A stretch of 64,000 nucleotides of DNA from a virus. Positions 1 to 64,000 of the stretch are shown here, one piece after another (positions within the stretch are counted from its first letter, which is position 1; every line of letters starts with the position of its first letter). The position numbers and the translations under genes were made by a program. The DNA is taken from positions 1 through 64,000 of IMG/VR virus record IMGVR_UViG_3300034418_003613. One strand, given 5' to 3'. Under the pieces are notes generated by a model that searched no databases, had not been told where the DNA came from, and saw only the letters and a program-made list of their open reading frames with translations.

Positions 1-9
1 GCGGGAGTC

Positions 10-28
10 TTTGTATATTGTATGTATG
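10..28 (+). promoter_or_regulatory. Late promoter-like motif, copy 1
   Basis: Variant of the repeated motif TTTGTATATTATWNNTRTA, with G for A at position 11 and G for A at position 19. Its last three bases are the ATG of the following gene, so any transcript would have almost no leader. This is the weakest of the seven copies. Confidence 0.5.
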
Positions 29-352
29 GGAGATGATTGGTTGGATGATTTTGATAACTTGTCTGAGGGGGATAAGTCTTCTATAGAGGATGAGATCATT
101 GATGAGGCTTTTTATACTTCTTATCTTTTTATAACCCAGGATTTGGATTTTGAGGATTTGATGAAGGATATAGACGGGACGAGCTCTCCTATCGTATTGG
201 CGCATGATCCTAATGAAGGATTTAATAAGGATGTGATCATCGCGGTGATTAAGTATTATAGTGAGGAGCCTCGGGAGGATTATGATAAATGTATCGAGCT
301 CCGTAAGGTGCTACATGAGGTGTACCCTGAGACTATTGGTATAGAAATATAA
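26..352 (+). CDS. Acidic hypothetical protein, 108 aa
   Basis: Function not recognised. The protein is short and strongly acidic, with a run of Asp/Glu in the first 30 residues and no membrane segment or catalytic motif. The frame is also open from a TTG at 11, but that TTG lies inside the promoter-like motif, so the ATG at 26 is preferred. The gene stands at the left edge of the late region, just before the lysis and packaging genes. The reading frame is convincing because it ends close to the next small gene; the function is open. Confidence 0.6.
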   Translation: MGDDWLDDFDNLSEGDKSSIEDEIIDEAFYTSYLFITQDLDFEDLMKDIDGTSSPIVLAHDPNEGFNKDVIIAVIKYYSEEPREDYDKCIELRKVLHEVYPETIGIEI

Positions 353-382
353 TCCTTTACCTAGAAGTTCTATCTTTGGTTT

Positions 383-490
383 ATGAAAGAATTCAAACCC
401 ACATGTAATAATTGTGGTAAGCCATTACCATTGGGATTATCGCTGTTGAGAACTTGTATCTACTGTATAACAAAGAGACCTTTGAAATGA
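383..490 (+). CDS. 35-aa CxxC/CxxC microprotein, zinc-ribbon-like
   Basis: A very short ORF with ATG at 383 and TGA at 488-490. The product has two CxxC pairs, C8-x2-C11 and C25-x2-C28, separated by 13 residues: the arrangement of a minimal zinc ribbon or rubredoxin-type knuckle. It has a basic start and a basic end (KRPLK). It fills an otherwise empty gap between two genes on the same strand, which supports its being real. Function is unknown; DNA or RNA binding or protein contact through a bound zinc is a guess. No Shine-Dalgarno sequence is visible. Confidence 0.5.
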   Translation: MKEFKPTCNNCGKPLPLGLSLLRTCIYCITKRPLK

Positions 491-513
491 GACGTTGGTA
501 AACCTGAAATGTG

Positions 514-521
514 TATATTTG
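514..521 (+). promoter_or_regulatory. Bacteroidota-type -7 element (TATATTTG)
   Basis: Matches TAnnTTTG, the -7 consensus of Bacteroidota housekeeping promoters, about 25 bases before the ATG at 547. No clear -33 TTTG is seen at the usual distance. It may drive the packaging block that follows. Confidence 0.35.
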
Positions 522-533
522 TTTGTGAACTTT

Positions 534-541
534 AAAACCAA
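534..541 (+). promoter_or_regulatory. AAAACCAA translation-leader motif, copy 1
   Basis: The octamer AAAACCAA sits 5 bases before the ATG at 547. The same octamer precedes the starts at 9621, 12951 and 16971 at nearly the same spacing. It is a candidate substitute for a Shine-Dalgarno sequence in a phage of a host group that rarely uses one. Confidence 0.45.
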
Positions 542-546
542 AACAA

Positions 547-840
547 ATGTCACAGGACGTTGAAAACGAAAAGGAACTGTCTCCTGAAGAACTGAAAAAG
601 CGTAGAGAAGAACTTACTGCGTGGTACAAGGAAAGCGCTAAACACGCTAAGGTGCAGTTAGAATACGAAGAGCTTCTTACCAAGATCGAGAAGGCTAGAG
701 CTGAAAGACTCCAAGCTCAGATGTTCCAGGCACAGGCATATGCTGCTCAAGAAAAAGAGGAGGGAGCAAATGACGAGGCTCGTATGGAGTTTGAACAGGA
801 AATGGCGAAAGCCCAAAGGACTCTGAAGCGTGATCAATAA
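547..840 (+). CDS. Small coiled-coil hypothetical protein, 97 aa
   Basis: Almost entirely helical and highly charged (Glu, Lys, Ala, Gln rich), with coiled-coil character from about residue 12 to the C terminus. There is no signal peptide or membrane segment, so it is not an obvious holin or spanin despite lying directly before the endolysin. The start at 547 is preceded at 5 bases by AAAACCAA. Its 3' end overlaps the endolysin start by 11 bases, suggesting translational coupling. It may be a small virion or chaperone-like protein; no family is recognised. Confidence 0.65.
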   Translation: MSQDVENEKELSPEELKKRREELTAWYKESAKHAKVQLEYEELLTKIEKARAERLQAQMFQAQAYAAQEKEEGANDEARMEFEQEMAKAQRTLKRDQ

Positions 841-1762
841 GCTACTAAAGAAAGGTAGCGTAGGCCCAGAGGTGGCTAAGCTACAGTCTATCCTGAAGAT
901 AAAGTCTGATGGAATCTTTGGGGCCGGTACACAGGCAGCGGTTATCAAGTTTCAGCTATCTAAGAATCTAAGGACAGATGGTATTGTTGCCGGTGAGACG
1001 TGGACTGCACTGATCACTGATAACAAGAACATCGTTCCAGATATAGATGAAGACACAGATCTTGAACAGCAGTTCTTTGTAACGGATTGGAACCAGAGGA
1101 TAAACAAATATTTCCTTGGCAGGGGTGAGTATATTGAAACCAATGCAAAGAGAGATAATGATTATTTCTTTTTACACCACACTGCCGGTGGTCCCAATCC
1201 TTACAGAACTATTGATCAATGGAACAGGGATAGCCGGGGGCGTATTGCTACAGAGTTTGTCCTGGGGGGACAAAACTATAGAACTGGTGATGATGAGTAT
1301 GACGGGGTTCTGGTGCAAGCTTTTCCTGAAACTGGATATGCTTATCATTTAGGTAAGACTGGATCTGGGTATATGAACAAATACTCTGTAGGTCTAGAGA
1401 TATGCTCTATTGGATATCTAGATAATCAGTTCAACAGTTATGTTGGTAAGAAGGCGCATCCATCACAGGTGATTCAGCTTGATAATGGATTTAAGCGTCG
1501 GATATACTGGCATAAATATTCTGATAAGCAGATTGAAGAAACAGAGAAGCTTATTCAATATGTAGCCCAGCGTGATAACATTGATGTCAAAGAGGGCTTG
1601 CAGAAGTTTATCCATAAGCAGGGTAAGGAGAAAGCTTTTCATTTTCAAGAAGATGCTTACTATGGTAAGGTGAGAGGGCTGTTATCACATACTAATGTGA
1701 GGAAAGACAAAATGGATGTCTACCCAGACCCACGGCTTATAGATATGATAATGAGTTTGTAG
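830..1762 (+). CDS. Endolysin: PG-binding domain plus N-acetylmuramoyl-L-alanine amidase
   Basis: Cell-wall hydrolase of the amidase_2 (T7 lysozyme/PGRP) family, expected to cut the bond between N-acetylmuramic acid and L-alanine in peptidoglycan during host lysis. Residues about 4-62 form a peptidoglycan-binding domain of the PG_binding_1 type (SVGPEVAKLQ, DGIFGAGTQAAV). Residues about 108-300 form the amidase, with the first zinc ligand at H116/H117 in FFLHHTAGG, the second at H287 in LLSHTNVR, and a K294-x-D296 pair matching the catalytic Lys and third-ligand region. The start is GTG at 830, overlapping the previous gene; the PG-binding domain begins directly after it, so little can be missing. 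It has no signal peptide, so release would need a holin, which I do not see in this window. Confidence 0.92.
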   Translation: MINKLLKKGSVGPEVAKLQSILKIKSDGIFGAGTQAAVIKFQLSKNLRTDGIVAGETWTALITDNKNIVPDIDEDTDLEQQFFVTDWNQRINKYFLGRGEYIETNAKRDNDYFFLHHTAGGPNPYRTIDQWNRDSRGRIATEFVLGGQNYRTGDDEYDGVLVQAFPETGYAYHLGKTGSGYMNKYSVGLEICSIGYLDNQFNSYVGKKAHPSQVIQLDNGFKRRIYWHKYSDKQIEETEKLIQYVAQRDNIDVKEGLQKFIHKQGKEKAFHFQEDAYYGKVRGLLSHTNVRKDKMDVYPDPRLIDMIMSL

Positions 1763-1763
1763 A

Positions 1764-2144
1764 ATGGCAATTGTTAACAAAGTAGACCAGAGGTTAAAGG
1801 TGAATATTGATGATACTATCAAGTATCAGATACTCACCTATTGTTTCTTTAAAGACATCCTCATAGGTCACACTGATCTTAACATGCTATGTGAACTAGC
1901 AAAGAACCCAGGTATTGAGCTTACACAGTTTTGTAAGGATATCACTACTCTGGGTATCTTTGGTAGTGAGCAGTCAGCAAGGAATGCTATCAATAAGGTC
2001 AACAAAAAGGGCTTATTGATTAAAAAAGGCAAGAATAAGAAGACTGTGAGCATCTTAAAAGAGATAAATGTGCAGACTAAGGGGCTTGTGTTGTTAGATA
2101 TAAAAGTATTAGGTAGTGAATCCGAAGAAGCACAAACAGTTTAA
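1764..2144 (+). CDS. Hypothetical winged-helix-like protein, 126 aa
   Basis: Begins one base after the endolysin stop. The segment from about residue 55 to 92 (FCKDITTLGIFGSEQSARN, then INKVNKKGLLIKKG) looks like a helix-turn-helix followed by a basic wing, as in small phage winged-helix proteins. The C-terminal part is short and acidic. It lies before an IHF/HU-like gene and the packaging genes, so a DNA-binding role is reasonable, but this rests on pattern only. The end overlaps the next gene by 29 bases. Confidence 0.6.
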   Translation: MAIVNKVDQRLKVNIDDTIKYQILTYCFFKDILIGHTDLNMLCELAKNPGIELTQFCKDITTLGIFGSEQSARNAINKVNKKGLLIKKGKNKKTVSILKEINVQTKGLVLLDIKVLGSESEEAQTV

Positions 2145-2481
2145 AGATGGAATAGCAGAACAAGTGGGAGTGCACCCTGACGTAGTTGATGACTTTATAT
2201 CATATTACTATGCGCAGGTAAGAAAAGCTCTGTCTAATCTGGTGCATGTGAATGTTTATGTTGAGAACCTTGGCACATTTTCTTTGAAAAAGAATAAATT
2301 GGAAAAGGCGATTAAGAAAAATAAAAGCATTCTAGGGAATCTGAAGAAGACAGAGTACAAGGGGATGGAAAAGACTCATGCTGTGAATGACAGACTAGAG
2401 AAACAGCAAGAGGCGCTTAGGATGTTGAATGAGACAATGGAGGAAAAAAAGAAATTTAAAGAAAAGAAAAATGGATCTTAG
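2116..2481 (+). CDS. IHF/HU-family DNA-binding protein
   Basis: The first 75 residues have the layout of bacterial histone-like proteins: an N-terminal helical pair (GIAEQVGVHPDVVDDFI and onward) then the beta-arm signature VHVNVYVENLGTFSLKK, which matches the 'gfGtF' region of HU/IHF. After about residue 80 the protein is a long, very Lys-rich helix that HU/IHF proteins normally lack. IHF-like subunits are a known component of crAss-like phages. Such proteins bend DNA and could act in packaging or genome compaction. The start is GTG at 2116; no ATG lies nearer in frame. The stop is TAG, overlapping the next gene by 11 bases. Confidence 0.8.
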   Translation: MNPKKHKQFKDGIAEQVGVHPDVVDDFISYYYAQVRKALSNLVHVNVYVENLGTFSLKKNKLEKAIKKNKSILGNLKKTEYKGMEKTHAVNDRLEKQQEALRMLNETMEEKKKFKEKKNGS

Positions 2482-2791
2482 AAAATTCTTAGGAGCTTTT
2501 AAGAACACTAGTCAGATTGCAGAAGGAATTAAGAATAGCATCTTCAAGAAGGAGCATGTTGAAGCTGAAGCCGCTTTAAGGTGGGCTATATGCAAGCAGT
2601 GTGAGTTTTTAGATACAGTTGGCAAGAATTGTGCGGCACCAGGTACGCAACCTTGTTGCTCAGACTGTGGATGCAGTCTTGCATTTAAAACTAGATCTTT
2701 ATCATCCGAGTGTCCTAAGGGTAAGTGGCAAGCATTGATGACCGAAGAGCAAGAAGATATGTTAAATGATAAATTAAAAGACAATGAGTAA
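2471..2791 (+). CDS. Cys-rich zinc-ribbon-like small protein
   Basis: A 106-residue protein with eight cysteines in the second half: C41-x2-C44, C54, C62, C63, C66, C68 and C81, the last in the CPKGKW ending. The C-x2-C ... C-x2-C-x-C ... CP-x3-W arrangement is shared by small zinc-binding proteins of many tailed phages, function unsettled. The frame is open from 2429, but the ATG at 2471 gives the short overlap typical of this region and starts with a normal helix, whereas the upstream extension is a Lys/Arg run read from the IHF gene's out-of-frame tail. Confidence 0.7.
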   Translation: MDLRKFLGAFKNTSQIAEGIKNSIFKKEHVEAEAALRWAICKQCEFLDTVGKNCAAPGTQPCCSDCGCSLAFKTRSLSSECPKGKWQALMTEEQEDMLNDKLKDNE

Positions 2792-2942
2792 GATGGATTA
2801 CATACGATTTGAGAACTACACCTATCCGGAGCTTCTGAAGTTAGTAAAAGATACACCTAATGATCAGCAGTTAGGTAAAAAAGTTAGAGCCCTTTTGTCT
2901 GAAAAGCAGACAGGTAGCTTTCCAGGTGTTAAAAATTTATAG
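2784..2942 (+). CDS. Hypothetical protein, 52 aa
   Basis: Short ORF from ATG 2784 to TAG 2940-2942, overlapping the previous stop by 8 bases and ending two bases before the nuclease start. It fits exactly between two good genes on the same strand. The product is mixed charge with a predicted helix in the middle (PELLKLVKDTPNDQQLGKKV) and a Gly-Pro tail. No family is recognised. Confidence 0.6.
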   Translation: MSKMDYIRFENYTYPELLKLVKDTPNDQQLGKKVRALLSEKQTGSFPGVKNL

Positions 2943-2944
2943 AC

Positions 2945-3763
2945 ATGAGTTTAATTTTTAAAGAAGAGGGGCACCTTTACGAAAGCATAGAAGAGGATAT
3001 CAAGTGGACTAGCGTCACTTCATTTATTGGAATGTTCAAACCAAAGTTTGACGCAAAAGCCCAAGCTAAAAAATCAGCAAAGAATAAAAAGTCCAAGTGG
3101 TACGGGATGACTGAGAAAGAAATCTTAACGGCCTGGGATAATGAGTCCAAAAGAGCTATAACTCTTGGTAACTTCTATCATAATCAAAGAGAGAGCGACT
3201 TACTAAACTTTGAAACCATTCAGAGAGAAGGTGTTGAGGTTCCTATTGTTAGACCATTGTTTGATGAGGCAAGTGGTGCAAAGATTGCACCAGTTCAAAA
3301 GATTGACGCTGGGGTTTATCCAGAACATTTTGTTTATCTGAAGTCTTCAAGTCTTTGTGGGCAAGCGGATCTTGTAGAAGTTGTAAATGGTAGGGTAAAT
3401 ATTACAGATTACAAGACTAATAAGGAGATCAAGAAAGAAGGATTTAAAAATTGGGAAGGAATCTCTGCAAAAATGTACAATCCTGTAAATCATTTGGATG
3501 ATTGTAATTTCAATCACTATTCTTTACAGATGTCCATTTATATGTATATTATATTGAAGCATAATCCTAAACTTAAACCTGGGAAGTTAACCTTACAACA
3601 TGTAAAGTTTAAGCAGTTAGGTACAGATAAGAATGGATATCCTATCAATGAGCATATTAATGGGGAGCCTGTGTTAGAAGAAGTGATTATGTACGATGTA
3701 CCTTACTTAAAGAGCGAAGTTAAGTCCTTAATTAAATGGTGGGAGCAGAAAAATGATCATTAA
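2945..3763 (+). CDS. PD-(D/E)XK (RecB/Cas4-like) nuclease
   Basis: Nuclease of the PD-(D/E)XK superfamily. The catalytic signature is complete: D142 in CGQADLV, then D155-Y-K157 in NITDYKT, then the RecB-type Q195-x3-Y199 in LQMSIYMY. A HNQRE segment before the core may supply the early acidic/His motif. The N terminus (HLYES, TSVTSFIGMFKP) is the strand-plus-helix opening typical of phage RecB-like exonucleases. Its place two genes before TerL suggests a job in processing DNA for packaging or recombination. The nuclease domain of the partial gene at 60812 has the same opening and same motif order, so the window holds two members of this fold. It overlaps the next gene by 11 bases. Confidence 0.88.
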   Translation: MSLIFKEEGHLYESIEEDIKWTSVTSFIGMFKPKFDAKAQAKKSAKNKKSKWYGMTEKEILTAWDNESKRAITLGNFYHNQRESDLLNFETIQREGVEVPIVRPLFDEASGAKIAPVQKIDAGVYPEHFVYLKSSSLCGQADLVEVVNGRVNITDYKTNKEIKKEGFKNWEGISAKMYNPVNHLDDCNFNHYSLQMSIYMYIILKHNPKLKPGKLTLQHVKFKQLGTDKNGYPINEHINGEPVLEEVIMYDVPYLKSEVKSLIKWWEQKNDH

Positions 3764-4271
3764 ACTCTTTGACATACAGAATAATGAGATAATTCCATCG
3801 GAGCATTGTTATGCTTTGGAGTTTCTAAAGGTGCTTATGTCCGCTTATCCAGAATCATACATGCAGATATACAAGTATTTGTTTTACATGACCTGCCCAA
3901 ACCCAGATTATAATCCATTCTTCCATTTACCGGAGGAGGATAAAGAAGAAATCATAATTGAAGAGGTGGGGCTAGAAGAATCCGTAGAAGACGAGAAGAT
4001 TAGAGCAGCTTTAAAGCGCTGTGAGGAAATGTATCAAACCCCTACACACAGAGCATACCTGGGTATCAAGAAGGCTTTAGACAACATGGCTACATACATG
4101 GCCAATACTCCAATAACGGACGGGAGAGACGGTAATATTGGACAAATCCGGGCGGTTGCTAAGGATTTTGATTCTATTCGTCAATCATTTAAGGGTGCGT
4201 ATAAAGATTTACAGGATGAACAACAGACTTCTGTAAGAGGAGGTCAGGGACTAGCGTATGACCAAATGTAA
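3753..4271 (+). CDS. Packaging-region protein, possible small terminase
   Basis: A 172-residue acidic protein placed two genes before TerL. The N-terminal half is mixed; after a Glu-rich linker (about residues 65-85) come helices (EDEKIRAALKRCEEMY, then NIGQIRAVAKDFDSIRQSF) that resemble a C-terminal oligomerisation region. Small terminases are usually encoded just before TerL and are poorly conserved, so this is the best positional candidate here, but I see no clear helix-turn-helix. It may equally be a head protein. Confidence 0.45.
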   Translation: MIIKLFDIQNNEIIPSEHCYALEFLKVLMSAYPESYMQIYKYLFYMTCPNPDYNPFFHLPEEDKEEIIIEEVGLEESVEDEKIRAALKRCEEMYQTPTHRAYLGIKKALDNMATYMANTPITDGRDGNIGQIRAVAKDFDSIRQSFKGAYKDLQDEQQTSVRGGQGLAYDQM

Positions 4272-4287
4272 TTTTAAACTTTAAATC

Positions 4288-4533
4288 ATGAATGGTAAAT
4301 CACGTGTAATGAATGCCTTATATGCTAAGGCTCTTGCAGATAAAGAAAAAGCTTTAATGGCTTTAGATCTCTTAGAGAATAAAGCTGTTGGAATTGGAGA
4401 TCATACAGCAGATGATTTTTTTGAAGATGCAGAGAAAGCTCTAGACCTTTTTATTTCAGCAAATGAAAGGCTGATAACAATTGACAATTACTTTGATTTT
4501 CAAGAAGAAATTGAAGGTCCTCCATTTGAATGA
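4288..4533 (+). CDS. Hypothetical protein before TerL, 81 aa
   Basis: Short helical acidic protein; the stop TGA overlaps the TerL start (ATGA), indicating coupled translation. The leader reads AAACTTTAAATCATG, nearly the same as that of the gene at 13978. No catalytic or binding motif was recognised. A role in terminase assembly is possible from position only. Confidence 0.6.
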   Translation: MNGKSRVMNALYAKALADKEKALMALDLLENKAVGIGDHTADDFFEDAEKALDLFISANERLITIDNYFDFQEEIEGPPFE

Positions 4534-6716
4534 GCAGATTAGTCCCTACATATGAAAATGGTGTATGGTCAGAGTCCTCGTTTGTAACTGATGAGGACTT
4601 TGCTGATTTTATAAAAGGGATATTCAAAGAGCCTGGGTTGTATGAGTTTGATGAAACATCTTTTTTATTTAATGAGCAGGCCAGGATCTTTAATGAAAAA
4701 GGATTCTACTGCGACAAACCTTTAAGGTCTAAAGATTTTATACACTACTGGAATGACCAAAAGAATAAGTGTCGTTCTGGTGTGATATATAAGTCAGGTA
4801 CCAAGACTTGGTATCTTACTAGGGACTATTACATGTGGCTTAACTTCTTACCAATCTTTGATAAAGAGGAAAAGAAGTATGGATTTGCTAAAGTGCGGGA
4901 TGCTCAGTATCATATGGCTTTGTATGAACTCTTGGCAGAACTAAATAATAAGCACTCAGCGATATTTAAGAAACGTCAGATTGCATCTTCTTACTTTCAT
5001 ATGGGTAAGATTATTAATACCTACTGGTTTGAAGAAGGAACGGTTTGTAAAATTGGTGCTAGTCTAAAGGATTACATTAATGACAAGGGTTCATGGAAGT
5101 TTTTAGATGAATACAAAGACTTTCTAAACGAGCATACCGCTTGGTATAGACCTAGCAACCCTGAGAAGGTGTTACTATGGCAGCAGCAGATTGAGGTTAG
5201 AGTAGGTAATAGAAAGACTACAAAAGGTTTAAAGTCTAAGATCCAGGGTGCATCTTTTGAAAAGAATGCAACAACAGGTGTAGGTGGACCTACTACTTAC
5301 TTTTTCCATGAAGAAGCTGGTATTGCACCCAAGATGATGGATACCTATGAATATCTAAGACCTGCGATGTCTTCAGGTATGCTGACTACAGGTATGTTTA
5401 TAGCTGCAGGATCTGTGGGTGACTTGGATCAGTGTGAGCCTTTAAAAGAGATGATCATGAATCCTACAATTAATGACATCTATGCAGTTGAGAGTAACCT
5501 TTTAGATAAAGATGGAACTATTGGTTTGTCTGGTTTATTTATTCCAGAGCAATGGTCTATGCCACCATATATTGATGAATATGGTAACTCTAAGATAGAA
5601 GAAGCTTTAGAAGCCATACATCGTGAAAGGGAAAAGTGGAAGGCAGAACTAAATCCAGAGCAATATCAGTTACGTATTTCTCAGAAGCCTACTAACATTG
5701 CAGAGGGATTTGCCTATAGGAAGGAGTCTATCTTTCCTCAGGGTATATTATCTAAACAGCTTAAAAGAATAGAAGAGAAAGAATATTCTTTTGAGCACAT
5801 TGAATTGGAGAGAGATGAGAAAGGTATAGCTGCAAAAAGATCTTCTAAGCTACCTATTACTCAGTTTCCTGTAGATAAGAAGCAGGCGGATAAGTCAGGA
5901 GTCTTAGTTGTCTGGGAAAGACCTGTTAAGAATCCAGAGTTCGGTGCATACTATGCATCTATTGACCCTGTGTCAGAAGGTAAAACAACTACATCAGATT
6001 CATTGTGTAGCATATTTGTATACAAGAATCCTGTAGAGGTTACCCGTGAAACAGCAGATGGACTAGAACACTTTATTGAAAGAGATAAGATTGTTGCAGC
6101 TTGGTGTGGTAGATATGATGATATTAATAAAACACACGAGCAGTTAGAGAAAATAATTGAGTGGTATAATGCCTGGACTGTGGTGGAAAATAATATATCT
6201 CTATTTATCCAGCATATGATAGCCAAAAAGAAACAGAAATACTTAGTTCCTAAACAACAGATTTTGTTTCTTAAAGATCTCGGTTCTAATAGAACTGTTT
6301 ACCAAGAATACGGCTGGAAGAATACTGGCACATTATTTAAGAACCATCTGATATCTTATGCAATTGAGTACCTCAGAGAACAGATTGATGAGGAGCTTGA
6401 TGAGAATGGGGAGATGATATCTCAGACGTTAGGTGTTGAGAGAATACCTGACCCAATGTTGATCAAAGAAATGCTTGCCTATTACCCTGGTCTTAACGTA
6501 GATAGATTGGTTTCTTTTGGTGCTTTAATAGCGTTTGCAAAAGTGCAACAATCTAACAGAGGATATAATAAAAGAAGGGAGTCAGACGGTAACTCATCTT
6601 TGGATAATTCACAGAATTTGTTTAAATTAAGGTATAGCCCTTTTAGTAATATTGGGCGTAAGAAAGGCATGATGGGGTCAACCAGAAAGAGATCCGGTTT
6701 TAAAAATTTGAGCTAA
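4530..6716 (+). CDS. terL: Terminase large subunit (TerL)
   Basis: Motor and nuclease that moves DNA into the procapsid and cuts it. The N-terminal ATPase shows the atypical Walker A of crAss-like and related terminases at residues 147-160 (KKRQIASSYFHMGK) and Walker B with the catalytic acids at about 257-262 (YFFHEE). The C-terminal RNase H-like nuclease has D479 in YYASIDPVSEG, E553 in VVENN and D658 in LNVDRL, in the expected order. The length of 728 residues fits the family. It starts in the ATGA overlap with the gene before and ends with tandem stops TAATAG. Portal follows 7 bases later. The extreme C terminus (about 675-728) is a basic, disordered tail. Confidence 0.97.
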   Translation: MSRLVPTYENGVWSESSFVTDEDFADFIKGIFKEPGLYEFDETSFLFNEQARIFNEKGFYCDKPLRSKDFIHYWNDQKNKCRSGVIYKSGTKTWYLTRDYYMWLNFLPIFDKEEKKYGFAKVRDAQYHMALYELLAELNNKHSAIFKKRQIASSYFHMGKIINTYWFEEGTVCKIGASLKDYINDKGSWKFLDEYKDFLNEHTAWYRPSNPEKVLLWQQQIEVRVGNRKTTKGLKSKIQGASFEKNATTGVGGPTTYFFHEEAGIAPKMMDTYEYLRPAMSSGMLTTGMFIAAGSVGDLDQCEPLKEMIMNPTINDIYAVESNLLDKDGTIGLSGLFIPEQWSMPPYIDEYGNSKIEEALEAIHREREKWKAELNPEQYQLRISQKPTNIAEGFAYRKESIFPQGILSKQLKRIEEKEYSFEHIELERDEKGIAAKRSSKLPITQFPVDKKQADKSGVLVVWERPVKNPEFGAYYASIDPVSEGKTTTSDSLCSIFVYKNPVEVTRETADGLEHFIERDKIVAAWCGRYDDINKTHEQLEKIIEWYNAWTVVENNISLFIQHMIAKKKQKYLVPKQQILFLKDLGSNRTVYQEYGWKNTGTLFKNHLISYAIEYLREQIDEELDENGEMISQTLGVERIPDPMLIKEMLAYYPGLNVDRLVSFGALIAFAKVQQSNRGYNKRRESDGNSSLDNSQNLFKLRYSPFSNIGRKKGMMGSTRKRSGFKNLS

Positions 6717-6723
6717 TAGCCAT

Positions 6724-9486
6724 ATGAGAGTATTAAATGCAATGCAGCTTAAGAGTGGAGCAAAAGGTGAGTCTTACTCAACCTCCTCTAGTCTTACTCA
6801 ACCGGTTCAGTTCTTGCCATCTAAAAAGAAAGATGATGATTGGAGAGCTTGGAATATGGACTGGCTGGAACTCCAAGGTCTTGAATTTTTAAGATTAAAC
6901 GCTCGCCGGTTACTTAAGAATTACAAACTTGCCAAGGGTATTATTGATAAAACCGACTACATTGTAGAAGAAGACAATGAACATAAGGACTTAATGGATG
7001 TCCTTACCAAGGAGGATGAATCAGCATTGGAGCTCAAGTTTTATCCAATCATTCCAAACGTAATCAATGTACTATCTGGTGAGTTTTCTAAAAGATACTC
7101 TAAGGTCCAATTTAGGGCCGTAGATGATTTGTCTTATAATGAAATGCTGGAAGCAAAGAGAGCTCAAGTAGAAGAGAACTTGCTTGCAGATGCAGAGGCA
7201 AAGCTTCTTGGGAGAATGCTAGAGATGGGTTTAAATCCACAGTCTGAAGAGGCACAGCAAATGATGTCTCCTGAAAATATTAAGTCATTACCAGAGATTG
7301 AAGATTTCTTTTCTAAGGATTATAGATCTTTAGTTGAAGAGTGGGCTTCTCATCAGACTAACGTAGATGAGGAGAGATTTAAAATGCAAGAGCTAGAGGA
7401 GAGAGCATTTAGAGATATGCTTATTACCGATAGAGAGTTCTGGCATTTTAGAATGTTAGAGGATGACTATGATGTAGAGTTATGGAATCCTGTTCTGACC
7501 TTCTATCAGAAGTCTCCAGATGTTAGATATATTTCTGACTCAAACTTTGTTGGTAAGATTGATTTAATGACGCCTGCTGACGTTATTGACAGGTATGGAT
7601 ATCTGATGACCAAAGATCAATTGGAGTCCTTACAGAGGATCTATCCAGCTAAATCAGAGTTGTATCAAGTCAATGGTTATCAGAACGACGGTTCTTATTA
7701 TGATCCATCTAAATCGCATGCTTGGAATACTAATATGCCAGGTCTTGCATATCGTCAGTTTGTAAGTAACTGGTATAATGATCCGGCCTCAGGCGGAGAT
7801 GTTGTTACAGCCATTTTGAACGAAGGTGATGATGTAAATGCTTGGGGTGAAGGTGAGCTTATGCGTGTGACTACATGTTATTGGAAGACCCAAAGAAAGG
7901 TGGGGCATCTTACTAAGATTGAGTCAGACGGGCAGATCACCCAAGAGATTGTTGATGAGACCTTCAAGATCACAGAGAAGGGTGTGTATGATACAACTCT
8001 GTTTAAGAATAAGACTAAGGAGAACCTACTTGAAGGGGAGCATATAGATTGGTTTTGGATCAATGAAGTTTGGGGTGGTGTTAAACTTGGTCCAAACTTG
8101 CCTGCATTCTGGAGATCTAGCATGACAGCTGATAATATTAATCCTATTTATTTAGGGATTAATAGAAGTAAGCCCGGAAGAATACCATTCCAGTTTAAAG
8201 GCAATGAGACTTTGTATGGTTGTAAATTACCTGTAGAGGGTAGAGTATTCTCTGATCGTAACACTAGATCCACTTCTTTAGTAGATCTGATGAAAGCATA
8301 TCAGGTTGGATACAATATGGTCAATAATCAGATTGCTGACATCTTAGTAGATGAGCTTGGCACTGTTATTATGTTTGACCAGAATGCTTTACCAAGACAC
8401 TCAATGGGTGAAGACTGGGGTAAGGGCAACTATGCTAAGGCATATGTAGCAATGAAGGATTTTCAGATGTTACCTCTTGATACATCTATTACTAACACAG
8501 AGAATGCTACAAACTTTAATCACTACCAGACTCTAAATATGGAGCAGAGTGGTAGATTGATGTCTAGGATTCAGTTGGCTAACTATTTTAAACAGCAATG
8601 TTTTGATGCTATTGGTATTAATCCGCAGCGGTTGGGTGCGCCAATGGGACAGGAAACTGCTACCGGTGTGGTACAAGCATTGAATCAATCTTATGCTCAA
8701 ACTGAAACGTATTTTACACAGCATTCTGATAATTTAATGCCAAGAGTGCACCAGATGCGCACCGATCTTGCGCAGTTTTATCATAGCTCAAATCCTAGTT
8801 TAAGATTATCTTACATCTCCTCTGAGGCAGAGAAGGTAAACTTTGTTATTAACGGTACAGATCTATTGCTCAGGGATTTTAATATTTTCTGTACTACCAA
8901 GACTAATCATAGAGCAATCTTAGAGCAGCTAAAGCAGTTAGCTGTTACAAACAATACTAGTGGAGCTAGTATTTATGATCTTGGAAATATTATCAAAGCA
9001 GATAGTATTGCAGAAGTTTCTGATATTCTTAAGGATGCAGAGGCTAAGCAGCTTGCAATGAAGCAGCAGGAAATGCAGCAGCAACAGCAGATGCAACAAG
9101 AGCAGATTGCAGCTAGGCAGCAAGAAGAGCAGATGAAGTTGCAGTTTGAAGCTTCTGAAAATGAGAAGGAAAGGCAGAAAGATATTACAGTAGCTGAAAT
9201 CAGATCTGCTGGTTACGGAGCTAGTCAAGATATTAATCAGAATTTACAATCTGACTTCCAAGATCAGATGGAAAACATGAGGCAGAGAGCTGAGTATAGG
9301 GAGCAGATGGACTTTAAGAGACAAGAATCAGCAATCAGAAACTCTCAGAATTCTGAGAAGATGAATATTGAGCGCGAGAAGCTGGCAACGCAGAGAGATA
9401 TTGCTGATAAAAATCTACAGATAGCCAGAGAGAATAAGAATAAATATGATGTCCAGTCTGACAGAGATAAGAGACAAAAGGACTAA
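6724..9486 (+). CDS. Portal protein
   Basis: The 920-residue product directly after TerL has the size and character of crAss-like portals: an N-terminal alpha/beta region (from LARRLLKNYKLAKG to NVINVLSGEFSKR), a central region with the ring-forming stem and wing, and the segment RLGAPMGQETATGVVQALNQSY near residue 640 that recurs in phage portals. From about residue 765 to the end the protein becomes a long Gln/Glu/Lys-rich coiled coil, likely facing the capsid interior. The portal ring is the channel for DNA entry and exit and the docking site for the terminase and ring proteins. It ends with TAATAG tandem stops. Confidence 0.9.
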   Translation: MRVLNAMQLKSGAKGESYSTSSSLTQPVQFLPSKKKDDDWRAWNMDWLELQGLEFLRLNARRLLKNYKLAKGIIDKTDYIVEEDNEHKDLMDVLTKEDESALELKFYPIIPNVINVLSGEFSKRYSKVQFRAVDDLSYNEMLEAKRAQVEENLLADAEAKLLGRMLEMGLNPQSEEAQQMMSPENIKSLPEIEDFFSKDYRSLVEEWASHQTNVDEERFKMQELEERAFRDMLITDREFWHFRMLEDDYDVELWNPVLTFYQKSPDVRYISDSNFVGKIDLMTPADVIDRYGYLMTKDQLESLQRIYPAKSELYQVNGYQNDGSYYDPSKSHAWNTNMPGLAYRQFVSNWYNDPASGGDVVTAILNEGDDVNAWGEGELMRVTTCYWKTQRKVGHLTKIESDGQITQEIVDETFKITEKGVYDTTLFKNKTKENLLEGEHIDWFWINEVWGGVKLGPNLPAFWRSSMTADNINPIYLGINRSKPGRIPFQFKGNETLYGCKLPVEGRVFSDRNTRSTSLVDLMKAYQVGYNMVNNQIADILVDELGTVIMFDQNALPRHSMGEDWGKGNYAKAYVAMKDFQMLPLDTSITNTENATNFNHYQTLNMEQSGRLMSRIQLANYFKQQCFDAIGINPQRLGAPMGQETATGVVQALNQSYAQTETYFTQHSDNLMPRVHQMRTDLAQFYHSSNPSLRLSYISSEAEKVNFVINGTDLLLRDFNIFCTTKTNHRAILEQLKQLAVTNNTSGASIYDLGNIIKADSIAEVSDILKDAEAKQLAMKQQEMQQQQQMQQEQIAARQQEEQMKLQFEASENEKERQKDITVAEIRSAGYGASQDINQNLQSDFQDQMENMRQRAEYREQMDFKRQESAIRNSQNSEKMNIEREKLATQRDIADKNLQIARENKNKYDVQSDRDKRQKD

Positions 9487-9571
9487 TAGGAAAAATTGTT
9501 CTTAGCGTTAGCTATATACTGCAAGAAATTAGCAACAGCCGTAAAATATTTAAAGTTTATTCCTACATATA

Positions 9572-9590
9572 TTTGTATATTATATATATA
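9572..9590 (+). promoter_or_regulatory. Late promoter-like motif, copy 2 (scaffold/capsid unit)
   Basis: Exact match to TTTGTATATTATWNNTRTA. It is preceded by TATATTTG (9568-9575), which also fits the Bacteroidota -7 element. It lies 31 bases before the scaffold-like gene and probably drives it together with the capsid gene, whose unit ends at the terminator at 12609. Confidence 0.65.
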
Positions 9591-9607
9591 GATAAGTAAT
9601 TAACTAT

Positions 9608-9615
9608 AAAACCAA
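9608..9615 (+). promoter_or_regulatory. AAAACCAA translation-leader motif, copy 2
   Basis: The octamer lies 5 bases before the ATG at 9621, the same spacing as in front of the gene at 547. Confidence 0.45.
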
Positions 9616-9620
9616 CAAAA

Positions 9621-10916
9621 ATGAGTGAGTCAAATAAGACAATGGACAGTACAGTAGAAACAGTAAATATAGATTTAGACGAGATCTTTGATGGTGCAGC
9701 TACCGCAGAGGGTGTGACTGTACCTAATGAAGGTTCTAAGTCTACTCCTAATATTTTTACAGCTGGAGGTCCTAAGGTAGATATGTCATTTGCAGAACCT
9801 GCTGATGATACAACTGACCTAAACGAAGAAGTAGAAGAAACTTCTGAGGTTGAAGAAACCAAAGAGCCTGAGGCTGAAAAGAAAGAAGACGGTGGTGAAC
9901 TTCTTGATACTTTAGTTGAAGAGGATAATAATGAGGAGGAGACGGAGGTTGAAGAAACTAAGCAAACTAGAGGTAGAAAGAAAATTGAGGGGATTAGTGA
10001 TGTATTTAACAAGCTTATCAAAGATGATAAGATTGTTCCTTTTGATGATGACAAGCCTTTGGATGAGTATTCAGCCAAAGACTGGGAAGAGCTTATTGAG
10101 GCAAACCTTGAAGAAAGGGCTAATCAAGTTAGACAAGAGACTCCTAAACAGTTTTTTGCAAGTCTCCCTGAGGAATTACAGATTGCTGCAAGATATGTGG
10201 CTGAGGGTGGTAATGATCTTAAAGGTTTATTCCAGACTCTTGCTTCTACAGAAGAAGCTAAATCTCTTGATGTCAAGAATGAGAGAGATCAAGAAAGAAT
10301 CATTGTAGACTATCTCAGTGCAACTGGTTACGGTACATCCGAAGAGATTGCAGAGGAGATTGAAGTTTGGAAAGACTTGGGTAAGCTTGAGCAACAGGCT
10401 ATGAAGTTTAAGCCTAAGTTGGATAAGATGCAAGAGAAAGTAGTTGCACAAAAGCTTCAGCAACAGGAGCTTAAGAGAAAGCAACAAGAGCAGGCATCTC
10501 AACAGTATATGGAAAATGTGTACAATACTCTTAAAGAGGGTACCATTAACGATATTAAGATGGATAGGAAAGTGCAGGCTATGTTATATAATGGTTTAGT
10601 ACAACCTAACTATCCATCTGTAAGTGGTAAAAATACCAACTTACTTGGGCACTTACTTGAGAAGTATCAATTTGTTGAGCCTAACCATGAGTTAATTGCG
10701 GAAGCACTGTGGTTATTGGCAGATCCAGATGGATACAAAGGCAAGATTATGGAAAAGGGATCTCAGATTGCAGTTGAAAAGACCGTAAGGAAACTTAAGA
10801 CTGAGCAGAGTAATAGCGGGGGTAGTTCTTTAGGTGTAGAGCAGAGAGACAAAGAAGGGGCAAGAACATCTAAGAGAAAGATCAAGAGACCTAACAACAT
10901 TTTTAGAAGAGCGTAA
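9621..10916 (+). CDS. Probable capsid scaffold/assembly protein
   Basis: A 431-residue protein between portal and major capsid protein, the usual place for a scaffold. Residues 1 to about 120 are strongly acidic and low in complexity (Glu/Asp/Thr). The middle is helical, with a Gln/Lys coiled coil at about 265-300 (KLQQQELKRKQQEQASQQY), and the C terminus is basic (KRKIKRPNNIFRRA), as expected if it binds the capsid protein through a basic tail. It shares its promoter with the capsid gene. The assignment rests on position, charge layout and helicity rather than a recognised domain. Confidence 0.6.
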   Translation: MSESNKTMDSTVETVNIDLDEIFDGAATAEGVTVPNEGSKSTPNIFTAGGPKVDMSFAEPADDTTDLNEEVEETSEVEETKEPEAEKKEDGGELLDTLVEEDNNEEETEVEETKQTRGRKKIEGISDVFNKLIKDDKIVPFDDDKPLDEYSAKDWEELIEANLEERANQVRQETPKQFFASLPEELQIAARYVAEGGNDLKGLFQTLASTEEAKSLDVKNERDQERIIVDYLSATGYGTSEEIAEEIEVWKDLGKLEQQAMKFKPKLDKMQEKVVAQKLQQQELKRKQQEQASQQYMENVYNTLKEGTINDIKMDRKVQAMLYNGLVQPNYPSVSGKNTNLLGHLLEKYQFVEPNHELIAEALWLLADPDGYKGKIMEKGSQIAVEKTVRKLKTEQSNSGGSSLGVEQRDKEGARTSKRKIKRPNNIFRRA

Positions 10917-10926
10917 GAATTTATTT

Positions 10927-10942
10927 AATCAATCAATCAATC
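10927..10942 (+). repeat. Four tandem AATC units in the capsid gene leader
   Basis: Four perfect copies of AATC lie 26 bases before the capsid start. Such a repeat can slip in length. The leader has no Shine-Dalgarno sequence; the AT-rich stretch between repeat and ATG may serve as an unstructured ribosome landing site. Confidence 0.6.
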
Positions 10943-10967
10943 AGTTAACTTAAATTTTAATTAAACT

Positions 10968-12587
10968 ATGGCAACTCCAGTTTTAAACAACGGAATCTTC
11001 CTCAGAGATACAAGCTATAAGGCTAGTTCTCATGTTGATTCTTATCACCTTACCCAGATGCTCGGTTCTGCTGAGCCTATGGATATGGGACCAGTTGATC
11101 TTTGGGCTATGACCCAGAAGGTAGAAATGCCTTTGTATCAGATGGCTTCTTTCGGTGGGAAGAATACAATTCTTGTAGACAATGCTCGCGGTGAGTATAA
11201 GTGGCAGACTCCTGTAGCACAGGATCTTCCTTTCTCTGTAGGAAACATCGAAAGTGACACTAATCTCGGTGGAGACGGTACAACTTTCAAGATCAAATTA
11301 TCTAAGAGATCATTTGGTCATGGTGATATCATCACTTATGACAAGTACAATGGTCTTGAACTTTACATCACTGCGGATGACATTCTTCCAGCTGGTGACG
11401 GGTTTATCTATACCGTTCAGCTTGTGAACAATGATAATTCTGCTACTTTGGATGCTAGCAAGTACTTGGTATCTGGCACAAAGTATTTCAGAAAAGGTTC
11501 TGCACGTGGTGAGTATGGTGAGAGGTTCTCAGACATTGAGACCGGTTCTGGATTCAGAGAGTTCTACAACTTTGTAGGAGGCGCTGAGGCACACGTACAC
11601 TATTCTATTTCTAGCCGTGCTGATCTTATGATCAAGGGTGGTTTGAATGCTGACGGTACTGTACCTGTAACCGAGATCTGGAGAAACTTTAACCAGGATC
11701 CTAACAATCCTTCTGTTTCAAGCATTGAGCAGTTGGTTGCAAACATGGGTAAGGCAGGTGCTAGAGACGCCTTTGATAATGGTACTTTGACAAGAACCTT
11801 TATCACTAATCTCGAAGCGGCTCACTTATCTAAGATTGCTAATGACATCGAAACTTACCTGATGTGGGGTAAAGGCGGTAGAATCAAGCAAGATGGTCCA
11901 GATGATATCAGACTGTCTGTTGGTCTTTGGTCTCAGTTAGACAACTCTTTCAAGAGAGTTTATAACAAGTCTCAGTTCACATTGGATATGTTCAAGTCTG
12001 AGCTTTACAACTTCTACCAGGGTAAAGTTGAATTCAAGGGTCCAGACCCCCAGAGAAAGCTTGTTGTTCAAACAGGTATCGGTGGTATGCAGTTGATCAA
12101 CAAAGCTATCGCTGATGAGGTTTATGGTTCTGGTCTCGTACAGAATGCTTCTGACATTGGTGCTGTTTCAGGTTCTGGAATGGATCTTGACTTTGGTTTT
12201 GCTTACACAAGCTTCACCATTCCATTCTTGGCTAACGTTAAGTTTGTCTTGAACCCAGCGTTTGACAACCTGCACACTAATGACGTTGAGAATCCTTTGA
12301 TTGATGGACGTCCATTGAGCTCTTACAGCTTCATCATCTTTGATGTAACTGAGGAAGGAAATGACAACATCTATCTCTTGAAGCTTTCTTGGGATAATCA
12401 ACTGAAGTGGTTCTACCAGAATGGTACTATGGACTACATGGGTCGCAGCCAAGGATTTGCTTCTACCGGTAACTTTAATGGTTACAGAGTTATGATGACT
12501 CAAACCATGCCAGCTATCTGGGTGAAGGATCCAACCAAGGTTCTCAAGATCGTTATGAGAAACCCTGTTACAGGCGGATCATTCTAA
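10968..12587 (+). CDS. Major capsid protein (HK97-type, crAss-like)
   Basis: The 539-residue product follows the scaffold-like gene and has the pattern of crAss-like major capsid proteins: an N-terminal arm, EYKWQTPVAQDLPF near residue 85, a beta-rich insertion domain at about 100-190, and a C-terminal P-domain ending with strands (AIWVKDPTKVLKIVMRN). There are no cysteines, unlike many neighbouring virion proteins. The gene is visibly richer in C-ending codons (AAC, TTC, ATC) than its neighbours, consistent with high expression. It ends with tandem stops TAATAG and a strong intrinsic terminator. Confidence 0.9.
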   Translation: MATPVLNNGIFLRDTSYKASSHVDSYHLTQMLGSAEPMDMGPVDLWAMTQKVEMPLYQMASFGGKNTILVDNARGEYKWQTPVAQDLPFSVGNIESDTNLGGDGTTFKIKLSKRSFGHGDIITYDKYNGLELYITADDILPAGDGFIYTVQLVNNDNSATLDASKYLVSGTKYFRKGSARGEYGERFSDIETGSGFREFYNFVGGAEAHVHYSISSRADLMIKGGLNADGTVPVTEIWRNFNQDPNNPSVSSIEQLVANMGKAGARDAFDNGTLTRTFITNLEAAHLSKIANDIETYLMWGKGGRIKQDGPDDIRLSVGLWSQLDNSFKRVYNKSQFTLDMFKSELYNFYQGKVEFKGPDPQRKLVVQTGIGGMQLINKAIADEVYGSGLVQNASDIGAVSGSGMDLDFGFAYTSFTIPFLANVKFVLNPAFDNLHTNDVENPLIDGRPLSSYSFIIFDVTEEGNDNIYLLKLSWDNQLKWFYQNGTMDYMGRSQGFASTGNFNGYRVMMTQTMPAIWVKDPTKVLKIVMRNPVTGGSF

Positions 12588-12608
12588 TAGTTTATTTATT
12601 AACCTGAG

Positions 12609-12640
12609 AAGGGGAGGGTCACTCCTCCCCTTTTCTTTTT
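12609..12640 (+). terminator. Intrinsic terminator after the capsid gene
   Basis: Stem GGGGAGGG paired with CTCCTCCCC-side bases (eight pairs, one G-T wobble, loop TCAC), then TTTTCTTTTT. This is a classical strong terminator 21 bases after the capsid stop. Confidence 0.9.
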
Positions 12641-12652
12641 AAATTATTGATC

Positions 12653-12859
12653 ATGTTAGGACTTAGAATCAAAAAGGCAAATAAGACAACTGAGTTTACA
12701 AACTCAAGTGTTTCTAAAATTTTGGCTTCTGGCGCTGTAGGTAAAGACATCTTAGCTAGAGATTATGCTGATAATAATGCTGCTGTAGCAGCCGGATTAA
12801 AAGCTGGTGATTTATATCACACCTCATCTACTGGTGCATTAAAAGTAGTTACCGCGTAA
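12653..12859 (+). CDS. Small head-associated protein, 68 aa
   Basis: Starts at ATG 12653 just after the capsid terminator; a TTG two codons earlier is also in frame but less likely. The C-terminal half, with AAVAAGLKAGDLYHTSSTG and a final KVV, is a short beta-type module often found at the end of phage decoration or fibre proteins. This suggests a minor capsid decoration protein. As it lies after the terminator, expression would come from read-through or an unseen promoter. Confidence 0.6.
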   Translation: MLGLRIKKANKTTEFTNSSVSKILASGAVGKDILARDYADNNAAVAAGLKAGDLYHTSSTGALKVVTA

Positions 12860-12870
12860 CTCAAAACTTT

Positions 12871-12888
12871 TGCCAGCTACGGCTGGCA
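12871..12888 (+). other. RNA hairpin with UACG tetraloop
   Basis: TGCCAGC and GCTGGCA form a seven-pair stem closing a TACG loop, giving C(UACG)G in RNA, one of the most stable tetraloops. There is no T-run afterwards, so it is not a standard intrinsic terminator. It lies between the 68-residue gene and the promoter region of the gene at 12951 and may protect the 3' end of the upstream message or act as a weak terminator. Confidence 0.6.
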
Positions 12889-12903
12889 TTAGAACTGTAT
12901 ATA

Positions 12904-12911
12904 TACATTTG
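12904..12911 (+). promoter_or_regulatory. Bacteroidota-type -7 element (TACATTTG)
   Basis: Fits TAnnTTTG and is followed by GTATTATTGAG, a shortened form of the late motif that lacks two bases (TTTGTATTAT). It lies about 40 bases before the gene at 12951 and may be a weaker or diverged promoter copy. Confidence 0.35.
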
Positions 12912-12936
12912 TATTATTGAGTTCAGAACTTTAATT

Positions 12937-12944
12937 AAAACCAA
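12937..12944 (+). promoter_or_regulatory. AAAACCAA translation-leader motif, copy 3
   Basis: The octamer lies 6 bases before the ATG at 12951. Confidence 0.45.
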
Positions 12945-12950
12945 ACAAAC

Positions 12951-13967
12951 ATGGAAGATTACACAATTGTAGAGAAGTATCAACAGCGAAAAAGTGCTGC
13001 TATTGCCATTAGACCATTCTTTAATGGTGCTAAAGCCAATATGGGTTTAGAGAATTACGGAATGTCACTTCATGATGGAGTGTATCATGAAGAAACTTTA
13101 GCTTGTCTAGAGATTAATGGTGTTAAGAGATATGTCACAGGCTTGAATGAGTTTGCCCCAGAGGTTAAAAACTTAGCTCCCGGTGAGAGAGAGCTCAAGG
13201 TAAAAGAGATCAGAGAGACAGTTTCTCAGTTAGAAAAGGATTTAGCAGCAAATGTTGTTGACCCTGAAGACAAAGAGTTCTGGAATAAACTTAATCTGCT
13301 TAAGCCAGATAATGATAAGTTTTGGTCTAAGATTAGTCTGAGATGCGGTAATGATCCTGTATTTTTAGATCCAGATTCAGATCCTTATGATCTTATTAAG
13401 ATCCATGCTATCAAGGCTGGCGGTTTTTCTATTGTAGCTAAATCTTTGAAGGATGCTAAGATGATGAATCCTACACCAAAGTTTTACTTAGATACAATTG
13501 AGGAGACTGTAACCACAAGAACAGAGTACAGTAAGCTTAGAAACAAAGCGCTTGTTGCATTGGAAGGCATGTATGGAAAGAACAATGCCAAGCTTATGTA
13601 TGTGGCAAAGGCTGTAGATATTGATAGTGTACAGTATACTAAGAATACTCCCGTAGATATCATCTATGAAAACATGGATGCTTACATCAATGGTGAGGGT
13701 ATTGAGAGTAGTAAGAAGAGAGCTGCGGAAATCTTTATTAAAGTTTCTAAGTACTCAATGCAGGATCTTAAGATTACAGCTCTAGTGAAAGACTGCATGT
13801 ATTACAGGTTTATTACCAAGAAAGCCGGAGGGTGGATTGAGACTCTAGATAGTGGGGTAAAGCTTGGTAAGAGACAAGAGGAAGTTGTAGATTTTTTGAA
13901 GAAACCAGATCAAGAAGAAGTTCTTTCAAGTTTATTAGCTAAGGTAGAACCTTACTGGAATTCTTAA
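12951..13967 (+). CDS. Conserved head-region hypothetical protein, 338 aa
   Basis: Mixed alpha/beta protein of unrecognised family. It opens with a charged segment, then a beta-type stretch (FFNGAKANMGLENYG, ETLACLEINGVKRYVTG), then long helices to the C terminus. Its place between the capsid gene and a ring-type connector gene suggests a virion or assembly protein. The AAAACCAA leader at 6 bases supports the start. Confidence 0.6.
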   Translation: MEDYTIVEKYQQRKSAAIAIRPFFNGAKANMGLENYGMSLHDGVYHEETLACLEINGVKRYVTGLNEFAPEVKNLAPGERELKVKEIRETVSQLEKDLAANVVDPEDKEFWNKLNLLKPDNDKFWSKISLRCGNDPVFLDPDSDPYDLIKIHAIKAGGFSIVAKSLKDAKMMNPTPKFYLDTIEETVTTRTEYSKLRNKALVALEGMYGKNNAKLMYVAKAVDIDSVQYTKNTPVDIIYENMDAYINGEGIESSKKRAAEIFIKVSKYSMQDLKITALVKDCMYYRFITKKAGGWIETLDSGVKLGKRQEEVVDFLKKPDQEEVLSSLLAKVEPYWNS

Positions 13968-13977
13968 ACTTTAACTC

Positions 13978-14694
13978 ATGGATATTGCAACATTACAATT
14001 AAAGCTTAAACAGCGTCTCAATAAGCTAGATAGCCAAGACTATGACAATATAGAAGACTGGCAGATTATTGAAGCTTTTAATAAAGCGCAATTGGAATGG
14101 TGTAGAAGAAACCTACACGGCAACAATCTTTACAAAGAAGGGGATGAAGTCTCTAAGAAGAGGGTGGACGATCTACAGATCTTGTTGATGGAACTCCCTC
14201 TTACTAAGGGAGCTAATAGTACAGATGAATACTTTGAGTCTGATAATTTTCCTGATATTGATGTTTACCTAGAGTATAAGAGGGTAAGTGCAGATGCTAC
14301 AAGCGAGTGTTGCACAGATCCTCGATCTATGACAGTTTACTTAGCTGAAGAGGCTAACAGAGATTTAATTCTGAGAGATCCACTGAAGAGACCAGATTTT
14401 GATTGGGGTGAAACATTTTGCACTTTGATTGATGGGCAGGTCAGGATCTACAAAAACGCTGATTTTGAGATAGTTAACCCTGTTCTTACATTTTATAGGG
14501 TGCCTAAGTATATTGAAATTGCTGGTGTTCTAAATCCATATACTGGAACTATATCTTCTGTAGATGTAGAACCAGAGTTTAAGGATGATCTTGTGGAATT
14601 ATTTATTGATGAGACTGCTGCCATTATTGCTGGTGATATTGCCAACTTTGCTCAGATGCAAAGAGAACAGCAGATGGCGGAAAGAAATAATTAA
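13978..14694 (+). CDS. Head-tail connector (ring-type) protein, first of three
   Basis: A 238-residue protein with a helical N terminus (ATLQLKLKQRLNKL, QIIEAFNKAQLEWCRRN), a beta-rich centre with FYRVPKYIEI, and a helical C terminus (FKDDLVELFIDETAAIIAGDIANFAQMQ). This layout, with the Leu-Ile-rich last helix, is typical of the ring or adaptor proteins stacked under the portal in short-tailed phages, including crAss-like ones. The proteins at 23317 and 26219 look like further ring-type members. I infer the role from layout and position. Confidence 0.55.
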   Translation: MDIATLQLKLKQRLNKLDSQDYDNIEDWQIIEAFNKAQLEWCRRNLHGNNLYKEGDEVSKKRVDDLQILLMELPLTKGANSTDEYFESDNFPDIDVYLEYKRVSADATSECCTDPRSMTVYLAEEANRDLILRDPLKRPDFDWGETFCTLIDGQVRIYKNADFEIVNPVLTFYRVPKYIEIAGVLNPYTGTISSVDVEPEFKDDLVELFIDETAAIIAGDIANFAQMQREQQMAERNN

Positions 14695-14716
14695 ACCTTT
14701 GTATACTAAAACTTTT

Positions 14717-14735
14717 TTTGTATATTATTAATGTA
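14717..14735 (+). promoter_or_regulatory. Late promoter-like motif, copy 3
   Basis: Exact match to TTTGTATATTATWNNTRTA, 53 bases before the ATG at 14789. A short inverted repeat, TACCT-GAGT-AGGTA (14738-14751), follows three bases later. With the terminator at 16303 it makes the next gene a single-gene unit. Confidence 0.65.
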
Positions 14736-14788
14736 TCTACCTGAGTAGGTACAGATTTATTTTTTTGTAACTTTTTAAATTTAAGAAA

Positions 14789-16282
14789 ATGGCTTATTTT
14801 AATCATGCATTTGTAAAATGCTTCAACCCAGCCGGAGCAATGCCTGCAGATGGAACTGCAACATCAGCTCTTACAGCTGGACAGATTGTATTTGTAGATG
14901 GTTCTACTTGGCAATCTGTTTCTCCTACTAATGCGCCCCTTCCTGCAGCAGGTAATCTTGGGTACATTGTTCAAGGTTCATATCACACTCAAGACAGCAT
15001 TGGAAACAATCCTGGACATGGTGGATATACCGAGTCTGTAAAGTCTAAGGGTATCAACCCAAGATACGTTAGCAGATTATATTCTACTGACGTTGTTGAG
15101 GCTTCTCAGTCTACAAGTGTTATCTCGGTTGCTTCTACTTGCGCTCCTTGTGATGATCCTTTGTATCTGAGATTAGATGTTAAGGGTTCTCCTGCTCTGC
15201 GTTTCTTGAATCACAACGCTTATGCTGTTGCTGATTCTGATGGCGCTTGCTGCAGCGAGCCTGGACAAACTTATGTTGATCCTGCTCTTGCTCTTGCTCA
15301 AGCTGGTACTCGTCTGGTAGCTGATCCAATTGTTAGTCCTTTCGTAAGAGAGCGTCAATGGGGAACAGGTGCTAGTGCAGTTGTTGCTGGTATTGTTGTA
15401 ACTAAGACTGGTGGTGGTTTGAACGGTGTAGATTCTACATCTACAGTTAATGCTGGCGGTTCTAACTATACTACTGGTGATATTGTATCTGTTGACACTG
15501 GTTCTAGCCTTGCAGTTTTACAAGTAACCGCAACTGCTGGTGCTGTTACAGCATTTACAGTTTTAGCTGCTGGTTCTGGTTATACTGCAGGATCTAAGGC
15601 TACTACAAATGTTGTTGTTGCTAATGCTGCAGCTACTGGCTTTACTGTAACTGTTGTTCAAGATGCAGATGCTGCTTCATTCTCAATGGCTCAAATTATT
15701 GATGCAACTTATACTGCATCTACTGATCCTGTTACCGATGGTGTTTCTGCTGCTTTCCACATTGAAGGTGCTTATGCAGAGACTAAGTTTGGTGCTTGTT
15801 CATTTGACACTCGCGACTTCTACGGTAAGGAGCCTGTGCAGTTGAACCTGGCTATCTTGGATGAGACTGGTGATCCTTGTAACGACTGCGGTGTTACTGT
15901 TAACACTCCCGGAGTTATGGCTTCTACAGTTGGTGAGACAGTTCTGAGAGATATTTTGATGACTGAGAACTACATGCAGTCTCCATACAACCAGGGTAAT
16001 CCTGATTCTGCTCGTATCCGTGAGATTGAGGGATCTGATGATATCGTAGGAAGTGTTGATAGAACTGCACTTTACAAGGTGTATGTTATCCAGCACAGTG
16101 TGCCTAGATTCAACAATCCAACTTCCACATTTGATAACGACCAGTACTGTTACAAGATCTATGTTAAGAGCACAGATGCAGCACTGATTGCAGATATGGA
16201 TACCTTGATGGGTGAAATTGCTACATGGTGTAATGCCAGCGGTGGTAACGTTGCCTTTGTTAGTGGTATTGAGACACCCTAA
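14789..16282 (+). CDS. Abundant structural protein with Gly-rich beta insertion
   Basis: A 497-residue protein in its own promoter-terminator unit, which suggests high-level production like a capsid decoration or major tail component. Residues about 190-295 form a low-complexity Ala/Gly/Thr/Val insertion with repeats of the type G-S-x-Y-T-x-G (GGSNYTTGD, GSGYTAGS), a beta-solenoid-like or Ig-like module inserted in the middle of a host fold. Cysteines are frequent for a cytoplasmically made protein (STCAPCDD, GACCSE, GDPCNDCGV). Tandem TAATAG stops end the gene. In crAss-like phages an auxiliary capsid protein is encoded in this region; I propose that role without certainty. Confidence 0.6.
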   Translation: MAYFNHAFVKCFNPAGAMPADGTATSALTAGQIVFVDGSTWQSVSPTNAPLPAAGNLGYIVQGSYHTQDSIGNNPGHGGYTESVKSKGINPRYVSRLYSTDVVEASQSTSVISVASTCAPCDDPLYLRLDVKGSPALRFLNHNAYAVADSDGACCSEPGQTYVDPALALAQAGTRLVADPIVSPFVRERQWGTGASAVVAGIVVTKTGGGLNGVDSTSTVNAGGSNYTTGDIVSVDTGSSLAVLQVTATAGAVTAFTVLAAGSGYTAGSKATTNVVVANAAATGFTVTVVQDADAASFSMAQIIDATYTASTDPVTDGVSAAFHIEGAYAETKFGACSFDTRDFYGKEPVQLNLAILDETGDPCNDCGVTVNTPGVMASTVGETVLRDILMTENYMQSPYNQGNPDSARIREIEGSDDIVGSVDRTALYKVYVIQHSVPRFNNPTSTFDNDQYCYKIYVKSTDAALIADMDTLMGEIATWCNASGGNVAFVSGIETP

Positions 16283-16302
16283 TAGTTAAGGTAGTTATGA
16301 AA

Positions 16303-16336
16303 GAAAGGCTGGGTTATACCCGGCCTTTTCTTTTTA
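16303..16336 (+). terminator. Intrinsic terminator
   Basis: Stem GGCTGGGT (16307-16314) pairs with ACCCGGCC (16318-16325) with one T-G wobble and loop TAT, followed by TTTTCTTTTT. It closes the single-gene unit of the 497-residue protein; the next promoter copy begins 14 bases further on. Confidence 0.88.
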
Positions 16337-16349
16337 ATCTATTTTATTT

Positions 16350-16368
16350 TTTGTATATTATTACTGTA
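16350..16368 (+). promoter_or_regulatory. Late promoter-like motif, copy 4
   Basis: Exact match to TTTGTATATTATWNNTRTA, 33 bases before the ATG at 16402. Its 3' half is part of a near-perfect dyad (TACTGTA-C-TACAGTA, 16362-16376), which could be an operator at the start of transcription. Confidence 0.65.
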
Positions 16369-16401
16369 CTACAGTAGTTTTTATTTCTAAATAATTCCTT
16401 A

Positions 16402-16953
16402 ATGGCAAATAAGCATATACTAAGTCTAGAGGTTTCTCCAGTTGCCAATTGTGATATACTTAATATCAAGGATACTAGTCAGTATACTACTGATTTACAG
16501 ATTGATTGCGAAGAACTCTTGATAACAGTTCCCGGTTTCAATAAGCCTTATCTAATTAACGTTACCAACGGTTTTGATCTGTCATTAACCAATTGCACTA
16601 TTGGTGTCCAGACAGAGAATTGTGGTGATAAGACTACGGTTATTGCTGATGGTATTTATATTATCAGATATAGTGTAGCACCCACAGATAAGGTCTATGT
16701 AGAGTACAACCACTTACGAGTTACCTCATTGATGACAAAGTATTATAAGGTGCTTTGTGATCTTGATATGCAACCCTGTGAACCCAGCAGCGAAAGATCT
16801 GAGATTATTAGTGAATTAGGTTATATCAGAACTTTAATTGACGCCGCTGTAGCTAAAGTAGAATACTGCCAAAGCCCTAATAAGGGGATGGAGTTATATA
16901 ACTATGCTAAAAAGAGGCTGGATAAGATAGATTGTTCAGCTGTCTGTTGTTAA
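16402..16953 (+). CDS. Virion-region beta protein, 183 aa
   Basis: An N-terminal beta-sandwich-like half (MANKHILSLEVSPVANCDIL, YLINVTNGFDLSLTNC, GIYIIRYSVAP) is followed by a helical C-terminal half ending with CSAVCC. Cysteines are frequent and clustered at the end. The gene begins the three-gene unit of promoter copy 4. The layout is that of a small head or neck protein attached by its helical part; no specific function is recognised. Confidence 0.6.
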   Translation: MANKHILSLEVSPVANCDILNIKDTSQYTTDLQIDCEELLITVPGFNKPYLINVTNGFDLSLTNCTIGVQTENCGDKTTVIADGIYIIRYSVAPTDKVYVEYNHLRVTSLMTKYYKVLCDLDMQPCEPSSERSEIISELGYIRTLIDAAVAKVEYCQSPNKGMELYNYAKKRLDKIDCSAVCC

Positions 16954-16966
16954 AACCAAAAACCAA
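16952..16966 (+). promoter_or_regulatory. AAAACCAA leader motif, double copy 4
   Basis: Two overlapping AAAACCAA octamers (16952-16959 and 16959-16966) lie before the ATG at 16971, the second at 4 bases. The doubling supports a real function rather than chance A-richness. Confidence 0.45.
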
Positions 16967-16970
16967 TAAT

Positions 16971-17156
16971 ATGAACTGTGCACATTGTAATAAAGCTTTT
17001 ACTTGCGGGTGCCAAAAAACTGTAGCGGCCAATGGTCAAACAGTACACAAGAGTTGTCTAGCTGATTATGGAAAAGCTACAGGAGTAGCACCAGCTATGC
17101 CTGCAGATGGAATCACTCAGCAAGTATATAGAGCTAAACAGAATTTACGTACATAA
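16971..17156 (+). CDS. Small zinc-knuckle-like protein, 61 aa
   Basis: The N terminus carries C3-x2-C6 and C12-x-C14, with a further His-Lys-x-Cys (HKSCLADYG) at about residues 26-29, a cross-brace or ribbon-like zinc site. The C terminus is basic and flexible. The frame is open from a TTG at 16932, but ATG 16971 has the AAAACCAA leader and begins the motif region directly. It is probably a minor virion or regulatory zinc protein. The stop and next start overlap as TAATG. Confidence 0.6.
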   Translation: MNCAHCNKAFTCGCQKTVAANGQTVHKSCLADYGKATGVAPAMPADGITQQVYRAKQNLRT

Positions 17157-17344
17157 TGGACGAGATTAAGATAGTTGAAGCTCAGCGGAAGTTTGCCAAT
17201 ACTGTGTATCAAGAATTTATTTCACACAGATTTGGCATCACACCATGTTGCTATACAGACGTTGAATCAGCTAAGATTAAGAAGTACTTATGCGACTGGC
17301 AGAACCTTAAGATAGAGGAGCCAGAAACAGTAAACTGTGATTAG
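17156..17344 (+). CDS. Hypothetical protein, 62 aa
   Basis: Last gene of the unit begun by promoter copy 4; its start overlaps the previous stop (TAATG). The protein is helical at the N terminus, with CC near residue 31 and two more cysteines towards the end. No family is recognised. It ends with TAG; no clear terminator hairpin follows before the next promoter copy. Confidence 0.6.
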   Translation: MDEIKIVEAQRKFANTVYQEFISHRFGITPCCYTDVESAKIKKYLCDWQNLKIEEPETVNCD

Positions 17345-17392
17345 ATAATGAGAAGGGCAGGTTGGTTATAATCTTGGTTGTTCCTCAAAACT

Positions 17393-17411
17393 TTTGTATA
17401 TTATAGATATA
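17393..17411 (+). promoter_or_regulatory. Late promoter-like motif, copy 5
   Basis: Exact match to TTTGTATATTATWNNTRTA, 35 bases before the start of the 1122-residue fibre-type protein; an A8 run lies between motif and ATG. Confidence 0.65.
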
Positions 17412-17446
17412 CCATACTTGTTTGAACAGCTGCAAAAAAAATATTT

Positions 17447-20400
17447 ATGATTCCTACGAATAACGGCAGTACATCCCCTTGTGATCCTTTATCATCAAAT
17501 TGTGTGGTATGGCAAGGTCCTGATATTTCTTGTATTAACTTATGTAATGGGGATACCATAAGTGATGTGGTCAGTAAGATGGCTACACAACTGTGTGATT
17601 TGGTAACACAGACATGTCAGTGTAATCCAGATTTATCAGGTCTTACTTTAGATTGTATTCCTGCTCCTCCTCAGCAAGATCCTAATCTTACCCAATATAT
17701 GCAGGCTATTGTAGATTATGTCTGCACATTGCCTACATCTAATGCAACCACAATTAATGTAGAGTTGCCAGATTGCTTGCATTATACAAATTCTCAAGGC
17801 AATCCTGTTACATCTTTACCTATTGATGAGTATGCAAAATACTTAGCAAATGAGATTTGTACTATAAAGAGCGCTATCAATATTATTAATAATCAAATTT
17901 TTGATATTGCTAGTCGTCTCTCTATTGTAGAAAGTTATTTTCCAATTGCTTCTCCAACGTCAGAAGTAATATCTTCTTGTATTTTACAAGGCCAGACTGT
18001 TCCCGTATCTACATTATTATTAGCTCTTGAAACAGAGTTTTGTAATCTGAGAACGGCAGTTGGTGATGCTCAAGCTATCAACTTTGCCATTAACGCAAGT
18101 TGTTTATCTGGAACATCTAACATGTTAAGTCAGGGTGGCACTTATGGTAGTCAGTCAGGGTGGATTCAGAATCCAAATACATTAGCAGATATTAATGCTA
18201 ACCAGTGGGTGGCTATTTGCGACATCTATGATGCTGTTGCTAATATTCAACAGAACTGTTGTGTATCGGATTGCAGTGCTGTTTCATGGGCTATGACATA
18301 TAATGTAGTCACAGATCCTGTAAGCGGATTACCTACAACTATCAATTTTAACTTGAATGGTTCAACTGTTCCAAGTGGCTTTACAGATTGCGGTAATTCA
18401 TTTATTGAGATTACTGATGCTAGTGGAGCTAAGATTTCACAATCTATCAATGCTGCAAACTTAGCATCTAGTTCAGTAGGTGTAAACATTGATCTAACCA
18501 ACTCTAATCTTATACTGACATATTCGTTATCTGTTGTTGCACAGCTTTGTGCTACGGATAATAATAATGTATGTCAAGAGATCAAGAATATTACTATACC
18601 ACTTGGCATTCCATGTCCTACTAGTTCTACTTTAACACCTAGTACAGACTCGATTGTAGTTGCTTTTCCTAACAGCTTAACTGGTTCAAATTATACTTAT
18701 AGAATCACTTGTAATCAAGGACCAAATGTTGTTGCTGCAACAACTATTGCAAATCCTGGTGCTAACATTTCTTACACATTCACAGGATTATCTTCGGCAA
18801 CACTCTATACTATCCAGATTAATATTACAGATTTAAGCACACAACAGCAGAGGGCCTGCACTTTAGGTGCGACAACTACACTTGGTGTTAGTTGTACTTC
18901 TCTTGCAATCACAGATGCTTTAGACGAAGCCGCTGTTGCTGGTGACTATTACATTGGTCAGACAGGAACTGTCGAAAATACTAAAAGATTTTATTATAGA
19001 CCCGGAAATAGCATTATTAGACAGGTTGGTGAGGTGTCATTATTTAATCCTGATCTAACTGTTGTTAGTGTGACTGCTGGTGGTAATGTAACTATTAATG
19101 TAGAACGTAATACCGGAGGCACAGGGACACCTACTACTATCATATATGACTATAGTGCAGATATGATTACGTGGACAAATGGAGGATCTACTACCACTAA
19201 TCCTGATAATGGGATAGTTATTGCAACTGGAATTACAACTAAGTCCATTTATGTTAGAGCTCGTCAGAATGATGGTGGTTCTAATTATAGCGAATACACT
19301 ATTGTACGTTATGATTTTAACACAGATCAGACTACAACTATCCAGGATCCTGCGAATGATACTCCAAGTTTCTTAACAAGCCAACCTTCTGGTTTCTTTG
19401 TATCATACGGTACACTTACATGTGGCACACTTACCGAGACTATTCCTGGTGGAAATCTATCAGAGAGTGTTTGGTACTATGTTGGAAAGATTGAAGTTAA
19501 CAGCGTTACTCAATATATCTATGCTGGCTGGAGTGATGCTACAGAAACAGTTACAAAAGTTGTGGCATGTTGCGAATGCCCCGCTTTCTTACTAACAAGC
19601 ACTACATCTGGGTACTTCTGTAACAGTGGATCAAGCACTACTATTGAAATTCCATATGTCATTGGTGACGGTGAACCAGCCTTAAGTATTGTAGCTAATC
19701 CTCAGTACGGAACTGTAACTCAGAGCCCAACCGATGCTAATACCTTTACTTATACCCATAACGGAGCTTCTTCATATGGAGATACATTTGAGGTTAGATT
19801 GACTTCAGACACAGCAGGAGATTGTTCTTCTGTCACTGCAATTGTTCAAGTTCAGATTATTCAGCCTGAGATTTTAGGTGCTCAGGTTTCAGAGACAGAG
19901 GATGATTTTTATATGTTTGTTGATACAAATAGCTTTAGTGTAACAGATGCAGTTACGTTTGAATCTCTTAAGGCTAGGCTGGAGGCTTGGCTTGCATTAG
20001 TTTGTACAGCTTGGAGTGGTGAGATTTTTTTAATTCCAACCACTAGTCGAAGATGGTTACAGTATTCAACTGCTGTTGTTGAAAATGGGCAAAGCGCTAC
20101 AGGTGCTGTTGGAGCTCCGCTTGATGGTGCATCAGAGTGGGTTGCTATTCAAGACTTACCTACCGGTTGGGGAAGCGCTCCTTTAGCAGCTCCTACGACT
20201 AGAGCTAATATTCTTGTATTTTCTAATAATACAAATCCTGAGTATCATGGCGCTACTTTAAGCAGTGGTTTTGGTTCACCTACACAACCTACAGCTAATT
20301 ATCTTGAGGACTATGAGATTCATACTGATATTTTAACCGGTTCAGCTAATAGCGCTTATGGAGTAGCAAAGGCTTTTGGAGGCACATCCCCATTTACAGC

Positions 20401-20815
20401 AGGAATGCAGGTGGTATATTATCCGATTACTGCAGATACTGCAGGTCAATCAGCTTCTGCAATCTTACAAGGTCTGGCATCTTATACAGCTAAAATGACT
20501 CCTCCGAGCGAGTATGGTGTTAGAACGGCTGTTGATGTTACAGGATACTTGATGCAGGGTGTAACACCATCTGCCACTAACCCATATGAAGGGGCTAGCA
20601 CTGGAGCTATTACACTAGAAGGACTTTATAAGAAGAGTGTTCTTATGTTCTTGAATCAACCTGTTGGATCTCTTACTGTTGCAGAGTATTTAACTGCGAT
20701 TTATAATGGTACTGATGACGGAGACTTCCAAGAGAAGATGAAAATTATGTTTGTTGGACATGATGATTTATGCCCGGACAGTACTTCTCCTGCAAGTCCA
20801 GCCTGGCCATCATAA
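17447..20815 (+). CDS. Large Cys-rich head/collar fibre-type protein
   Basis: An 1122-residue multi-domain surface protein. Residues 1 to about 290 are an array of units, each ending in a helix with the pattern Ala-x(2-3)-Ile/Val/Phe-Cys-x-Leu (ATQLCDL, VDYVCTL, ANEICTI, ETEFCNL), suggesting a trimeric stalk with regularly spaced cysteines. Residues about 388-470 look like a fibronectin type III domain, and about 720-806 like an Ig/cadherin-type beta sandwich between cysteines. The last 310 residues are a separate beta-rich domain, the likely receptor- or glycan-binding tip. The opening CVVWQGPDISC is echoed in the next gene (CVTWTGPETL), implying both attach to the same virion site. Confidence 0.7.
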   Translation: MIPTNNGSTSPCDPLSSNCVVWQGPDISCINLCNGDTISDVVSKMATQLCDLVTQTCQCNPDLSGLTLDCIPAPPQQDPNLTQYMQAIVDYVCTLPTSNATTINVELPDCLHYTNSQGNPVTSLPIDEYAKYLANEICTIKSAINIINNQIFDIASRLSIVESYFPIASPTSEVISSCILQGQTVPVSTLLLALETEFCNLRTAVGDAQAINFAINASCLSGTSNMLSQGGTYGSQSGWIQNPNTLADINANQWVAICDIYDAVANIQQNCCVSDCSAVSWAMTYNVVTDPVSGLPTTINFNLNGSTVPSGFTDCGNSFIEITDASGAKISQSINAANLASSSVGVNIDLTNSNLILTYSLSVVAQLCATDNNNVCQEIKNITIPLGIPCPTSSTLTPSTDSIVVAFPNSLTGSNYTYRITCNQGPNVVAATTIANPGANISYTFTGLSSATLYTIQINITDLSTQQQRACTLGATTTLGVSCTSLAITDALDEAAVAGDYYIGQTGTVENTKRFYYRPGNSIIRQVGEVSLFNPDLTVVSVTAGGNVTINVERNTGGTGTPTTIIYDYSADMITWTNGGSTTTNPDNGIVIATGITTKSIYVRARQNDGGSNYSEYTIVRYDFNTDQTTTIQDPANDTPSFLTSQPSGFFVSYGTLTCGTLTETIPGGNLSESVWYYVGKIEVNSVTQYIYAGWSDATETVTKVVACCECPAFLLTSTTSGYFCNSGSSTTIEIPYVIGDGEPALSIVANPQYGTVTQSPTDANTFTYTHNGASSYGDTFEVRLTSDTAGDCSSVTAIVQVQIIQPEILGAQVSETEDDFYMFVDTNSFSVTDAVTFESLKARLEAWLALVCTAWSGEIFLIPTTSRRWLQYSTAVVENGQSATGAVGAPLDGASEWVAIQDLPTGWGSAPLAAPTTRANILVFSNNTNPEYHGATLSSGFGSPTQPTANYLEDYEIHTDILTGSANSAYGVAKAFGGTSPFTAGMQVVYYPITADTAGQSASAILQGLASYTAKMTPPSEYGVRTAVDVTGYLMQGVTPSATNPYEGASTGAITLEGLYKKSVLMFLNQPVGSLTVAEYLTAIYNGTDDGDFQEKMKIMFVGHDDLCPDSTSPASPAWPS

Positions 20816-20829
20816 TAAATAATTAAGAT

Positions 20830-21387
20830 ATGAGTTGTAACTGTACCAAATGTAGTCCTAACAAGTGTAGCTGTAAAGACAGCGCATTGACTAATCCATG
20901 TTCATATACAGAATGCCCTTCTACAGCTGAGAGATGTGATGAATCAGTATCTCCTGCTTGTGTGACTTGGACGGGTCCTGAGACTTTAGTTGAGGATGCT
21001 GAAGGAGACACCTTTGTTATTCAACCGGGTGAGAGATTAGAGCAGATCCTACAAAGGATGATGCTTGTACTAGCAGACGGTCTTGTTGCAGGCAACGCAA
21101 GCAATTCATTCCATGCTCCTTTGAACTTATATATTGGTACTATTACAAGTTCATCTATTGAGTTGTTGTGGTCTGGAGAGGCTACTGGAACTACCAGCTT
21201 GCAAGTTCAATATGATACCGCAGTTGGATCTTCTTGGACTACAGCAGCAACTTTGACTGCTGGTGTGTTTAAAGCAACTATTAGCAGTCTAGTTGCTGAA
21301 ACAAAATACAAGTTTAGAATCATAGCTGATAATGGTGCTACACAACCTGAATCGGTTATTGTATTTGCTACAACGTTGACGGCGTAA
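20830..21387 (+). CDS. Small fibre-type protein with Cys-rich start and FN3 domain
   Basis: A 185-residue protein. The first 15 residues hold five cysteines (C3, C5, C8, C13, C15), then comes CVTWTGPETL, related to the start of the previous protein, a short helix (GERLEQILQRMMLVL), and a fibronectin type III domain from about residue 97 to the end. It reads as a short version of the preceding fibre: anchor, helix, one beta-sandwich. A role as a head fibre or decoration that binds surface glycans is likely but inferred. Confidence 0.65.
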   Translation: MSCNCTKCSPNKCSCKDSALTNPCSYTECPSTAERCDESVSPACVTWTGPETLVEDAEGDTFVIQPGERLEQILQRMMLVLADGLVAGNASNSFHAPLNLYIGTITSSSIELLWSGEATGTTSLQVQYDTAVGSSWTTAATLTAGVFKATISSLVAETKYKFRIIADNGATQPESVIVFATTLTA

Positions 21388-21428
21388 ACGGAAGTGGTAG
21401 TTTGTTGGTTTTCTATCACAGATGTTGG

Positions 21429-21457
21429 AGAAGGTCCCTGCGGGGGCCTTCTTTTTT
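21429..21457 (+). terminator. Intrinsic terminator after the fibre unit
   Basis: Stem AGAAGGTCCC pairs with GGGGCCTTCT (ten pairs, one wobble, loop TGCG) and is followed by a run of T. It ends the unit opened by promoter copy 5. Confidence 0.92.
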
Positions 21458-21495
21458 GTTAATTTAATTTCTTTAAATTTGATAAACTTCTAAGT

Positions 21496-22707
21496 ATGAG
21501 CCTAAAAGGAAAAGTAGAAGAATCTCTTAAATGGAAAAAGAGTGTTCCGTATTGTGCAGCACGTCTAGATATCTCTGAGAAAACATATTCTAAGATTAAA
21601 CGTGAGATTTTTTCAGAAAGAAAAAAGAAGAAAAAGTTTTTTAGCGGATCTGCAAAGAATGAGCAATTTACTGAGGAGATTAATCTAGAAAAAGGAGAGG
21701 GTAAAATAGCAGGTACATTTGATCATGAGCCTAAATCTCCAGAAGAGATAGTTAAGCTATTAAAGATTGATACAACGCAATGGCGTTTAGCCTCATACTG
21801 GAATAAGCAGATGGGAGATCATTGGAGAGTATCCGCTTTTATAACCAGAGTCAAGCAAGAGGATAAGAATTACATAGAAGATGTAATTAAGAACTGGCAG
21901 CCAAGAGACTACAATATTACAAAACCAGATCACTTTTTGAATAAGAATGCCACGAAAGTTTGTGGCATTATTTCTTTACAGGATATCCATTTTGGCAAGC
22001 AGGGGAATGAAACCATTGACAAAGACTTTGAGGACACACTTAAGGATCTTTTACTTAGGAGCAGTGCAGCACACCACATAGAGAAGTTATTCTTTGTAGT
22101 AGGCGGTGACATGATCAACATGGATTCTTTTTCTGGGACTACTACTAGCGGTACACCATTAGATAATTGTAGCATGGCAACCGATGCATATATCCAAGCA
22201 TTTGATGCTATGCACTGGGGCTTAAACTATGCAAAGGCTTTTTGTGATGAGCTCGTTGTAGTTTACATACCGGGTAACCATGATAGGTTATCATCCTTTC
22301 ACCTAGCTCATGCTCTTTCTAAAGCTATATCAGATCCTAATATTATTTGGGACATTGAATATGCAGAAAGAAAGGTACACGTGTGGCATGATAACTTTAA
22401 CGCATTTGAACATGGTGATGTACCAGCTAAAAACACACCGTTAGTATATGCAACAGAGTATGCTAAAGAGTGGGGATCTACTAAGAATAGGACTTTATTT
22501 GCAGGGCACTATCACCAGAACAGAAAGGTGGAGTATGTAACTACCTCCGAGAACACTGGCTTTATACATAAGACTCTTCCTAGTCTATGTAAGACTGATT
22601 ACTATCATTACCACAATAAGTACGTAGGTAACCAGAGAGCAGGTAAGATTGAGTTACAACATCCGCAGATGGGGAACATCTGTGAGCTCACTTATCAGGC
22701 ACTTTAA
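21496..22707 (+). CDS. Calcineurin-like metallophosphoesterase with N-terminal HTH-like region
   Basis: All metal ligands of the calcineurin/Mre11-type phosphoesterase fold are present in order: D163-x-H165 (QDIHFG), G-G-D205 with N208, G-N261-H262-D263, H306 in FEHGD, and H338-x-H340 in AGHYHQ. The core spans about residues 155-403. The first 40 residues (KWKKSVPYCAARLDISEKTYSKIKREIF) look like a helix-turn-helix, and residues 40-150 are a basic linker plus helices. Members of this fold include DNA nucleases and phosphatases; with a possible DNA-binding start, a nuclease is the more likely role. It is odd in a block of structural genes. Confidence 0.88.
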   Translation: MSLKGKVEESLKWKKSVPYCAARLDISEKTYSKIKREIFSERKKKKKFFSGSAKNEQFTEEINLEKGEGKIAGTFDHEPKSPEEIVKLLKIDTTQWRLASYWNKQMGDHWRVSAFITRVKQEDKNYIEDVIKNWQPRDYNITKPDHFLNKNATKVCGIISLQDIHFGKQGNETIDKDFEDTLKDLLLRSSAAHHIEKLFFVVGGDMINMDSFSGTTTSGTPLDNCSMATDAYIQAFDAMHWGLNYAKAFCDELVVVYIPGNHDRLSSFHLAHALSKAISDPNIIWDIEYAERKVHVWHDNFNAFEHGDVPAKNTPLVYATEYAKEWGSTKNRTLFAGHYHQNRKVEYVTTSENTGFIHKTLPSLCKTDYYHYHNKYVGNQRAGKIELQHPQMGNICELTYQAL

Positions 22708-22731
22708 ACTTTTATAAGTGCTCTTTTTTTT
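22699..22731 (+). terminator. Intrinsic terminator overlapping a stop codon and a promoter
   Basis: GCACTT (22699-22704) pairs with AAGTGC (22716-22721) across an 11-base loop and is followed by TCTTTTTTTT. The stem contains the last sense codons of the phosphoesterase gene, and the T-run is also the start of promoter copy 6. Confidence 0.7.
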
Positions 22732-22747
22732 GTAAATTATAACTATA
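22729..22747 (+). promoter_or_regulatory. Late promoter-like motif, copy 6
   Basis: Matches TTTGTATATTATWNNTRTA with A for T at position 7. It lies only 4 bases before the ATG at 22752, so the message would have a very short leader. It would start the long unit running to 37769. Confidence 0.6.
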
Positions 22748-22751
22748 GACT

Positions 22752-23312
22752 ATGATTAATAATTTCAAAGAGCCCGACCTAAATGCTCCGAGATACAGAG
22801 AGAAAAGGCTTGGGCTTCTAAATGCTGAGGTGATTAATAAGTTTAAGAGTAAGTATCCTCATTATGAGAATATTGATAACAACAAGTTGAAGGACATAAT
22901 TAGGATATATAATAATAAGTTGTGGAATGGAGTGATTGATAATAGAGATGGTGTTGAATTACCTGATTCATTAGGGTATCTTTTTATAGGTACTTGTGCT
23001 CCGGCTAAATCAGTGAATACAAACTACTCACTATCAAAGGAATATGGCAAGGTTTTGCAAAACAAGAATTGGGAAACTGACGGAAACATAGGAAAGATAT
23101 TTTATACAAACTGGTCTACTAAATATAGATTTCGCAACAGAGAGTTTTGGAGATTCACAGCGTGTAGGAAGTTTAAGAGATCTGTAGCCAAGACTTATCC
23201 AGAGAACTGGAATAAGTATAGGATTATGAAGAACAAGTATAGGATAGCACATCTTTTCAACTTTACCCCTCCAGAGAGTGATCTGAAGGGATATGATGAA
23301 TTTGAAAGCTAA
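22752..23312 (+). CDS. Conserved structural-region hypothetical protein, 186 aa
   Basis: A basic protein rich in Asn, Lys, Arg and Tyr with no recognised domain. It includes KLKDIIRIYNNKLWNGVIDN, then a beta-type stretch ending LGYLFIGTC, and several aromatic-basic pairs in the C-terminal half (FRNREFWRFTACRKFKR). It lies first in the connector/tail unit, directly before a ring-type protein. It could be a small neck protein or a DNA- or RNA-binding protein; I cannot choose. Confidence 0.55.
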   Translation: MINNFKEPDLNAPRYREKRLGLLNAEVINKFKSKYPHYENIDNNKLKDIIRIYNNKLWNGVIDNRDGVELPDSLGYLFIGTCAPAKSVNTNYSLSKEYGKVLQNKNWETDGNIGKIFYTNWSTKYRFRNREFWRFTACRKFKRSVAKTYPENWNKYRIMKNKYRIAHLFNFTPPESDLKGYDEFES

Positions 23313-23316
23313 GAGA

Positions 23317-23988
23317 ATGACAACAATAGGAGATGTAGTATCAAGAGTCAGAGGACAGGTAAAAGCAGAGGTGCAAGATGCTTTTGTTACTGACCGCTAC
23401 ATATATAGCCTTATTTTAAAGTTTGCTCAGCTGCTTATGCGTAGGCAGGATAGTGCTAATAAACTGATGAAGTTTAATAGTGTATGGCAGACGCTTCCAT
23501 TTTTAAACTTGATTGAGGTAGATAGAGTTGAAGCTAGCTGTTCTGGTATAGCAAGTGGTTGTACAATCAAGAGAACTAAGGAAAAGCTTCCAACATTTAT
23601 GGAAGGATACTGGGGTCCTCTGATTAGAACTGTTAGTTCTTTAGATGGATCTATAGAGTTACAGCCTACAAATCCAGGTACTTATACCTCAATGTCTAAA
23701 ACAACCTCTTTTAAGTACAATACAACAAAGTATTACTGGTACTTAAATGGCTATCTATATATGCCTAATATTGAATGGGATGCTATTAAGTTGGAGGGGG
23801 TATTTGAAGGTGACATATCTAGATGGACATGTGATGAAGATGATAACTGTGTACCTAGATACTTACAACAGTTTTTTGTACCGGAGTTTTTATTTGCTGA
23901 GATTGAACAGCAGGTACTTGCGGTAATATTTAATACAGTAAAAGTGCCTGCAGAAGATGCAGATAACAAACAGAGTGTTCATAGATAA
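23317..23988 (+). CDS. Ring-type connector/tail protein, second of three
   Basis: About 223 residues from ATG 23317. The frame is open from ATG 23293, but that start would overlap the previous gene by 20 bases, while MTTIGDVVSRVRGQV from 23317 lies 4 bases after the previous stop and opens with the expected helix. An N-terminal helical region (YIYSLILKFAQLLMRRQD) is followed by a beta-rich centre (YYWYLNGYLYMPNIEW) and a helical end (PEFLFAEIEQQVLAVIF). This is the layout of crAss-like ring or tail-hub proteins that join portal to muzzle. Assigned by layout and place. Confidence 0.55.
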   Translation: MTTIGDVVSRVRGQVKAEVQDAFVTDRYIYSLILKFAQLLMRRQDSANKLMKFNSVWQTLPFLNLIEVDRVEASCSGIASGCTIKRTKEKLPTFMEGYWGPLIRTVSSLDGSIELQPTNPGTYTSMSKTTSFKYNTTKYYWYLNGYLYMPNIEWDAIKLEGVFEGDISRWTCDEDDNCVPRYLQQFFVPEFLFAEIEQQVLAVIFNTVKVPAEDADNKQSVHR

Positions 23989-24007
23989 TAATTTAAAGTA
24001 GAATACA

Positions 24008-24676
24008 ATGAATAATATACTCACAGACATACTTGGGATGTTGAAGAGAAGGGAGATCTCTAAAGTTGAGAATGGAGATTTTATCCCATTTGCTAGATAT
24101 AGAAAGAATCTACGCAGGAATAAAGGTGTACTTGAAGAACCTAAGGTTATTACAAGAATTACTAAAGCAGAGGACTTAGTAAAGTATGTTGAGGACTCTA
24201 TTCCAAAAGGCTATTTAGTTTATACTGGAGTTATTGAAGACTTTGGAAGTGGAGATACTCCCAACTCACCTTTTGGTGGAGAACCTGCAGAATGGACTGT
24301 GCGAGGTGGTGCAGTGAATGCACACACATCTGTACTTGTAGCACCAAGGAATTTAAAGATTATTGCTGCTACAGCAAAGATGACTGGAAATGCTGTAACT
24401 TTTTCTGCTGATGCTGATTTTGAATTTAAAATTTGGACATCGGATCAACTAGCAAATGGTAGGCCGAATGATTCAGGTATTTGGACATATGCTGGTTCAT
24501 TAGCTAAACGTTGGACTGTTGCTGATAATGGTAATCCTGGTTTTGTTGAAAATCTTAGCGCTCCTCTAGAAATACCAGCAGGCACAATGTTTTCATTGGC
24601 AGCAACAATTAATGCTGGAAGCGTCAGTGCTAATGTAAATGAAGTTGAAGTTTCATTTTTAGTTGAATTACCATAA
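24008..24676 (+). CDS. Fibre protein A with shared N-terminal anchor
   Basis: A 222-residue protein. Its N terminus (MNNILTDILGMLKRR) and a later ITKAEDLVKYV match the same two segments of the protein at 25395, while the rest differs. After about residue 75 it is a beta-rich domain (jelly-roll-like, with FEFKIWTSDQL and EIPAGTMFSLAATI), typical of receptor- or glycan-binding tips. The shared start is probably the peptide that fixes both proteins to the same site on the virion; the C-terminal domains would then be exchangeable binding heads. Confidence 0.6.
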   Translation: MNNILTDILGMLKRREISKVENGDFIPFARYRKNLRRNKGVLEEPKVITRITKAEDLVKYVEDSIPKGYLVYTGVIEDFGSGDTPNSPFGGEPAEWTVRGGAVNAHTSVLVAPRNLKIIAATAKMTGNAVTFSADADFEFKIWTSDQLANGRPNDSGIWTYAGSLAKRWTVADNGNPGFVENLSAPLEIPAGTMFSLAATINAGSVSANVNEVEVSFLVELP

Positions 24677-24680
24677 GGTT

Positions 24681-24890
24681 ATGCCTCCAAGAAAAAAAGC
24701 ACCTGCAAAAAAGAAAAGCACAGTTAATGCTTCTGGTAACTATACGAAGCCTGGTATGCGTAAGAAACTATTTAATCAGATTAAAGCCGGAAGTAAAGGT
24801 GGACGTCCTGGTCAATGGTCTGCACGTAAAGCACAGATGTTAGCCAAGCGATATAAGGCTGCTGGTGGCGGTTATAAAACTAAGAAGTAA
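24681..24890 (+). CDS. Small Lys-rich virion-region protein 1
   Basis: A 69-residue very basic protein starting with a Pro/Lys/Ala run and ending with GGRPGQWSARKAQMLAKRYKAAGGGYKTKK-type sequence (the Q-W-S-A-R-K-A-Q core followed by a Gly-Lys tail). Small proteins with this ending recur in many tailed phages, without a settled function. The frame is open from TTG 24663, inside the previous gene, but ATG 24681 is preferred. The stop and next start overlap as TAATG. DNA binding is plausible from charge alone. Confidence 0.6.
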   Translation: MPPRKKAPAKKKSTVNASGNYTKPGMRKKLFNQIKAGSKGGRPGQWSARKAQMLAKRYKAAGGGYKTKK

Positions 24891-25156
24891 TGGCTAGTTC
24901 TAGAAAACAACAAGCTGCAATAGCAGTGAATATGAAGCAGAAGGGTAAGAAACCTAAGGGTGCAAAACCTATGGCTAAGAGTGTTTATAAGAAAGGTGGA
25001 TCTACTAGCATGAAGTCTGTAAAAGCTCCTGAGGGTTTTCATTGGATGAAGGACGGATCTGGATATAAGTTGATGAAACACTCTGGCAAATTTGTAAAGC
25101 ATCCTGGTGCGTCATTAACAGCTAAATTTAAGATCCAAAAGAAACATAGCAAGTAA
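24890..25156 (+). CDS. Small Lys-rich virion-region protein 2
   Basis: An 88-residue basic protein; the C-terminal half carries the core GFHWMKDGSGYKLMKHSG then FVKHPGASLTAKF, a compact sequence that recurs in phage proteins. The N-terminal 40 residues are a flexible Lys/Gly/Ala tail. Start and stop both overlap neighbours (TAATG). Likely made with the other three small basic proteins of this cluster. Confidence 0.6.
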   Translation: MASSRKQQAAIAVNMKQKGKKPKGAKPMAKSVYKKGGSTSMKSVKAPEGFHWMKDGSGYKLMKHSGKFVKHPGASLTAKFKIQKKHSK

Positions 25157-25398
25157 TGGCAAAGACGGCAAGGCAAAAGAGTTTAGATAGATGGACTAAG
25201 CAGAAGTGGAGAACACCTTCTGGTAAGAAATCTTCTGAGACAGGAGAAGTGTATGCGCCGTCTGCTACTATCAGAAAGCTTAAGAGTACTGCAGCTGGTA
25301 GAAAGAAGTTAGCTGCTGCTAATAAAAAGAAACGTGCTGCTACTAAAAAAGGTAAGCAGCATGCAAAACATGGACTACATAAAGGCAAGAAGAGATGA
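25156..25398 (+). CDS. Small Lys-rich virion-region protein 3 (W-T-K-Q-x-W-R-T type)
   Basis: An 80-residue, extremely basic protein. The first 35 residues carry SLDRWTKQKWRTPSGKKS followed by ETGEVYAPSAT, the signature of a widespread uncharacterised family (DUF5872-like) found in phages and large DNA viruses. The rest is almost all Ala, Lys, Gly and His, resembling histone-tail sequence. A DNA-binding or DNA-condensing role is suggested by composition. The end overlaps the next start (ATGA). Confidence 0.65.
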   Translation: MAKTARQKSLDRWTKQKWRTPSGKKSSETGEVYAPSATIRKLKSTAAGRKKLAAANKKKRAATKKGKQHAKHGLHKGKKR

Positions 25399-25925
25399 GT
25401 AATATTTTACAAGACATAATGGGAATGATTAAACGTAGGTTGTTTATATCTATTCCTAGTGATGAAGATTTCTTTTTTATTAGTAAAAGAACTAAAACTG
25501 TAAAGAAAGAATTAAAACCAGAACCTGAGGCTGATTCTAATTTGATAAAGGCAAAGGATTTAAAATCCTATGTAATCCAGGATACAAAGTTTATTATACC
25601 TAGATTGATTGAAGGTAGTGGTGGAGATGTATTTGATCTTACAGCTTCTGATGACTGGATGATTTATCTAAAGCACACACAAGTTGGAAATGCTACCTAT
25701 CAAGTGCTATTACCAGATGCAACATCAGTAGCTTACAAGTATAGAGTTATTCGTTTTATATCCGATGCCTCTATGCAGGGAAGCAATCATGCTGAGCTTG
25801 TAACCTTTAATGGTCAGTTTATAGATGAAAGCAGCTCCAACTATCAGATTAATCAACATTTTGAAGGTATTACTCTTTGGTCCGATGGAACAAGATGGAT
25901 TGTTATTCAAGCTAAAGCACACTAA
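25395..25925 (+). CDS. Fibre protein B with shared N-terminal anchor
   Basis: A 176-residue protein. MSNILQDIMGMIKRR and LIKAKDLKSYV match the equivalent parts of the protein at 24008. The C-terminal domain, from about residue 80, is a small beta-type fold with Trp-rich strands (ASDDWMIYLK, FEGITLWSDGTRWIVIQ), common in tail-fibre tips. With fibre protein A it forms a pair with one anchor and two different heads. Confidence 0.6.
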   Translation: MSNILQDIMGMIKRRLFISIPSDEDFFFISKRTKTVKKELKPEPEADSNLIKAKDLKSYVIQDTKFIIPRLIEGSGGDVFDLTASDDWMIYLKHTQVGNATYQVLLPDATSVAYKYRVIRFISDASMQGSNHAELVTFNGQFIDESSSNYQINQHFEGITLWSDGTRWIVIQAKAH

Positions 25926-25927
25926 TC

Positions 25928-26215
25928 ATGGCAGCTAAGAAGGATCCAAAGTTGACTAGAGCTGGTGTATCAGGTTATAATAAACCTAAGAGGACACCAA
26001 GTCATCCTACGAAGTCACATGTTGTTGTAGCTAAGAAAGGTGATAAGACAAAGCTTATCCGCTTTGGTCAACAAGGTGTAAAGGGTGCAGGTAAGAATCC
26101 TAAGAGTGCGAAAGATAAAGCACGAAAGAAGAGTTACTACGCTAGACATAATGCCCAGGATTCTAAGCCGGATATTTTTTCAGCACGTTACTGGTCTCAT
26201 AAAGTAAAATGGTAA
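25928..26215 (+). CDS. Small Lys-rich virion-region protein 4
   Basis: A 95-residue basic protein with the core KRTPSHPTKSHVVVAKKG, then KTKLIRFGQQGVKGAG and an ending SARYWSHKVKW. This order (a Lys-Ser-His strand, an 'IRFGQQG' turn, and a terminal Tyr-Trp...Lys-Trp) is shared by small virion-associated proteins of many marine and gut phages, function unknown. It directly precedes the third ring-type protein. Confidence 0.65.
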   Translation: MAAKKDPKLTRAGVSGYNKPKRTPSHPTKSHVVVAKKGDKTKLIRFGQQGVKGAGKNPKSAKDKARKKSYYARHNAQDSKPDIFSARYWSHKVKW

Positions 26216-26218
26216 ATC

Positions 26219-27097
26219 ATGAGCGTATCACATAAGTATAGAACTTTTGATCAGTTACTTGAAGATGTAACAGTAGATTTTTCTACATATGCAATGGAGG
26301 GGATGATTGAACCTCAGCAGTTAATTAAAGTTGCAACGAGAGTAAATTATGATCTTGGTTTAAGAATCAATAGAACCAAAGAAGTGGTGCTGGATGTAGA
26401 GCATGGCAAGACCAAGCTTCCAAGTGACTTTTTCTCTTTGAATTATGCTTTTATGTGTGGTGACTATAGCATCTCTACTCAGATGCCCTCTGGTACACAT
26501 GTAGAGACAGATAACCCTGTGCCTTATGTACCAGCTCCAGATGAGTCCGGACCATGTGATGATCCGGAATGTAAAGAAGTATGTGTTATTAAGACCTGTG
26601 AAGACAAGAATCAGTATCAGTTAGTTCAGAAGATTGGTGGCGGAGAGTATAGAACTTACACTGCATTCTATCCTCTGAGGATACAGAATGTAAATGATGC
26701 TACTTGTGATTGTCCAAATGTCGGAGAGCAAGCATCAGATATTGCTGAAATAAAAGACGGTTATCTTCTTACAAACTTTACAACAGGTAAAGTATATATT
26801 AGTTTCCAAGGAGCCATGGAAGACTCTCAAGGAAGATTGCTTGTACTGGACCATCCTTATTGCAATGAATACTACGAGTATGCCTTGAAGCAGAGGATTC
26901 TTGAGAACATGGTTTTTGCCGGAGAGAATGTGGCTAATCAATTAGGTCTAATAGAGGGACGCCTGAGAGCTGCAAGAAATAACGCACTTGGATTTGTAAA
27001 TACTCCAGACTTTAAAGAGATGCAGAAGATCTGGTGGTTAAACAGAAGAGCGCAGTATCACAATTACTATAATATGTTCAAGAGTTATCCTGTGTAA
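26219..27097 (+). CDS. Ring-type connector/tail protein, third of three
   Basis: A 292-residue protein. It opens with a helix (YRTFDQLLEDVTVDF) and a second helix with NYDLGLRINRTKEVVL, then strands (KLPSDFFSLNYAFMCG), an inserted Cys-rich loop at about residues 104-130 (DDPECKEVCVIKTCEDK), another beta stretch, and a long helical C terminus (LKQRILENMVFAGENVANQLG to the NYYNMF end). This is the build of a connector or tail-ring protein just before the muzzle gene. The Cys-rich insertion is unusual for a connector ring. Confidence 0.6.
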   Translation: MSVSHKYRTFDQLLEDVTVDFSTYAMEGMIEPQQLIKVATRVNYDLGLRINRTKEVVLDVEHGKTKLPSDFFSLNYAFMCGDYSISTQMPSGTHVETDNPVPYVPAPDESGPCDDPECKEVCVIKTCEDKNQYQLVQKIGGGEYRTYTAFYPLRIQNVNDATCDCPNVGEQASDIAEIKDGYLLTNFTTGKVYISFQGAMEDSQGRLLVLDHPYCNEYYEYALKQRILENMVFAGENVANQLGLIEGRLRAARNNALGFVNTPDFKEMQKIWWLNRRAQYHNYYNMFKSYPV

Positions 27098-27108
27098 CAA
27101 GGTGAACT

Positions 27109-30100
27109 ATGGCTAAGAAGAAACAAAATATTCAGAACAAAGGTGCTGACTCTGTAGAGACTAATGTTTTTGTGAAGGGTATGAACAAGGATATCAATCC
27201 TAGTTACGAACCCAAACAATCTTGGACTCACGCAAGAAACGCTGCAAACAATTCTACAGACGGTGATGTAGGAGTACTGGGTAACGAACCAGCTAACTTA
27301 GCCTGTGGTGTAGTTCCATATACAGTTATTGGAACAGTGCATTTATATGCAGATGAGTGGGTGCTGTATACCACTGATAATACTAACTCTGAGATAGGTC
27401 TCTTTGATGATAGTAAATGCGAGTATAAGACTTTGGTCAATTCCAAGTGTCTTAACTTCAACAAAGAGAATTTAATTCAAGGTGCCGCAAAAGAGAACTT
27501 TGACTGCAGTTGGCAAGTATACTGGGATGATGGGAGAAACCCGTCTCGTACTCTTAATCTAGACAATATTCCTTACCAGCAAACTGTTACCTCTACACCT
27601 GGTGATGATTGTGTTATCTATGAAGATACGACCATACTAGATTGTGAGAAACTCAGATTGGCACCTCTTCTTGACACTCCTATTGTCAAACTTTCCAAAG
27701 CTCCCGATGGAGGATCTTTAAGGAATGGTATGTATCAAGCTTATATAGCTTATACTGTAAATGAGCAGAGAGTAACAGACTATATTGGTGTATCTAATCT
27801 GCAGAGTCTTTTTGATCATGACGGCACTGCAGGGTCTCTGGATATTAAGGTGTCTAATCTGGATAAAGACTTTGAGTTTTTTGAATTAGTTATTCTTAGC
27901 AACAACGCAAATAATTATGCAGCCAAGAAGATTGGGTTGTATAGCACTGAGACTAGTTCTATTTCTGTTGACTATATAGATCAGTCATTAGTCAGTATCC
28001 CATTAGAATTATTGCCAGCTAGAAGCCCTGCGTATGAGAAGTCAGATGCAATGTTTGTTGTTAATGATTGGCTTATACGTAAAGGTCCTACAGAACAATT
28101 TGATTTTAACTATCAACCCAGAGCTAATCAGATTAAGACTGAATGGGTAGTTGCTGAATATCCTGCTGAGTATTATCGTAAGGGAGGTAACAGCACCGGC
28201 TTTATGCGTGATGAGCAGTATGCTTTCTTTATCAGATGGATTTATAATACTGGTGAAAGATCTAAGTCTTATCATATTCCAGGCAGACCGCCAAAGAGTT
28301 CTTTTAGAAATCAGTTTAATGAGCAGATCAATAGTAGTGAAGATGGTCTAGCAGGTGGCGGAGGTCTCAATGTTTTAAGCTCTAGAGAAAAGAACTTTCA
28401 GGTATACGATACATCTACCATTCAGGCGACAGGATTAAATAATCCTACAGGGGATGGAGGTTTGGTTATTGCCAAGGGTGAGATGAGTTACTGGCAGTCT
28501 ACAGAGAAGTATCCTGCAACACAACCTGAAATCTGGAATGCTACTTACACAGATGTAACTACAGGAGTAAACATTGGTGGTACCGGAGACTCTCGCTTTG
28601 ATTTATGTGGTAAGTATATCCGCCATCATAAGATGCCAACTGAAGAACGTGGGCCTGAGTTGCACTTGACAAATGATTCTAATAGTAGGATTAGAGTGCT
28701 GGGTGTACAGTTCAGTGATATCAAACCTCCGGTGTTTAATGATGGCACTGTCATACCAAATATAGTTGGCTATGAGATCTTACGAGGTTCAAGAGAAGGA
28801 CAAAAGTCTATCCTAGCCAAGGGAATATTTAGGAATATGCGTAAGTACAATATTCCTGAGGGTGGGCAGACCGGGGGTAATCCTGTAGGTCTTTATCCAA
28901 ACTATCCATACAATGATCTAAGACCTGATGTTTATTTCCATGATGGTCAGAGAAGAGATGATCATAGAACAGATGGTACTCAGAAGTATGCTGATTCTAT
29001 TGACGACTTTAAACCACTTACAAGTGTAGCTAAGAAGTTCTTTACATTCCACTCACCAGAGCTGATGTTCAAAAGACCTTTCTTGAATGCTTATGAGACA
29101 AGACTATATGGAGATCTTTCCGGTACATCTGTAGGGCATTTTATTAAGTCAGAGAATCATCCTCAGAATAAATTAATCAGAAATATTGCATCCATCATTG
29201 CCAGTATTATTGGGATTGGCTATGCAATTTCAAGAATAAGAGGAACTCAGGAGTCTGAACTACAAGGTTTAAGTATAAATAATAATCTTGTTGCTAATGA
29301 TTATTTAGATGTTGATGTTCTCGGTGTAGGTGGTGGAGCGTCTGTTCCATATGTACCTTTTGTTGGCCCACCAGGTACAGGTGCTCTATACGAAACAATT
29401 AGTGCAGAACAAGGTATTAATCTTGGGGTAGGTAGTTTGTTTGATTTGCTAGGAGAGATATTACTACAAGATGTAGTCGATATAAGCACTATTTGGTTGG
29501 GACAAGGAGCTGTTGATCTTACGATGAGCTTTGGGCAAGGTAAAAATCTTACTTTAGCTTCTCGAACACCAGGTACAGACTCTGGTAAGAATATTGAGAG
29601 ATTTAAAGTTGAACATCCTAGTGGCAACCTTCCAAAGTTTTTACAAGCAGCCTTTGGTTATTTTATTGCTCGTTTCAATATTGCAGATGGTGGAAATGAA
29701 ATCATAGAGTTAATCTATGGTCTTATCAAGGAAGAGGATTTTGCATTTAAGCATAACTCTCACGGCTTCTATGATACATTTACTACTAGACCAAATGGTC
29801 AAGTGTATAGGACTAGAAATGAAGACTCAAACTATATAGGTAGTACATATCAGGCTTTTAATGGTTTTAAGATTAATAATCTATTTAGACCAGATACCGT
29901 AGCAGTTGCTACTACAGATAATATAGATGATCCTAGTATTGTAGATAAATCAAGATATGTTATTAGTGGAGATGGCGGTGGTCCATTTTCTGAGTCCGTA
30001 GCTAATAAATATTTAAGGAATCCTGAGCAAGAACAAAAGAGAGATATCTCAGCAGTTTATGGTGCTTTAAAGTTTGACGCTGAGAATCAGTATGGTCAAC

Positions 30101-33100
30101 TTGATGGCATTAAGCAGGTTCAGATGCGTGGTACAATAGAACTAGTATCAGCTAATAATCCTCAAACTAAATTTTCTTCTTCTCCTATATTTGCTGGTGA
30201 TGTATATATCAACAGGTATACTGAGAAAACCATTATGCCAATCTTTGCTGACTTTTTAAATGGTCAGCCAGATCAATATACTTATGATTACCTGCAGCGT
30301 GTAAACATTCCATACCCAAGATATTGGATGGATACGCGGAAGTTTGATATGACTAGTTTGGCAAACGAGATTGTTGGTCTGTCTTTACCCAAAACAAGTG
30401 ATCCTTTACCATCAGATCTATTCTATTTAGATAGACATAATGCAAGCATTCATGGAAGCTTAAATATATTTGACGGCGATAATGATCCCAACCCTGTTTT
30501 TGCTATGCGATATGGGTATATGTATACTCATGTCAATGGTATTCAGGACTTCTTTGTAGAGTCAGAGTATAACCTAGCTCAAAGAGATTGGGAGGAAGCT
30601 CAGGACAAGAGGTTCTATGATCCTTATGAGTATGCTAACACGGATGATTTATTTCATGCAGACATAATCAAGAAGGACAACTACTATAAGTATGATATCT
30701 CTCTGAGTGTATCAAAGTTCCTCACTCAGATATCTAATTTTGGAGAGGTTCAAACTAGAGATTACGATCCTAAGGTTGCTGAAGATTGTTTTAGTTATTA
30801 CCCTAAGAGATTAATATACTCTCTTCAGGCCAAGACAGAATCTAAGAAAGATTTCTGGAGAGTTTTCTTACCAAACAACTACAAGGATTTTAAGAATCCT
30901 ATCAATGTAATCAAGCCTATTAATAAGAGCGGTGCCTTAGTATTATTCCCATACCAGTCACCTCAGATGTTTCAAGGTCTGGATACACTGAAGACAGATT
31001 TAGGTACTAAGCTTACTATAGGTGATGGTGGTTTATTTAGCCAACCTTTCCAGAACATTACAAACTCAGATTTATCTAATGAGTATGGATCATGTGAGAG
31101 TCATAGGACTGTAATTAATACACCTATGGGTGTGTTCTTTATATCACAGGCTCAGGGTAAGATATTCCATTACACAGGTAAGCTAGAGAACATTGCTAAT
31201 AATGGTATGAAGTGGTGGTTCAATAAGTACTTACCATCTCAGTTGATTAAGCAGTTTCCAGCATTAGAAGAAACACCATTAGCAGATAATCCTGTAGTCG
31301 GTGTAGGATGCCAGTCTATCTATGATGTAAATAATGATGTAGTATATTTCTGTAAGAGAGACTTTAGGGTTAAAGACCAGTATAAAGATCAGGTCAACTA
31401 TACAGTACAGAATGGTTTTACATTCAATGGTTTTGTACTGCAGCCGCAGGTAAATGACGATGCACCTATCCTAAGTACTAAGATTACATTAGGAGATCCT
31501 CTCTACTTTGAGGATGTATCTTGGACTGTAAGCTATGACCCTAAAGCTAAGGCTTGGATCTCATTCCATGATTGGCATCCAGAACTGTGCATGCCTAGCA
31601 TTAATCATTTCCTAACAACAAAGGAAAAGCAATTAGATCAACCATATTGTCCACCAGGGTATAGTTATAATCCCGTAACTCAAAACTGTGAGATAACTAT
31701 TGGTGACTCTGCCCCAGCAATTGTAAATGTAGAAGAGGTACTTGCTAATCTACAGACACAGACTTGTGATATTGATTTGGTATTATGCATGGACTACTCT
31801 GCAAGTACAAATGCAAATCAACAATCAATTCTTAAAAATCAACATCAGTTTATTTCTGATTTTTTAGACAATTCTGATGTACAGTCAGCTCTATCTTCTG
31901 GTAGATTACAAATGGGCTTTACAGCTTTTGGTAGTGCAGAAAGCACTTTTATGAATCTAAGAACTAGTGGCAATGTTCAAAAGACTATGGCTAATACTTT
32001 TGATCCTGACACTGTTATTGATGGATTAGGTTTTAGTTCTAGTGCAACAGCTTACTATAACACATTAGATCCTAGCGGACAAAAAACCAATTTCTGTCGT
32101 GGTATATATAATGCGTTTGAAGTTTTAAATTCTAAGAGTACTACAGAACTTGGTGATAGAAGTGGTAATGCTAATTTTATTCAGGCGGTAATAGTTATTA
32201 CAGATGCTCGTTGTAGAGCTAATACAACCAGCCCTCCAAACAGCTTTAATGAAAAAAATAATTGCCGGGCTGGTGGTTCTTCAATTGGTATGACATATCA
32301 AAGCAGTCTTCTAGGTGGTGGTGGTCCAGCCAATCAGTATATCTACACTGTATGGTGTGGGGAGAATCAGGATGTTTTTGATAGTCAAGGCAATATTAAA
32401 ATATCTGATGATTGTGCTAATGCAACTCAGGGTATTTATCCTTTTACCGGAAATGATATTTTAGATAATCTTACTGGTGATGCTAATACACCAAACAGAC
32501 AGAATCAATATATCATTCTTTCGCAACAGCCATTGAATGACCAGAAAACAGATTATGTTGCACAGCAGATTATTAACTCTATTTGTTCTTTTTCATGCTC
32601 TTGTCCAACGGGTTACACTTTAGTATATCCGGGCAACAATGGTTACACAGAACCAACAGGTGACTGTAATGATGTTAATCCACCTATATGTAGAAAGATT
32701 GGGTGTGAATGTCCTCCTCCTATAAATCCTAAAGGACTCACAACGAAGATTGGTAACTGTGATGATGTTTATAAAGCAGGACCTAATGGAGATCCTAACT
32801 ATGTAAACCCTAATCCAGTTATCTGTAGTTTCTTTTATGAGGATATTACACCTGCCGTAACTACAGGTTCTGGTATATGGAGACATAACTATAGGTGTGA
32901 TTTGTTTGCTAACTACTATGGTGTAGATTATCCATGGGAAGTAGAGTTAGTAGAAAACACAGGTCAGAATGTAAACACTGTTAGAAGTTTAGAATATCAG
33001 TTAGAGTCTTACGTCTATAAAGGAGATCTGCACGATGGGTGTGGTGATGACAGATGGCATGATCTTGATTTCAACTTTGATGAGCTGATTGTTCATAACA

Positions 33101-33483
33101 CAGAACAAGTGTCTGGATTACTAAGAATCCACAATCAGTTCAAGAATGATCCGATGAAAGGATTAGAGTATCCAAAAGTGAATCTTTCAGATATTGAAAT
33201 ACTCTCATCAAAAGTTGAACAGAAATATCGTATTAATCAATTCTGGGATACTACCCATGATAGAGGTGAGTTTTCAAATGCTCAGCAAGAGATATTTAAA
33301 ACACGCCGGAATGGTTATATCAGAGATTTAAACTCTGGCAACTTAGATTATAGCAAGTCTGCTTTTGAAAGAAAAAAGTTTAGACATTACTATAACAAGT
33401 TCTTATTAACAAGAAGGATTTCAGCAGATAGAAAGATGCTGTTGAAGCTAAATAATACCAAACTTAATTTATCATTCAGGTGA
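27109..33483 (+). CDS. Giant tail 'muzzle'-like protein with inserted vWA domain
   Basis: A 2124-residue protein after the ring-type genes, matching in place and size the muzzle/tail-hub protein that forms the tail end of crAss-like virions. The N terminus (NVFVKGMNKDINPSYEP) and the beta-rich body to about residue 1520 look like one long structural protein. A von Willebrand A domain lies at about 1553-1830 with an intact metal-ion-dependent adhesion site, D1562-x-S-x-S (MDYSAST), later Thr, and ITDAR. It is flanked by Cys-rich EGF-like pieces (CPPGYSYNPVTQNCE before, CSCPTGYTLVY and CECPPP after). The body resumes at about 1890. The vWA insert probably binds a surface ligand. Confidence 0.75.
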   Translation: MAKKKQNIQNKGADSVETNVFVKGMNKDINPSYEPKQSWTHARNAANNSTDGDVGVLGNEPANLACGVVPYTVIGTVHLYADEWVLYTTDNTNSEIGLFDDSKCEYKTLVNSKCLNFNKENLIQGAAKENFDCSWQVYWDDGRNPSRTLNLDNIPYQQTVTSTPGDDCVIYEDTTILDCEKLRLAPLLDTPIVKLSKAPDGGSLRNGMYQAYIAYTVNEQRVTDYIGVSNLQSLFDHDGTAGSLDIKVSNLDKDFEFFELVILSNNANNYAAKKIGLYSTETSSISVDYIDQSLVSIPLELLPARSPAYEKSDAMFVVNDWLIRKGPTEQFDFNYQPRANQIKTEWVVAEYPAEYYRKGGNSTGFMRDEQYAFFIRWIYNTGERSKSYHIPGRPPKSSFRNQFNEQINSSEDGLAGGGGLNVLSSREKNFQVYDTSTIQATGLNNPTGDGGLVIAKGEMSYWQSTEKYPATQPEIWNATYTDVTTGVNIGGTGDSRFDLCGKYIRHHKMPTEERGPELHLTNDSNSRIRVLGVQFSDIKPPVFNDGTVIPNIVGYEILRGSREGQKSILAKGIFRNMRKYNIPEGGQTGGNPVGLYPNYPYNDLRPDVYFHDGQRRDDHRTDGTQKYADSIDDFKPLTSVAKKFFTFHSPELMFKRPFLNAYETRLYGDLSGTSVGHFIKSENHPQNKLIRNIASIIASIIGIGYAISRIRGTQESELQGLSINNNLVANDYLDVDVLGVGGGASVPYVPFVGPPGTGALYETISAEQGINLGVGSLFDLLGEILLQDVVDISTIWLGQGAVDLTMSFGQGKNLTLASRTPGTDSGKNIERFKVEHPSGNLPKFLQAAFGYFIARFNIADGGNEIIELIYGLIKEEDFAFKHNSHGFYDTFTTRPNGQVYRTRNEDSNYIGSTYQAFNGFKINNLFRPDTVAVATTDNIDDPSIVDKSRYVISGDGGGPFSESVANKYLRNPEQEQKRDISAVYGALKFDAENQYGQLDGIKQVQMRGTIELVSANNPQTKFSSSPIFAGDVYINRYTEKTIMPIFADFLNGQPDQYTYDYLQRVNIPYPRYWMDTRKFDMTSLANEIVGLSLPKTSDPLPSDLFYLDRHNASIHGSLNIFDGDNDPNPVFAMRYGYMYTHVNGIQDFFVESEYNLAQRDWEEAQDKRFYDPYEYANTDDLFHADIIKKDNYYKYDISLSVSKFLTQISNFGEVQTRDYDPKVAEDCFSYYPKRLIYSLQAKTESKKDFWRVFLPNNYKDFKNPINVIKPINKSGALVLFPYQSPQMFQGLDTLKTDLGTKLTIGDGGLFSQPFQNITNSDLSNEYGSCESHRTVINTPMGVFFISQAQGKIFHYTGKLENIANNGMKWWFNKYLPSQLIKQFPALEETPLADNPVVGVGCQSIYDVNNDVVYFCKRDFRVKDQYKDQVNYTVQNGFTFNGFVLQPQVNDDAPILSTKITLGDPLYFEDVSWTVSYDPKAKAWISFHDWHPELCMPSINHFLTTKEKQLDQPYCPPGYSYNPVTQNCEITIGDSAPAIVNVEEVLANLQTQTCDIDLVLCMDYSASTNANQQSILKNQHQFISDFLDNSDVQSALSSGRLQMGFTAFGSAESTFMNLRTSGNVQKTMANTFDPDTVIDGLGFSSSATAYYNTLDPSGQKTNFCRGIYNAFEVLNSKSTTELGDRSGNANFIQAVIVITDARCRANTTSPPNSFNEKNNCRAGGSSIGMTYQSSLLGGGGPANQYIYTVWCGENQDVFDSQGNIKISDDCANATQGIYPFTGNDILDNLTGDANTPNRQNQYIILSQQPLNDQKTDYVAQQIINSICSFSCSCPTGYTLVYPGNNGYTEPTGDCNDVNPPICRKIGCECPPPINPKGLTTKIGNCDDVYKAGPNGDPNYVNPNPVICSFFYEDITPAVTTGSGIWRHNYRCDLFANYYGVDYPWEVELVENTGQNVNTVRSLEYQLESYVYKGDLHDGCGDDRWHDLDFNFDELIVHNTEQVSGLLRIHNQFKNDPMKGLEYPKVNLSDIEILSSKVEQKYRINQFWDTTHDRGEFSNAQQEIFKTRRNGYIRDLNSGNLDYSKSAFERKKFRHYYNKFLLTRRISADRKMLLKLNNTKLNLSFR

Positions 33484-36400
33484 TGAAAGGGAAATACGAA
33501 AAGTCAGAGCGTAGAGGTTTACCTGGTGGACCCAATGAGATGTTTACTTATACAACTGGAATATTCTCTACCCAGGGATATAAGAGAGACTCCCCTGATG
33601 TAGATAACCCTTTTAACATTATTCCTTCAGGTGACATTACCATGAAGGGTGTGGACTTCCCTGTTCTAGGTACAGACAATTTAGGGAACTCTAAGATGAT
33701 GACTCCCGGTAATGATTATAAGTTTCCTGGAGATATGGTATTTGAACTTCCCATGGCTAAAGATGGCTTAGCATTAGATCCTCCGTCAAAAGAAAAGGAG
33801 ATGGTTAATCTTCATGACTTTCTAATAACTGAGGAAGATCTAGAGTTTCTTAATAGTGAGCGTTGTTTTGGAGGTAACTGTTTGGAGAACACAAGAAAGG
33901 CTTTTGATGCAACAGCGGGTAGTATCTCGGGTGTTCCCTATACAGCTAATGTTTGGGGAAAAGATGATCTGGATATAACAAGCATTAAAAACACACCAAC
34001 TAAGCAGCAAGTACAAGACTTTCCATGGATGGATGGTGATAGAGGGGTGGGTGCTGCGGATAGTTGGGATATACAAGGAAACATAGTACGTGCAGAAGGT
34101 AAGACTTTATATAACAGGAATAAGGAGGGCGCAAAGATTGAATCTGATGACAAAGAGATTGATGATCCTACAGGAAAGTTTCAACCCGGTCAATACCCTA
34201 TAGGATCTATTTACAGTTTTGGTCCTAAGGGTCGCACCGATACACCTTATGGGCAAAGAGCAAAAGGATTTAATATTGATTATGGTTTACAACCATCTCA
34301 TCATAGTGTTATGTCTGTTGGTGTAAATGAAAAAGGAGAAATTATTCTTTATGATGCATATCTAAAGAAATATGATACAGAAGAGAATATTATAAAGCAA
34401 ATAGCTAATTCACCGCTAGGCTACGAACTTGAAACAGTAGGAGTACCAAAGAGTTATGCTAGCCTTACTCCTCAGAACATTAAACTATCTGACAACTTTT
34501 ATAGACCTCGTTATTTTACAGAGTATCAGTTTGATGTTGATCGTTTAGATGAGATTAGACAAGATCCTAAGTTTAGGATTAAAGAAGATGATAAGTTTAG
34601 AGCACCTCGTCTAGATAAAGAGGCTATGCAGGAGTTTAGCCAATCTCTTAAAGATAACAAAGAGACTATGATGGAAGCTCTACGCCTTACTAGTGATGAG
34701 TATGATGACTTAGCAAATTTGTCAATAGCATTGGCAATGGGTGAATCTGAAGGAGGGGGTGGTCTTAGTGTTGATTGGGCTGGTTCCACACAAGGTCTTA
34801 CTCAGTTGAACTTTGACAACATCAAAGATGATGAAGTATTAAGTCGTCAGCTTGCTATGTTCAATGAAAGTGTTAGAGGTCCTCAAAAGATTAAACAATT
34901 AGCAGATTTAAGAGACCCGGCAAAATCAGCTATTGCTACATTGATATATACAAATGCTGGCAGAAGACGATCTAGTAAGTTGTATGAAGAGGGTCTAGAA
35001 CCTGGTGTTAGAAATTTTTATGACAACACTGGGCTTAAAGATTTAGTAAGATCCTCATCTTCAAGGATTAATAGATCCGGTGTTTACTTAGATGAGTTAA
35101 ATGATAGAGTCAGTTTTTCTGATATTCCTGGATGGAATGAAAAAAATGTAAAAAAGATTACAACTTCTTTAAATGCTTTAACGGGCACTAATAGATATCA
35201 AGCAGATATTGATGATGATGGAGATGTCTATATAAAGATGAAGACATTAGGCAATGACCCTAACATGTCTGATGCAATGAAGATAGGTTATTGGTGGCAG
35301 AGCCCTTCATCATTAAAAACAGGGGATGCTCAGGGTGGTAATGTACATGCTAAGAGAATAGAAGGATATTACAAAGCCATCTCTGAAAAAACTCCAGAGG
35401 TTTCTACCGACAAGCTAATGGCAAGCAACACAGAGATTCCTGAGATGCAAAAGGCTGGAGAGTTAAAAGCACAAGATCTAGTCCCTCGTGATCCATTTAG
35501 TACTTTGAGTCCTGCTCAACGTGAAGCTTTTAACGCTAGCACTGTAGCAGCTCTGAAAGCTGAAGAGGAACGACAGTTGAAGGAATACATGAGAAGAAGC
35601 CCTGGGGGTGATTTGTTTCCGGATCAAGGTCTAAAACCTATTACTTATAATGAAGAAGTAGCAGGTTGGTTCCCTGTAGCAGGTGAATACATTGATGCAA
35701 AAAATACTGGAGAAGCTTTAATGCGAGGTGACTATGTAGATGCTGGTTTTAATGCTGCTGGTTTTCTCTTACCGTTTATTCCTGGTAGTTTTCTAAAAAA
35801 ACTAGCCACTTCTCCTTATACTCCTAAATTTTCTAAGCCTTCTCTTTTAAAACAATATAGATCAAAGTTTCCTGCAGCAGATATACGCGGTGCGGGTACA
35901 GGTGATTATAGCAATCTTGGCATTGATGAGTTAGGATTACGTGGAGATGACTTTATATCATTGACAAATTATGAGCGCAGTGCTATTTCTCAAGTAAATC
36001 AGGCTCAGGCAGCTGATGATGTTTTTAACACTTTTGTTCAGCGGTATGCAGATTTTAACACGGATGATGCTTTAGCAAATCAGTTGGCAGATTTTTCAAG
36101 AAAGAATCCAAGGACCAAGTTTGAAATGAATCTTGGCAAAGACGCTACGCCTTCTAAAAGAATGCAAGAAATATTTGATGATCCTGAATTAAACATACAT
36201 AATGTTTTTAGTCTTGAGTCTCCAGGTCCTACGACCGTCAAAAATACATATACCGGATACTATGACAAACGTTTTTATGATGGGTCCGCTCATGATCCGA
36301 GTGGGGAGTGGGATAAAAACTTAAGATCTTATGGTCAGCAAGGGTTTTATGCAACAAATGTTCCTACAGGAAAACCGGTAAGACAGTCTTTAACTCACAC

Positions 36401-37769
36401 TAACAGAAGAGGTGAACTTTTTGATTACAAAATAGAAACAGTACCTGTTGCAGATTATATGGTAAATAAGGGATTAATGAACCCAGATAATATAGTTAAT
36501 TTAGGTCGCCATAGAGGACTTGATCCGGCTAATCAACATAACCATTTATTATTTGATACTGATAAACCATCTGTTATTGTATCTGGCAATAGAGGTTTTG
36601 CTGGGTTAAGTGGTGGTAATACGTCTAGAATGCAAATGGGTAGGGTAGGCATTCCAAAACCTAATAGAAATGTCCCTTCTTATAATACAGAAATACTTCC
36701 TTTGCTGAAGCAAGAGTTTAATTTATCTAGGCCATTTGAAGGAACCTTTATGAAATTACCAAGGTCTAGAACAACTTATTATAACAGTAAAGGTGAAGCA
36801 TCTAAATATATTAATGATCGTCAATTAGATTCTGATATATTTTTTACAAGAAAAAATGGCGGCCCACTACCTAAAGCTCAAGAAGGGCAAGAAGTATATA
36901 AGGTCAAGTCAGGTGATACTTTTTTAGGCATTGCCAATAGATTGGAAATACCCAGAGAAGACTTTATAGAGGCTAACCCTGATATAAACATTGACAAGCT
37001 TTCGTTGGGTCAGAAGCTTAATATTCCTGTGAAGAAACCTTATGTACCAACTAATGATGTTATACCATCTGAGATGTTATGGAGGCAAGCTTTTGCAGAA
37101 TCTAACTGGGAGACTGATGTAGAAAATAAAGGAGGCTATAAAGGTTTGGGTCAGATTGGTGATGATGTTATTACAGATTACAAGAAGGCATTTAAAGTCA
37201 AAGAAGTAGATCCATTTGATCCAGTTCAGAATTCTACTATTCACAAGTGGTATATGAATAAACTATACAACAGTGAATGGATAAATAAACCTAATCAGGA
37301 TCCTAATGTGCGTTTAGCAAAAGCTCTTGCTGCTTACAACTGGGGACCGAAGACAGCTAGAAAGTGGTTTACTGATCAAAGGAAAGCCGGTGTTGATATC
37401 TATAATAGTTTTGATTGGCTAGAGGATTTACCTAGCGAGCCAAAGGGATACATAGATATGATCATCTTTAATAAGAATACTCCCACTAGGAAGTATGTTG
37501 AGGACTTGGCAAAGGCTATGACAGATACAACACTTACTAATCAGATTACTAATCTATATAAGAGAGCGGGAGGTGAGATGAATAAACTAGAGATGTATAA
37601 GGGTTACATCAATGGTGAGTTTGATGGTACAGATCTAGAACCAAAAGCTCAAAAAGTTTATGATAGAATGAATAGAGTTTACTATGCGCCAGCCAAGAAA
37701 GCAGGTATGTCTCCTCCTAATTTTATCATGACAAACATCATCCCACGGCAGCTTCAGACTGTTCTCTAG
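33483..37769 (+). CDS. Virion cell-wall enzyme: Cys-peptidase-like, lysozyme-like, LysM and SLT domains
   Basis: A 1428-residue protein from ATG 33483, overlapping the previous stop (TGATG); a GTG one codon earlier is less likely. Residues about 125-290 resemble an NlpC/P60-type cysteine peptidase (C133 in GGNCLENTRKAF, H273/H274 in PSHHSVMSVGV). At about 405-500 is a lysozyme-like region with E421 (LAMGESEGG) and GSTQGLTQLN. At 723-775 is a hydrophobic linker (AGWFPVAGEYIDA and onward). At about 1136-1181 is a LysM peptidoglycan-binding domain (YKVKSGDTFLGIANRL). At about 1195-1310 is a clear SLT transglycosylase with E1206 (FAESNW), GYKGLGQI and AAYNWGP. It probably opens the peptidoglycan during DNA entry. 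It ends with TAG. Confidence 0.8.
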   Translation: MKGKYEKSERRGLPGGPNEMFTYTTGIFSTQGYKRDSPDVDNPFNIIPSGDITMKGVDFPVLGTDNLGNSKMMTPGNDYKFPGDMVFELPMAKDGLALDPPSKEKEMVNLHDFLITEEDLEFLNSERCFGGNCLENTRKAFDATAGSISGVPYTANVWGKDDLDITSIKNTPTKQQVQDFPWMDGDRGVGAADSWDIQGNIVRAEGKTLYNRNKEGAKIESDDKEIDDPTGKFQPGQYPIGSIYSFGPKGRTDTPYGQRAKGFNIDYGLQPSHHSVMSVGVNEKGEIILYDAYLKKYDTEENIIKQIANSPLGYELETVGVPKSYASLTPQNIKLSDNFYRPRYFTEYQFDVDRLDEIRQDPKFRIKEDDKFRAPRLDKEAMQEFSQSLKDNKETMMEALRLTSDEYDDLANLSIALAMGESEGGGGLSVDWAGSTQGLTQLNFDNIKDDEVLSRQLAMFNESVRGPQKIKQLADLRDPAKSAIATLIYTNAGRRRSSKLYEEGLEPGVRNFYDNTGLKDLVRSSSSRINRSGVYLDELNDRVSFSDIPGWNEKNVKKITTSLNALTGTNRYQADIDDDGDVYIKMKTLGNDPNMSDAMKIGYWWQSPSSLKTGDAQGGNVHAKRIEGYYKAISEKTPEVSTDKLMASNTEIPEMQKAGELKAQDLVPRDPFSTLSPAQREAFNASTVAALKAEEERQLKEYMRRSPGGDLFPDQGLKPITYNEEVAGWFPVAGEYIDAKNTGEALMRGDYVDAGFNAAGFLLPFIPGSFLKKLATSPYTPKFSKPSLLKQYRSKFPAADIRGAGTGDYSNLGIDELGLRGDDFISLTNYERSAISQVNQAQAADDVFNTFVQRYADFNTDDALANQLADFSRKNPRTKFEMNLGKDATPSKRMQEIFDDPELNIHNVFSLESPGPTTVKNTYTGYYDKRFYDGSAHDPSGEWDKNLRSYGQQGFYATNVPTGKPVRQSLTHTNRRGELFDYKIETVPVADYMVNKGLMNPDNIVNLGRHRGLDPANQHNHLLFDTDKPSVIVSGNRGFAGLSGGNTSRMQMGRVGIPKPNRNVPSYNTEILPLLKQEFNLSRPFEGTFMKLPRSRTTYYNSKGEASKYINDRQLDSDIFFTRKNGGPLPKAQEGQEVYKVKSGDTFLGIANRLEIPREDFIEANPDINIDKLSLGQKLNIPVKKPYVPTNDVIPSEMLWRQAFAESNWETDVENKGGYKGLGQIGDDVITDYKKAFKVKEVDPFDPVQNSTIHKWYMNKLYNSEWINKPNQDPNVRLAKALAAYNWGPKTARKWFTDQRKAGVDIYNSFDWLEDLPSEPKGYIDMIIFNKNTPTRKYVEDLAKAMTDTTLTNQITNLYKRAGGEMNKLEMYKGYINGEFDGTDLEPKAQKVYDRMNRVYYAPAKKAGMSPPNFIMTNIIPRQLQTVL

Positions 37770-37790
37770 ATTAGATTTTTCCCTTAATTA

Positions 37791-37809
37791 TTTGTATATT
37801 ATAAGTGTA
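37791..37809 (+). promoter_or_regulatory. Late promoter-like motif, copy 7 (cargo/RNA polymerase unit)
   Basis: Exact match to TTTGTATATTATWNNTRTA, two bases before the ATG at 37812. It appears to start the last unit, which holds three cargo-type proteins, the RNA polymerase polyprotein and the partial gene after it. The leader would be extremely short. Confidence 0.65.
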
Positions 37810-37811
37810 TT

Positions 37812-40409
37812 ATGAAGAGAGCTCGTTTAAATAAAAAAGGTTTAGCTAAGTTCCAGAATGCGGGGGAGTTTAAGAAAGAGCTTAGACCAATCGGATCAAG
37901 AGAACCAAAGAAACCAATAACCCTTCAGGGTATGTCTGGTATGTCTTTGAAGGAACTAGACAAATTAAAAGAGGCTCATGGACTTCATAAGTCCAATCTT
38001 GCAAAAACAGAGGATTACAAAAAGTATGAAGATGATTGGAAGAACCTTCTAGAAAGACAGCAAGTTTTTGTTACTCGAATTGGGGATAAATATAGAAGAC
38101 CTTCTTTTAATCTTAATTATGATACGCTTGGTTTACATTATGATCACGAGTTATTTAATGAAATATCCCCTGAAGATAGCGCGGAGTTACAATCTCTTCT
38201 TGACGAGGAAATGGACTTTTCTAGTCCAGAGAATTTAGAGATGTGGGAAGAGATGGATTGGAGAGATTGGCATAGTGATGAAATAAGACATGCTTATAGT
38301 TCTGCTGCTACAGCAGATAAAGTTAGTGACGCGCTAAGTAAGATACCGGGTTATGGAGGAGTTCTGGAATATACTGGTATGAATGATGTTTTAGGTTTTT
38401 TAGCTTCAAACCTTTTAGGTGCTGGTCATGAAGCTGCTTTTTTTAAGGACCAGATGTCTGAGGAAGAAGATAAGTATGACTATGTTAGGTCGGGTATGAA
38501 CTCTGCTGAAGACATGTGGAATAATTTATTGGGTGCTTACATAGGAGCTACATCAGATAGTGAAGAAGAGATGGAACAAAAGATTAGATCTTATATAAAT
38601 AAAGGTATAACAGCTACAGGGGGAATAGAACCAGCACAAGATCCTAATACTCTTGGTATCAAGAAAGCTTTAAAAAACTGGGTAACCAACAATTCTTCAG
38701 ATCTAGAGCCAGCGTTTGAAGAATATCAAAAAGGAGGTAACTGGCCTGATAATAAATTTATGACCTTGGTTGATCCTAAAGGTAGAAAATCAAAAAGTCC
38801 AAGAGATCCTTCACTTCGCATTGGAGCACAAACACTTGCACCAGTAATGCGGAAGACTGATGATGATATCAGAACTGCCTATGGGTTTACAGTTAATCCA
38901 GCTTTGTACTCTTATGTTTTTGACAGAGACCGCAATTCTGAATTAAGGGGTACTCTTAGAAATGAAATATTCTGGTATCAAAGCCCTATAGAAAAAGATG
39001 CATATAATCAAGATATACTTCAGGGTGGTTTAGGAGCCATGGCTGATATCGACTACACAACCTTACTTCAAAAGCGTAACATGAGAAACATGGCCATTGA
39101 TCTTGGTCTTGATGCTGGGTTAGGTGTAGGAACTATGGAAGTAGGCCCCATGTATGAGTATGATAAGGATAATGCTGGCCAGGCTTTACCTTATGGATAT
39201 CTTACAGGGAAGGCGGGTTTAAGAGATCGTAGAAGCGGACTTCAAGGTAATATATTTGCCGGGTATGGAACTCCCAGATCTCCAGAGGCAGGATTTAGAA
39301 TAGGAGCGGAAGGGAGTATTCCTCTTATTACAAACAAGAGAGGATTGAAGATTACTGGTCATCCTTCTGCTAGTTATGACTTTATATCTGGTACTCCGAG
39401 GTTTGGGTTTAGTATTGGGTTCAATTCTCCTTCTAGAAGGCAGCAAGGTGGTTCAACGTCTACAGCTCAAGGTAGTAGTTTGGCGGAGGATGTTATAGGT
39501 CAGATTCGGCTGGGAGTCTCTGCTGTAAAAGTTTATAAAGATCTTTTAAGGCAGATGATACCTGTTGATGAGATTGATAATGCTTTTACTCAAGCCGGAT
39601 ATGATCAGAATACTATTACTCAGCTTCAGCGTCAGGCTAGTAAAAGTATTACAGATGACATGGTAGATACGTCTATAGCGGAAAGAGGAATCAGACAAGC
39701 TAAATCTGGTAAAGAGCTTTTAAATAAACGTAAGAGACTTCCTAAATATCAAGACCTTGGAGAGTTTCCCGATCCTACTGGAAAGTTTGAAGCAGAATAT
39801 GATCAGATGAATGTGGAAGGAGAGGAGATGGATAATATGAATTATGAACCTCCAGTTACACCATCTACAGCATCTACAGCTAGCGGAAGTGTGGATGTTA
39901 ATATTCCTGCGTCTAGTGTAGCTTCAGTAGAAACGGCAGATGCTACACCTGAGAATGAAGCAAGGATGCTTAAGGAGATGGAGGAGTTTAGAAATATTGG
40001 TGCTGAATCAGGTGGTCTTAGAGGTTTTGTGGGTAAGGTTGGGGACTTTGTAAAGTCTGAAGGCTTTCAAAACTTTTTAGATGGCTATGGCACTGTTGGT
40101 AACGTAGGTGTTGGCTTAGCAAGTATGACAAATAAGTTTCTTAGAGATAGAGATGCTAGAGATGTAAAAAATCAGAGAAGGCAAATGACACCAGCTGATA
40201 TGATGTATTCTATGTATGAAGAAAGAGACGGCGACAGAGGTGATGTTGATGTACGTTCAGGTATATATCAGCCGGATAATTTAGTTGCTGCAATGGGTAT
40301 GGAGATGCCTTCTATGATGCCGCCTGTTATTCAGGAACAGATTGTAGATTTAGATACTGAAACTATTACAAGATTGATATCTGCTGGTGCGGATATAGAA
40401 ATGTTATAA
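37812..40409 (+). CDS. Cargo-type virion protein with beta-barrel-like segment
   Basis: An 865-residue protein, first in the cargo/polymerase unit. The first 400 residues are charged and helical with some hydrophobic stretches (VLGFLASNLLGAGHEAAF). Residues about 425-540 are a series of six or so strands with alternating hydrophobic and polar residues and many Gly and Tyr/Phe (YGYLTGKAGLRDR, LQGNIFAGYG, AGFRIGAEGSIPL, FGFSIGFNS), resembling an outer-membrane barrel. The remaining part is disordered, then helical. The motif family LPKxQ..GE occurs at 12-18, 305 and 648-660. Probably an internal protein ejected with DNA; family not recognised with certainty. Confidence 0.55.
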   Translation: MKRARLNKKGLAKFQNAGEFKKELRPIGSREPKKPITLQGMSGMSLKELDKLKEAHGLHKSNLAKTEDYKKYEDDWKNLLERQQVFVTRIGDKYRRPSFNLNYDTLGLHYDHELFNEISPEDSAELQSLLDEEMDFSSPENLEMWEEMDWRDWHSDEIRHAYSSAATADKVSDALSKIPGYGGVLEYTGMNDVLGFLASNLLGAGHEAAFFKDQMSEEEDKYDYVRSGMNSAEDMWNNLLGAYIGATSDSEEEMEQKIRSYINKGITATGGIEPAQDPNTLGIKKALKNWVTNNSSDLEPAFEEYQKGGNWPDNKFMTLVDPKGRKSKSPRDPSLRIGAQTLAPVMRKTDDDIRTAYGFTVNPALYSYVFDRDRNSELRGTLRNEIFWYQSPIEKDAYNQDILQGGLGAMADIDYTTLLQKRNMRNMAIDLGLDAGLGVGTMEVGPMYEYDKDNAGQALPYGYLTGKAGLRDRRSGLQGNIFAGYGTPRSPEAGFRIGAEGSIPLITNKRGLKITGHPSASYDFISGTPRFGFSIGFNSPSRRQQGGSTSTAQGSSLAEDVIGQIRLGVSAVKVYKDLLRQMIPVDEIDNAFTQAGYDQNTITQLQRQASKSITDDMVDTSIAERGIRQAKSGKELLNKRKRLPKYQDLGEFPDPTGKFEAEYDQMNVEGEEMDNMNYEPPVTPSTASTASGSVDVNIPASSVASVETADATPENEARMLKEMEEFRNIGAESGGLRGFVGKVGDFVKSEGFQNFLDGYGTVGNVGVGLASMTNKFLRDRDARDVKNQRRQMTPADMMYSMYEERDGDRGDVDVRSGIYQPDNLVAAMGMEMPSMMPPVIQEQIVDLDTETITRLISAGADIEML

Positions 40410-40411
40410 AC

Positions 40412-42745
40412 ATGGCAAAAGTTAAAATAAATAAACTACCTCCTGGGTTTGCTCTTGAAGATGGAAAGATTGTAGAGCGAATGGAAGAGGGCGGTTCTAC
40501 AGGAGATCAGTCTGGTTACAGCATGGTCAAGTATCCGACTAGCGTAACATCTGAGCAGATGAGTGATAAAGAAAGCTCTGATGTAAGATACAGTCTGTCT
40601 TCTGTACCCAGAGAAATGGCTAATCTAGAAGCCGAGGGTGGAGAGACTGTATTAACAGACTTGAATAATGATGGCAACTTTGGTCTATATGATATTAAGG
40701 GGCCAAGACATAGCCAAGGTGGTGTGCCTATGTTTTTACCAGAACAATCCTTTGTTTACTCTGATACAAAGGAGATGAAGATGAAGGGTAGTGAACTTGC
40801 TGAGTTTGGTATTGAGAGTAAGAAATCTATTACACCTGCTGATATATCTCGCAGATATCAGTTGAATAAATTTTATGGTGCTATTGATGATGAGTTTGCT
40901 GATGAGATGCAAGTGAAATCAGCAGAGCTTATGCTGGATAAAAACAAGATGGGATTGTCTAAGCTAGCTTTTAATCAGGAAATGAAGAAGCAGTTTGAAG
41001 ATGGCGTTCCGTTGGCATCACATCCCTACCTATTATCAATAGGGGAAGACCCTATTGCGTTCACAGCTAGAGTAGAAGATATGAATGAACAGCAAGCCAT
41101 GATGAAGGTGTTTGATGCTTTACCTCCTGAGCAGCAGCAACAAGTTTTAGCTCTTCAAGAGTTTATGGCACAGGCACAACAAATGCCACAACAAGGGCAA
41201 CCACAAATGCAGGTTGATCAGCCAGCAATGCCTGTTGCAAGAGATGGTATGGAGATACTTCCAGAGTTTCAGAGGGGCAAAGAGTTTAGTGTTTATGATC
41301 CTGGTTTTGCAGAGAATCTTAAAGCATTAGGTTATGATATAGACCTTTCTAGTGTTCCTGCTACTGATTATAGTAGAGTTCAAGGAGCTGTTTCAAATGC
41401 TCAAGGAAGTCTTTTTGGAGGTGCGAAAGAAAATCTTCCCGGTTTCTATCAAGAATGGGAAGGTCTATATCCAGGACTAGACAAGTTGAAAGAAGCTGTG
41501 GCTAAAGCAGGCGAAGGAGAAACTGTTCCAGAAGTAGGTGACTTCCAAAACTGGGTTAATGATGTATACATTGCTGAACAAGCTAAAGCCGCAGCACCTA
41601 ATGATCCTGCTAAGCAGAAGCAGTTAGAAAATCTCTTGCGTAGAGACTATGGTTTTAGCGGTACTACTGGTAAGAAGGTTGACTCAAAGATGGGTACAAA
41701 TACTTCAGCCATGAGACCTTTGTCTATTACAGCAACCCCTCAAGGTACAGGTCAAACAGAGCAAACAGGGAAAAAGACTGAGACAAAAAAATTAGAATCT
41801 GGTGATGTCTCTGATCCTAAACCACTACCTAAACCATCTTTTTGGTTGCAGGATCTTGCAAAGATGTCTGCAATGGCCAGAAGAAAAAGAAATCTTTATT
41901 TACCATATCAACCAGAAGCCGAAGATCTGGATATTGATTATGTATTAGAAGATCCTACTAGGGCTGTTGCTGCTATTGCTGAGCAAGCTAACATTATCAA
42001 CACTGCTAACAACATGTATGCAGGTGCTCAGGCTGGAAGTGCAAAAGCTGCTTCCACAGCGGGTAAGTCCATGAAGGCTGCTGCTGATGCTGTTGCTGCA
42101 GTTCAAGCTAGGAATGTAAATACAATCAATAGAGGTGAGTATCAGAATGCGATGCTTGATGCTACTATCAATCGCGAGAACAGAGACAGGAATGTCAAGG
42201 AGTTTGATGATACAACCATTGCATTACAACGTTATGATGACGAGCGTAACTTTGATAGGGAGCAGTTAGCAGATGCTTATTCAAATGCTATGACTAACAT
42301 GGCTAATACTTATAACATGAATCTAATGCAGGATTATTTTCAGATTGATCCTAGCACAGGTGGTATGATTGGTCAGGTTAGTGGTAGAGCTTTTGAAGCT
42401 ACAAAACCTCAAGATAGAGTGGAGGATTATTTGAATTTGGCGGCAAGATTAAAAAAAGAAGGGGTTACGCCTACTGCAGATCTTATTGCGCAGTTATTAC
42501 CTCAGGAGTCTGGTATGCCTATGACTAACATTCAGGCTGAGTATGCCAGACAACAACCAAATCTGCAGTATAACCAATACGGAGCTCAAGGATTTCCTGG
42601 GACTATGTATCCTGGAATGTACGGTGAAAATCCTTATGGGTATTATAACCAAACAATGCCCTATCCAAGAATGGAAGAAGGTGGGGAGAAGAAAAAATTA
42701 AAGAAATTTGCAACTCCCTTCTATACTGGAAAGACTGGAGTTTAA
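40412..42745 (+). CDS. Cargo-type virion protein, 777 aa
   Basis: The N-terminal domain (about residues 15-220) holds NLEAEGGETVLTDL and IKGPRHSQGGVPMFLPEQSF then YSDTKEM, a sequence pattern seen in large proteins of crAss-like and related Bacteroidota phages. The middle is low complexity (Gln/Pro/Met at about 235-280), then a globular part, and the C-terminal third is helical (AGAQAGSAKAASTAGKSMKAA). The C terminus is a Pro/Gly/Tyr-rich tail ending in basic residues. LPEFQRGKEF (near 282) and RMEEGG (near 23 and 753) belong to the motif recurring in this unit. It is probably packaged in the capsid; the exact role is unknown. Confidence 0.55.
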   Translation: MAKVKINKLPPGFALEDGKIVERMEEGGSTGDQSGYSMVKYPTSVTSEQMSDKESSDVRYSLSSVPREMANLEAEGGETVLTDLNNDGNFGLYDIKGPRHSQGGVPMFLPEQSFVYSDTKEMKMKGSELAEFGIESKKSITPADISRRYQLNKFYGAIDDEFADEMQVKSAELMLDKNKMGLSKLAFNQEMKKQFEDGVPLASHPYLLSIGEDPIAFTARVEDMNEQQAMMKVFDALPPEQQQQVLALQEFMAQAQQMPQQGQPQMQVDQPAMPVARDGMEILPEFQRGKEFSVYDPGFAENLKALGYDIDLSSVPATDYSRVQGAVSNAQGSLFGGAKENLPGFYQEWEGLYPGLDKLKEAVAKAGEGETVPEVGDFQNWVNDVYIAEQAKAAAPNDPAKQKQLENLLRRDYGFSGTTGKKVDSKMGTNTSAMRPLSITATPQGTGQTEQTGKKTETKKLESGDVSDPKPLPKPSFWLQDLAKMSAMARRKRNLYLPYQPEAEDLDIDYVLEDPTRAVAAIAEQANIINTANNMYAGAQAGSAKAASTAGKSMKAAADAVAAVQARNVNTINRGEYQNAMLDATINRENRDRNVKEFDDTTIALQRYDDERNFDREQLADAYSNAMTNMANTYNMNLMQDYFQIDPSTGGMIGQVSGRAFEATKPQDRVEDYLNLAARLKKEGVTPTADLIAQLLPQESGMPMTNIQAEYARQQPNLQYNQYGAQGFPGTMYPGMYGENPYGYYNQTMPYPRMEEGGEKKKLKKFATPFYTGKTGV

Positions 42746-42758
42746 AATTTAAAATATT

Positions 42759-45700
42759 ATGGCAACATATATACCTGGTGTAGAATCATATCTGCCGGAG
42801 TTCAAACCGTTTACTCCTGACTATAAGTTTTTGTCTGATGTTTTAGATACTAAAACCACTAGATACAACACCAACTACAAGCAGCTTAATGATCTTTATA
42901 GTAAAGTTGTGTATGCTCCTTTATCTAGAGAGGATACACAATCTATGAGGGCTCAGTATACTGATGGTCTTTCTCAAAAACTTCAGAAGATCTCAGGTAT
43001 GGATTTATCATTAATGCAGAATGTAGATGCTGCTAAAGGTGTATTCAAACCTTTCTTTGAAGAAGATACTATTGTGAAGGATATGGTCATGACCAAGACA
43101 TATCAAGATGAGAGAGCCTTTGCCAATAGACTTAAGAATGATCCTGATAAGGAAAGATACTCAATGTATAATCCGGATCATGTAAGAGCAATGGATTATA
43201 GAATGCAAGATTTTATAGACGCTGATCCGGAATCTGCATTAAGTGCTCCACTACCCCAGTATGTTCCTGATGTAGATCTATATAATATGGGTATTGACCT
43301 GTTAAAGGAACAGGGTTTTGAAGTAACTAAAGATATTCTAAGCCCTGGTGGTCAATTTATTGTTAGACAAACTAATGGAAATCTTGTAACAGCTGAAGCC
43401 TTAGAGTTTCTTCAAAGATCTTTTGTTGATGATCCTAGGGTTCAAGAGGCTTACTATACAAAGAGTTTTGTAGAGGGTAGAGATAAAGCCGCACAGTTTA
43501 TGGAGCAGGGTGTTGTTAGCTCTGTAGAAGATGGACAGCGTATGTGGGCTAACGAAACCATTGATTACTTTACAAGGTTAGCAGCTGAAAGAGCAGCAGA
43601 GCAAAAGCAAGAGCTGAGCGAGAAGACACATAGTGTTACGAGTTGGGATATCTTTAAGAAGAAGTATGGTATTGTAGAAGGTTCCGAGCAGGCTAAGATG
43701 ATGGAAGAAAAGTTTAGTGAGTATCAAGCTTTAAGTCAGAGTTTACAGACTACTAACAATATTATTTCCGAAGGGCTTGTTGATGGGCAAGGTGAACCTA
43801 CCCAGACTCTCCTTAATAGAGCATACAACATGACGATGCAGTATAACCTTAAAGAGGACCTGATTGCATCAGCAAGACAGTACGCTAAGATGACGGAGTC
43901 TACACAAATTACAGGAGAGAATCCAGATTATACTAGAGACCAACAGCATAAGTATGATCTGATGATGGAAGCTATAAAGCAATCTAATAGAGAAAGGCTA
44001 GCTCAAATGGAAGCAATGCTTGAAGGTGGAGGAGCAGCCAGAGGATTTTTAGATGATGCTTTAGCAACTCCTGTTGGAGGAGCTGCTACATTGACTGTTG
44101 CTGCAGGCAAAGATGGTAAAGTATTCGATGTGCTTGCTACTAATAATCAAAAAATTGCAGAGGCTAACAATGAACTTATTGGTGGTAAAATAGGCGCAGT
44201 TCTTGCGGCTTTACCATATTTTCAACCTGATGTAAATCGTAATAATTCTTATACTATTACTTTAGGTGGGGAAGAAGTTAGCGGATCTCTTGATCAACTA
44301 ACGAAGAGATTGAGCAAAGTAAATTCGGAGGACAATACTTATGTCTATGAAGAGGACATTAATAAAATGTATTCAGAATACAATGCCTATCTGAATCCGC
44401 AACCTAATAGTACTGGAATAACTTTGTCTGATGAGGATGCAGCAAAAAAAATATCACAGGACTATCCTTCCATAGTTGGAGATGTATATAAAAACTTAAA
44501 GACCCGTTATACAGCAGTTAATAAACGTCAGAGTCGAGTTAACTCTGTTATGGTTGAAAACGGGAATCACCTTAAAGAGCAGTATGATAGAATTGTTCAA
44601 TTAATCAAAACGCAAAAAAGCGGACAGGTGATGGAGCCAAAATATCAGGATGTTTTAAAAGCTATAAATAAAGGTGGTTTAGACTTTGAGATTATGGTGC
44701 CTGCCGGAGATTCTTATAGAATGCTTAGTAAGCAGGAATTTGTAGAGAGATATGTTGAAGGCGCAAGAGCTGGTAAATATGAAGCTATTCAAGGTTGGTG
44801 GTCTAGAAATACAGTTCTTGGGCAAAAGTCACATTATAATAAGAACTATCTAAAAAATGTTAATTATAGAGCTCCTTTGGATTTAACTCCTCCTCCAAAC
44901 AGATTTGTATTTGCGGAGGATGAAGCCATGAAGGATGCATCAGAATTGTACGATATCATGTACAATATGCTTAACAATACTCAGAATGGTAAGTATACTG
45001 GAGAGGCTGAGCAGATTAAAGATTTTAGAGAAGATGGTAAGGATATAAATACTGACGTACGTGATCAAAGGTTTTTTACCACATATAATGCTGGTTCTGG
45101 TTTGATGGGAAGACCTCAAACAGGTACTGTTGAAGATCTTGTTATGTATCCTGGACAGCGGTATATTATTAATCCTAGTACAATAGGGTCTTATGATAGT
45201 GAGTTATTACGGCAGGAACTTTCGTATGCTGCTAGACAAATAACTAGTGCTGGTGATCAAGGTATAACAATACAACCTGGAGATATGCAGGATGAAGATT
45301 CTAACTTTGATGCACCTTCAGATTCTGTAGCTGAACAGATAATTAATGCATTTTTAAGAGATCTCAATGCGTATAGTATTACTCCAAAAGCTCAGAAAGG
45401 TACACCTCCTTCAGCTACTTTTACATACTACCCTGTATATGGAAACCCAGAAGATCTTGAGAAGGAACACGCAGCTTACGTATTTGAAATTGACGACCAG
45501 TGGATTAGAGAAAACACAGGTTTACTTTCTACAGGTGGTCAAAAGGATAGACCTATCAGCGCTTTTGAGTTAGCAAAGTATCGTACTATAACAGTAGGCT
45601 TTAGAAAAGAGAATGACATAAATCCAGCTAGAGAAGGTCAGTTTAATTTTTCTGATGTAATATCAGATATTAATTATAATGATAATCATCAGTATTATAA

Positions 45701-45977
45701 TAAGTTTGATAAAGGTGGTGTTATGAGAGTTACTAGAAACGGTGATGGTGAGTACATGGGGCATATAACTCTTCAGCAGTTTGATGATCAAACTGGTAGA
45801 TTTTTAGATTTACCAGAGCAATCTATTAACCTAATGGAATATATGCGAGGTCAAGATCCAGAAATGTATTTGGATGCAGCCGTTTATGAATTAGAACAAA
45901 AGACTATTGCTTCTAAGGCTGAAGCAAATAACAAGCTATATCAAGAGTGGAGTGCAGCTAATAAAGCAGAAAAGTAA
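42759..45977 (+). CDS. Cargo-type virion protein, 1072 aa
   Basis: A large, mostly helical and soluble protein. It opens with MATYIPGVESYLPEFKPFTP and a long helix-rich N-terminal third (to about 330) and has a Gly/Ala segment at about 425-450 (EGGGAARGFLDDALATPVGG) and a beta-rich C-terminal third. There are no catalytic motifs. Proteins with this opening are typically found before the giant polymerase-type protein in crAss-like phages. It is 8 bases before the polyprotein start and 13 after the previous gene, so these are probably translated together and packed together in the virion. Confidence 0.55.
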   Translation: MATYIPGVESYLPEFKPFTPDYKFLSDVLDTKTTRYNTNYKQLNDLYSKVVYAPLSREDTQSMRAQYTDGLSQKLQKISGMDLSLMQNVDAAKGVFKPFFEEDTIVKDMVMTKTYQDERAFANRLKNDPDKERYSMYNPDHVRAMDYRMQDFIDADPESALSAPLPQYVPDVDLYNMGIDLLKEQGFEVTKDILSPGGQFIVRQTNGNLVTAEALEFLQRSFVDDPRVQEAYYTKSFVEGRDKAAQFMEQGVVSSVEDGQRMWANETIDYFTRLAAERAAEQKQELSEKTHSVTSWDIFKKKYGIVEGSEQAKMMEEKFSEYQALSQSLQTTNNIISEGLVDGQGEPTQTLLNRAYNMTMQYNLKEDLIASARQYAKMTESTQITGENPDYTRDQQHKYDLMMEAIKQSNRERLAQMEAMLEGGGAARGFLDDALATPVGGAATLTVAAGKDGKVFDVLATNNQKIAEANNELIGGKIGAVLAALPYFQPDVNRNNSYTITLGGEEVSGSLDQLTKRLSKVNSEDNTYVYEEDINKMYSEYNAYLNPQPNSTGITLSDEDAAKKISQDYPSIVGDVYKNLKTRYTAVNKRQSRVNSVMVENGNHLKEQYDRIVQLIKTQKSGQVMEPKYQDVLKAINKGGLDFEIMVPAGDSYRMLSKQEFVERYVEGARAGKYEAIQGWWSRNTVLGQKSHYNKNYLKNVNYRAPLDLTPPPNRFVFAEDEAMKDASELYDIMYNMLNNTQNGKYTGEAEQIKDFREDGKDINTDVRDQRFFTTYNAGSGLMGRPQTGTVEDLVMYPGQRYIINPSTIGSYDSELLRQELSYAARQITSAGDQGITIQPGDMQDEDSNFDAPSDSVAEQIINAFLRDLNAYSITPKAQKGTPPSATFTYYPVYGNPEDLEKEHAAYVFEIDDQWIRENTGLLSTGGQKDRPISAFELAKYRTITVGFRKENDINPAREGQFNFSDVISDINYNDNHQYYNKFDKGGVMRVTRNGDGEYMGHITLQQFDDQTGRFLDLPEQSINLMEYMRGQDPEMYLDAAVYELEQKTIASKAEANNKLYQEWSAANKAEK

Positions 45978-45985
45978 GATATAAT

Positions 45986-48900
45986 ATGGATTTACCTAAT
46001 GAACCAAATGTAGAGCAGGACTCTAAGGTACCAGGCGCAATAGATATTCCACCTTCTGTTCCTACAGATAATTTTGTGTTTCAACCATCTGACAGTTGGT
46101 TGGATACACCAATGACTCAGGAATTTACCGCAACTCTTGATCCTGACTATGTAGCGCAGATAGAACACTACAAACCTATCATAGATAGATATGCGCCTGG
46201 TTCCTTAGCTAATTTTAATACACCATTTCCAGGACAGTCTGTAAACCAATATAATCCTGTAAGCCAGCAGACTGCTCCTGATATCTCTACTGCAGAAGGA
46301 GCATTAAGAGATTTACAGATGACTTTAGATCAAGGCATGTCTGTAGATGCTATGGGTACTGTAAAGCAACGCAAGATTCAGGATCCAATATTTGCTTCTA
46401 GAAAAGCTTCACAGTTTGATAGATATTATGAGCATCCCAAGTTTGCTGAGTTAGGATTCCATCCTTATGCAAACAATGAGCAGTTTTATAATACTAACTC
46501 AGACATCTTTGATGATATGTCTAGGATGAGTGGTCAGTTTGGACAACTTGTTGGTTCTGGATTTATCAGTACATATAGAAGTATTGGAGATCTTTTTGAT
46601 CAAGATGAGAGTTACTTTACCCAACCAGACCTCCAAACTGCTGATGAATTTGAAGAAGCTATGGCTATTGGTATGTCTACACGAGAAGGTGTGGGTGCAT
46701 TTGCCAACAACCTGTTATTGAATTCTGGTTACACAGTTGGTATTATTGGGTCTATTGCATTAGAAGAATTAGTATTAGCTGGTCTAACTGCAGTAACTGG
46801 TGGTGCTGGTAGTGCTGCACTTGCTGCTGGTACGGCTAGGAATGTTGGTAGATTAGGGCAGGTTGTAGCCAACTCTTTTAAACTGCCACGACTAGCTAAA
46901 GCTACCCGGCAGATGCTGCAGACTCTTAACCAGACTGACAATGCTAGAGATTTCTGGAAGGCCACAAAGTCTGGTGAATGGGGTATCATGGGTACATTGT
47001 TTGCACCAGAGACTATGGCTGCTGTCAAGAGTTTAAAGACTGGTAAGAATGCTGCACAGAACTTAACCAACCTTGCTAAAGCTCAGAATGTATTTGGTGG
47101 TTTCTATAGAGACTTAAGAGCTGTCAACCTTGCTTTTGCTGAGAGTAAGCTTGAGGGTGGTATGGTTTATAACCAACAGATTCAGAATGGTTTAGCTATT
47201 CAAGAGGCTAAGGGAGACCTGAGTCCTGAAGCATTAGATCGTGTTAGAGAGGGTGCTGATAGAGCTGCCTTTGGTACTATCATGATGAATGCTCCTTTGA
47301 TTTACTTCTCTAACCGGCTTGTATTAGATAATGCGCTGGGTGGATTTAATAAGTCTCTGGGTAGATTGATGAATGATAAGATTACCGGTGTAGGTAGAAA
47401 GATCATTCAAACCACCAAGACCATTGGTAAAGATGGGAAGATTGCTAGAGATGTCTTTGATATTGCCGAAGATGGTCTCAAAGGCTATCTAAAAAGAATG
47501 AAGGCTGCAGGCGTCAAAGGGTCATTAAGACTTGGTGCTGGAGCTAGCCTTAGATACTTTGCAGCTAACGTAGCTGAAGGTATTCAAGAGATAGGACAGG
47601 AAGCAATTGGATTTGGTACAAAGCAGTACTATTCTAATTTGATCAATGATCCTATGTATGGAGGAGCGGAGATGGTAGGTACTGCTATTTCTTCTGCTGT
47701 TGACAGTCAGTTCTCTGAACAGGGTGTTGAGACTTTCTTATCTGGTTTCTTGATGGGTGGTGTTGTACAGGGACCACAGAAGCTCTTGTTCCAAGGCATG
47801 CCGAATCTTTACACAAGAGTTGCTACACCTGAGAAGTATAAAGAGTATAAAGAGAACAAGAAAAAGTTTTATGACAGTCTGAAGGAGACTCACAACAAGG
47901 CATGGAATGCTATGGCAGAGGATCCTAATGCAGTGTTTGATCCTAACAAATTAAACTTCTTGGTTCAGAAGGAGGTAGCCGCTGAGATGAAGAGATCTGC
48001 CTATGCTGATGATCAGTTTGGGTTTATGGATGCTAAAGACTTTGGTAAGTTTCAGCAGATGTTTACCATCATGCAAAATGGAACTTCCGACCTGTTTAGA
48101 AAGCAGTTACAAGATTATCTAAACCTTACAGATGAAGAGCTAGTTCAAGCATTCCCTGTATCTAAGAACGAGGTTAAGTCTGGTAAGCTAAGGGAAAGAA
48201 TTCAAGATATGATTACTCAGATAGATAAGACTGAGGAAGCATATAATAAGAATAAGGACAAGTTTGAGAATCCTTTTGATCCACAAAAATTTGACAAAGA
48301 CTCAAGGGAATATCGTGATGAGCAGCTAAAGCAGATTGCCTATGAGCATGCTAGATATCTCTATATGTTTACAGAGGATGGTTTCAATAGAGCATTAGAG
48401 AGAGCTGACACAATCTATAATGAATTAGCAAGTGATCCTATCTTAAGTAAGATTGCTGCCAATGACATTACCGTGTTGCTTGATCAAGATACTTTAGCTA
48501 AAGAGGTTGAGACCTTGATGCTTGAGATTGCTACACTTGAGGATACTGGTGAGAATAAAAAACTTAAAGAGCAGAAACTTGAGAGGTTAACTAAGCTCCA
48601 AGCTCTTTATGGAATACTTTCAGATCCTGAGAATCTTACTTCTAAGGGTGTGTTTGATAGAAGAAAGATCAACAAGGTTACAAAAGCGTTTGAGGCATAT
48701 GTACAATATCTTGCCGATACAAAGGATGGTTTTGTAGACAGAAAGCGGATCCAAGAAGTTCTTAAGAAAATTGTTGATTATAAGGCACTTAAGGGTAGAG
48801 CTCGGGTATACGATAAGGCTATCCAGTATCTTTCTAATCCAAAGAATCTTGATGATATTGTTGCAAGACAATATGAGATCAATAAGCAAATATTCAAAAG

Positions 48901-51900
48901 GAATAAGTCAGAGTACATTGAGAGGGTTAAGAAGTATGTAAATAAGAATGAGGCTAATACTCTATTAAATGAGTTAGTCAAACTTGGCGTATATCCAGAT
49001 GCAGAACAAGCTACAGAGTTTTTAAAAACAGGTGATGTTAGATATCTATCAATCTTCTTTACTGAACAGGGTATGGTTGACCCTAAGTTTGACAGAGAGT
49101 TATACCAGCAGATTGTTGAGAAGCTTGATGTTTATAAGCAATCTACCGAAGTAGAGGAAGAGCAGACTGCAGAAGAGAAAGAAGTATCCGCTGATACTAA
49201 GAAGTCTACAGACAAGATTGATGAAGTCTTAGATAATGCTGGAGTAGATGCACCAAGGAGTCAAACCTTTGGGTCTACCAAGAAAGTAAATCCTGTAGGT
49301 AAAACCTTACTACAAAAACTCTACTTAAAGTATAGAACCAATCAAGCTAACTTAGCTAAGAAAGCTAAGAACTGGAGCTCATGGTTAAATACTAAAGAAG
49401 CCCAGGTTGCAAACAGAGCTTATGAGGCTTTAAAGCAGATGTGGTATGCAGAGATTGAGGGTAAGTATAAGACCCAGAAAGCTTTGGACGCTGCATATAA
49501 ATCAGATAAAGGGTTTATTAAGTGGTTGGCTCTGCAAGAAACAAATCCCGATGTTATTGATATTCTTGAGGAGTCTGGTTTAGCTTTCTCAGATTTCTAT
49601 AATACCTCTACATCAGAAGAAGTTGCAGATACAGTTGATGCTGAATCTTTTGACGGTGAGGTGGTTGAAGGTAATATCCCAGGTAGTAGTTATGTGATAG
49701 TAAAGTATAGTACTGTAGATGAGACTGGTAACCCTGTTACTTACTATCAGATAAAGACACGAGATAATAAAGATCTCTCTGATGAAATTGTGAAAACAGC
49801 AGGCATCAGTCCTGGCGCAACGTTTCCTACATTAAATAAAGCTAGTAAGGCTAGAGCCAAGTTGGAAGAGGAGGCTCCTGCAGCAACAACATTTGATTTT
49901 GATGGTGTTGAAGGGTTATACAGAGGAGCTACAGTTACAGACGAGAACGGTAAGGAGTATGTCATTACGTCTAGTGCTAAGAGTATTCAGAAGTATAAGA
50001 ATCTTTCATTGATTCCTATAGATAAGGTTGATCTTAAAGGCAAGGAGAGAAAGGAGGCTACAATTATTGTGAAGCCTGGTAAGTTCAAGAACAACTACGA
50101 ATTAGAGAAGATAGGTTTTGAAGCTCTTCCTAAGAATGTAAGTCGTTTAACTTTAGCTGAAGCTGTTAGAGCATATGGTCATCAGAATCGTAGAGGTAAA
50201 GCTAATGAAGAGAGCAGAGAGGATGCAGGTAAAAGAATTGATGCTATTGTTGAAACTCTTACTCCTGAGGAATTAGGGCAACTTGAGTTGGTTATAACCC
50301 GCAATCCAAATGGTGGGGAAGTAATTCAAGATGAGTTTGCATATGAAGATCAAGAGGCAAACCCTCTGATTTCCAGAGTTGTAGAGTTATATACTATAGG
50401 TCTGCGTATCTCAGATCCAGACATACAGAAGAAAGTTAATAAAGCCCTAAAAGAAAAGGGTATAGAGAAGAGTGATTCTTCTGAAGGGTTCTTTGCTTAC
50501 ATGCCTAACTCTAATGTACAGATCCGAAACGCTGAAGGTAAAGTAATTGATCCTAGACAGATTGATGATCAGACTGCAAAGAATACTTTCTTTAGTACGT
50601 TGCCTGTGCCCAATGCATTGAGCATTATTAGAGACAACTTTACTATCCAGAAAAACCTTATTCGTTTTGTTGCTGAAAAATTAGGAGATGCAGACTCTGT
50701 CACTATACCATACTCAGAGTTAGAACAGTCCGGTAATTTTTCTATAGTGCGTAATAATGGCAGTTTTGATTTAAACAGTGATCCCAAGTCATTAAAAGAT
50801 CTGGCTTATCATACTGTAGACGGCAACATTATTATTCTTGATAATAGAAAGTTTGCCAGTAAAGAGGGTGAAGTAACGCGTAGGACAGATATTAAAACTA
50901 ACATTGATGATGTAGATCAAGAACCTACAAATGAAAAGCTCAAAGAAATGCTTGGTGAGAGCCTTTACAATAAGGCTAGGAATATGGGAGCATACGTTGC
51001 TATCATCAAATCTCCTAATGGTCAGTATACCCTTGCTGAGTTGAAACCTACACAAGCTACTGAAGAGGAGGCTGTTGGTTTATTTGAAGAGCTTGTTAAA
51101 CGAGCTGCTCAGACACGTCAAGAAAATTTGTCAGATCCGGAGGACATTACCTCTGATCGGAAGGATCTTTCCTACAATGTTGAGTGGAACAAAGATTTTA
51201 AGACTCGTTTATATATTAAGACTAAGCCTGGTTTTGATGTTCAGATTCAGGTTGATCCTTCTGGAAAGATTAGCCTTAATGTCTACGACAAGAATAAGGA
51301 AGAGCCTGTTCTAAAGCATACTAAGAAAAGTAAAGGCAAGGAAGGCAAGCCCGCTCCTATTGTTTTCCACCATTCTGCAATTGAAACTATTGTTGATAGT
51401 GGTGATTATGCTGCTGCACTAGACAATCTATTTGACACCTTCAACCAGCAGGAAGCGGCTAAGGCACTTGGTTTAAAACTTGAGAAGTCCAACATTAGTA
51501 AGAGTTTTGAGAAGCAAGCTGATGTTGATACCATTATTGAGAACACTACTACTACTCTTGATGATAGGGTTAGATTCAATTACAGACTTACGCTACAACA
51601 GGATTCTGCAGATATAGAAGCAGGCAGAAATGTTCCTGATCAGGTTGATGAGTCTAACAAAGAAACTAAAGAAGAACAGAAAGATAATGAGACTCTAGAG
51701 GAGAAGATAGAAAGAATGAGTCAAGAGAACGAAGCAGCTTCAAATGAAGCTGCTGAGACAGAAGATCCTGAAGTTCAAAATGAGTTAAGCATTAAAGAAT
51801 TAAAAGCACTAAAAAAAGCAAGAAGGCTTGAGATAATTGAAGAGCAAAAGAACTTACCTAAAGATCAACGACAAAAGAATCTTAACAAGTATATTCAGAA

Positions 51901-54900
51901 TGATCCTGAGATAAAAAGACTTACTAATCTAATTGCAAACAATTCTGCTAATAAGATTGTGTCACCAAATCTTTCTTTCTCAGACGTAGAGGACATCAAT
52001 GTATTTAAGTCTTGGGCAGAGAATGCCTTGCCTGACTTTATTTCTATAGATGACATTACAACTCTAGGTGATAACCTCAAGGCCGGTGGTGTAAGAGTTG
52101 GCGCTTTTGTTTTGGATCTGCATGATATTGCCGGTAATACCACAGTTAAAGGAACAATCTACACTGGAGCCAGCAATCCATTTAGATATCATGAAGCATT
52201 CCACTCTGTCTTTAGACTTCTTCTTACAGATCAAGAGATAGATAAGTATCTGGGTATAGCGCGAAGAGAGGTGAGAGAAAAGCTTAGAAGGGAGGGTAAG
52301 AACTTTAAGACTGAGTTAGAAAAGTTTAGAAACTCTGCTGACACATATACTAATATGTCAGAGGCTAGATTGATTCAAGAATACTATGAAGAATATTTAG
52401 CAGATCAGTTTGAGTTGTTTAAGACTAACCCTAGAGCTACTCAGACCAGTAGTGAGAATAAGTCTTTGTTTACTAGAATTCTTGAATGGATTAGAGCTGT
52501 TCTTGGAAACTATACTAAGAACGAACTTACTGAGTTATTTGAGAACATTGACGCTGGAAAATATAAATCAGCATCTACTGTAATAAACAGATTTACAGAT
52601 GCTGCTATACAAGGTGTAACTATCCAGGCTAATGCCCTTCTTCCATATGATGAGATTAAGTCTGATGACGGCACCTCATACAAACTATATATATCTGCTG
52701 AGGCAGCAAGTAGTTTAGTGCGTAGCATGTCGGCTATCTATATTCAACGAGAGGAGAATAATACAGATCCTAATAAGACTAGAGATAATCTTCTAGACGA
52801 AGTAATAGAAGACTTTCAGAAGTTATATGACTGGCAGGATCCAATGAATGAAGATCTTGATCCTGATCAGATTGATTCAATGTTGAACTATGAGTCTGTC
52901 TTTGTTGGCTATAGAGATGCTCTAAAAAGATCTTTGAAAAAATATCTTGCTCTGGTAGATATAAGCTTTGATGAGCAGATCTATGTTGCAGAGCAGAAGG
53001 AAGACAATGAAGGATTAAGAGGTGTTGATGATTGGGACAAGGATGCATCCTTGATTGGGGGCTTTAGTTCTTTATCTGCAAGCTTGCGTAGATTCATAAT
53101 GAGTACAACTGTGGCAGAGAGTGATGTCTTTGGTCACACTGAGGTAAAGAAGGGTGAGAAACTTATTGTACCTGTAAACTTTAATGAAGCATATAATGGT
53201 TTATTAAAAGCTGTAAGAAGTACAACAGATCCTGGTGCGCTTTTACGTCAGATGTATTTGTTTGGTCAGAATAATCCACAGACCGAAGCTGTTGTTAATA
53301 GACTCTTTAGTGCAATTGGAGTTACTTATGAACAGATATTAACTGAAGAGAACTGGGAATCTGGTGTAAAGAGACCTTTGTTCTTTAACTCTGTCATCAA
53401 AGGATTGGAGAATTTCCGTGTTGACTACTTATTTATCCATAGAGACTCTGGTAGTGGTAGGATCTATACCTATAGTGCTGCAAATAGAGATGATGCAAAT
53501 ACTCAGATAGACAGATGGGGTCAAGCTTATTCTAGATTATACCGTGATAAGCTTAGAGTAGATGGAGCGTTTAGGACAGAAGCTGTGAATTTCTTAGATA
53601 GATTCTATAGACAGCTTGGTAAAAATCCTAAAAGTATGACTGATCAGAAGCTTGATGAAGAAGTAAGAAAGCTTCAGACAGGTTTCAGAGAGTATTTAGG
53701 TATACAATTAAGCAGGCAATATCTTGAGCTTCACTTTATAAATAGACTACAGAATCTTACAGATAATCAGACTCTTAGGAAAAAGGAGTTTAAAGATGTT
53801 GTTACACTAGATCAAGAGGATGTAAGTAACATGAAGGCTGCTGTAGAGAATAATGAATATCTGTTCAGCACTTCTGATACAGGCATGCAAGGTGTCCTAA
53901 AAAGAATATCATTATCTAATGCTCCTTTTGATGAAACTGTAGGTGCTTCTGTATTTAAGAATGCTAATGGTGATTTAGTATTTGCTCACCAGAAACCAAC
54001 TCTTCATTTAAAAAAGGTAGCTGCATTAAATGGAGTGGATAAGCTGGAAGAGCTGAGAGAGAAAGAAGAAATAGAAGGTGTAAGATATCTAGAGAATAAC
54101 TATCTTTTGAATGATCCGGCTTTCAAAGAGATGTCTTTAGAAAGAAGACTAAAGGTCACTAGAGTATCAGGGTCTAAGGTAGGTAAGATTGAAGCTGGCG
54201 AGGATGGTATTGAAGAACAGGGTAGGTCTGAAGGAAAAACCTATGGTGATTTTACAGCAAAGGAATTTGCTGCAGCTTTGGTTAATGCCTATACGAATAC
54301 ATTTAATGCAACAACAGGTAGGTTAGATGGTGAGATTACTATCATCAACGATGAAGGTAAGGAAGAAAAGGTGGCAGTTGCACCAGTTCTTATCCGAGTA
54401 ATTGAAGCATCTAACACTGGTGATATGATGGAACTACCAGTTATCAAGGCTGTAGAACTTGCTAAGAATGGAAGAGTTGAGTTAACTGACAAGGCTATGC
54501 AAGCCTTTGTAGATAACATCAAGAATGAGTTTAAGAGGATTCAAACTGAGATCTCTCGTAATCCTGCAGATAAAAGAAATATTGAGGATTACTACAAGAC
54601 TGAAGAGGGTAAAGAAGTTGGTAGAAGTGTAACGTTTCATGAGAACGGCACATTGCTTCAGCCTGCTAAAGAGATTGATGTATATTCAAGATCTGCCACT
54701 TTTGTAACATCTGCTACTGCAATAGAAAGATTACGTGAAGGGACGCAGAAAGCCCTTCTTTACGCAGAAGACACTGCTAGAGATGTTATCAAGTTTTTAG
54801 ATACAGATGAGTCCAGACAAGCATTTATCCAAGAGTATAAAAACGAAAAGAATAGAATTGAAACCGTTGTTAATAACTTAGGAAAGGTAAAGGTTACCAA

Positions 54901-57900
54901 AGAGAATAGGGAGGCAATGATAGAATTGCTTGGAGATGCGATATCCAATGAAGAAACGGATCAGTATAAATATTCTTACACTCTTGGTACAGCAACATAT
55001 TACTTAGAATCAAGAGACTTAGCAAGATTTTTAGAAGGTAGAAAATCTATGTATGTCTATGTTTTGAGTGATGAATCATTTGCTGGAACTAAAGAGAGTG
55101 AGGCAGATCAAGCACTAGAGGAAGTTGGCTTGACTCCTAATAACCTCAGAGATTATAAGACTGAGATTGAAGAAGCTATCAGAGAGAATCCTGAGTTGAG
55201 TTTTGAAGAGGTAATAGAGTCTCTAGGTGGTATGGAATCCTTTGAAGAATTCTTGAGGTATAGACTTGATATGGAGTTTAAGAACTTTAGGGACCGTGCT
55301 AAGTCTCTTATGCCTGAGAGTGAGTATAGTAAGTATATAACGTCAGGTCTTACAACAAAGGCTGGTGTTTCTAGTGGAGAGACTGCATTATCCGCTAAGA
55401 GATTAAATCTTGTAGAAGGCAACCTTGAGCATAATTTGAAGCAGATCTTCTTTAATGATTTCATAAACACTAGAGCCATAAATCAAATATTGCTTGGTGA
55501 TCCTTCGATTAGTTTAAAGGACGCAGTAGATGCTGTAAAAAGAGCCAAGATGCAGAACGCGGCTTATGATAGTGCAGCTAGTATTATCAGTGCTCCAGAA
55601 TACGGCGTTGAACATCCTGTACAGCAGATGAATCTATTTGGTTTTACAGAACCTAAAGTAGCTGCTACGCACAACCCAGGAGACGTTACTAAGAATGCAG
55701 ATGCTCAGCTGTGGCTTACCTTAAAGTCCTTTAGGTATATGTGGTTTGGTCTTGGTAAGCTGAGTGCAACACAAGCTCAATTATTAGATAGAATTGAAAA
55801 AGGTGAAGACATTCCGTATGAGGAGCTTTTAGGCAATGCAGATAAATCTAATGAGAGTTTTGCCAAAGTAAAGGCAATGCTAAACTCTAAGAAGTTTGTC
55901 TATGGTGATGGGAAAGTATTTGTAAAGATGTCTGCTTTTACCCTTACCAAGTCATTTACATCAAGACAGGATGAGAATGGAAACTGGGTACCCAGAGCAA
56001 ACAAGCTTGCTCTTCACAACCTGAGAGTTAAGATGGAGCAGTTTGAAGAAGCTCAATGGGACAATGGTAACGGTGTAGGTACTATTGCAATGGCTGCACC
56101 TGTCTCAGCATTAAAAATGATGAAGGAGAATATTCAATCTATTGATTCAGTATTAGCTACCGACACTCCTTTTACAGCTGAACAATCCATGCAGCTTGAT
56201 GCAAACTTTATGGGTCTTCAAACAGTGAACCCATCTAACAAACTTATAATTACTGACCCTAACCAGATTAAGACAATTGTTACTTCTGAGCAAAAGGATG
56301 ATACTGAAGTTATTCTAAATGATGAACTTACTACTATTGGTAAGATTAGGAAGAAATATAATAAAGCTATTCGTGATAGGGTAAGCTTAAGATATGCTAC
56401 TAAGAGAAATCTGATATTTGATTTTGACGTTGAGTATGCAATGGAGGCATTGGGTAGAAGTAAAAAGTCTGGTAAAATAGAACCAGATCTTTATGTATAC
56501 CTGCAGTATGCTAGATCTGCTCTTGAAGCATCTAACTCTACAAGTAATATTCTTGAGATGTTCTCTGTTGATAAGAACGGTCAACAGAAATATAATCTGA
56601 ATAATCCTCAAACTGTTAAGAAGTTTGAGCAGCTGTTCTTGTCATTCTTCTCTAAAGGTGTATTTGCCGAGAAGACTACAGGTATGAGTGTTGCTTTAGT
56701 ATCTGACTACGGCGCAAGAGTTTATAGACGAGTATTCTCTGTGGATGAGAATGGAATGCCAGATAAGCATGAGGTTATTAGAGAAAATGTTTGGGAGCAA
56801 ATGTCAGATAAACCTGATGTTGTTTTTAATATTGATGATGGAGAGAAAGCTCAAGATGATAAGAATCTTACAGGTCTTGCTGCAGCTATCAAGAAGGCAG
56901 GCTCTAAGGGTGTGGTTATCATTGACCGTCTAAGATCCAACTTGAAAGAGTATGATTCTAAGGGTAAATACACGGGTCAAAGATATTCTGAAGGTATGCT
57001 ACCTGCTCACTATACTGAAGTTGGAGACTTGATTGCAAACTCTGATAGACCAATTCCAGATGTTGTTGCTAAAATGTTTGGAGTACGTATCCCTTCACAG
57101 GATAATCACTCAACAATCAATATTAAACTTGTTGATTTCTTACCGGGATTCTATGGGTCTTCTGGTATTTTTAGTAGAGAACTTATTGAGATATCAGGAG
57201 CTGACTTTGATATTGATAAACTCTACATCCAGAGTAAGAACTTTTATGTAAAAGATGATGAGTTTATAGAGTATGGTAAGGCCAAGACTAAGAATGGTCA
57301 GTATCAAGACTACATTACTGCTATGAATGCCAGCGTTAAAAAGCCTGGTTCAGACTTAACCCAAGCATTAGATAGGTTTAGGAGGTTTGGAGGTAAAAGA
57401 CAATTTACTAAAGCTCAGCGTGATAAACTTTTAAAAGCAGGATTCACAGAGAATGCACTTAAAGCATTGAGCGCAACCGGATTACCTATAACCTATGCGG
57501 AGTATCAAGATCATAAAGAAAACTATGGGGAACCTTATGAAGAGGCTATTGATAATGATGTATTAGACTACAAGTTTGCTCTTATGGGTAATGAGTATGT
57601 TACTAATACACCTGATGCTGAAGTTCCAATCTCATATGAGCCTGCAGACCTTAAACCTTTGACCGAGACATTAAAGAAATTGGCTGAAGAAGTACCTTAC
57701 TTCAAGAATATCATAGACAATGAACAAATGGATGTCGATAACCTTCTTGGTAAGCTGTTAAGTTTTGCAGCTAACAAAGAAGGAGCTGCAAATATTGGAT
57801 CAGTTGTACTGCCAAACTTGTATTTAAACTTGCTCCAAGAGTATGATGTCAAAATTAAACACATTAAGCAGGGTGGTCAGACAATTACTGCAAACCTTAG

Positions 57901-60808
57901 GTTAAACGATCAAACCTTTAATGACTTTGGAGTTACCAAGGATGATATTGGTCAATATAGAACTCAGTATGTAATTTCTGCATTGATTACAGCAATGACG
58001 GACAACGCCAAAGAACGTCTGGCAGCTAAGCTTGGTTTGAATAAAAACGCATTATCTGTAGTAGCTAACATGACAGCATTGGGTGTACCTATTAAGACAT
58101 CTATTCTTCTTGTTAACCATCCTATTATTAGAGCTCTCTATTTTCAGGCTATAAATAAAGAAAAAAAGACTTCTCCCGGAATTGCTACATTAGTTTCAGA
58201 CCGAATGAGCGATCTTATTAAGGCTTATCCAGAACTGGAAGAAAATATACCTCAAGTCAATGATGATCTTTTAATTCAAGAGATAGATAAGAATAGATCT
58301 TTGATGACGGTAGAGACTCTCACGAAAGCAGTAAAAGAAGAAGAGGAGATTACAAAAAGTGACGTTGCTGAGGAATATGCTATTCTAAAACAGTTTCAAA
58401 TAGCTCATAACATCAAAGAGTATACTAGTAATATTGGAGCGATTCTAAGTCTTACTAAAGGGTTAGGTCAAGATCTGACTAGTGTGGATGAAACTCATCA
58501 ACAAATTGAAAACTTAGGTTTATATCTTGATTCCAAAGATTATGCTATTTATGAAGAGACTAGAATTAAAAGCCAGCTTCCTGCTATAGATGTAAGACCT
58601 CTTATGAAAGACACATGGCAAGGAAGGTTTTTAGAAATCTTTAATGAGATTAACGATACTGTTTTGCCTGCGGTCATGCTTACTCGGACACCAATCTTTA
58701 AACAGGTATACTTTAATCTACTCCGTAATATTGATAACTATAAAGCGGCAAGAGATACTAGATTTAAAGACAAGTTAAGGGTAGACCTTTTAGCGTATCT
58801 AACTATCAAGGGGTACGAGCATAACATGATGGAGGAAGATTCAAAGCATGCTGGATCTTTAAATAATAGTATGATATACCCACAGCTAGAGGGGGAGAAA
58901 ATTACAAACGTAGTTGAAAAGTTAAGAAAGGAGTATCCTGGAAACTTCTTCTTAGAGAGTTTTGTAATTCTAAACCGAGCACGTCAGGAGGGTAATAAGA
59001 TAGGTATTGATGCAGCTGAGGCTAATACATTTAACAGAATGAGTGATTCTGATAAGATGGAGCTACAGACATCCTTTGCCATAATCTATGGTGATCCTGA
59101 AACAAGACCTGAGGCAATGAAGCTTATTCATTACATGATGGTCAAAGATGGATTGTCATACAGAAGCGGAAGCTTACTAGATGCTATTACACCATTTACA
59201 TATGAGAAGTTTTTGAATCAGATCAATACTGTTCAGAAAGCTGTAGGTAAAGATAGTACTGCTGAATTGTTTAGCGGAACTTTTGGTATGTCTCTGGATG
59301 AGTTGACTAGAGAATTCATACAAGGTTACATGGGTCACGTTAGTACAAAAGATAATCTTGCTACTATTAGAAGTGGTGTAAAAATCTATAATCCTTTCCA
59401 AGGTAAAGTGGAAGTACAATCTAAGATTTATACCCCTCATCAACTTGAACGTAATGAGAATACTCTGTACATCTTTGGTGATAATGCTGCTCAGAATGGT
59501 CTCGAAGGAAATAAAATAGCTAGGCAATATGGTAATAGCTTTGGCATTCCTTATAAGAAGCTTCTCTCAGATGCAGAGGGCACCTACTATACAGATGAAG
59601 ACATTGACGATTACACTGTAATGTTGGAAGAGACATTCGATGTCTTAGAGCGTTTAATGAATCAGTATGATACTACAGTTTTCCCACAATATATCATACC
59701 TAAAAGTGAGCTCAAGAATATTGAGAAGAATAGCCCTAAAGTTTTTAAAGAACTAAAGGCTGCATTAAAGGTAAGATTTGGTTATGATCTTCTTGGGAGT
59801 AAGAGCAAGCCTAAGCCGGCACAAAAAGCTAAGGGTTATGTCTATATAGATAAGAGTACAGACACATCTAGATTGATTATGAGTGTGAAACCTGGTATGC
59901 AACCTTTAGTGACAGATCAAAGGTTTGCTAGACGCCGCGTTTCAATAACAGGTTCTGATCAAAAACAGAGAATGAAGAATGAAGCCAAGATAGATGAAGC
60001 ATTTTCTGGACTAAATGGTTTTGGAACTAGAAATGTTAAGTTAAAACTGAAGGATAAGGATTCTTACTTTAAAGAGTTTGTAGTAAAAGAGATAATAAGA
60101 GTTAATATAGGTAGTAAAGATGCACCAAAATATGTATATTTTAGATTAGCAAAGTTTCAAAGTGCTGTAGAGCCTACACCTAATATGTTACCTAGTGCTA
60201 ACTATGCTGAGTATGTTGAGTTTGATCCAGAATTTTCTAGAGGTCAATGGGCTGGTGGTTTTATGTTTGGTGAAAGCGTATCTAACAAAGACATACAGAA
60301 GTATATTAAGGAAAACAATGATGGGCTGGGTACTATTCTTGATGAGGATATAGATGCTGCTTTAGATAACATTGACTTTGATGGAGATCCTAGCCAGAAT
60401 GCTGCTAGTAAGAATGCTGCTGATGGAATTAAAAGCGGTCTTCCTGTAGATTATGACGGTAAGAATGTTAATGTTGGTGGTAAACCTGCTGATCAAGTAT
60501 CAGACAAAGATGTAGATGCGGCTGCTGATCAGGCTGCTGACCCAGAGAGAGACCCGACACCTGAAGAAATAGACGCAGGTAATGCTGCTCTTGCCAGTTT
60601 ACTAGGTAATCTTGGACCATCAGATGAAACTACCTATCCTGAGTTAACAAGCTTCTGGGATGAAAACATTCAGCAGGATAAGGATGCCTTAGATAAGTTA
60701 TCTAATCAAGGAATTAATAACTTAGAAGATTTTATAGATAAGTTTAAGAATGGCATTTATGCAAATGAGGAGGCTTATATAGATCAAATTAAAAAGTGTA
60801 TAATTTAA
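45986..60808 (+). CDS. Giant virion RNA polymerase polyprotein with zincin domain (4940 aa)
   Basis: Residues about 1-620 have hydrophobic stretches (about 240-290 and 565-605) as in ejected internal proteins. Residues 620-1960 are helical and mixed linker domains. At about 2000-2190 is a zincin-type metalloprotease with H2069-E-A-F-H2073 and a likely third ligand E2135/E2136 (YYEEYLADQ). From about 2200 to 4450 is the polymerase, with catalytic D3740-F-D3742-I-D3744 in SGADFDIDKLY, about 40 residues after RIPSQDNHS, mirroring the R-x-P to NADFDGD layout of cellular beta-prime. Crass-type virion polymerases use this DxDxD loop. Near 4490-4600 is an IFGDN-x-A-x2-G module. The end is acidic and disordered. 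It would transcribe early phage genes after ejection. Most crAss-like relatives divide this content among separate proteins. Confidence 0.85.
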   Translation: MDLPNEPNVEQDSKVPGAIDIPPSVPTDNFVFQPSDSWLDTPMTQEFTATLDPDYVAQIEHYKPIIDRYAPGSLANFNTPFPGQSVNQYNPVSQQTAPDISTAEGALRDLQMTLDQGMSVDAMGTVKQRKIQDPIFASRKASQFDRYYEHPKFAELGFHPYANNEQFYNTNSDIFDDMSRMSGQFGQLVGSGFISTYRSIGDLFDQDESYFTQPDLQTADEFEEAMAIGMSTREGVGAFANNLLLNSGYTVGIIGSIALEELVLAGLTAVTGGAGSAALAAGTARNVGRLGQVVANSFKLPRLAKATRQMLQTLNQTDNARDFWKATKSGEWGIMGTLFAPETMAAVKSLKTGKNAAQNLTNLAKAQNVFGGFYRDLRAVNLAFAESKLEGGMVYNQQIQNGLAIQEAKGDLSPEALDRVREGADRAAFGTIMMNAPLIYFSNRLVLDNALGGFNKSLGRLMNDKITGVGRKIIQTTKTIGKDGKIARDVFDIAEDGLKGYLKRMKAAGVKGSLRLGAGASLRYFAANVAEGIQEIGQEAIGFGTKQYYSNLINDPMYGGAEMVGTAISSAVDSQFSEQGVETFLSGFLMGGVVQGPQKLLFQGMPNLYTRVATPEKYKEYKENKKKFYDSLKETHNKAWNAMAEDPNAVFDPNKLNFLVQKEVAAEMKRSAYADDQFGFMDAKDFGKFQQMFTIMQNGTSDLFRKQLQDYLNLTDEELVQAFPVSKNEVKSGKLRERIQDMITQIDKTEEAYNKNKDKFENPFDPQKFDKDSREYRDEQLKQIAYEHARYLYMFTEDGFNRALERADTIYNELASDPILSKIAANDITVLLDQDTLAKEVETLMLEIATLEDTGENKKLKEQKLERLTKLQALYGILSDPENLTSKGVFDRRKINKVTKAFEAYVQYLADTKDGFVDRKRIQEVLKKIVDYKALKGRARVYDKAIQYLSNPKNLDDIVARQYEINKQIFKRNKSEYIERVKKYVNKNEANTLLNELVKLGVYPDAEQATEFLKTGDVRYLSIFFTEQGMVDPKFDRELYQQIVEKLDVYKQSTEVEEEQTAEEKEVSADTKKSTDKIDEVLDNAGVDAPRSQTFGSTKKVNPVGKTLLQKLYLKYRTNQANLAKKAKNWSSWLNTKEAQVANRAYEALKQMWYAEIEGKYKTQKALDAAYKSDKGFIKWLALQETNPDVIDILEESGLAFSDFYNTSTSEEVADTVDAESFDGEVVEGNIPGSSYVIVKYSTVDETGNPVTYYQIKTRDNKDLSDEIVKTAGISPGATFPTLNKASKARAKLEEEAPAATTFDFDGVEGLYRGATVTDENGKEYVITSSAKSIQKYKNLSLIPIDKVDLKGKERKEATIIVKPGKFKNNYELEKIGFEALPKNVSRLTLAEAVRAYGHQNRRGKANEESREDAGKRIDAIVETLTPEELGQLELVITRNPNGGEVIQDEFAYEDQEANPLISRVVELYTIGLRISDPDIQKKVNKALKEKGIEKSDSSEGFFAYMPNSNVQIRNAEGKVIDPRQIDDQTAKNTFFSTLPVPNALSIIRDNFTIQKNLIRFVAEKLGDADSVTIPYSELEQSGNFSIVRNNGSFDLNSDPKSLKDLAYHTVDGNIIILDNRKFASKEGEVTRRTDIKTNIDDVDQEPTNEKLKEMLGESLYNKARNMGAYVAIIKSPNGQYTLAELKPTQATEEEAVGLFEELVKRAAQTRQENLSDPEDITSDRKDLSYNVEWNKDFKTRLYIKTKPGFDVQIQVDPSGKISLNVYDKNKEEPVLKHTKKSKGKEGKPAPIVFHHSAIETIVDSGDYAAALDNLFDTFNQQEAAKALGLKLEKSNISKSFEKQADVDTIIENTTTTLDDRVRFNYRLTLQQDSADIEAGRNVPDQVDESNKETKEEQKDNETLEEKIERMSQENEAASNEAAETEDPEVQNELSIKELKALKKARRLEIIEEQKNLPKDQRQKNLNKYIQNDPEIKRLTNLIANNSANKIVSPNLSFSDVEDINVFKSWAENALPDFISIDDITTLGDNLKAGGVRVGAFVLDLHDIAGNTTVKGTIYTGASNPFRYHEAFHSVFRLLLTDQEIDKYLGIARREVREKLRREGKNFKTELEKFRNSADTYTNMSEARLIQEYYEEYLADQFELFKTNPRATQTSSENKSLFTRILEWIRAVLGNYTKNELTELFENIDAGKYKSASTVINRFTDAAIQGVTIQANALLPYDEIKSDDGTSYKLYISAEAASSLVRSMSAIYIQREENNTDPNKTRDNLLDEVIEDFQKLYDWQDPMNEDLDPDQIDSMLNYESVFVGYRDALKRSLKKYLALVDISFDEQIYVAEQKEDNEGLRGVDDWDKDASLIGGFSSLSASLRRFIMSTTVAESDVFGHTEVKKGEKLIVPVNFNEAYNGLLKAVRSTTDPGALLRQMYLFGQNNPQTEAVVNRLFSAIGVTYEQILTEENWESGVKRPLFFNSVIKGLENFRVDYLFIHRDSGSGRIYTYSAANRDDANTQIDRWGQAYSRLYRDKLRVDGAFRTEAVNFLDRFYRQLGKNPKSMTDQKLDEEVRKLQTGFREYLGIQLSRQYLELHFINRLQNLTDNQTLRKKEFKDVVTLDQEDVSNMKAAVENNEYLFSTSDTGMQGVLKRISLSNAPFDETVGASVFKNANGDLVFAHQKPTLHLKKVAALNGVDKLEELREKEEIEGVRYLENNYLLNDPAFKEMSLERRLKVTRVSGSKVGKIEAGEDGIEEQGRSEGKTYGDFTAKEFAAALVNAYTNTFNATTGRLDGEITIINDEGKEEKVAVAPVLIRVIEASNTGDMMELPVIKAVELAKNGRVELTDKAMQAFVDNIKNEFKRIQTEISRNPADKRNIEDYYKTEEGKEVGRSVTFHENGTLLQPAKEIDVYSRSATFVTSATAIERLREGTQKALLYAEDTARDVIKFLDTDESRQAFIQEYKNEKNRIETVVNNLGKVKVTKENREAMIELLGDAISNEETDQYKYSYTLGTATYYLESRDLARFLEGRKSMYVYVLSDESFAGTKESEADQALEEVGLTPNNLRDYKTEIEEAIRENPELSFEEVIESLGGMESFEEFLRYRLDMEFKNFRDRAKSLMPESEYSKYITSGLTTKAGVSSGETALSAKRLNLVEGNLEHNLKQIFFNDFINTRAINQILLGDPSISLKDAVDAVKRAKMQNAAYDSAASIISAPEYGVEHPVQQMNLFGFTEPKVAATHNPGDVTKNADAQLWLTLKSFRYMWFGLGKLSATQAQLLDRIEKGEDIPYEELLGNADKSNESFAKVKAMLNSKKFVYGDGKVFVKMSAFTLTKSFTSRQDENGNWVPRANKLALHNLRVKMEQFEEAQWDNGNGVGTIAMAAPVSALKMMKENIQSIDSVLATDTPFTAEQSMQLDANFMGLQTVNPSNKLIITDPNQIKTIVTSEQKDDTEVILNDELTTIGKIRKKYNKAIRDRVSLRYATKRNLIFDFDVEYAMEALGRSKKSGKIEPDLYVYLQYARSALEASNSTSNILEMFSVDKNGQQKYNLNNPQTVKKFEQLFLSFFSKGVFAEKTTGMSVALVSDYGARVYRRVFSVDENGMPDKHEVIRENVWEQMSDKPDVVFNIDDGEKAQDDKNLTGLAAAIKKAGSKGVVIIDRLRSNLKEYDSKGKYTGQRYSEGMLPAHYTEVGDLIANSDRPIPDVVAKMFGVRIPSQDNHSTINIKLVDFLPGFYGSSGIFSRELIEISGADFDIDKLYIQSKNFYVKDDEFIEYGKAKTKNGQYQDYITAMNASVKKPGSDLTQALDRFRRFGGKRQFTKAQRDKLLKAGFTENALKALSATGLPITYAEYQDHKENYGEPYEEAIDNDVLDYKFALMGNEYVTNTPDAEVPISYEPADLKPLTETLKKLAEEVPYFKNIIDNEQMDVDNLLGKLLSFAANKEGAANIGSVVLPNLYLNLLQEYDVKIKHIKQGGQTITANLRLNDQTFNDFGVTKDDIGQYRTQYVISALITAMTDNAKERLAAKLGLNKNALSVVANMTALGVPIKTSILLVNHPIIRALYFQAINKEKKTSPGIATLVSDRMSDLIKAYPELEENIPQVNDDLLIQEIDKNRSLMTVETLTKAVKEEEEITKSDVAEEYAILKQFQIAHNIKEYTSNIGAILSLTKGLGQDLTSVDETHQQIENLGLYLDSKDYAIYEETRIKSQLPAIDVRPLMKDTWQGRFLEIFNEINDTVLPAVMLTRTPIFKQVYFNLLRNIDNYKAARDTRFKDKLRVDLLAYLTIKGYEHNMMEEDSKHAGSLNNSMIYPQLEGEKITNVVEKLRKEYPGNFFLESFVILNRARQEGNKIGIDAAEANTFNRMSDSDKMELQTSFAIIYGDPETRPEAMKLIHYMMVKDGLSYRSGSLLDAITPFTYEKFLNQINTVQKAVGKDSTAELFSGTFGMSLDELTREFIQGYMGHVSTKDNLATIRSGVKIYNPFQGKVEVQSKIYTPHQLERNENTLYIFGDNAAQNGLEGNKIARQYGNSFGIPYKKLLSDAEGTYYTDEDIDDYTVMLEETFDVLERLMNQYDTTVFPQYIIPKSELKNIEKNSPKVFKELKAALKVRFGYDLLGSKSKPKPAQKAKGYVYIDKSTDTSRLIMSVKPGMQPLVTDQRFARRRVSITGSDQKQRMKNEAKIDEAFSGLNGFGTRNVKLKLKDKDSYFKEFVVKEIIRVNIGSKDAPKYVYFRLAKFQSAVEPTPNMLPSANYAEYVEFDPEFSRGQWAGGFMFGESVSNKDIQKYIKENNDGLGTILDEDIDAALDNIDFDGDPSQNAASKNAADGIKSGLPVDYDGKNVNVGGKPADQVSDKDVDAAADQAADPERDPTPEEIDAGNAALASLLGNLGPSDETTYPELTSFWDENIQQDKDALDKLSNQGINNLEDFIDKFKNGIYANEEAYIDQIKKCII

Positions 60809-60811
60809 GTT

Positions 60812-63800
60812 ATGGCTAGATGTCCAAATAGAAATACCCCGGAGTATAAAGCGTTGATGGGAGTATTTAAAACTAACCTGGCGACAGATAATGTTATCAA
60901 TGCCTGGCAAGATTTGAATAAGAGTGAGGCTTTTCCTACAGTAGAGGAGGCTAATGAGTTTATGAGCCGAAACAAAACTCTATATGCGTTAAAGCAAAGA
61001 GAGTTTGGTGAGGCTCTATTAGGTAATCTTAGCAGGCTTAGGTATATCAGCCGGTACAAGGACAAGTACTATGTCAATAACTCTGCTATCTCCACCTGGG
61101 ATAATGAAACTTGGGAGTTCAACCAGAAAGAGTTGGAGAAGAATCTTACTCTTATTAAAAGATACCTGCGTGTAAATAATATTCCAGAGGCTGCTGTAGA
61201 GATCAGAAAGACAAAAAGGAGTTATGAGATCTCAGTCAAGGATAATATGTTCTCACCTAGAGATATCATAGAGATAGAAAAGCAGAGAACATCTCCACGT
61301 TCTCATGCACTTCTTGAGCATCTAACAAAAATCACCCCTGGTTTGAACATTGCTGTAATGACAGTTGGTGAGGCAAGAGCTTTCTATGAGTCATTACCAG
61401 AGGAGCAGAAAGCTAATGTACCTTTTGATAAGGTCAAGTCTTTCTTTGTGAAGGATCAGGTTATCCTTATTAAGGGAAGAACTAGTAATGAAACAGCAAT
61501 AGAAGAAATACTTCATCCATTTGTTGACGGACTACTAATTGATAACCCTGAGCTATTTGACTCTTTATTAAAAGAAGCCAAGACAAACTTTCCTGTACTC
61601 TGGCAAACTATTCAAGATTCATATTCTGATCGTAGAGGGTTTACGCTGCAGCACAGAAACTTAGAATTAGTTACACAAGCACTTTCCAGGCACTTCAATA
61701 AAGAATTTGAGACCACTCCAACCAAGTCTTTTAAAGAGAAGATCAAAGAATTCTTAGAATGGTTTGCTAGCATAATCAAAGACTTCAACAAGTATCTTAC
61801 TGGTGTAGACTTAGTTATCAAGCCTAGTATGATCAAACCCAATGCAACTTTAACTGATATAGCTAAGCTGATAAATACATCAGATATTACTCTTCAGGTT
61901 GATAGGGTTGCTGATTCTAAAGTCCGCTATAGTCTCTCTCCTGAAATGCAGTCAACTCTTGATTATGCATTAAGACAAAGCAATGAGTTACAACAGGCTG
62001 TAATAAAACGCATGTTTAATGCTGCTATGCTAGCTGAGACGGAGTTTGATAGTCTTACAGTTAGTGATGCTAATCCTTCAGAGACTAGCAGTCTTGTAGC
62101 TTTTCATGAGGCTGATCATTCCTATATGGATATAGTAAATGGTGAGCCTTATCTCTCTACTACTACAGCAATCAAAGGTAAGATGGACCCGGAGAAAGAA
62201 GCTGAGGTCCAACTTAATCTAGATATAGGGAATGAGTTTGACATGATGCTTACTGCTATTGCATCAGATAAACTATTTGAAGATATCAAAGATCAGATCA
62301 AACTTCTTGATCCAGTCAAAGCAGAAGCTGCATATTCAACCTTGCATGCAATGTATAGGGCTGTTACACCTGAAGGAGCTGTGGCTATTCCTCAGGTTGT
62401 CTTGCATGATAGAGAAAGTAAGATTGCCGGACTTGCAGATCTTATAGTTATTACTAAAGAAGGTAAGATCAGAATTGTTGATCTAAAGACCAGCAAAAAC
62501 TTTGTTAGAAATAATGAGAGTTATGATGGTACAAAATGGGACTTACCATCAACATCACTGTTAAAGAGAAAAGGTTTTGACAAACTCTCAACTAAGCAGC
62601 AACATAACTTACAAGTGGCTATCTATAGAAGGATGGCTCAGAACATGGGTTATGAGGTTGACCAAAGTGAGTTTGCTTTAACTACAATCCACATCAAAGT
62701 TGATATAGAAGGTAAAGGAAAAGACCAAAAGTTCTTGGGAACATTCCAGGTAGATGATCTAGTACCTCATGCACCAAGTCAGAATCTAAATATGGTGAAC
62801 GCTCTTGTTCCCTTATTTGTAGATCCCGAGGTTAAGGAAGAGCTAGATGAAGAAGCTTTACTTTCTGATGATACACCAATTGATGAGAAGACCTTCTTAG
62901 ATGAGGACGAAGCTAAGATGGATATGCTTGATTCAGCTGGTCTAACTGAGTATGCTGTAATTGGTGGTGCACTGGAAGCCTACAAGGGTGCTCTTATTAA
63001 GAAGCAAAAGGCTCTTGAAATGATCCGCAGTAACATCTTTATGGACAGAAGTAAAGATGAGACTAGAGAATATATCTTCAACTCAATTGCTGCTATTTCT
63101 TTAGCCCGATCACAAGACGGGAAGGTGCAGAGTGCCTTATTTACACAGCTCTTGAAAGACGGTCTACGTGAGGTTAGAAAGTTTGTCCAGTTTATTGAAG
63201 ACCCACAAAACTTTGGTAAGCCCGAGTATATCAGCTATGCTCTGAACTTTGATAGATTTATTGAGACATATAGAGGTCTGTATAGTTTACAAGATACCGG
63301 GGATCTTAACGCTACCCAAAGAAGTTTGATTCTAAACTTTCAGATAGAGCTGAATAAACTTAAGGGTGATAAACAAACTGAAGGCATCATTGATGAAGCT
63401 ATTACCAACTATAGTAGAGAGATAGTTAAGAGTACCTCAAGTAAAGAGTTTACTGAGGCAGAGCTTGATGACCTCTTTACTATGGTTCAAGATATAAGCT
63501 ACCTTGAGTATCAGACCGGAGATCTTGCTACATCCAAGGATACAATCTTGGCTGTGATGGACAAGATATACAAGGCTAAGAAACAAGAGCTTCTAGATAA
63601 ATTAGAAACCAGAGACGCTTTAATACGTCAGAAGGCTGCCCGTTTACAACGCTTATCTCCAAATACAGATCCTCAGGAACTATATAAGTTCATGATTGAA
63701 TTTGATGAGGATGGAGTTCCAACAGGAAGTTATGTCCAAAGACTTGGTAAGAACTACTATGGTAAGTTACAAGAGTTAAGAGAAAAGCTTTTTGATGAGA

Positions 63801-64000
63801 ATGGTCAATGGAAAGAGTATAGGGATGTAACAGATCTAGACACCGCATCAGATGCAGATATTGCTTTCAATAAGGAATTATCAGAAGCTAGAGAAGAGTA
63901 TGGTAACTTCTGGAGAGCTGAGACAAAAGGTTTAGAGGGTAAACCTATATCGGGAAACTACCACTACTACGATAAGAAGTTTACAGATGAAAGAAAGAAG
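60812..64000 (+). CDS. Partial: degenerate zincin plus PD-(D/E)XK nuclease protein
   Basis: The gene starts at ATG 60812, three bases after the polymerase stop, and stays open for 1063 codons to the window edge, so the C terminus is missing. Residues about 200-310 resemble the zincin region of the polymerase, including the following helix (FLEWFASIIKDF), but the HExxH is E231-E-I-L-H235, so the first metal ligand is lost. Residues about 430-640 form a RecB-like nuclease with D543 (GLADLIV), D557-L-K559 (VDLKTSK) and Q601-x3-Y605, opening with FHEADHSYMD as in the nuclease at 2945. The rest is helical. It may be a partner or substrate of the polymerase polyprotein. Confidence 0.8.
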   Translation, partial: MARCPNRNTPEYKALMGVFKTNLATDNVINAWQDLNKSEAFPTVEEANEFMSRNKTLYALKQREFGEALLGNLSRLRYISRYKDKYYVNNSAISTWDNETWEFNQKELEKNLTLIKRYLRVNNIPEAAVEIRKTKRSYEISVKDNMFSPRDIIEIEKQRTSPRSHALLEHLTKITPGLNIAVMTVGEARAFYESLPEEQKANVPFDKVKSFFVKDQVILIKGRTSNETAIEEILHPFVDGLLIDNPELFDSLLKEAKTNFPVLWQTIQDSYSDRRGFTLQHRNLELVTQALSRHFNKEFETTPTKSFKEKIKEFLEWFASIIKDFNKYLTGVDLVIKPSMIKPNATLTDIAKLINTSDITLQVDRVADSKVRYSLSPEMQSTLDYALRQSNELQQAVIKRMFNAAMLAETEFDSLTVSDANPSETSSLVAFHEADHSYMDIVNGEPYLSTTTAIKGKMDPEKEAEVQLNLDIGNEFDMMLTAIASDKLFEDIKDQIKLLDPVKAEAAYSTLHAMYRAVTPEGAVAIPQVVLHDRESKIAGLADLIVITKEGKIRIVDLKTSKNFVRNNESYDGTKWDLPSTSLLKRKGFDKLSTKQQHNLQVAIYRRMAQNMGYEVDQSEFALTTIHIKVDIEGKGKDQKFLGTFQVDDLVPHAPSQNLNMVNALVPLFVDPEVKEELDEEALLSDDTPIDEKTFLDEDEAKMDMLDSAGLTEYAVIGGALEAYKGALIKKQKALEMIRSNIFMDRSKDETREYIFNSIAAISLARSQDGKVQSALFTQLLKDGLREVRKFVQFIEDPQNFGKPEYISYALNFDRFIETYRGLYSLQDTGDLNATQRSLILNFQIELNKLKGDKQTEGIIDEAITNYSREIVKSTSSKEFTEAELDDLFTMVQDISYLEYQTGDLATSKDTILAVMDKIYKAKKQELLDKLETRDALIRQKAARLQRLSPNTDPQELYKFMIEFDEDGVPTGSYVQRLGKNYYGKLQELREKLFDENGQWKEYRDVTDLDTASDADIAFNKELSEAREEYGNFWRAETKGLEGKPISGNYHYYDKKFTDERKK

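Follow-up and report, generated by a model that had tools for sequence, protein, structure and literature searches.

According to work cited in PMC10770324, PMC10172136 and PMC10136315, the virion RNA polymerases (RNAPs) of the crassviruses phi14:2 and crAss001 are cargo proteins of the capsid that leave it together with the DNA and transcribe the early genes independently of the host RNAP. The RNAP genes of crAss-like phages reach ~6000 amino acids according to a review (PMC10136315), and Yutin et al. (PMC7886860) describe a block of large multidomain proteins to which the DxDxD protein belongs. In phi14:2, a member of the Steigviridae, g067, g066 and g065 are adjacent genes, the first two overlapping by one base, with g066 coding for the catalytic polymerase (gp66; PDB 6VR4) and g065 for an RNAP-associated virion protein (gp65). 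The phi14:2 data used here are those of its GenBank record, the 6VR4 entry and papers citing them. The same order is observed in the window, the 64000-nucleotide stretch of DNA analysed here, which comprises bases 1-64000 of a linear virus record of 77087 bases. Judged by position, g067 and g066 are joined in the window into a single ORF of 4940 amino acids, with an ATG start codon and zero internal stops.

Genomic context and features of the locus

A crass-type muzzle protein is encoded in the window along with the large terminase (TerL), portal and capsid proteins, which places the virus in the order Crassvirales. These context genes are as follows:

4530..6716, plus strand: large terminase, by homology
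6724..9486, plus strand: portal protein, by homology
10968..12587, plus strand: major capsid protein, by homology
27109..33483, plus strand: crassvirus muzzle protein (PF25731, E 3.1e-33)

Located after the muzzle gene, at 33480-37769, is an ORF of 1429 amino acids with SLT lytic transglycosylase and LysM domains, which is probably a virion-carried peptidoglycan-cutting enzyme. The nearest annotated phage by portal (33.5%) and capsid (27.5%) is the cyanophage Leptolyngbya phage Lbo-JY46. This phage encodes a 1552-aa homologue of the N-terminal part of the cargo protein and a 2748-aa homologue of gp65; no catalytic RNAP was found among the large ORFs checked in its block.

The giant ORF and its downstream neighbour contain the following features:

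45986..60808, plus strand: fused ORF of 4940 aa, combining a zincin-type cargo protein, a catalytic virion RNA polymerase and a variable C-terminal tail, by ORF call and homology
47525..48436, plus strand: block, aa 514-817, homologous to the zincin-bearing cargo protein of the Steigviridae (cr112_1 residues 422-724; hhalign prob 95.8, E 7e-9)
51986..52573, plus strand: zincin-like metallopeptidase domain, aa 2001-2196 (hhalign to cr112_1, prob 94.6, E 7e-8; to cr118_1, prob 97.1)
52190..52204, plus strand: HEAFH zinc-binding motif, aa 2069-2073, by conservation; candidate third ligand E2135/E2136
52646..53005, plus strand: poorly conserved acidic junction between zincin protein and RNAP, aa 2221-2340
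53009..54643, plus strand: RNAP N-terminal part, aa 2342-2886, weakly matching phi14:2 gp66 214-753 (hhalign prob 55.6, E 1.2e-4)
55385..58816, plus strand: catalytic RNAP core, aa 3134-4277, matching phi14:2 gp66 843-1868 by hhalign and by AlphaFold2 with Foldseek
55925..55927, plus strand: K3314, candidate catalytic lysine of the beta-like barrel
56114..56116, plus strand: K3377, candidate catalytic lysine of the beta-like barrel
57086..57112, plus strand: RIPSQDNHS, aa 3701-3709, R-x-P element
57197..57220, plus strand: GADFDIDK metal-binding loop, aa 3738-3745 (D3740, D3742, D3744)
59420..59758, plus strand: DUF7831 (PF25176), accessory tail domain, aa 4479-4591
60812..64000, plus strand, ending at 66463 of the contig: separate ORF of 1883 aa, homologue of phi14:2 gp65 (hhalign prob 99.9, E 5e-37)

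The catalytic RNAP ORF is thus directly followed by the gene for a gp65-type RNAP-associated protein. Beyond residue ~4440 the tail is variable among the relatives. DUF7831, which lies in this hypervariable tail, is present or absent depending on the relative and was found in nine of the 35 sequences scanned, that of the window included, while the RNAP of cr126_1 is annotated with DUF1768 instead. Such tail domains may be accessory modules that can be swapped and that travel with the polymerase on delivery.

Identity of the polymerase

The sequence-only reading of this DNA had placed the catalytic loop of a crAss-type, single-chain RNAP at SGADFDIDKLY, with three aspartates from residue 3740, and had seen an R-x-P segment in RIPSQDNHS some 40 residues before it. 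Coordinates and wording are both borne out by the translation, in which the codon of D3740 occupies 57203-57205 and RIPSQDNHS starts at residue 3701, 39 residues upstream. The same polymerase assignment was reached when the profile of the window's clade was aligned by hhalign with seven crassvirus catalytic subunits, phi14:2 gp66 serving as the reference. The core aligned with gp66 with a probability of 100 and an E-value of 1.3e-43 at 18% identity, with ADFDIDK falling on SDFDIDK (D3740 on D1361) and RIPSQDNHS on RIPNQGQSS, upholding the latter as the R-x-P segment. A tblastn search with residues 3501-4200 against annotated phages likewise retrieved crAss-like RNAP catalytic subunits around the loop (E ~1e-6).

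The AlphaFold2 model of residues 3150-4349, built from 67 sequences, reached a pLDDT of 84.8 and a pTM of 0.85. When compared with the PDB by Foldseek, its sole match with E < 0.001 was 6VR4 (E 3.9e-26, prob 1.00), with a TMq of 0.59 across the 1283 columns of the alignment in a comparison of the whole core, followed by P23-45 gp96, QDE-1 and cellular RNAPs, none of them significant. The absence of two double-psi barrels around the loop had been named as the observation that would count against the polymerase; the predicted core, compared as a whole, instead best matches the two-barrel structure 6VR4. No RNAP match was obtained when the single protein was searched against Pfam, PHROGs, NCBIfam and PDB sequences, nor with a seven-sequence profile against PDB sequences, and the model covering the RNAP N-terminal part (residues 1985-2900) had no PDB match at E<0.001. 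Where these searches of family models and PDB sequences gave nothing, profile-profile and fold comparison succeeded. On the profile and fold matches, the loop is almost certainly part of a DNA-dependent RNA polymerase of the crAss-like virion type, with both barrels in a single chain.

The zincin-bearing half and its junction with the polymerase

A protease domain had also been read in the same ORF, and this is supported at the level of motif and homology. H2069, E2070 and H2073 of the HEAFH motif, together with E2135 and E2136, are invariant in 46 of 46 relatives, and the blocks at residues 514-817 and 2001-2196 are homologous to crAss zincin proteins, while the negative controls in hhalign, namely the RNAP and gp65 families, gave no match. 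Pfam did not confirm the zincin, and in the model of residues 1985-2900, where the stretch before the HEAFH helix is poorly modelled, the structure search was empty, so the protease domain is assigned by its motif and by homology.

The arrangement raises the question of whether the chain is a true polyprotein, in which the zincin would cut the junction at residues 2221-2340 and free the RNAP during virion maturation or entry. The invariant HEAFH and EE residues are compatible with such cleavage, as is a variable acidic junction (identity down to 0.21-0.27, 23% acidic) between two conserved halves which are separate genes in other crassviruses and whose fusion apparently arose twice. Against it, the junction is without conserved sequence, phi14:2 g067 lacks any HExxH motif, and other crassviruses place the zincin and the RNAP on separate polypeptides; since the zincin also occurs apart from the RNAP there, its substrate may be elsewhere, in the host or in other cargo. 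Cleavage of the junction is thus considered unlikely. Less probable still is the combined proposal that a metallopeptidase-bearing ejection protein was joined to the virion RNAP independently in two crassvirus lineages and that self-cleavage at the junction releases the polymerase in maturation or entry. If true, it would represent a self-processing polyprotein timing the activation of the phage's own transcription.

Distribution and origin of the fusion

Relatives escaped pattern scans based on the unaligned protein because the words chosen are not conserved, whereas the aligned core yielded 282. One fused ORF of 4283-5201 amino acids is present in 58 of the 60 complete IMG/VR relatives, the exceptions being one relative represented by L094/L121 and a second, L125, in which the ORF is split. 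These split ORFs would fit a giant ORF in which assembly or gene calling had wrongly merged two genes, but the fusion in 58 of 60 complete relatives from many samples, the nature of the L121 split (an indel against an intact contig otherwise ~99.98% identical) and the same fusion in independent Suoliviridae records leave that explanation with virtually no probability, and it is rejected. The ORF had further been described as unusually large, which does not hold given these relatives and the zincin-RNAP fusions of 4493-4946 amino acids in the Suoliviridae. Given this precedent and the published accounts (PMC10136315, PMC7886860), both the size and the fusion are of a kind already known.

The terminase scan of IMG/VR returned 597 relatives, the best 80 of which share at least 79% identity. 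In related contigs the RNAP core mostly shares 35-60% identity, compared with at least 79% for the terminase among those best 80 of 597, and by these sequence identities the RNAP appears to be evolving much faster than the terminase.

When the core sequences were placed in a tree by maximum likelihood, the window's clade grouped with Spirosoma-borne relatives, which are unfused, and fell outside the sampled Steigviridae, Intestiviridae, Crevaviridae and Suoliviridae; the branches are long. The Suoliviridae fusions stand apart from the window's clade in this tree. A constraint tree uniting all fused sequences in one clade was rejected (AU p 2.9e-6), a value to be read with the long branches, a possibly misleading model and the naming of the group after the first tree in mind. 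Because the core tree rejects a single fused clade, the simplest reading is that the fusion probably arose twice independently; a single ancestral fusion with later splits is possible but disfavoured.

The Spirosoma relatives occur in isolates of Spirosoma oryzae and Spirosoma terrae, where the crAss-type RNAP is carried on contigs of 229 and 574 kb, respectively, and both genomes also carry a related portal. At these loci the RNAP is not fused to the upstream protein, and in S. terrae the two ORFs overlap. They may possibly represent integrated or plasmid-like crAss relatives.

Conserved catalytic residues and proposed working

DxDxD occurs seven times in the 4940-aa protein, against a mean of 1.9 in shuffled sequences, one other copy, IDFDGDP at 4797, having a superficial resemblance to NADFDGD; because of these seven copies in an acidic protein, the motif alone proves nothing. 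All three aspartates of the copy at 3740 are retained in 46 of 46 full-length relatives, while each of the other six copies is retained in only 1-2 of 46. R3701 and P3703 are likewise invariant (46 of 46). The loop reads G(A/S)DFDID in 67 of 67 core sequences and K3314 and K3377 are invariant in the same 67, a set retrieved in part with GADFDID as search word, so that the conservation count is biased. DFDID is, however, also found in relatives identified by plain homology in long contigs, without the GADFDID search (L091-L096), and in L162 and L163, which lack GADFDID and were thus retrieved by another search word. Although the excess of copies and the absence of a direct match to Pfam, PHROGs or NCBIfam RNAP models or PDB sequences would suit an acidic motif present by chance in a large structural or tail protein that has no relation to RNA polymerase, conservation is limited to the copy at 3740, the gp66 profile alignment (E 1.3e-43) holds the aspartates in register and the predicted fold matches 6VR4, and by these profile and fold matches the chance reading is refuted, with next to no likelihood remaining.

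For the polymerase assignment, D3740, D3742 and D3744 would hold the catalytic magnesium ions. From general knowledge of two-barrel polymerases, the element containing R3701 presumably touches the incoming nucleotide, and we take K3314 and K3377 to be the probable lysines of the partner barrel. By analogy with phi14:2 and crAss001, from which we infer its activity, packaging and ejection, the polymerase would be produced late, packed in the capsid as cargo and ejected with the DNA, and would transcribe the early phage genes before the host RNAP is used. Because the zincin-bearing cargo protein continues in frame into the RNAP, the two would be packed and delivered as one chain, with the gp65-type partner supplied from the separate gene just downstream.

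Comparison with known systems

Phi14:2 gp66 shares with the window the core fold, the DFDID loop, the R-I-P element and an adjacent gp65 homologue. It differs in its low identity to the window's core (18%), in the coding of g067 (1797 aa, no HExxH) as a separate gene and in the DUF7831 tail, which is not reported for gp66 in the sources named above. The Suoliviridae (delta) are similar to the window in encoding, in a single ORF, a YHEA(F/W)H zincin followed by a DFD(I/V)D RNAP, in cr118_1 (4946 aa), cr125_1 (4502 aa) and cr115_1 (4493 aa), and in having a further large ORF of its own downstream, of 1633-1845 aa, at the place of gp65. Their N-terminal ~1600 amino acids, however, have no detectable match to the window, and two of the three genomes are recoded, with numerous in-frame stops when read with table 11. 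The existing annotations of these fusions are misleading, that of cr118_1 being 'exonuclease V' and those of cr125_1 and cr115_1 'nuclear pore complex-like'.

Unlike in the window, the zincin protein and the RNAP are encoded by separate genes in the Steigviridae and Intestiviridae. In the latter, the annotation joins the RNAP gene to a further RNAP subunit, whose C-terminal part is gp65-like. In p-crAssphage (Carjivirus) the neighbouring genes KP06_gp45 and gp44 provide both functions, but the zincin protein stands alone and the RNAP is joined to its gp65-like partner (gp44, 4070 aa). Thermus phage P23-45 gp96, like the window's ORF, is a giant virion protein (5002 aa) containing a two-barrel RNAP, which in this case is N-terminal, clamp-less and fused to the tape measure of a long-tailed phage.

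A large clade of aquatic phages thus carries a crAss-type virion RNA polymerase that is missed by current Pfam, PHROGs and NCBIfam models. The recurrence of the zincin-RNAP gene join poses a testable question, namely whether the product is a single chain of ~5000 residues or a polymerase released by the protease. Some gut crAss-phages already have this joined layout, to which the window adds two modest points, its presence in an abundant aquatic clade and the recurrence of the fusion.
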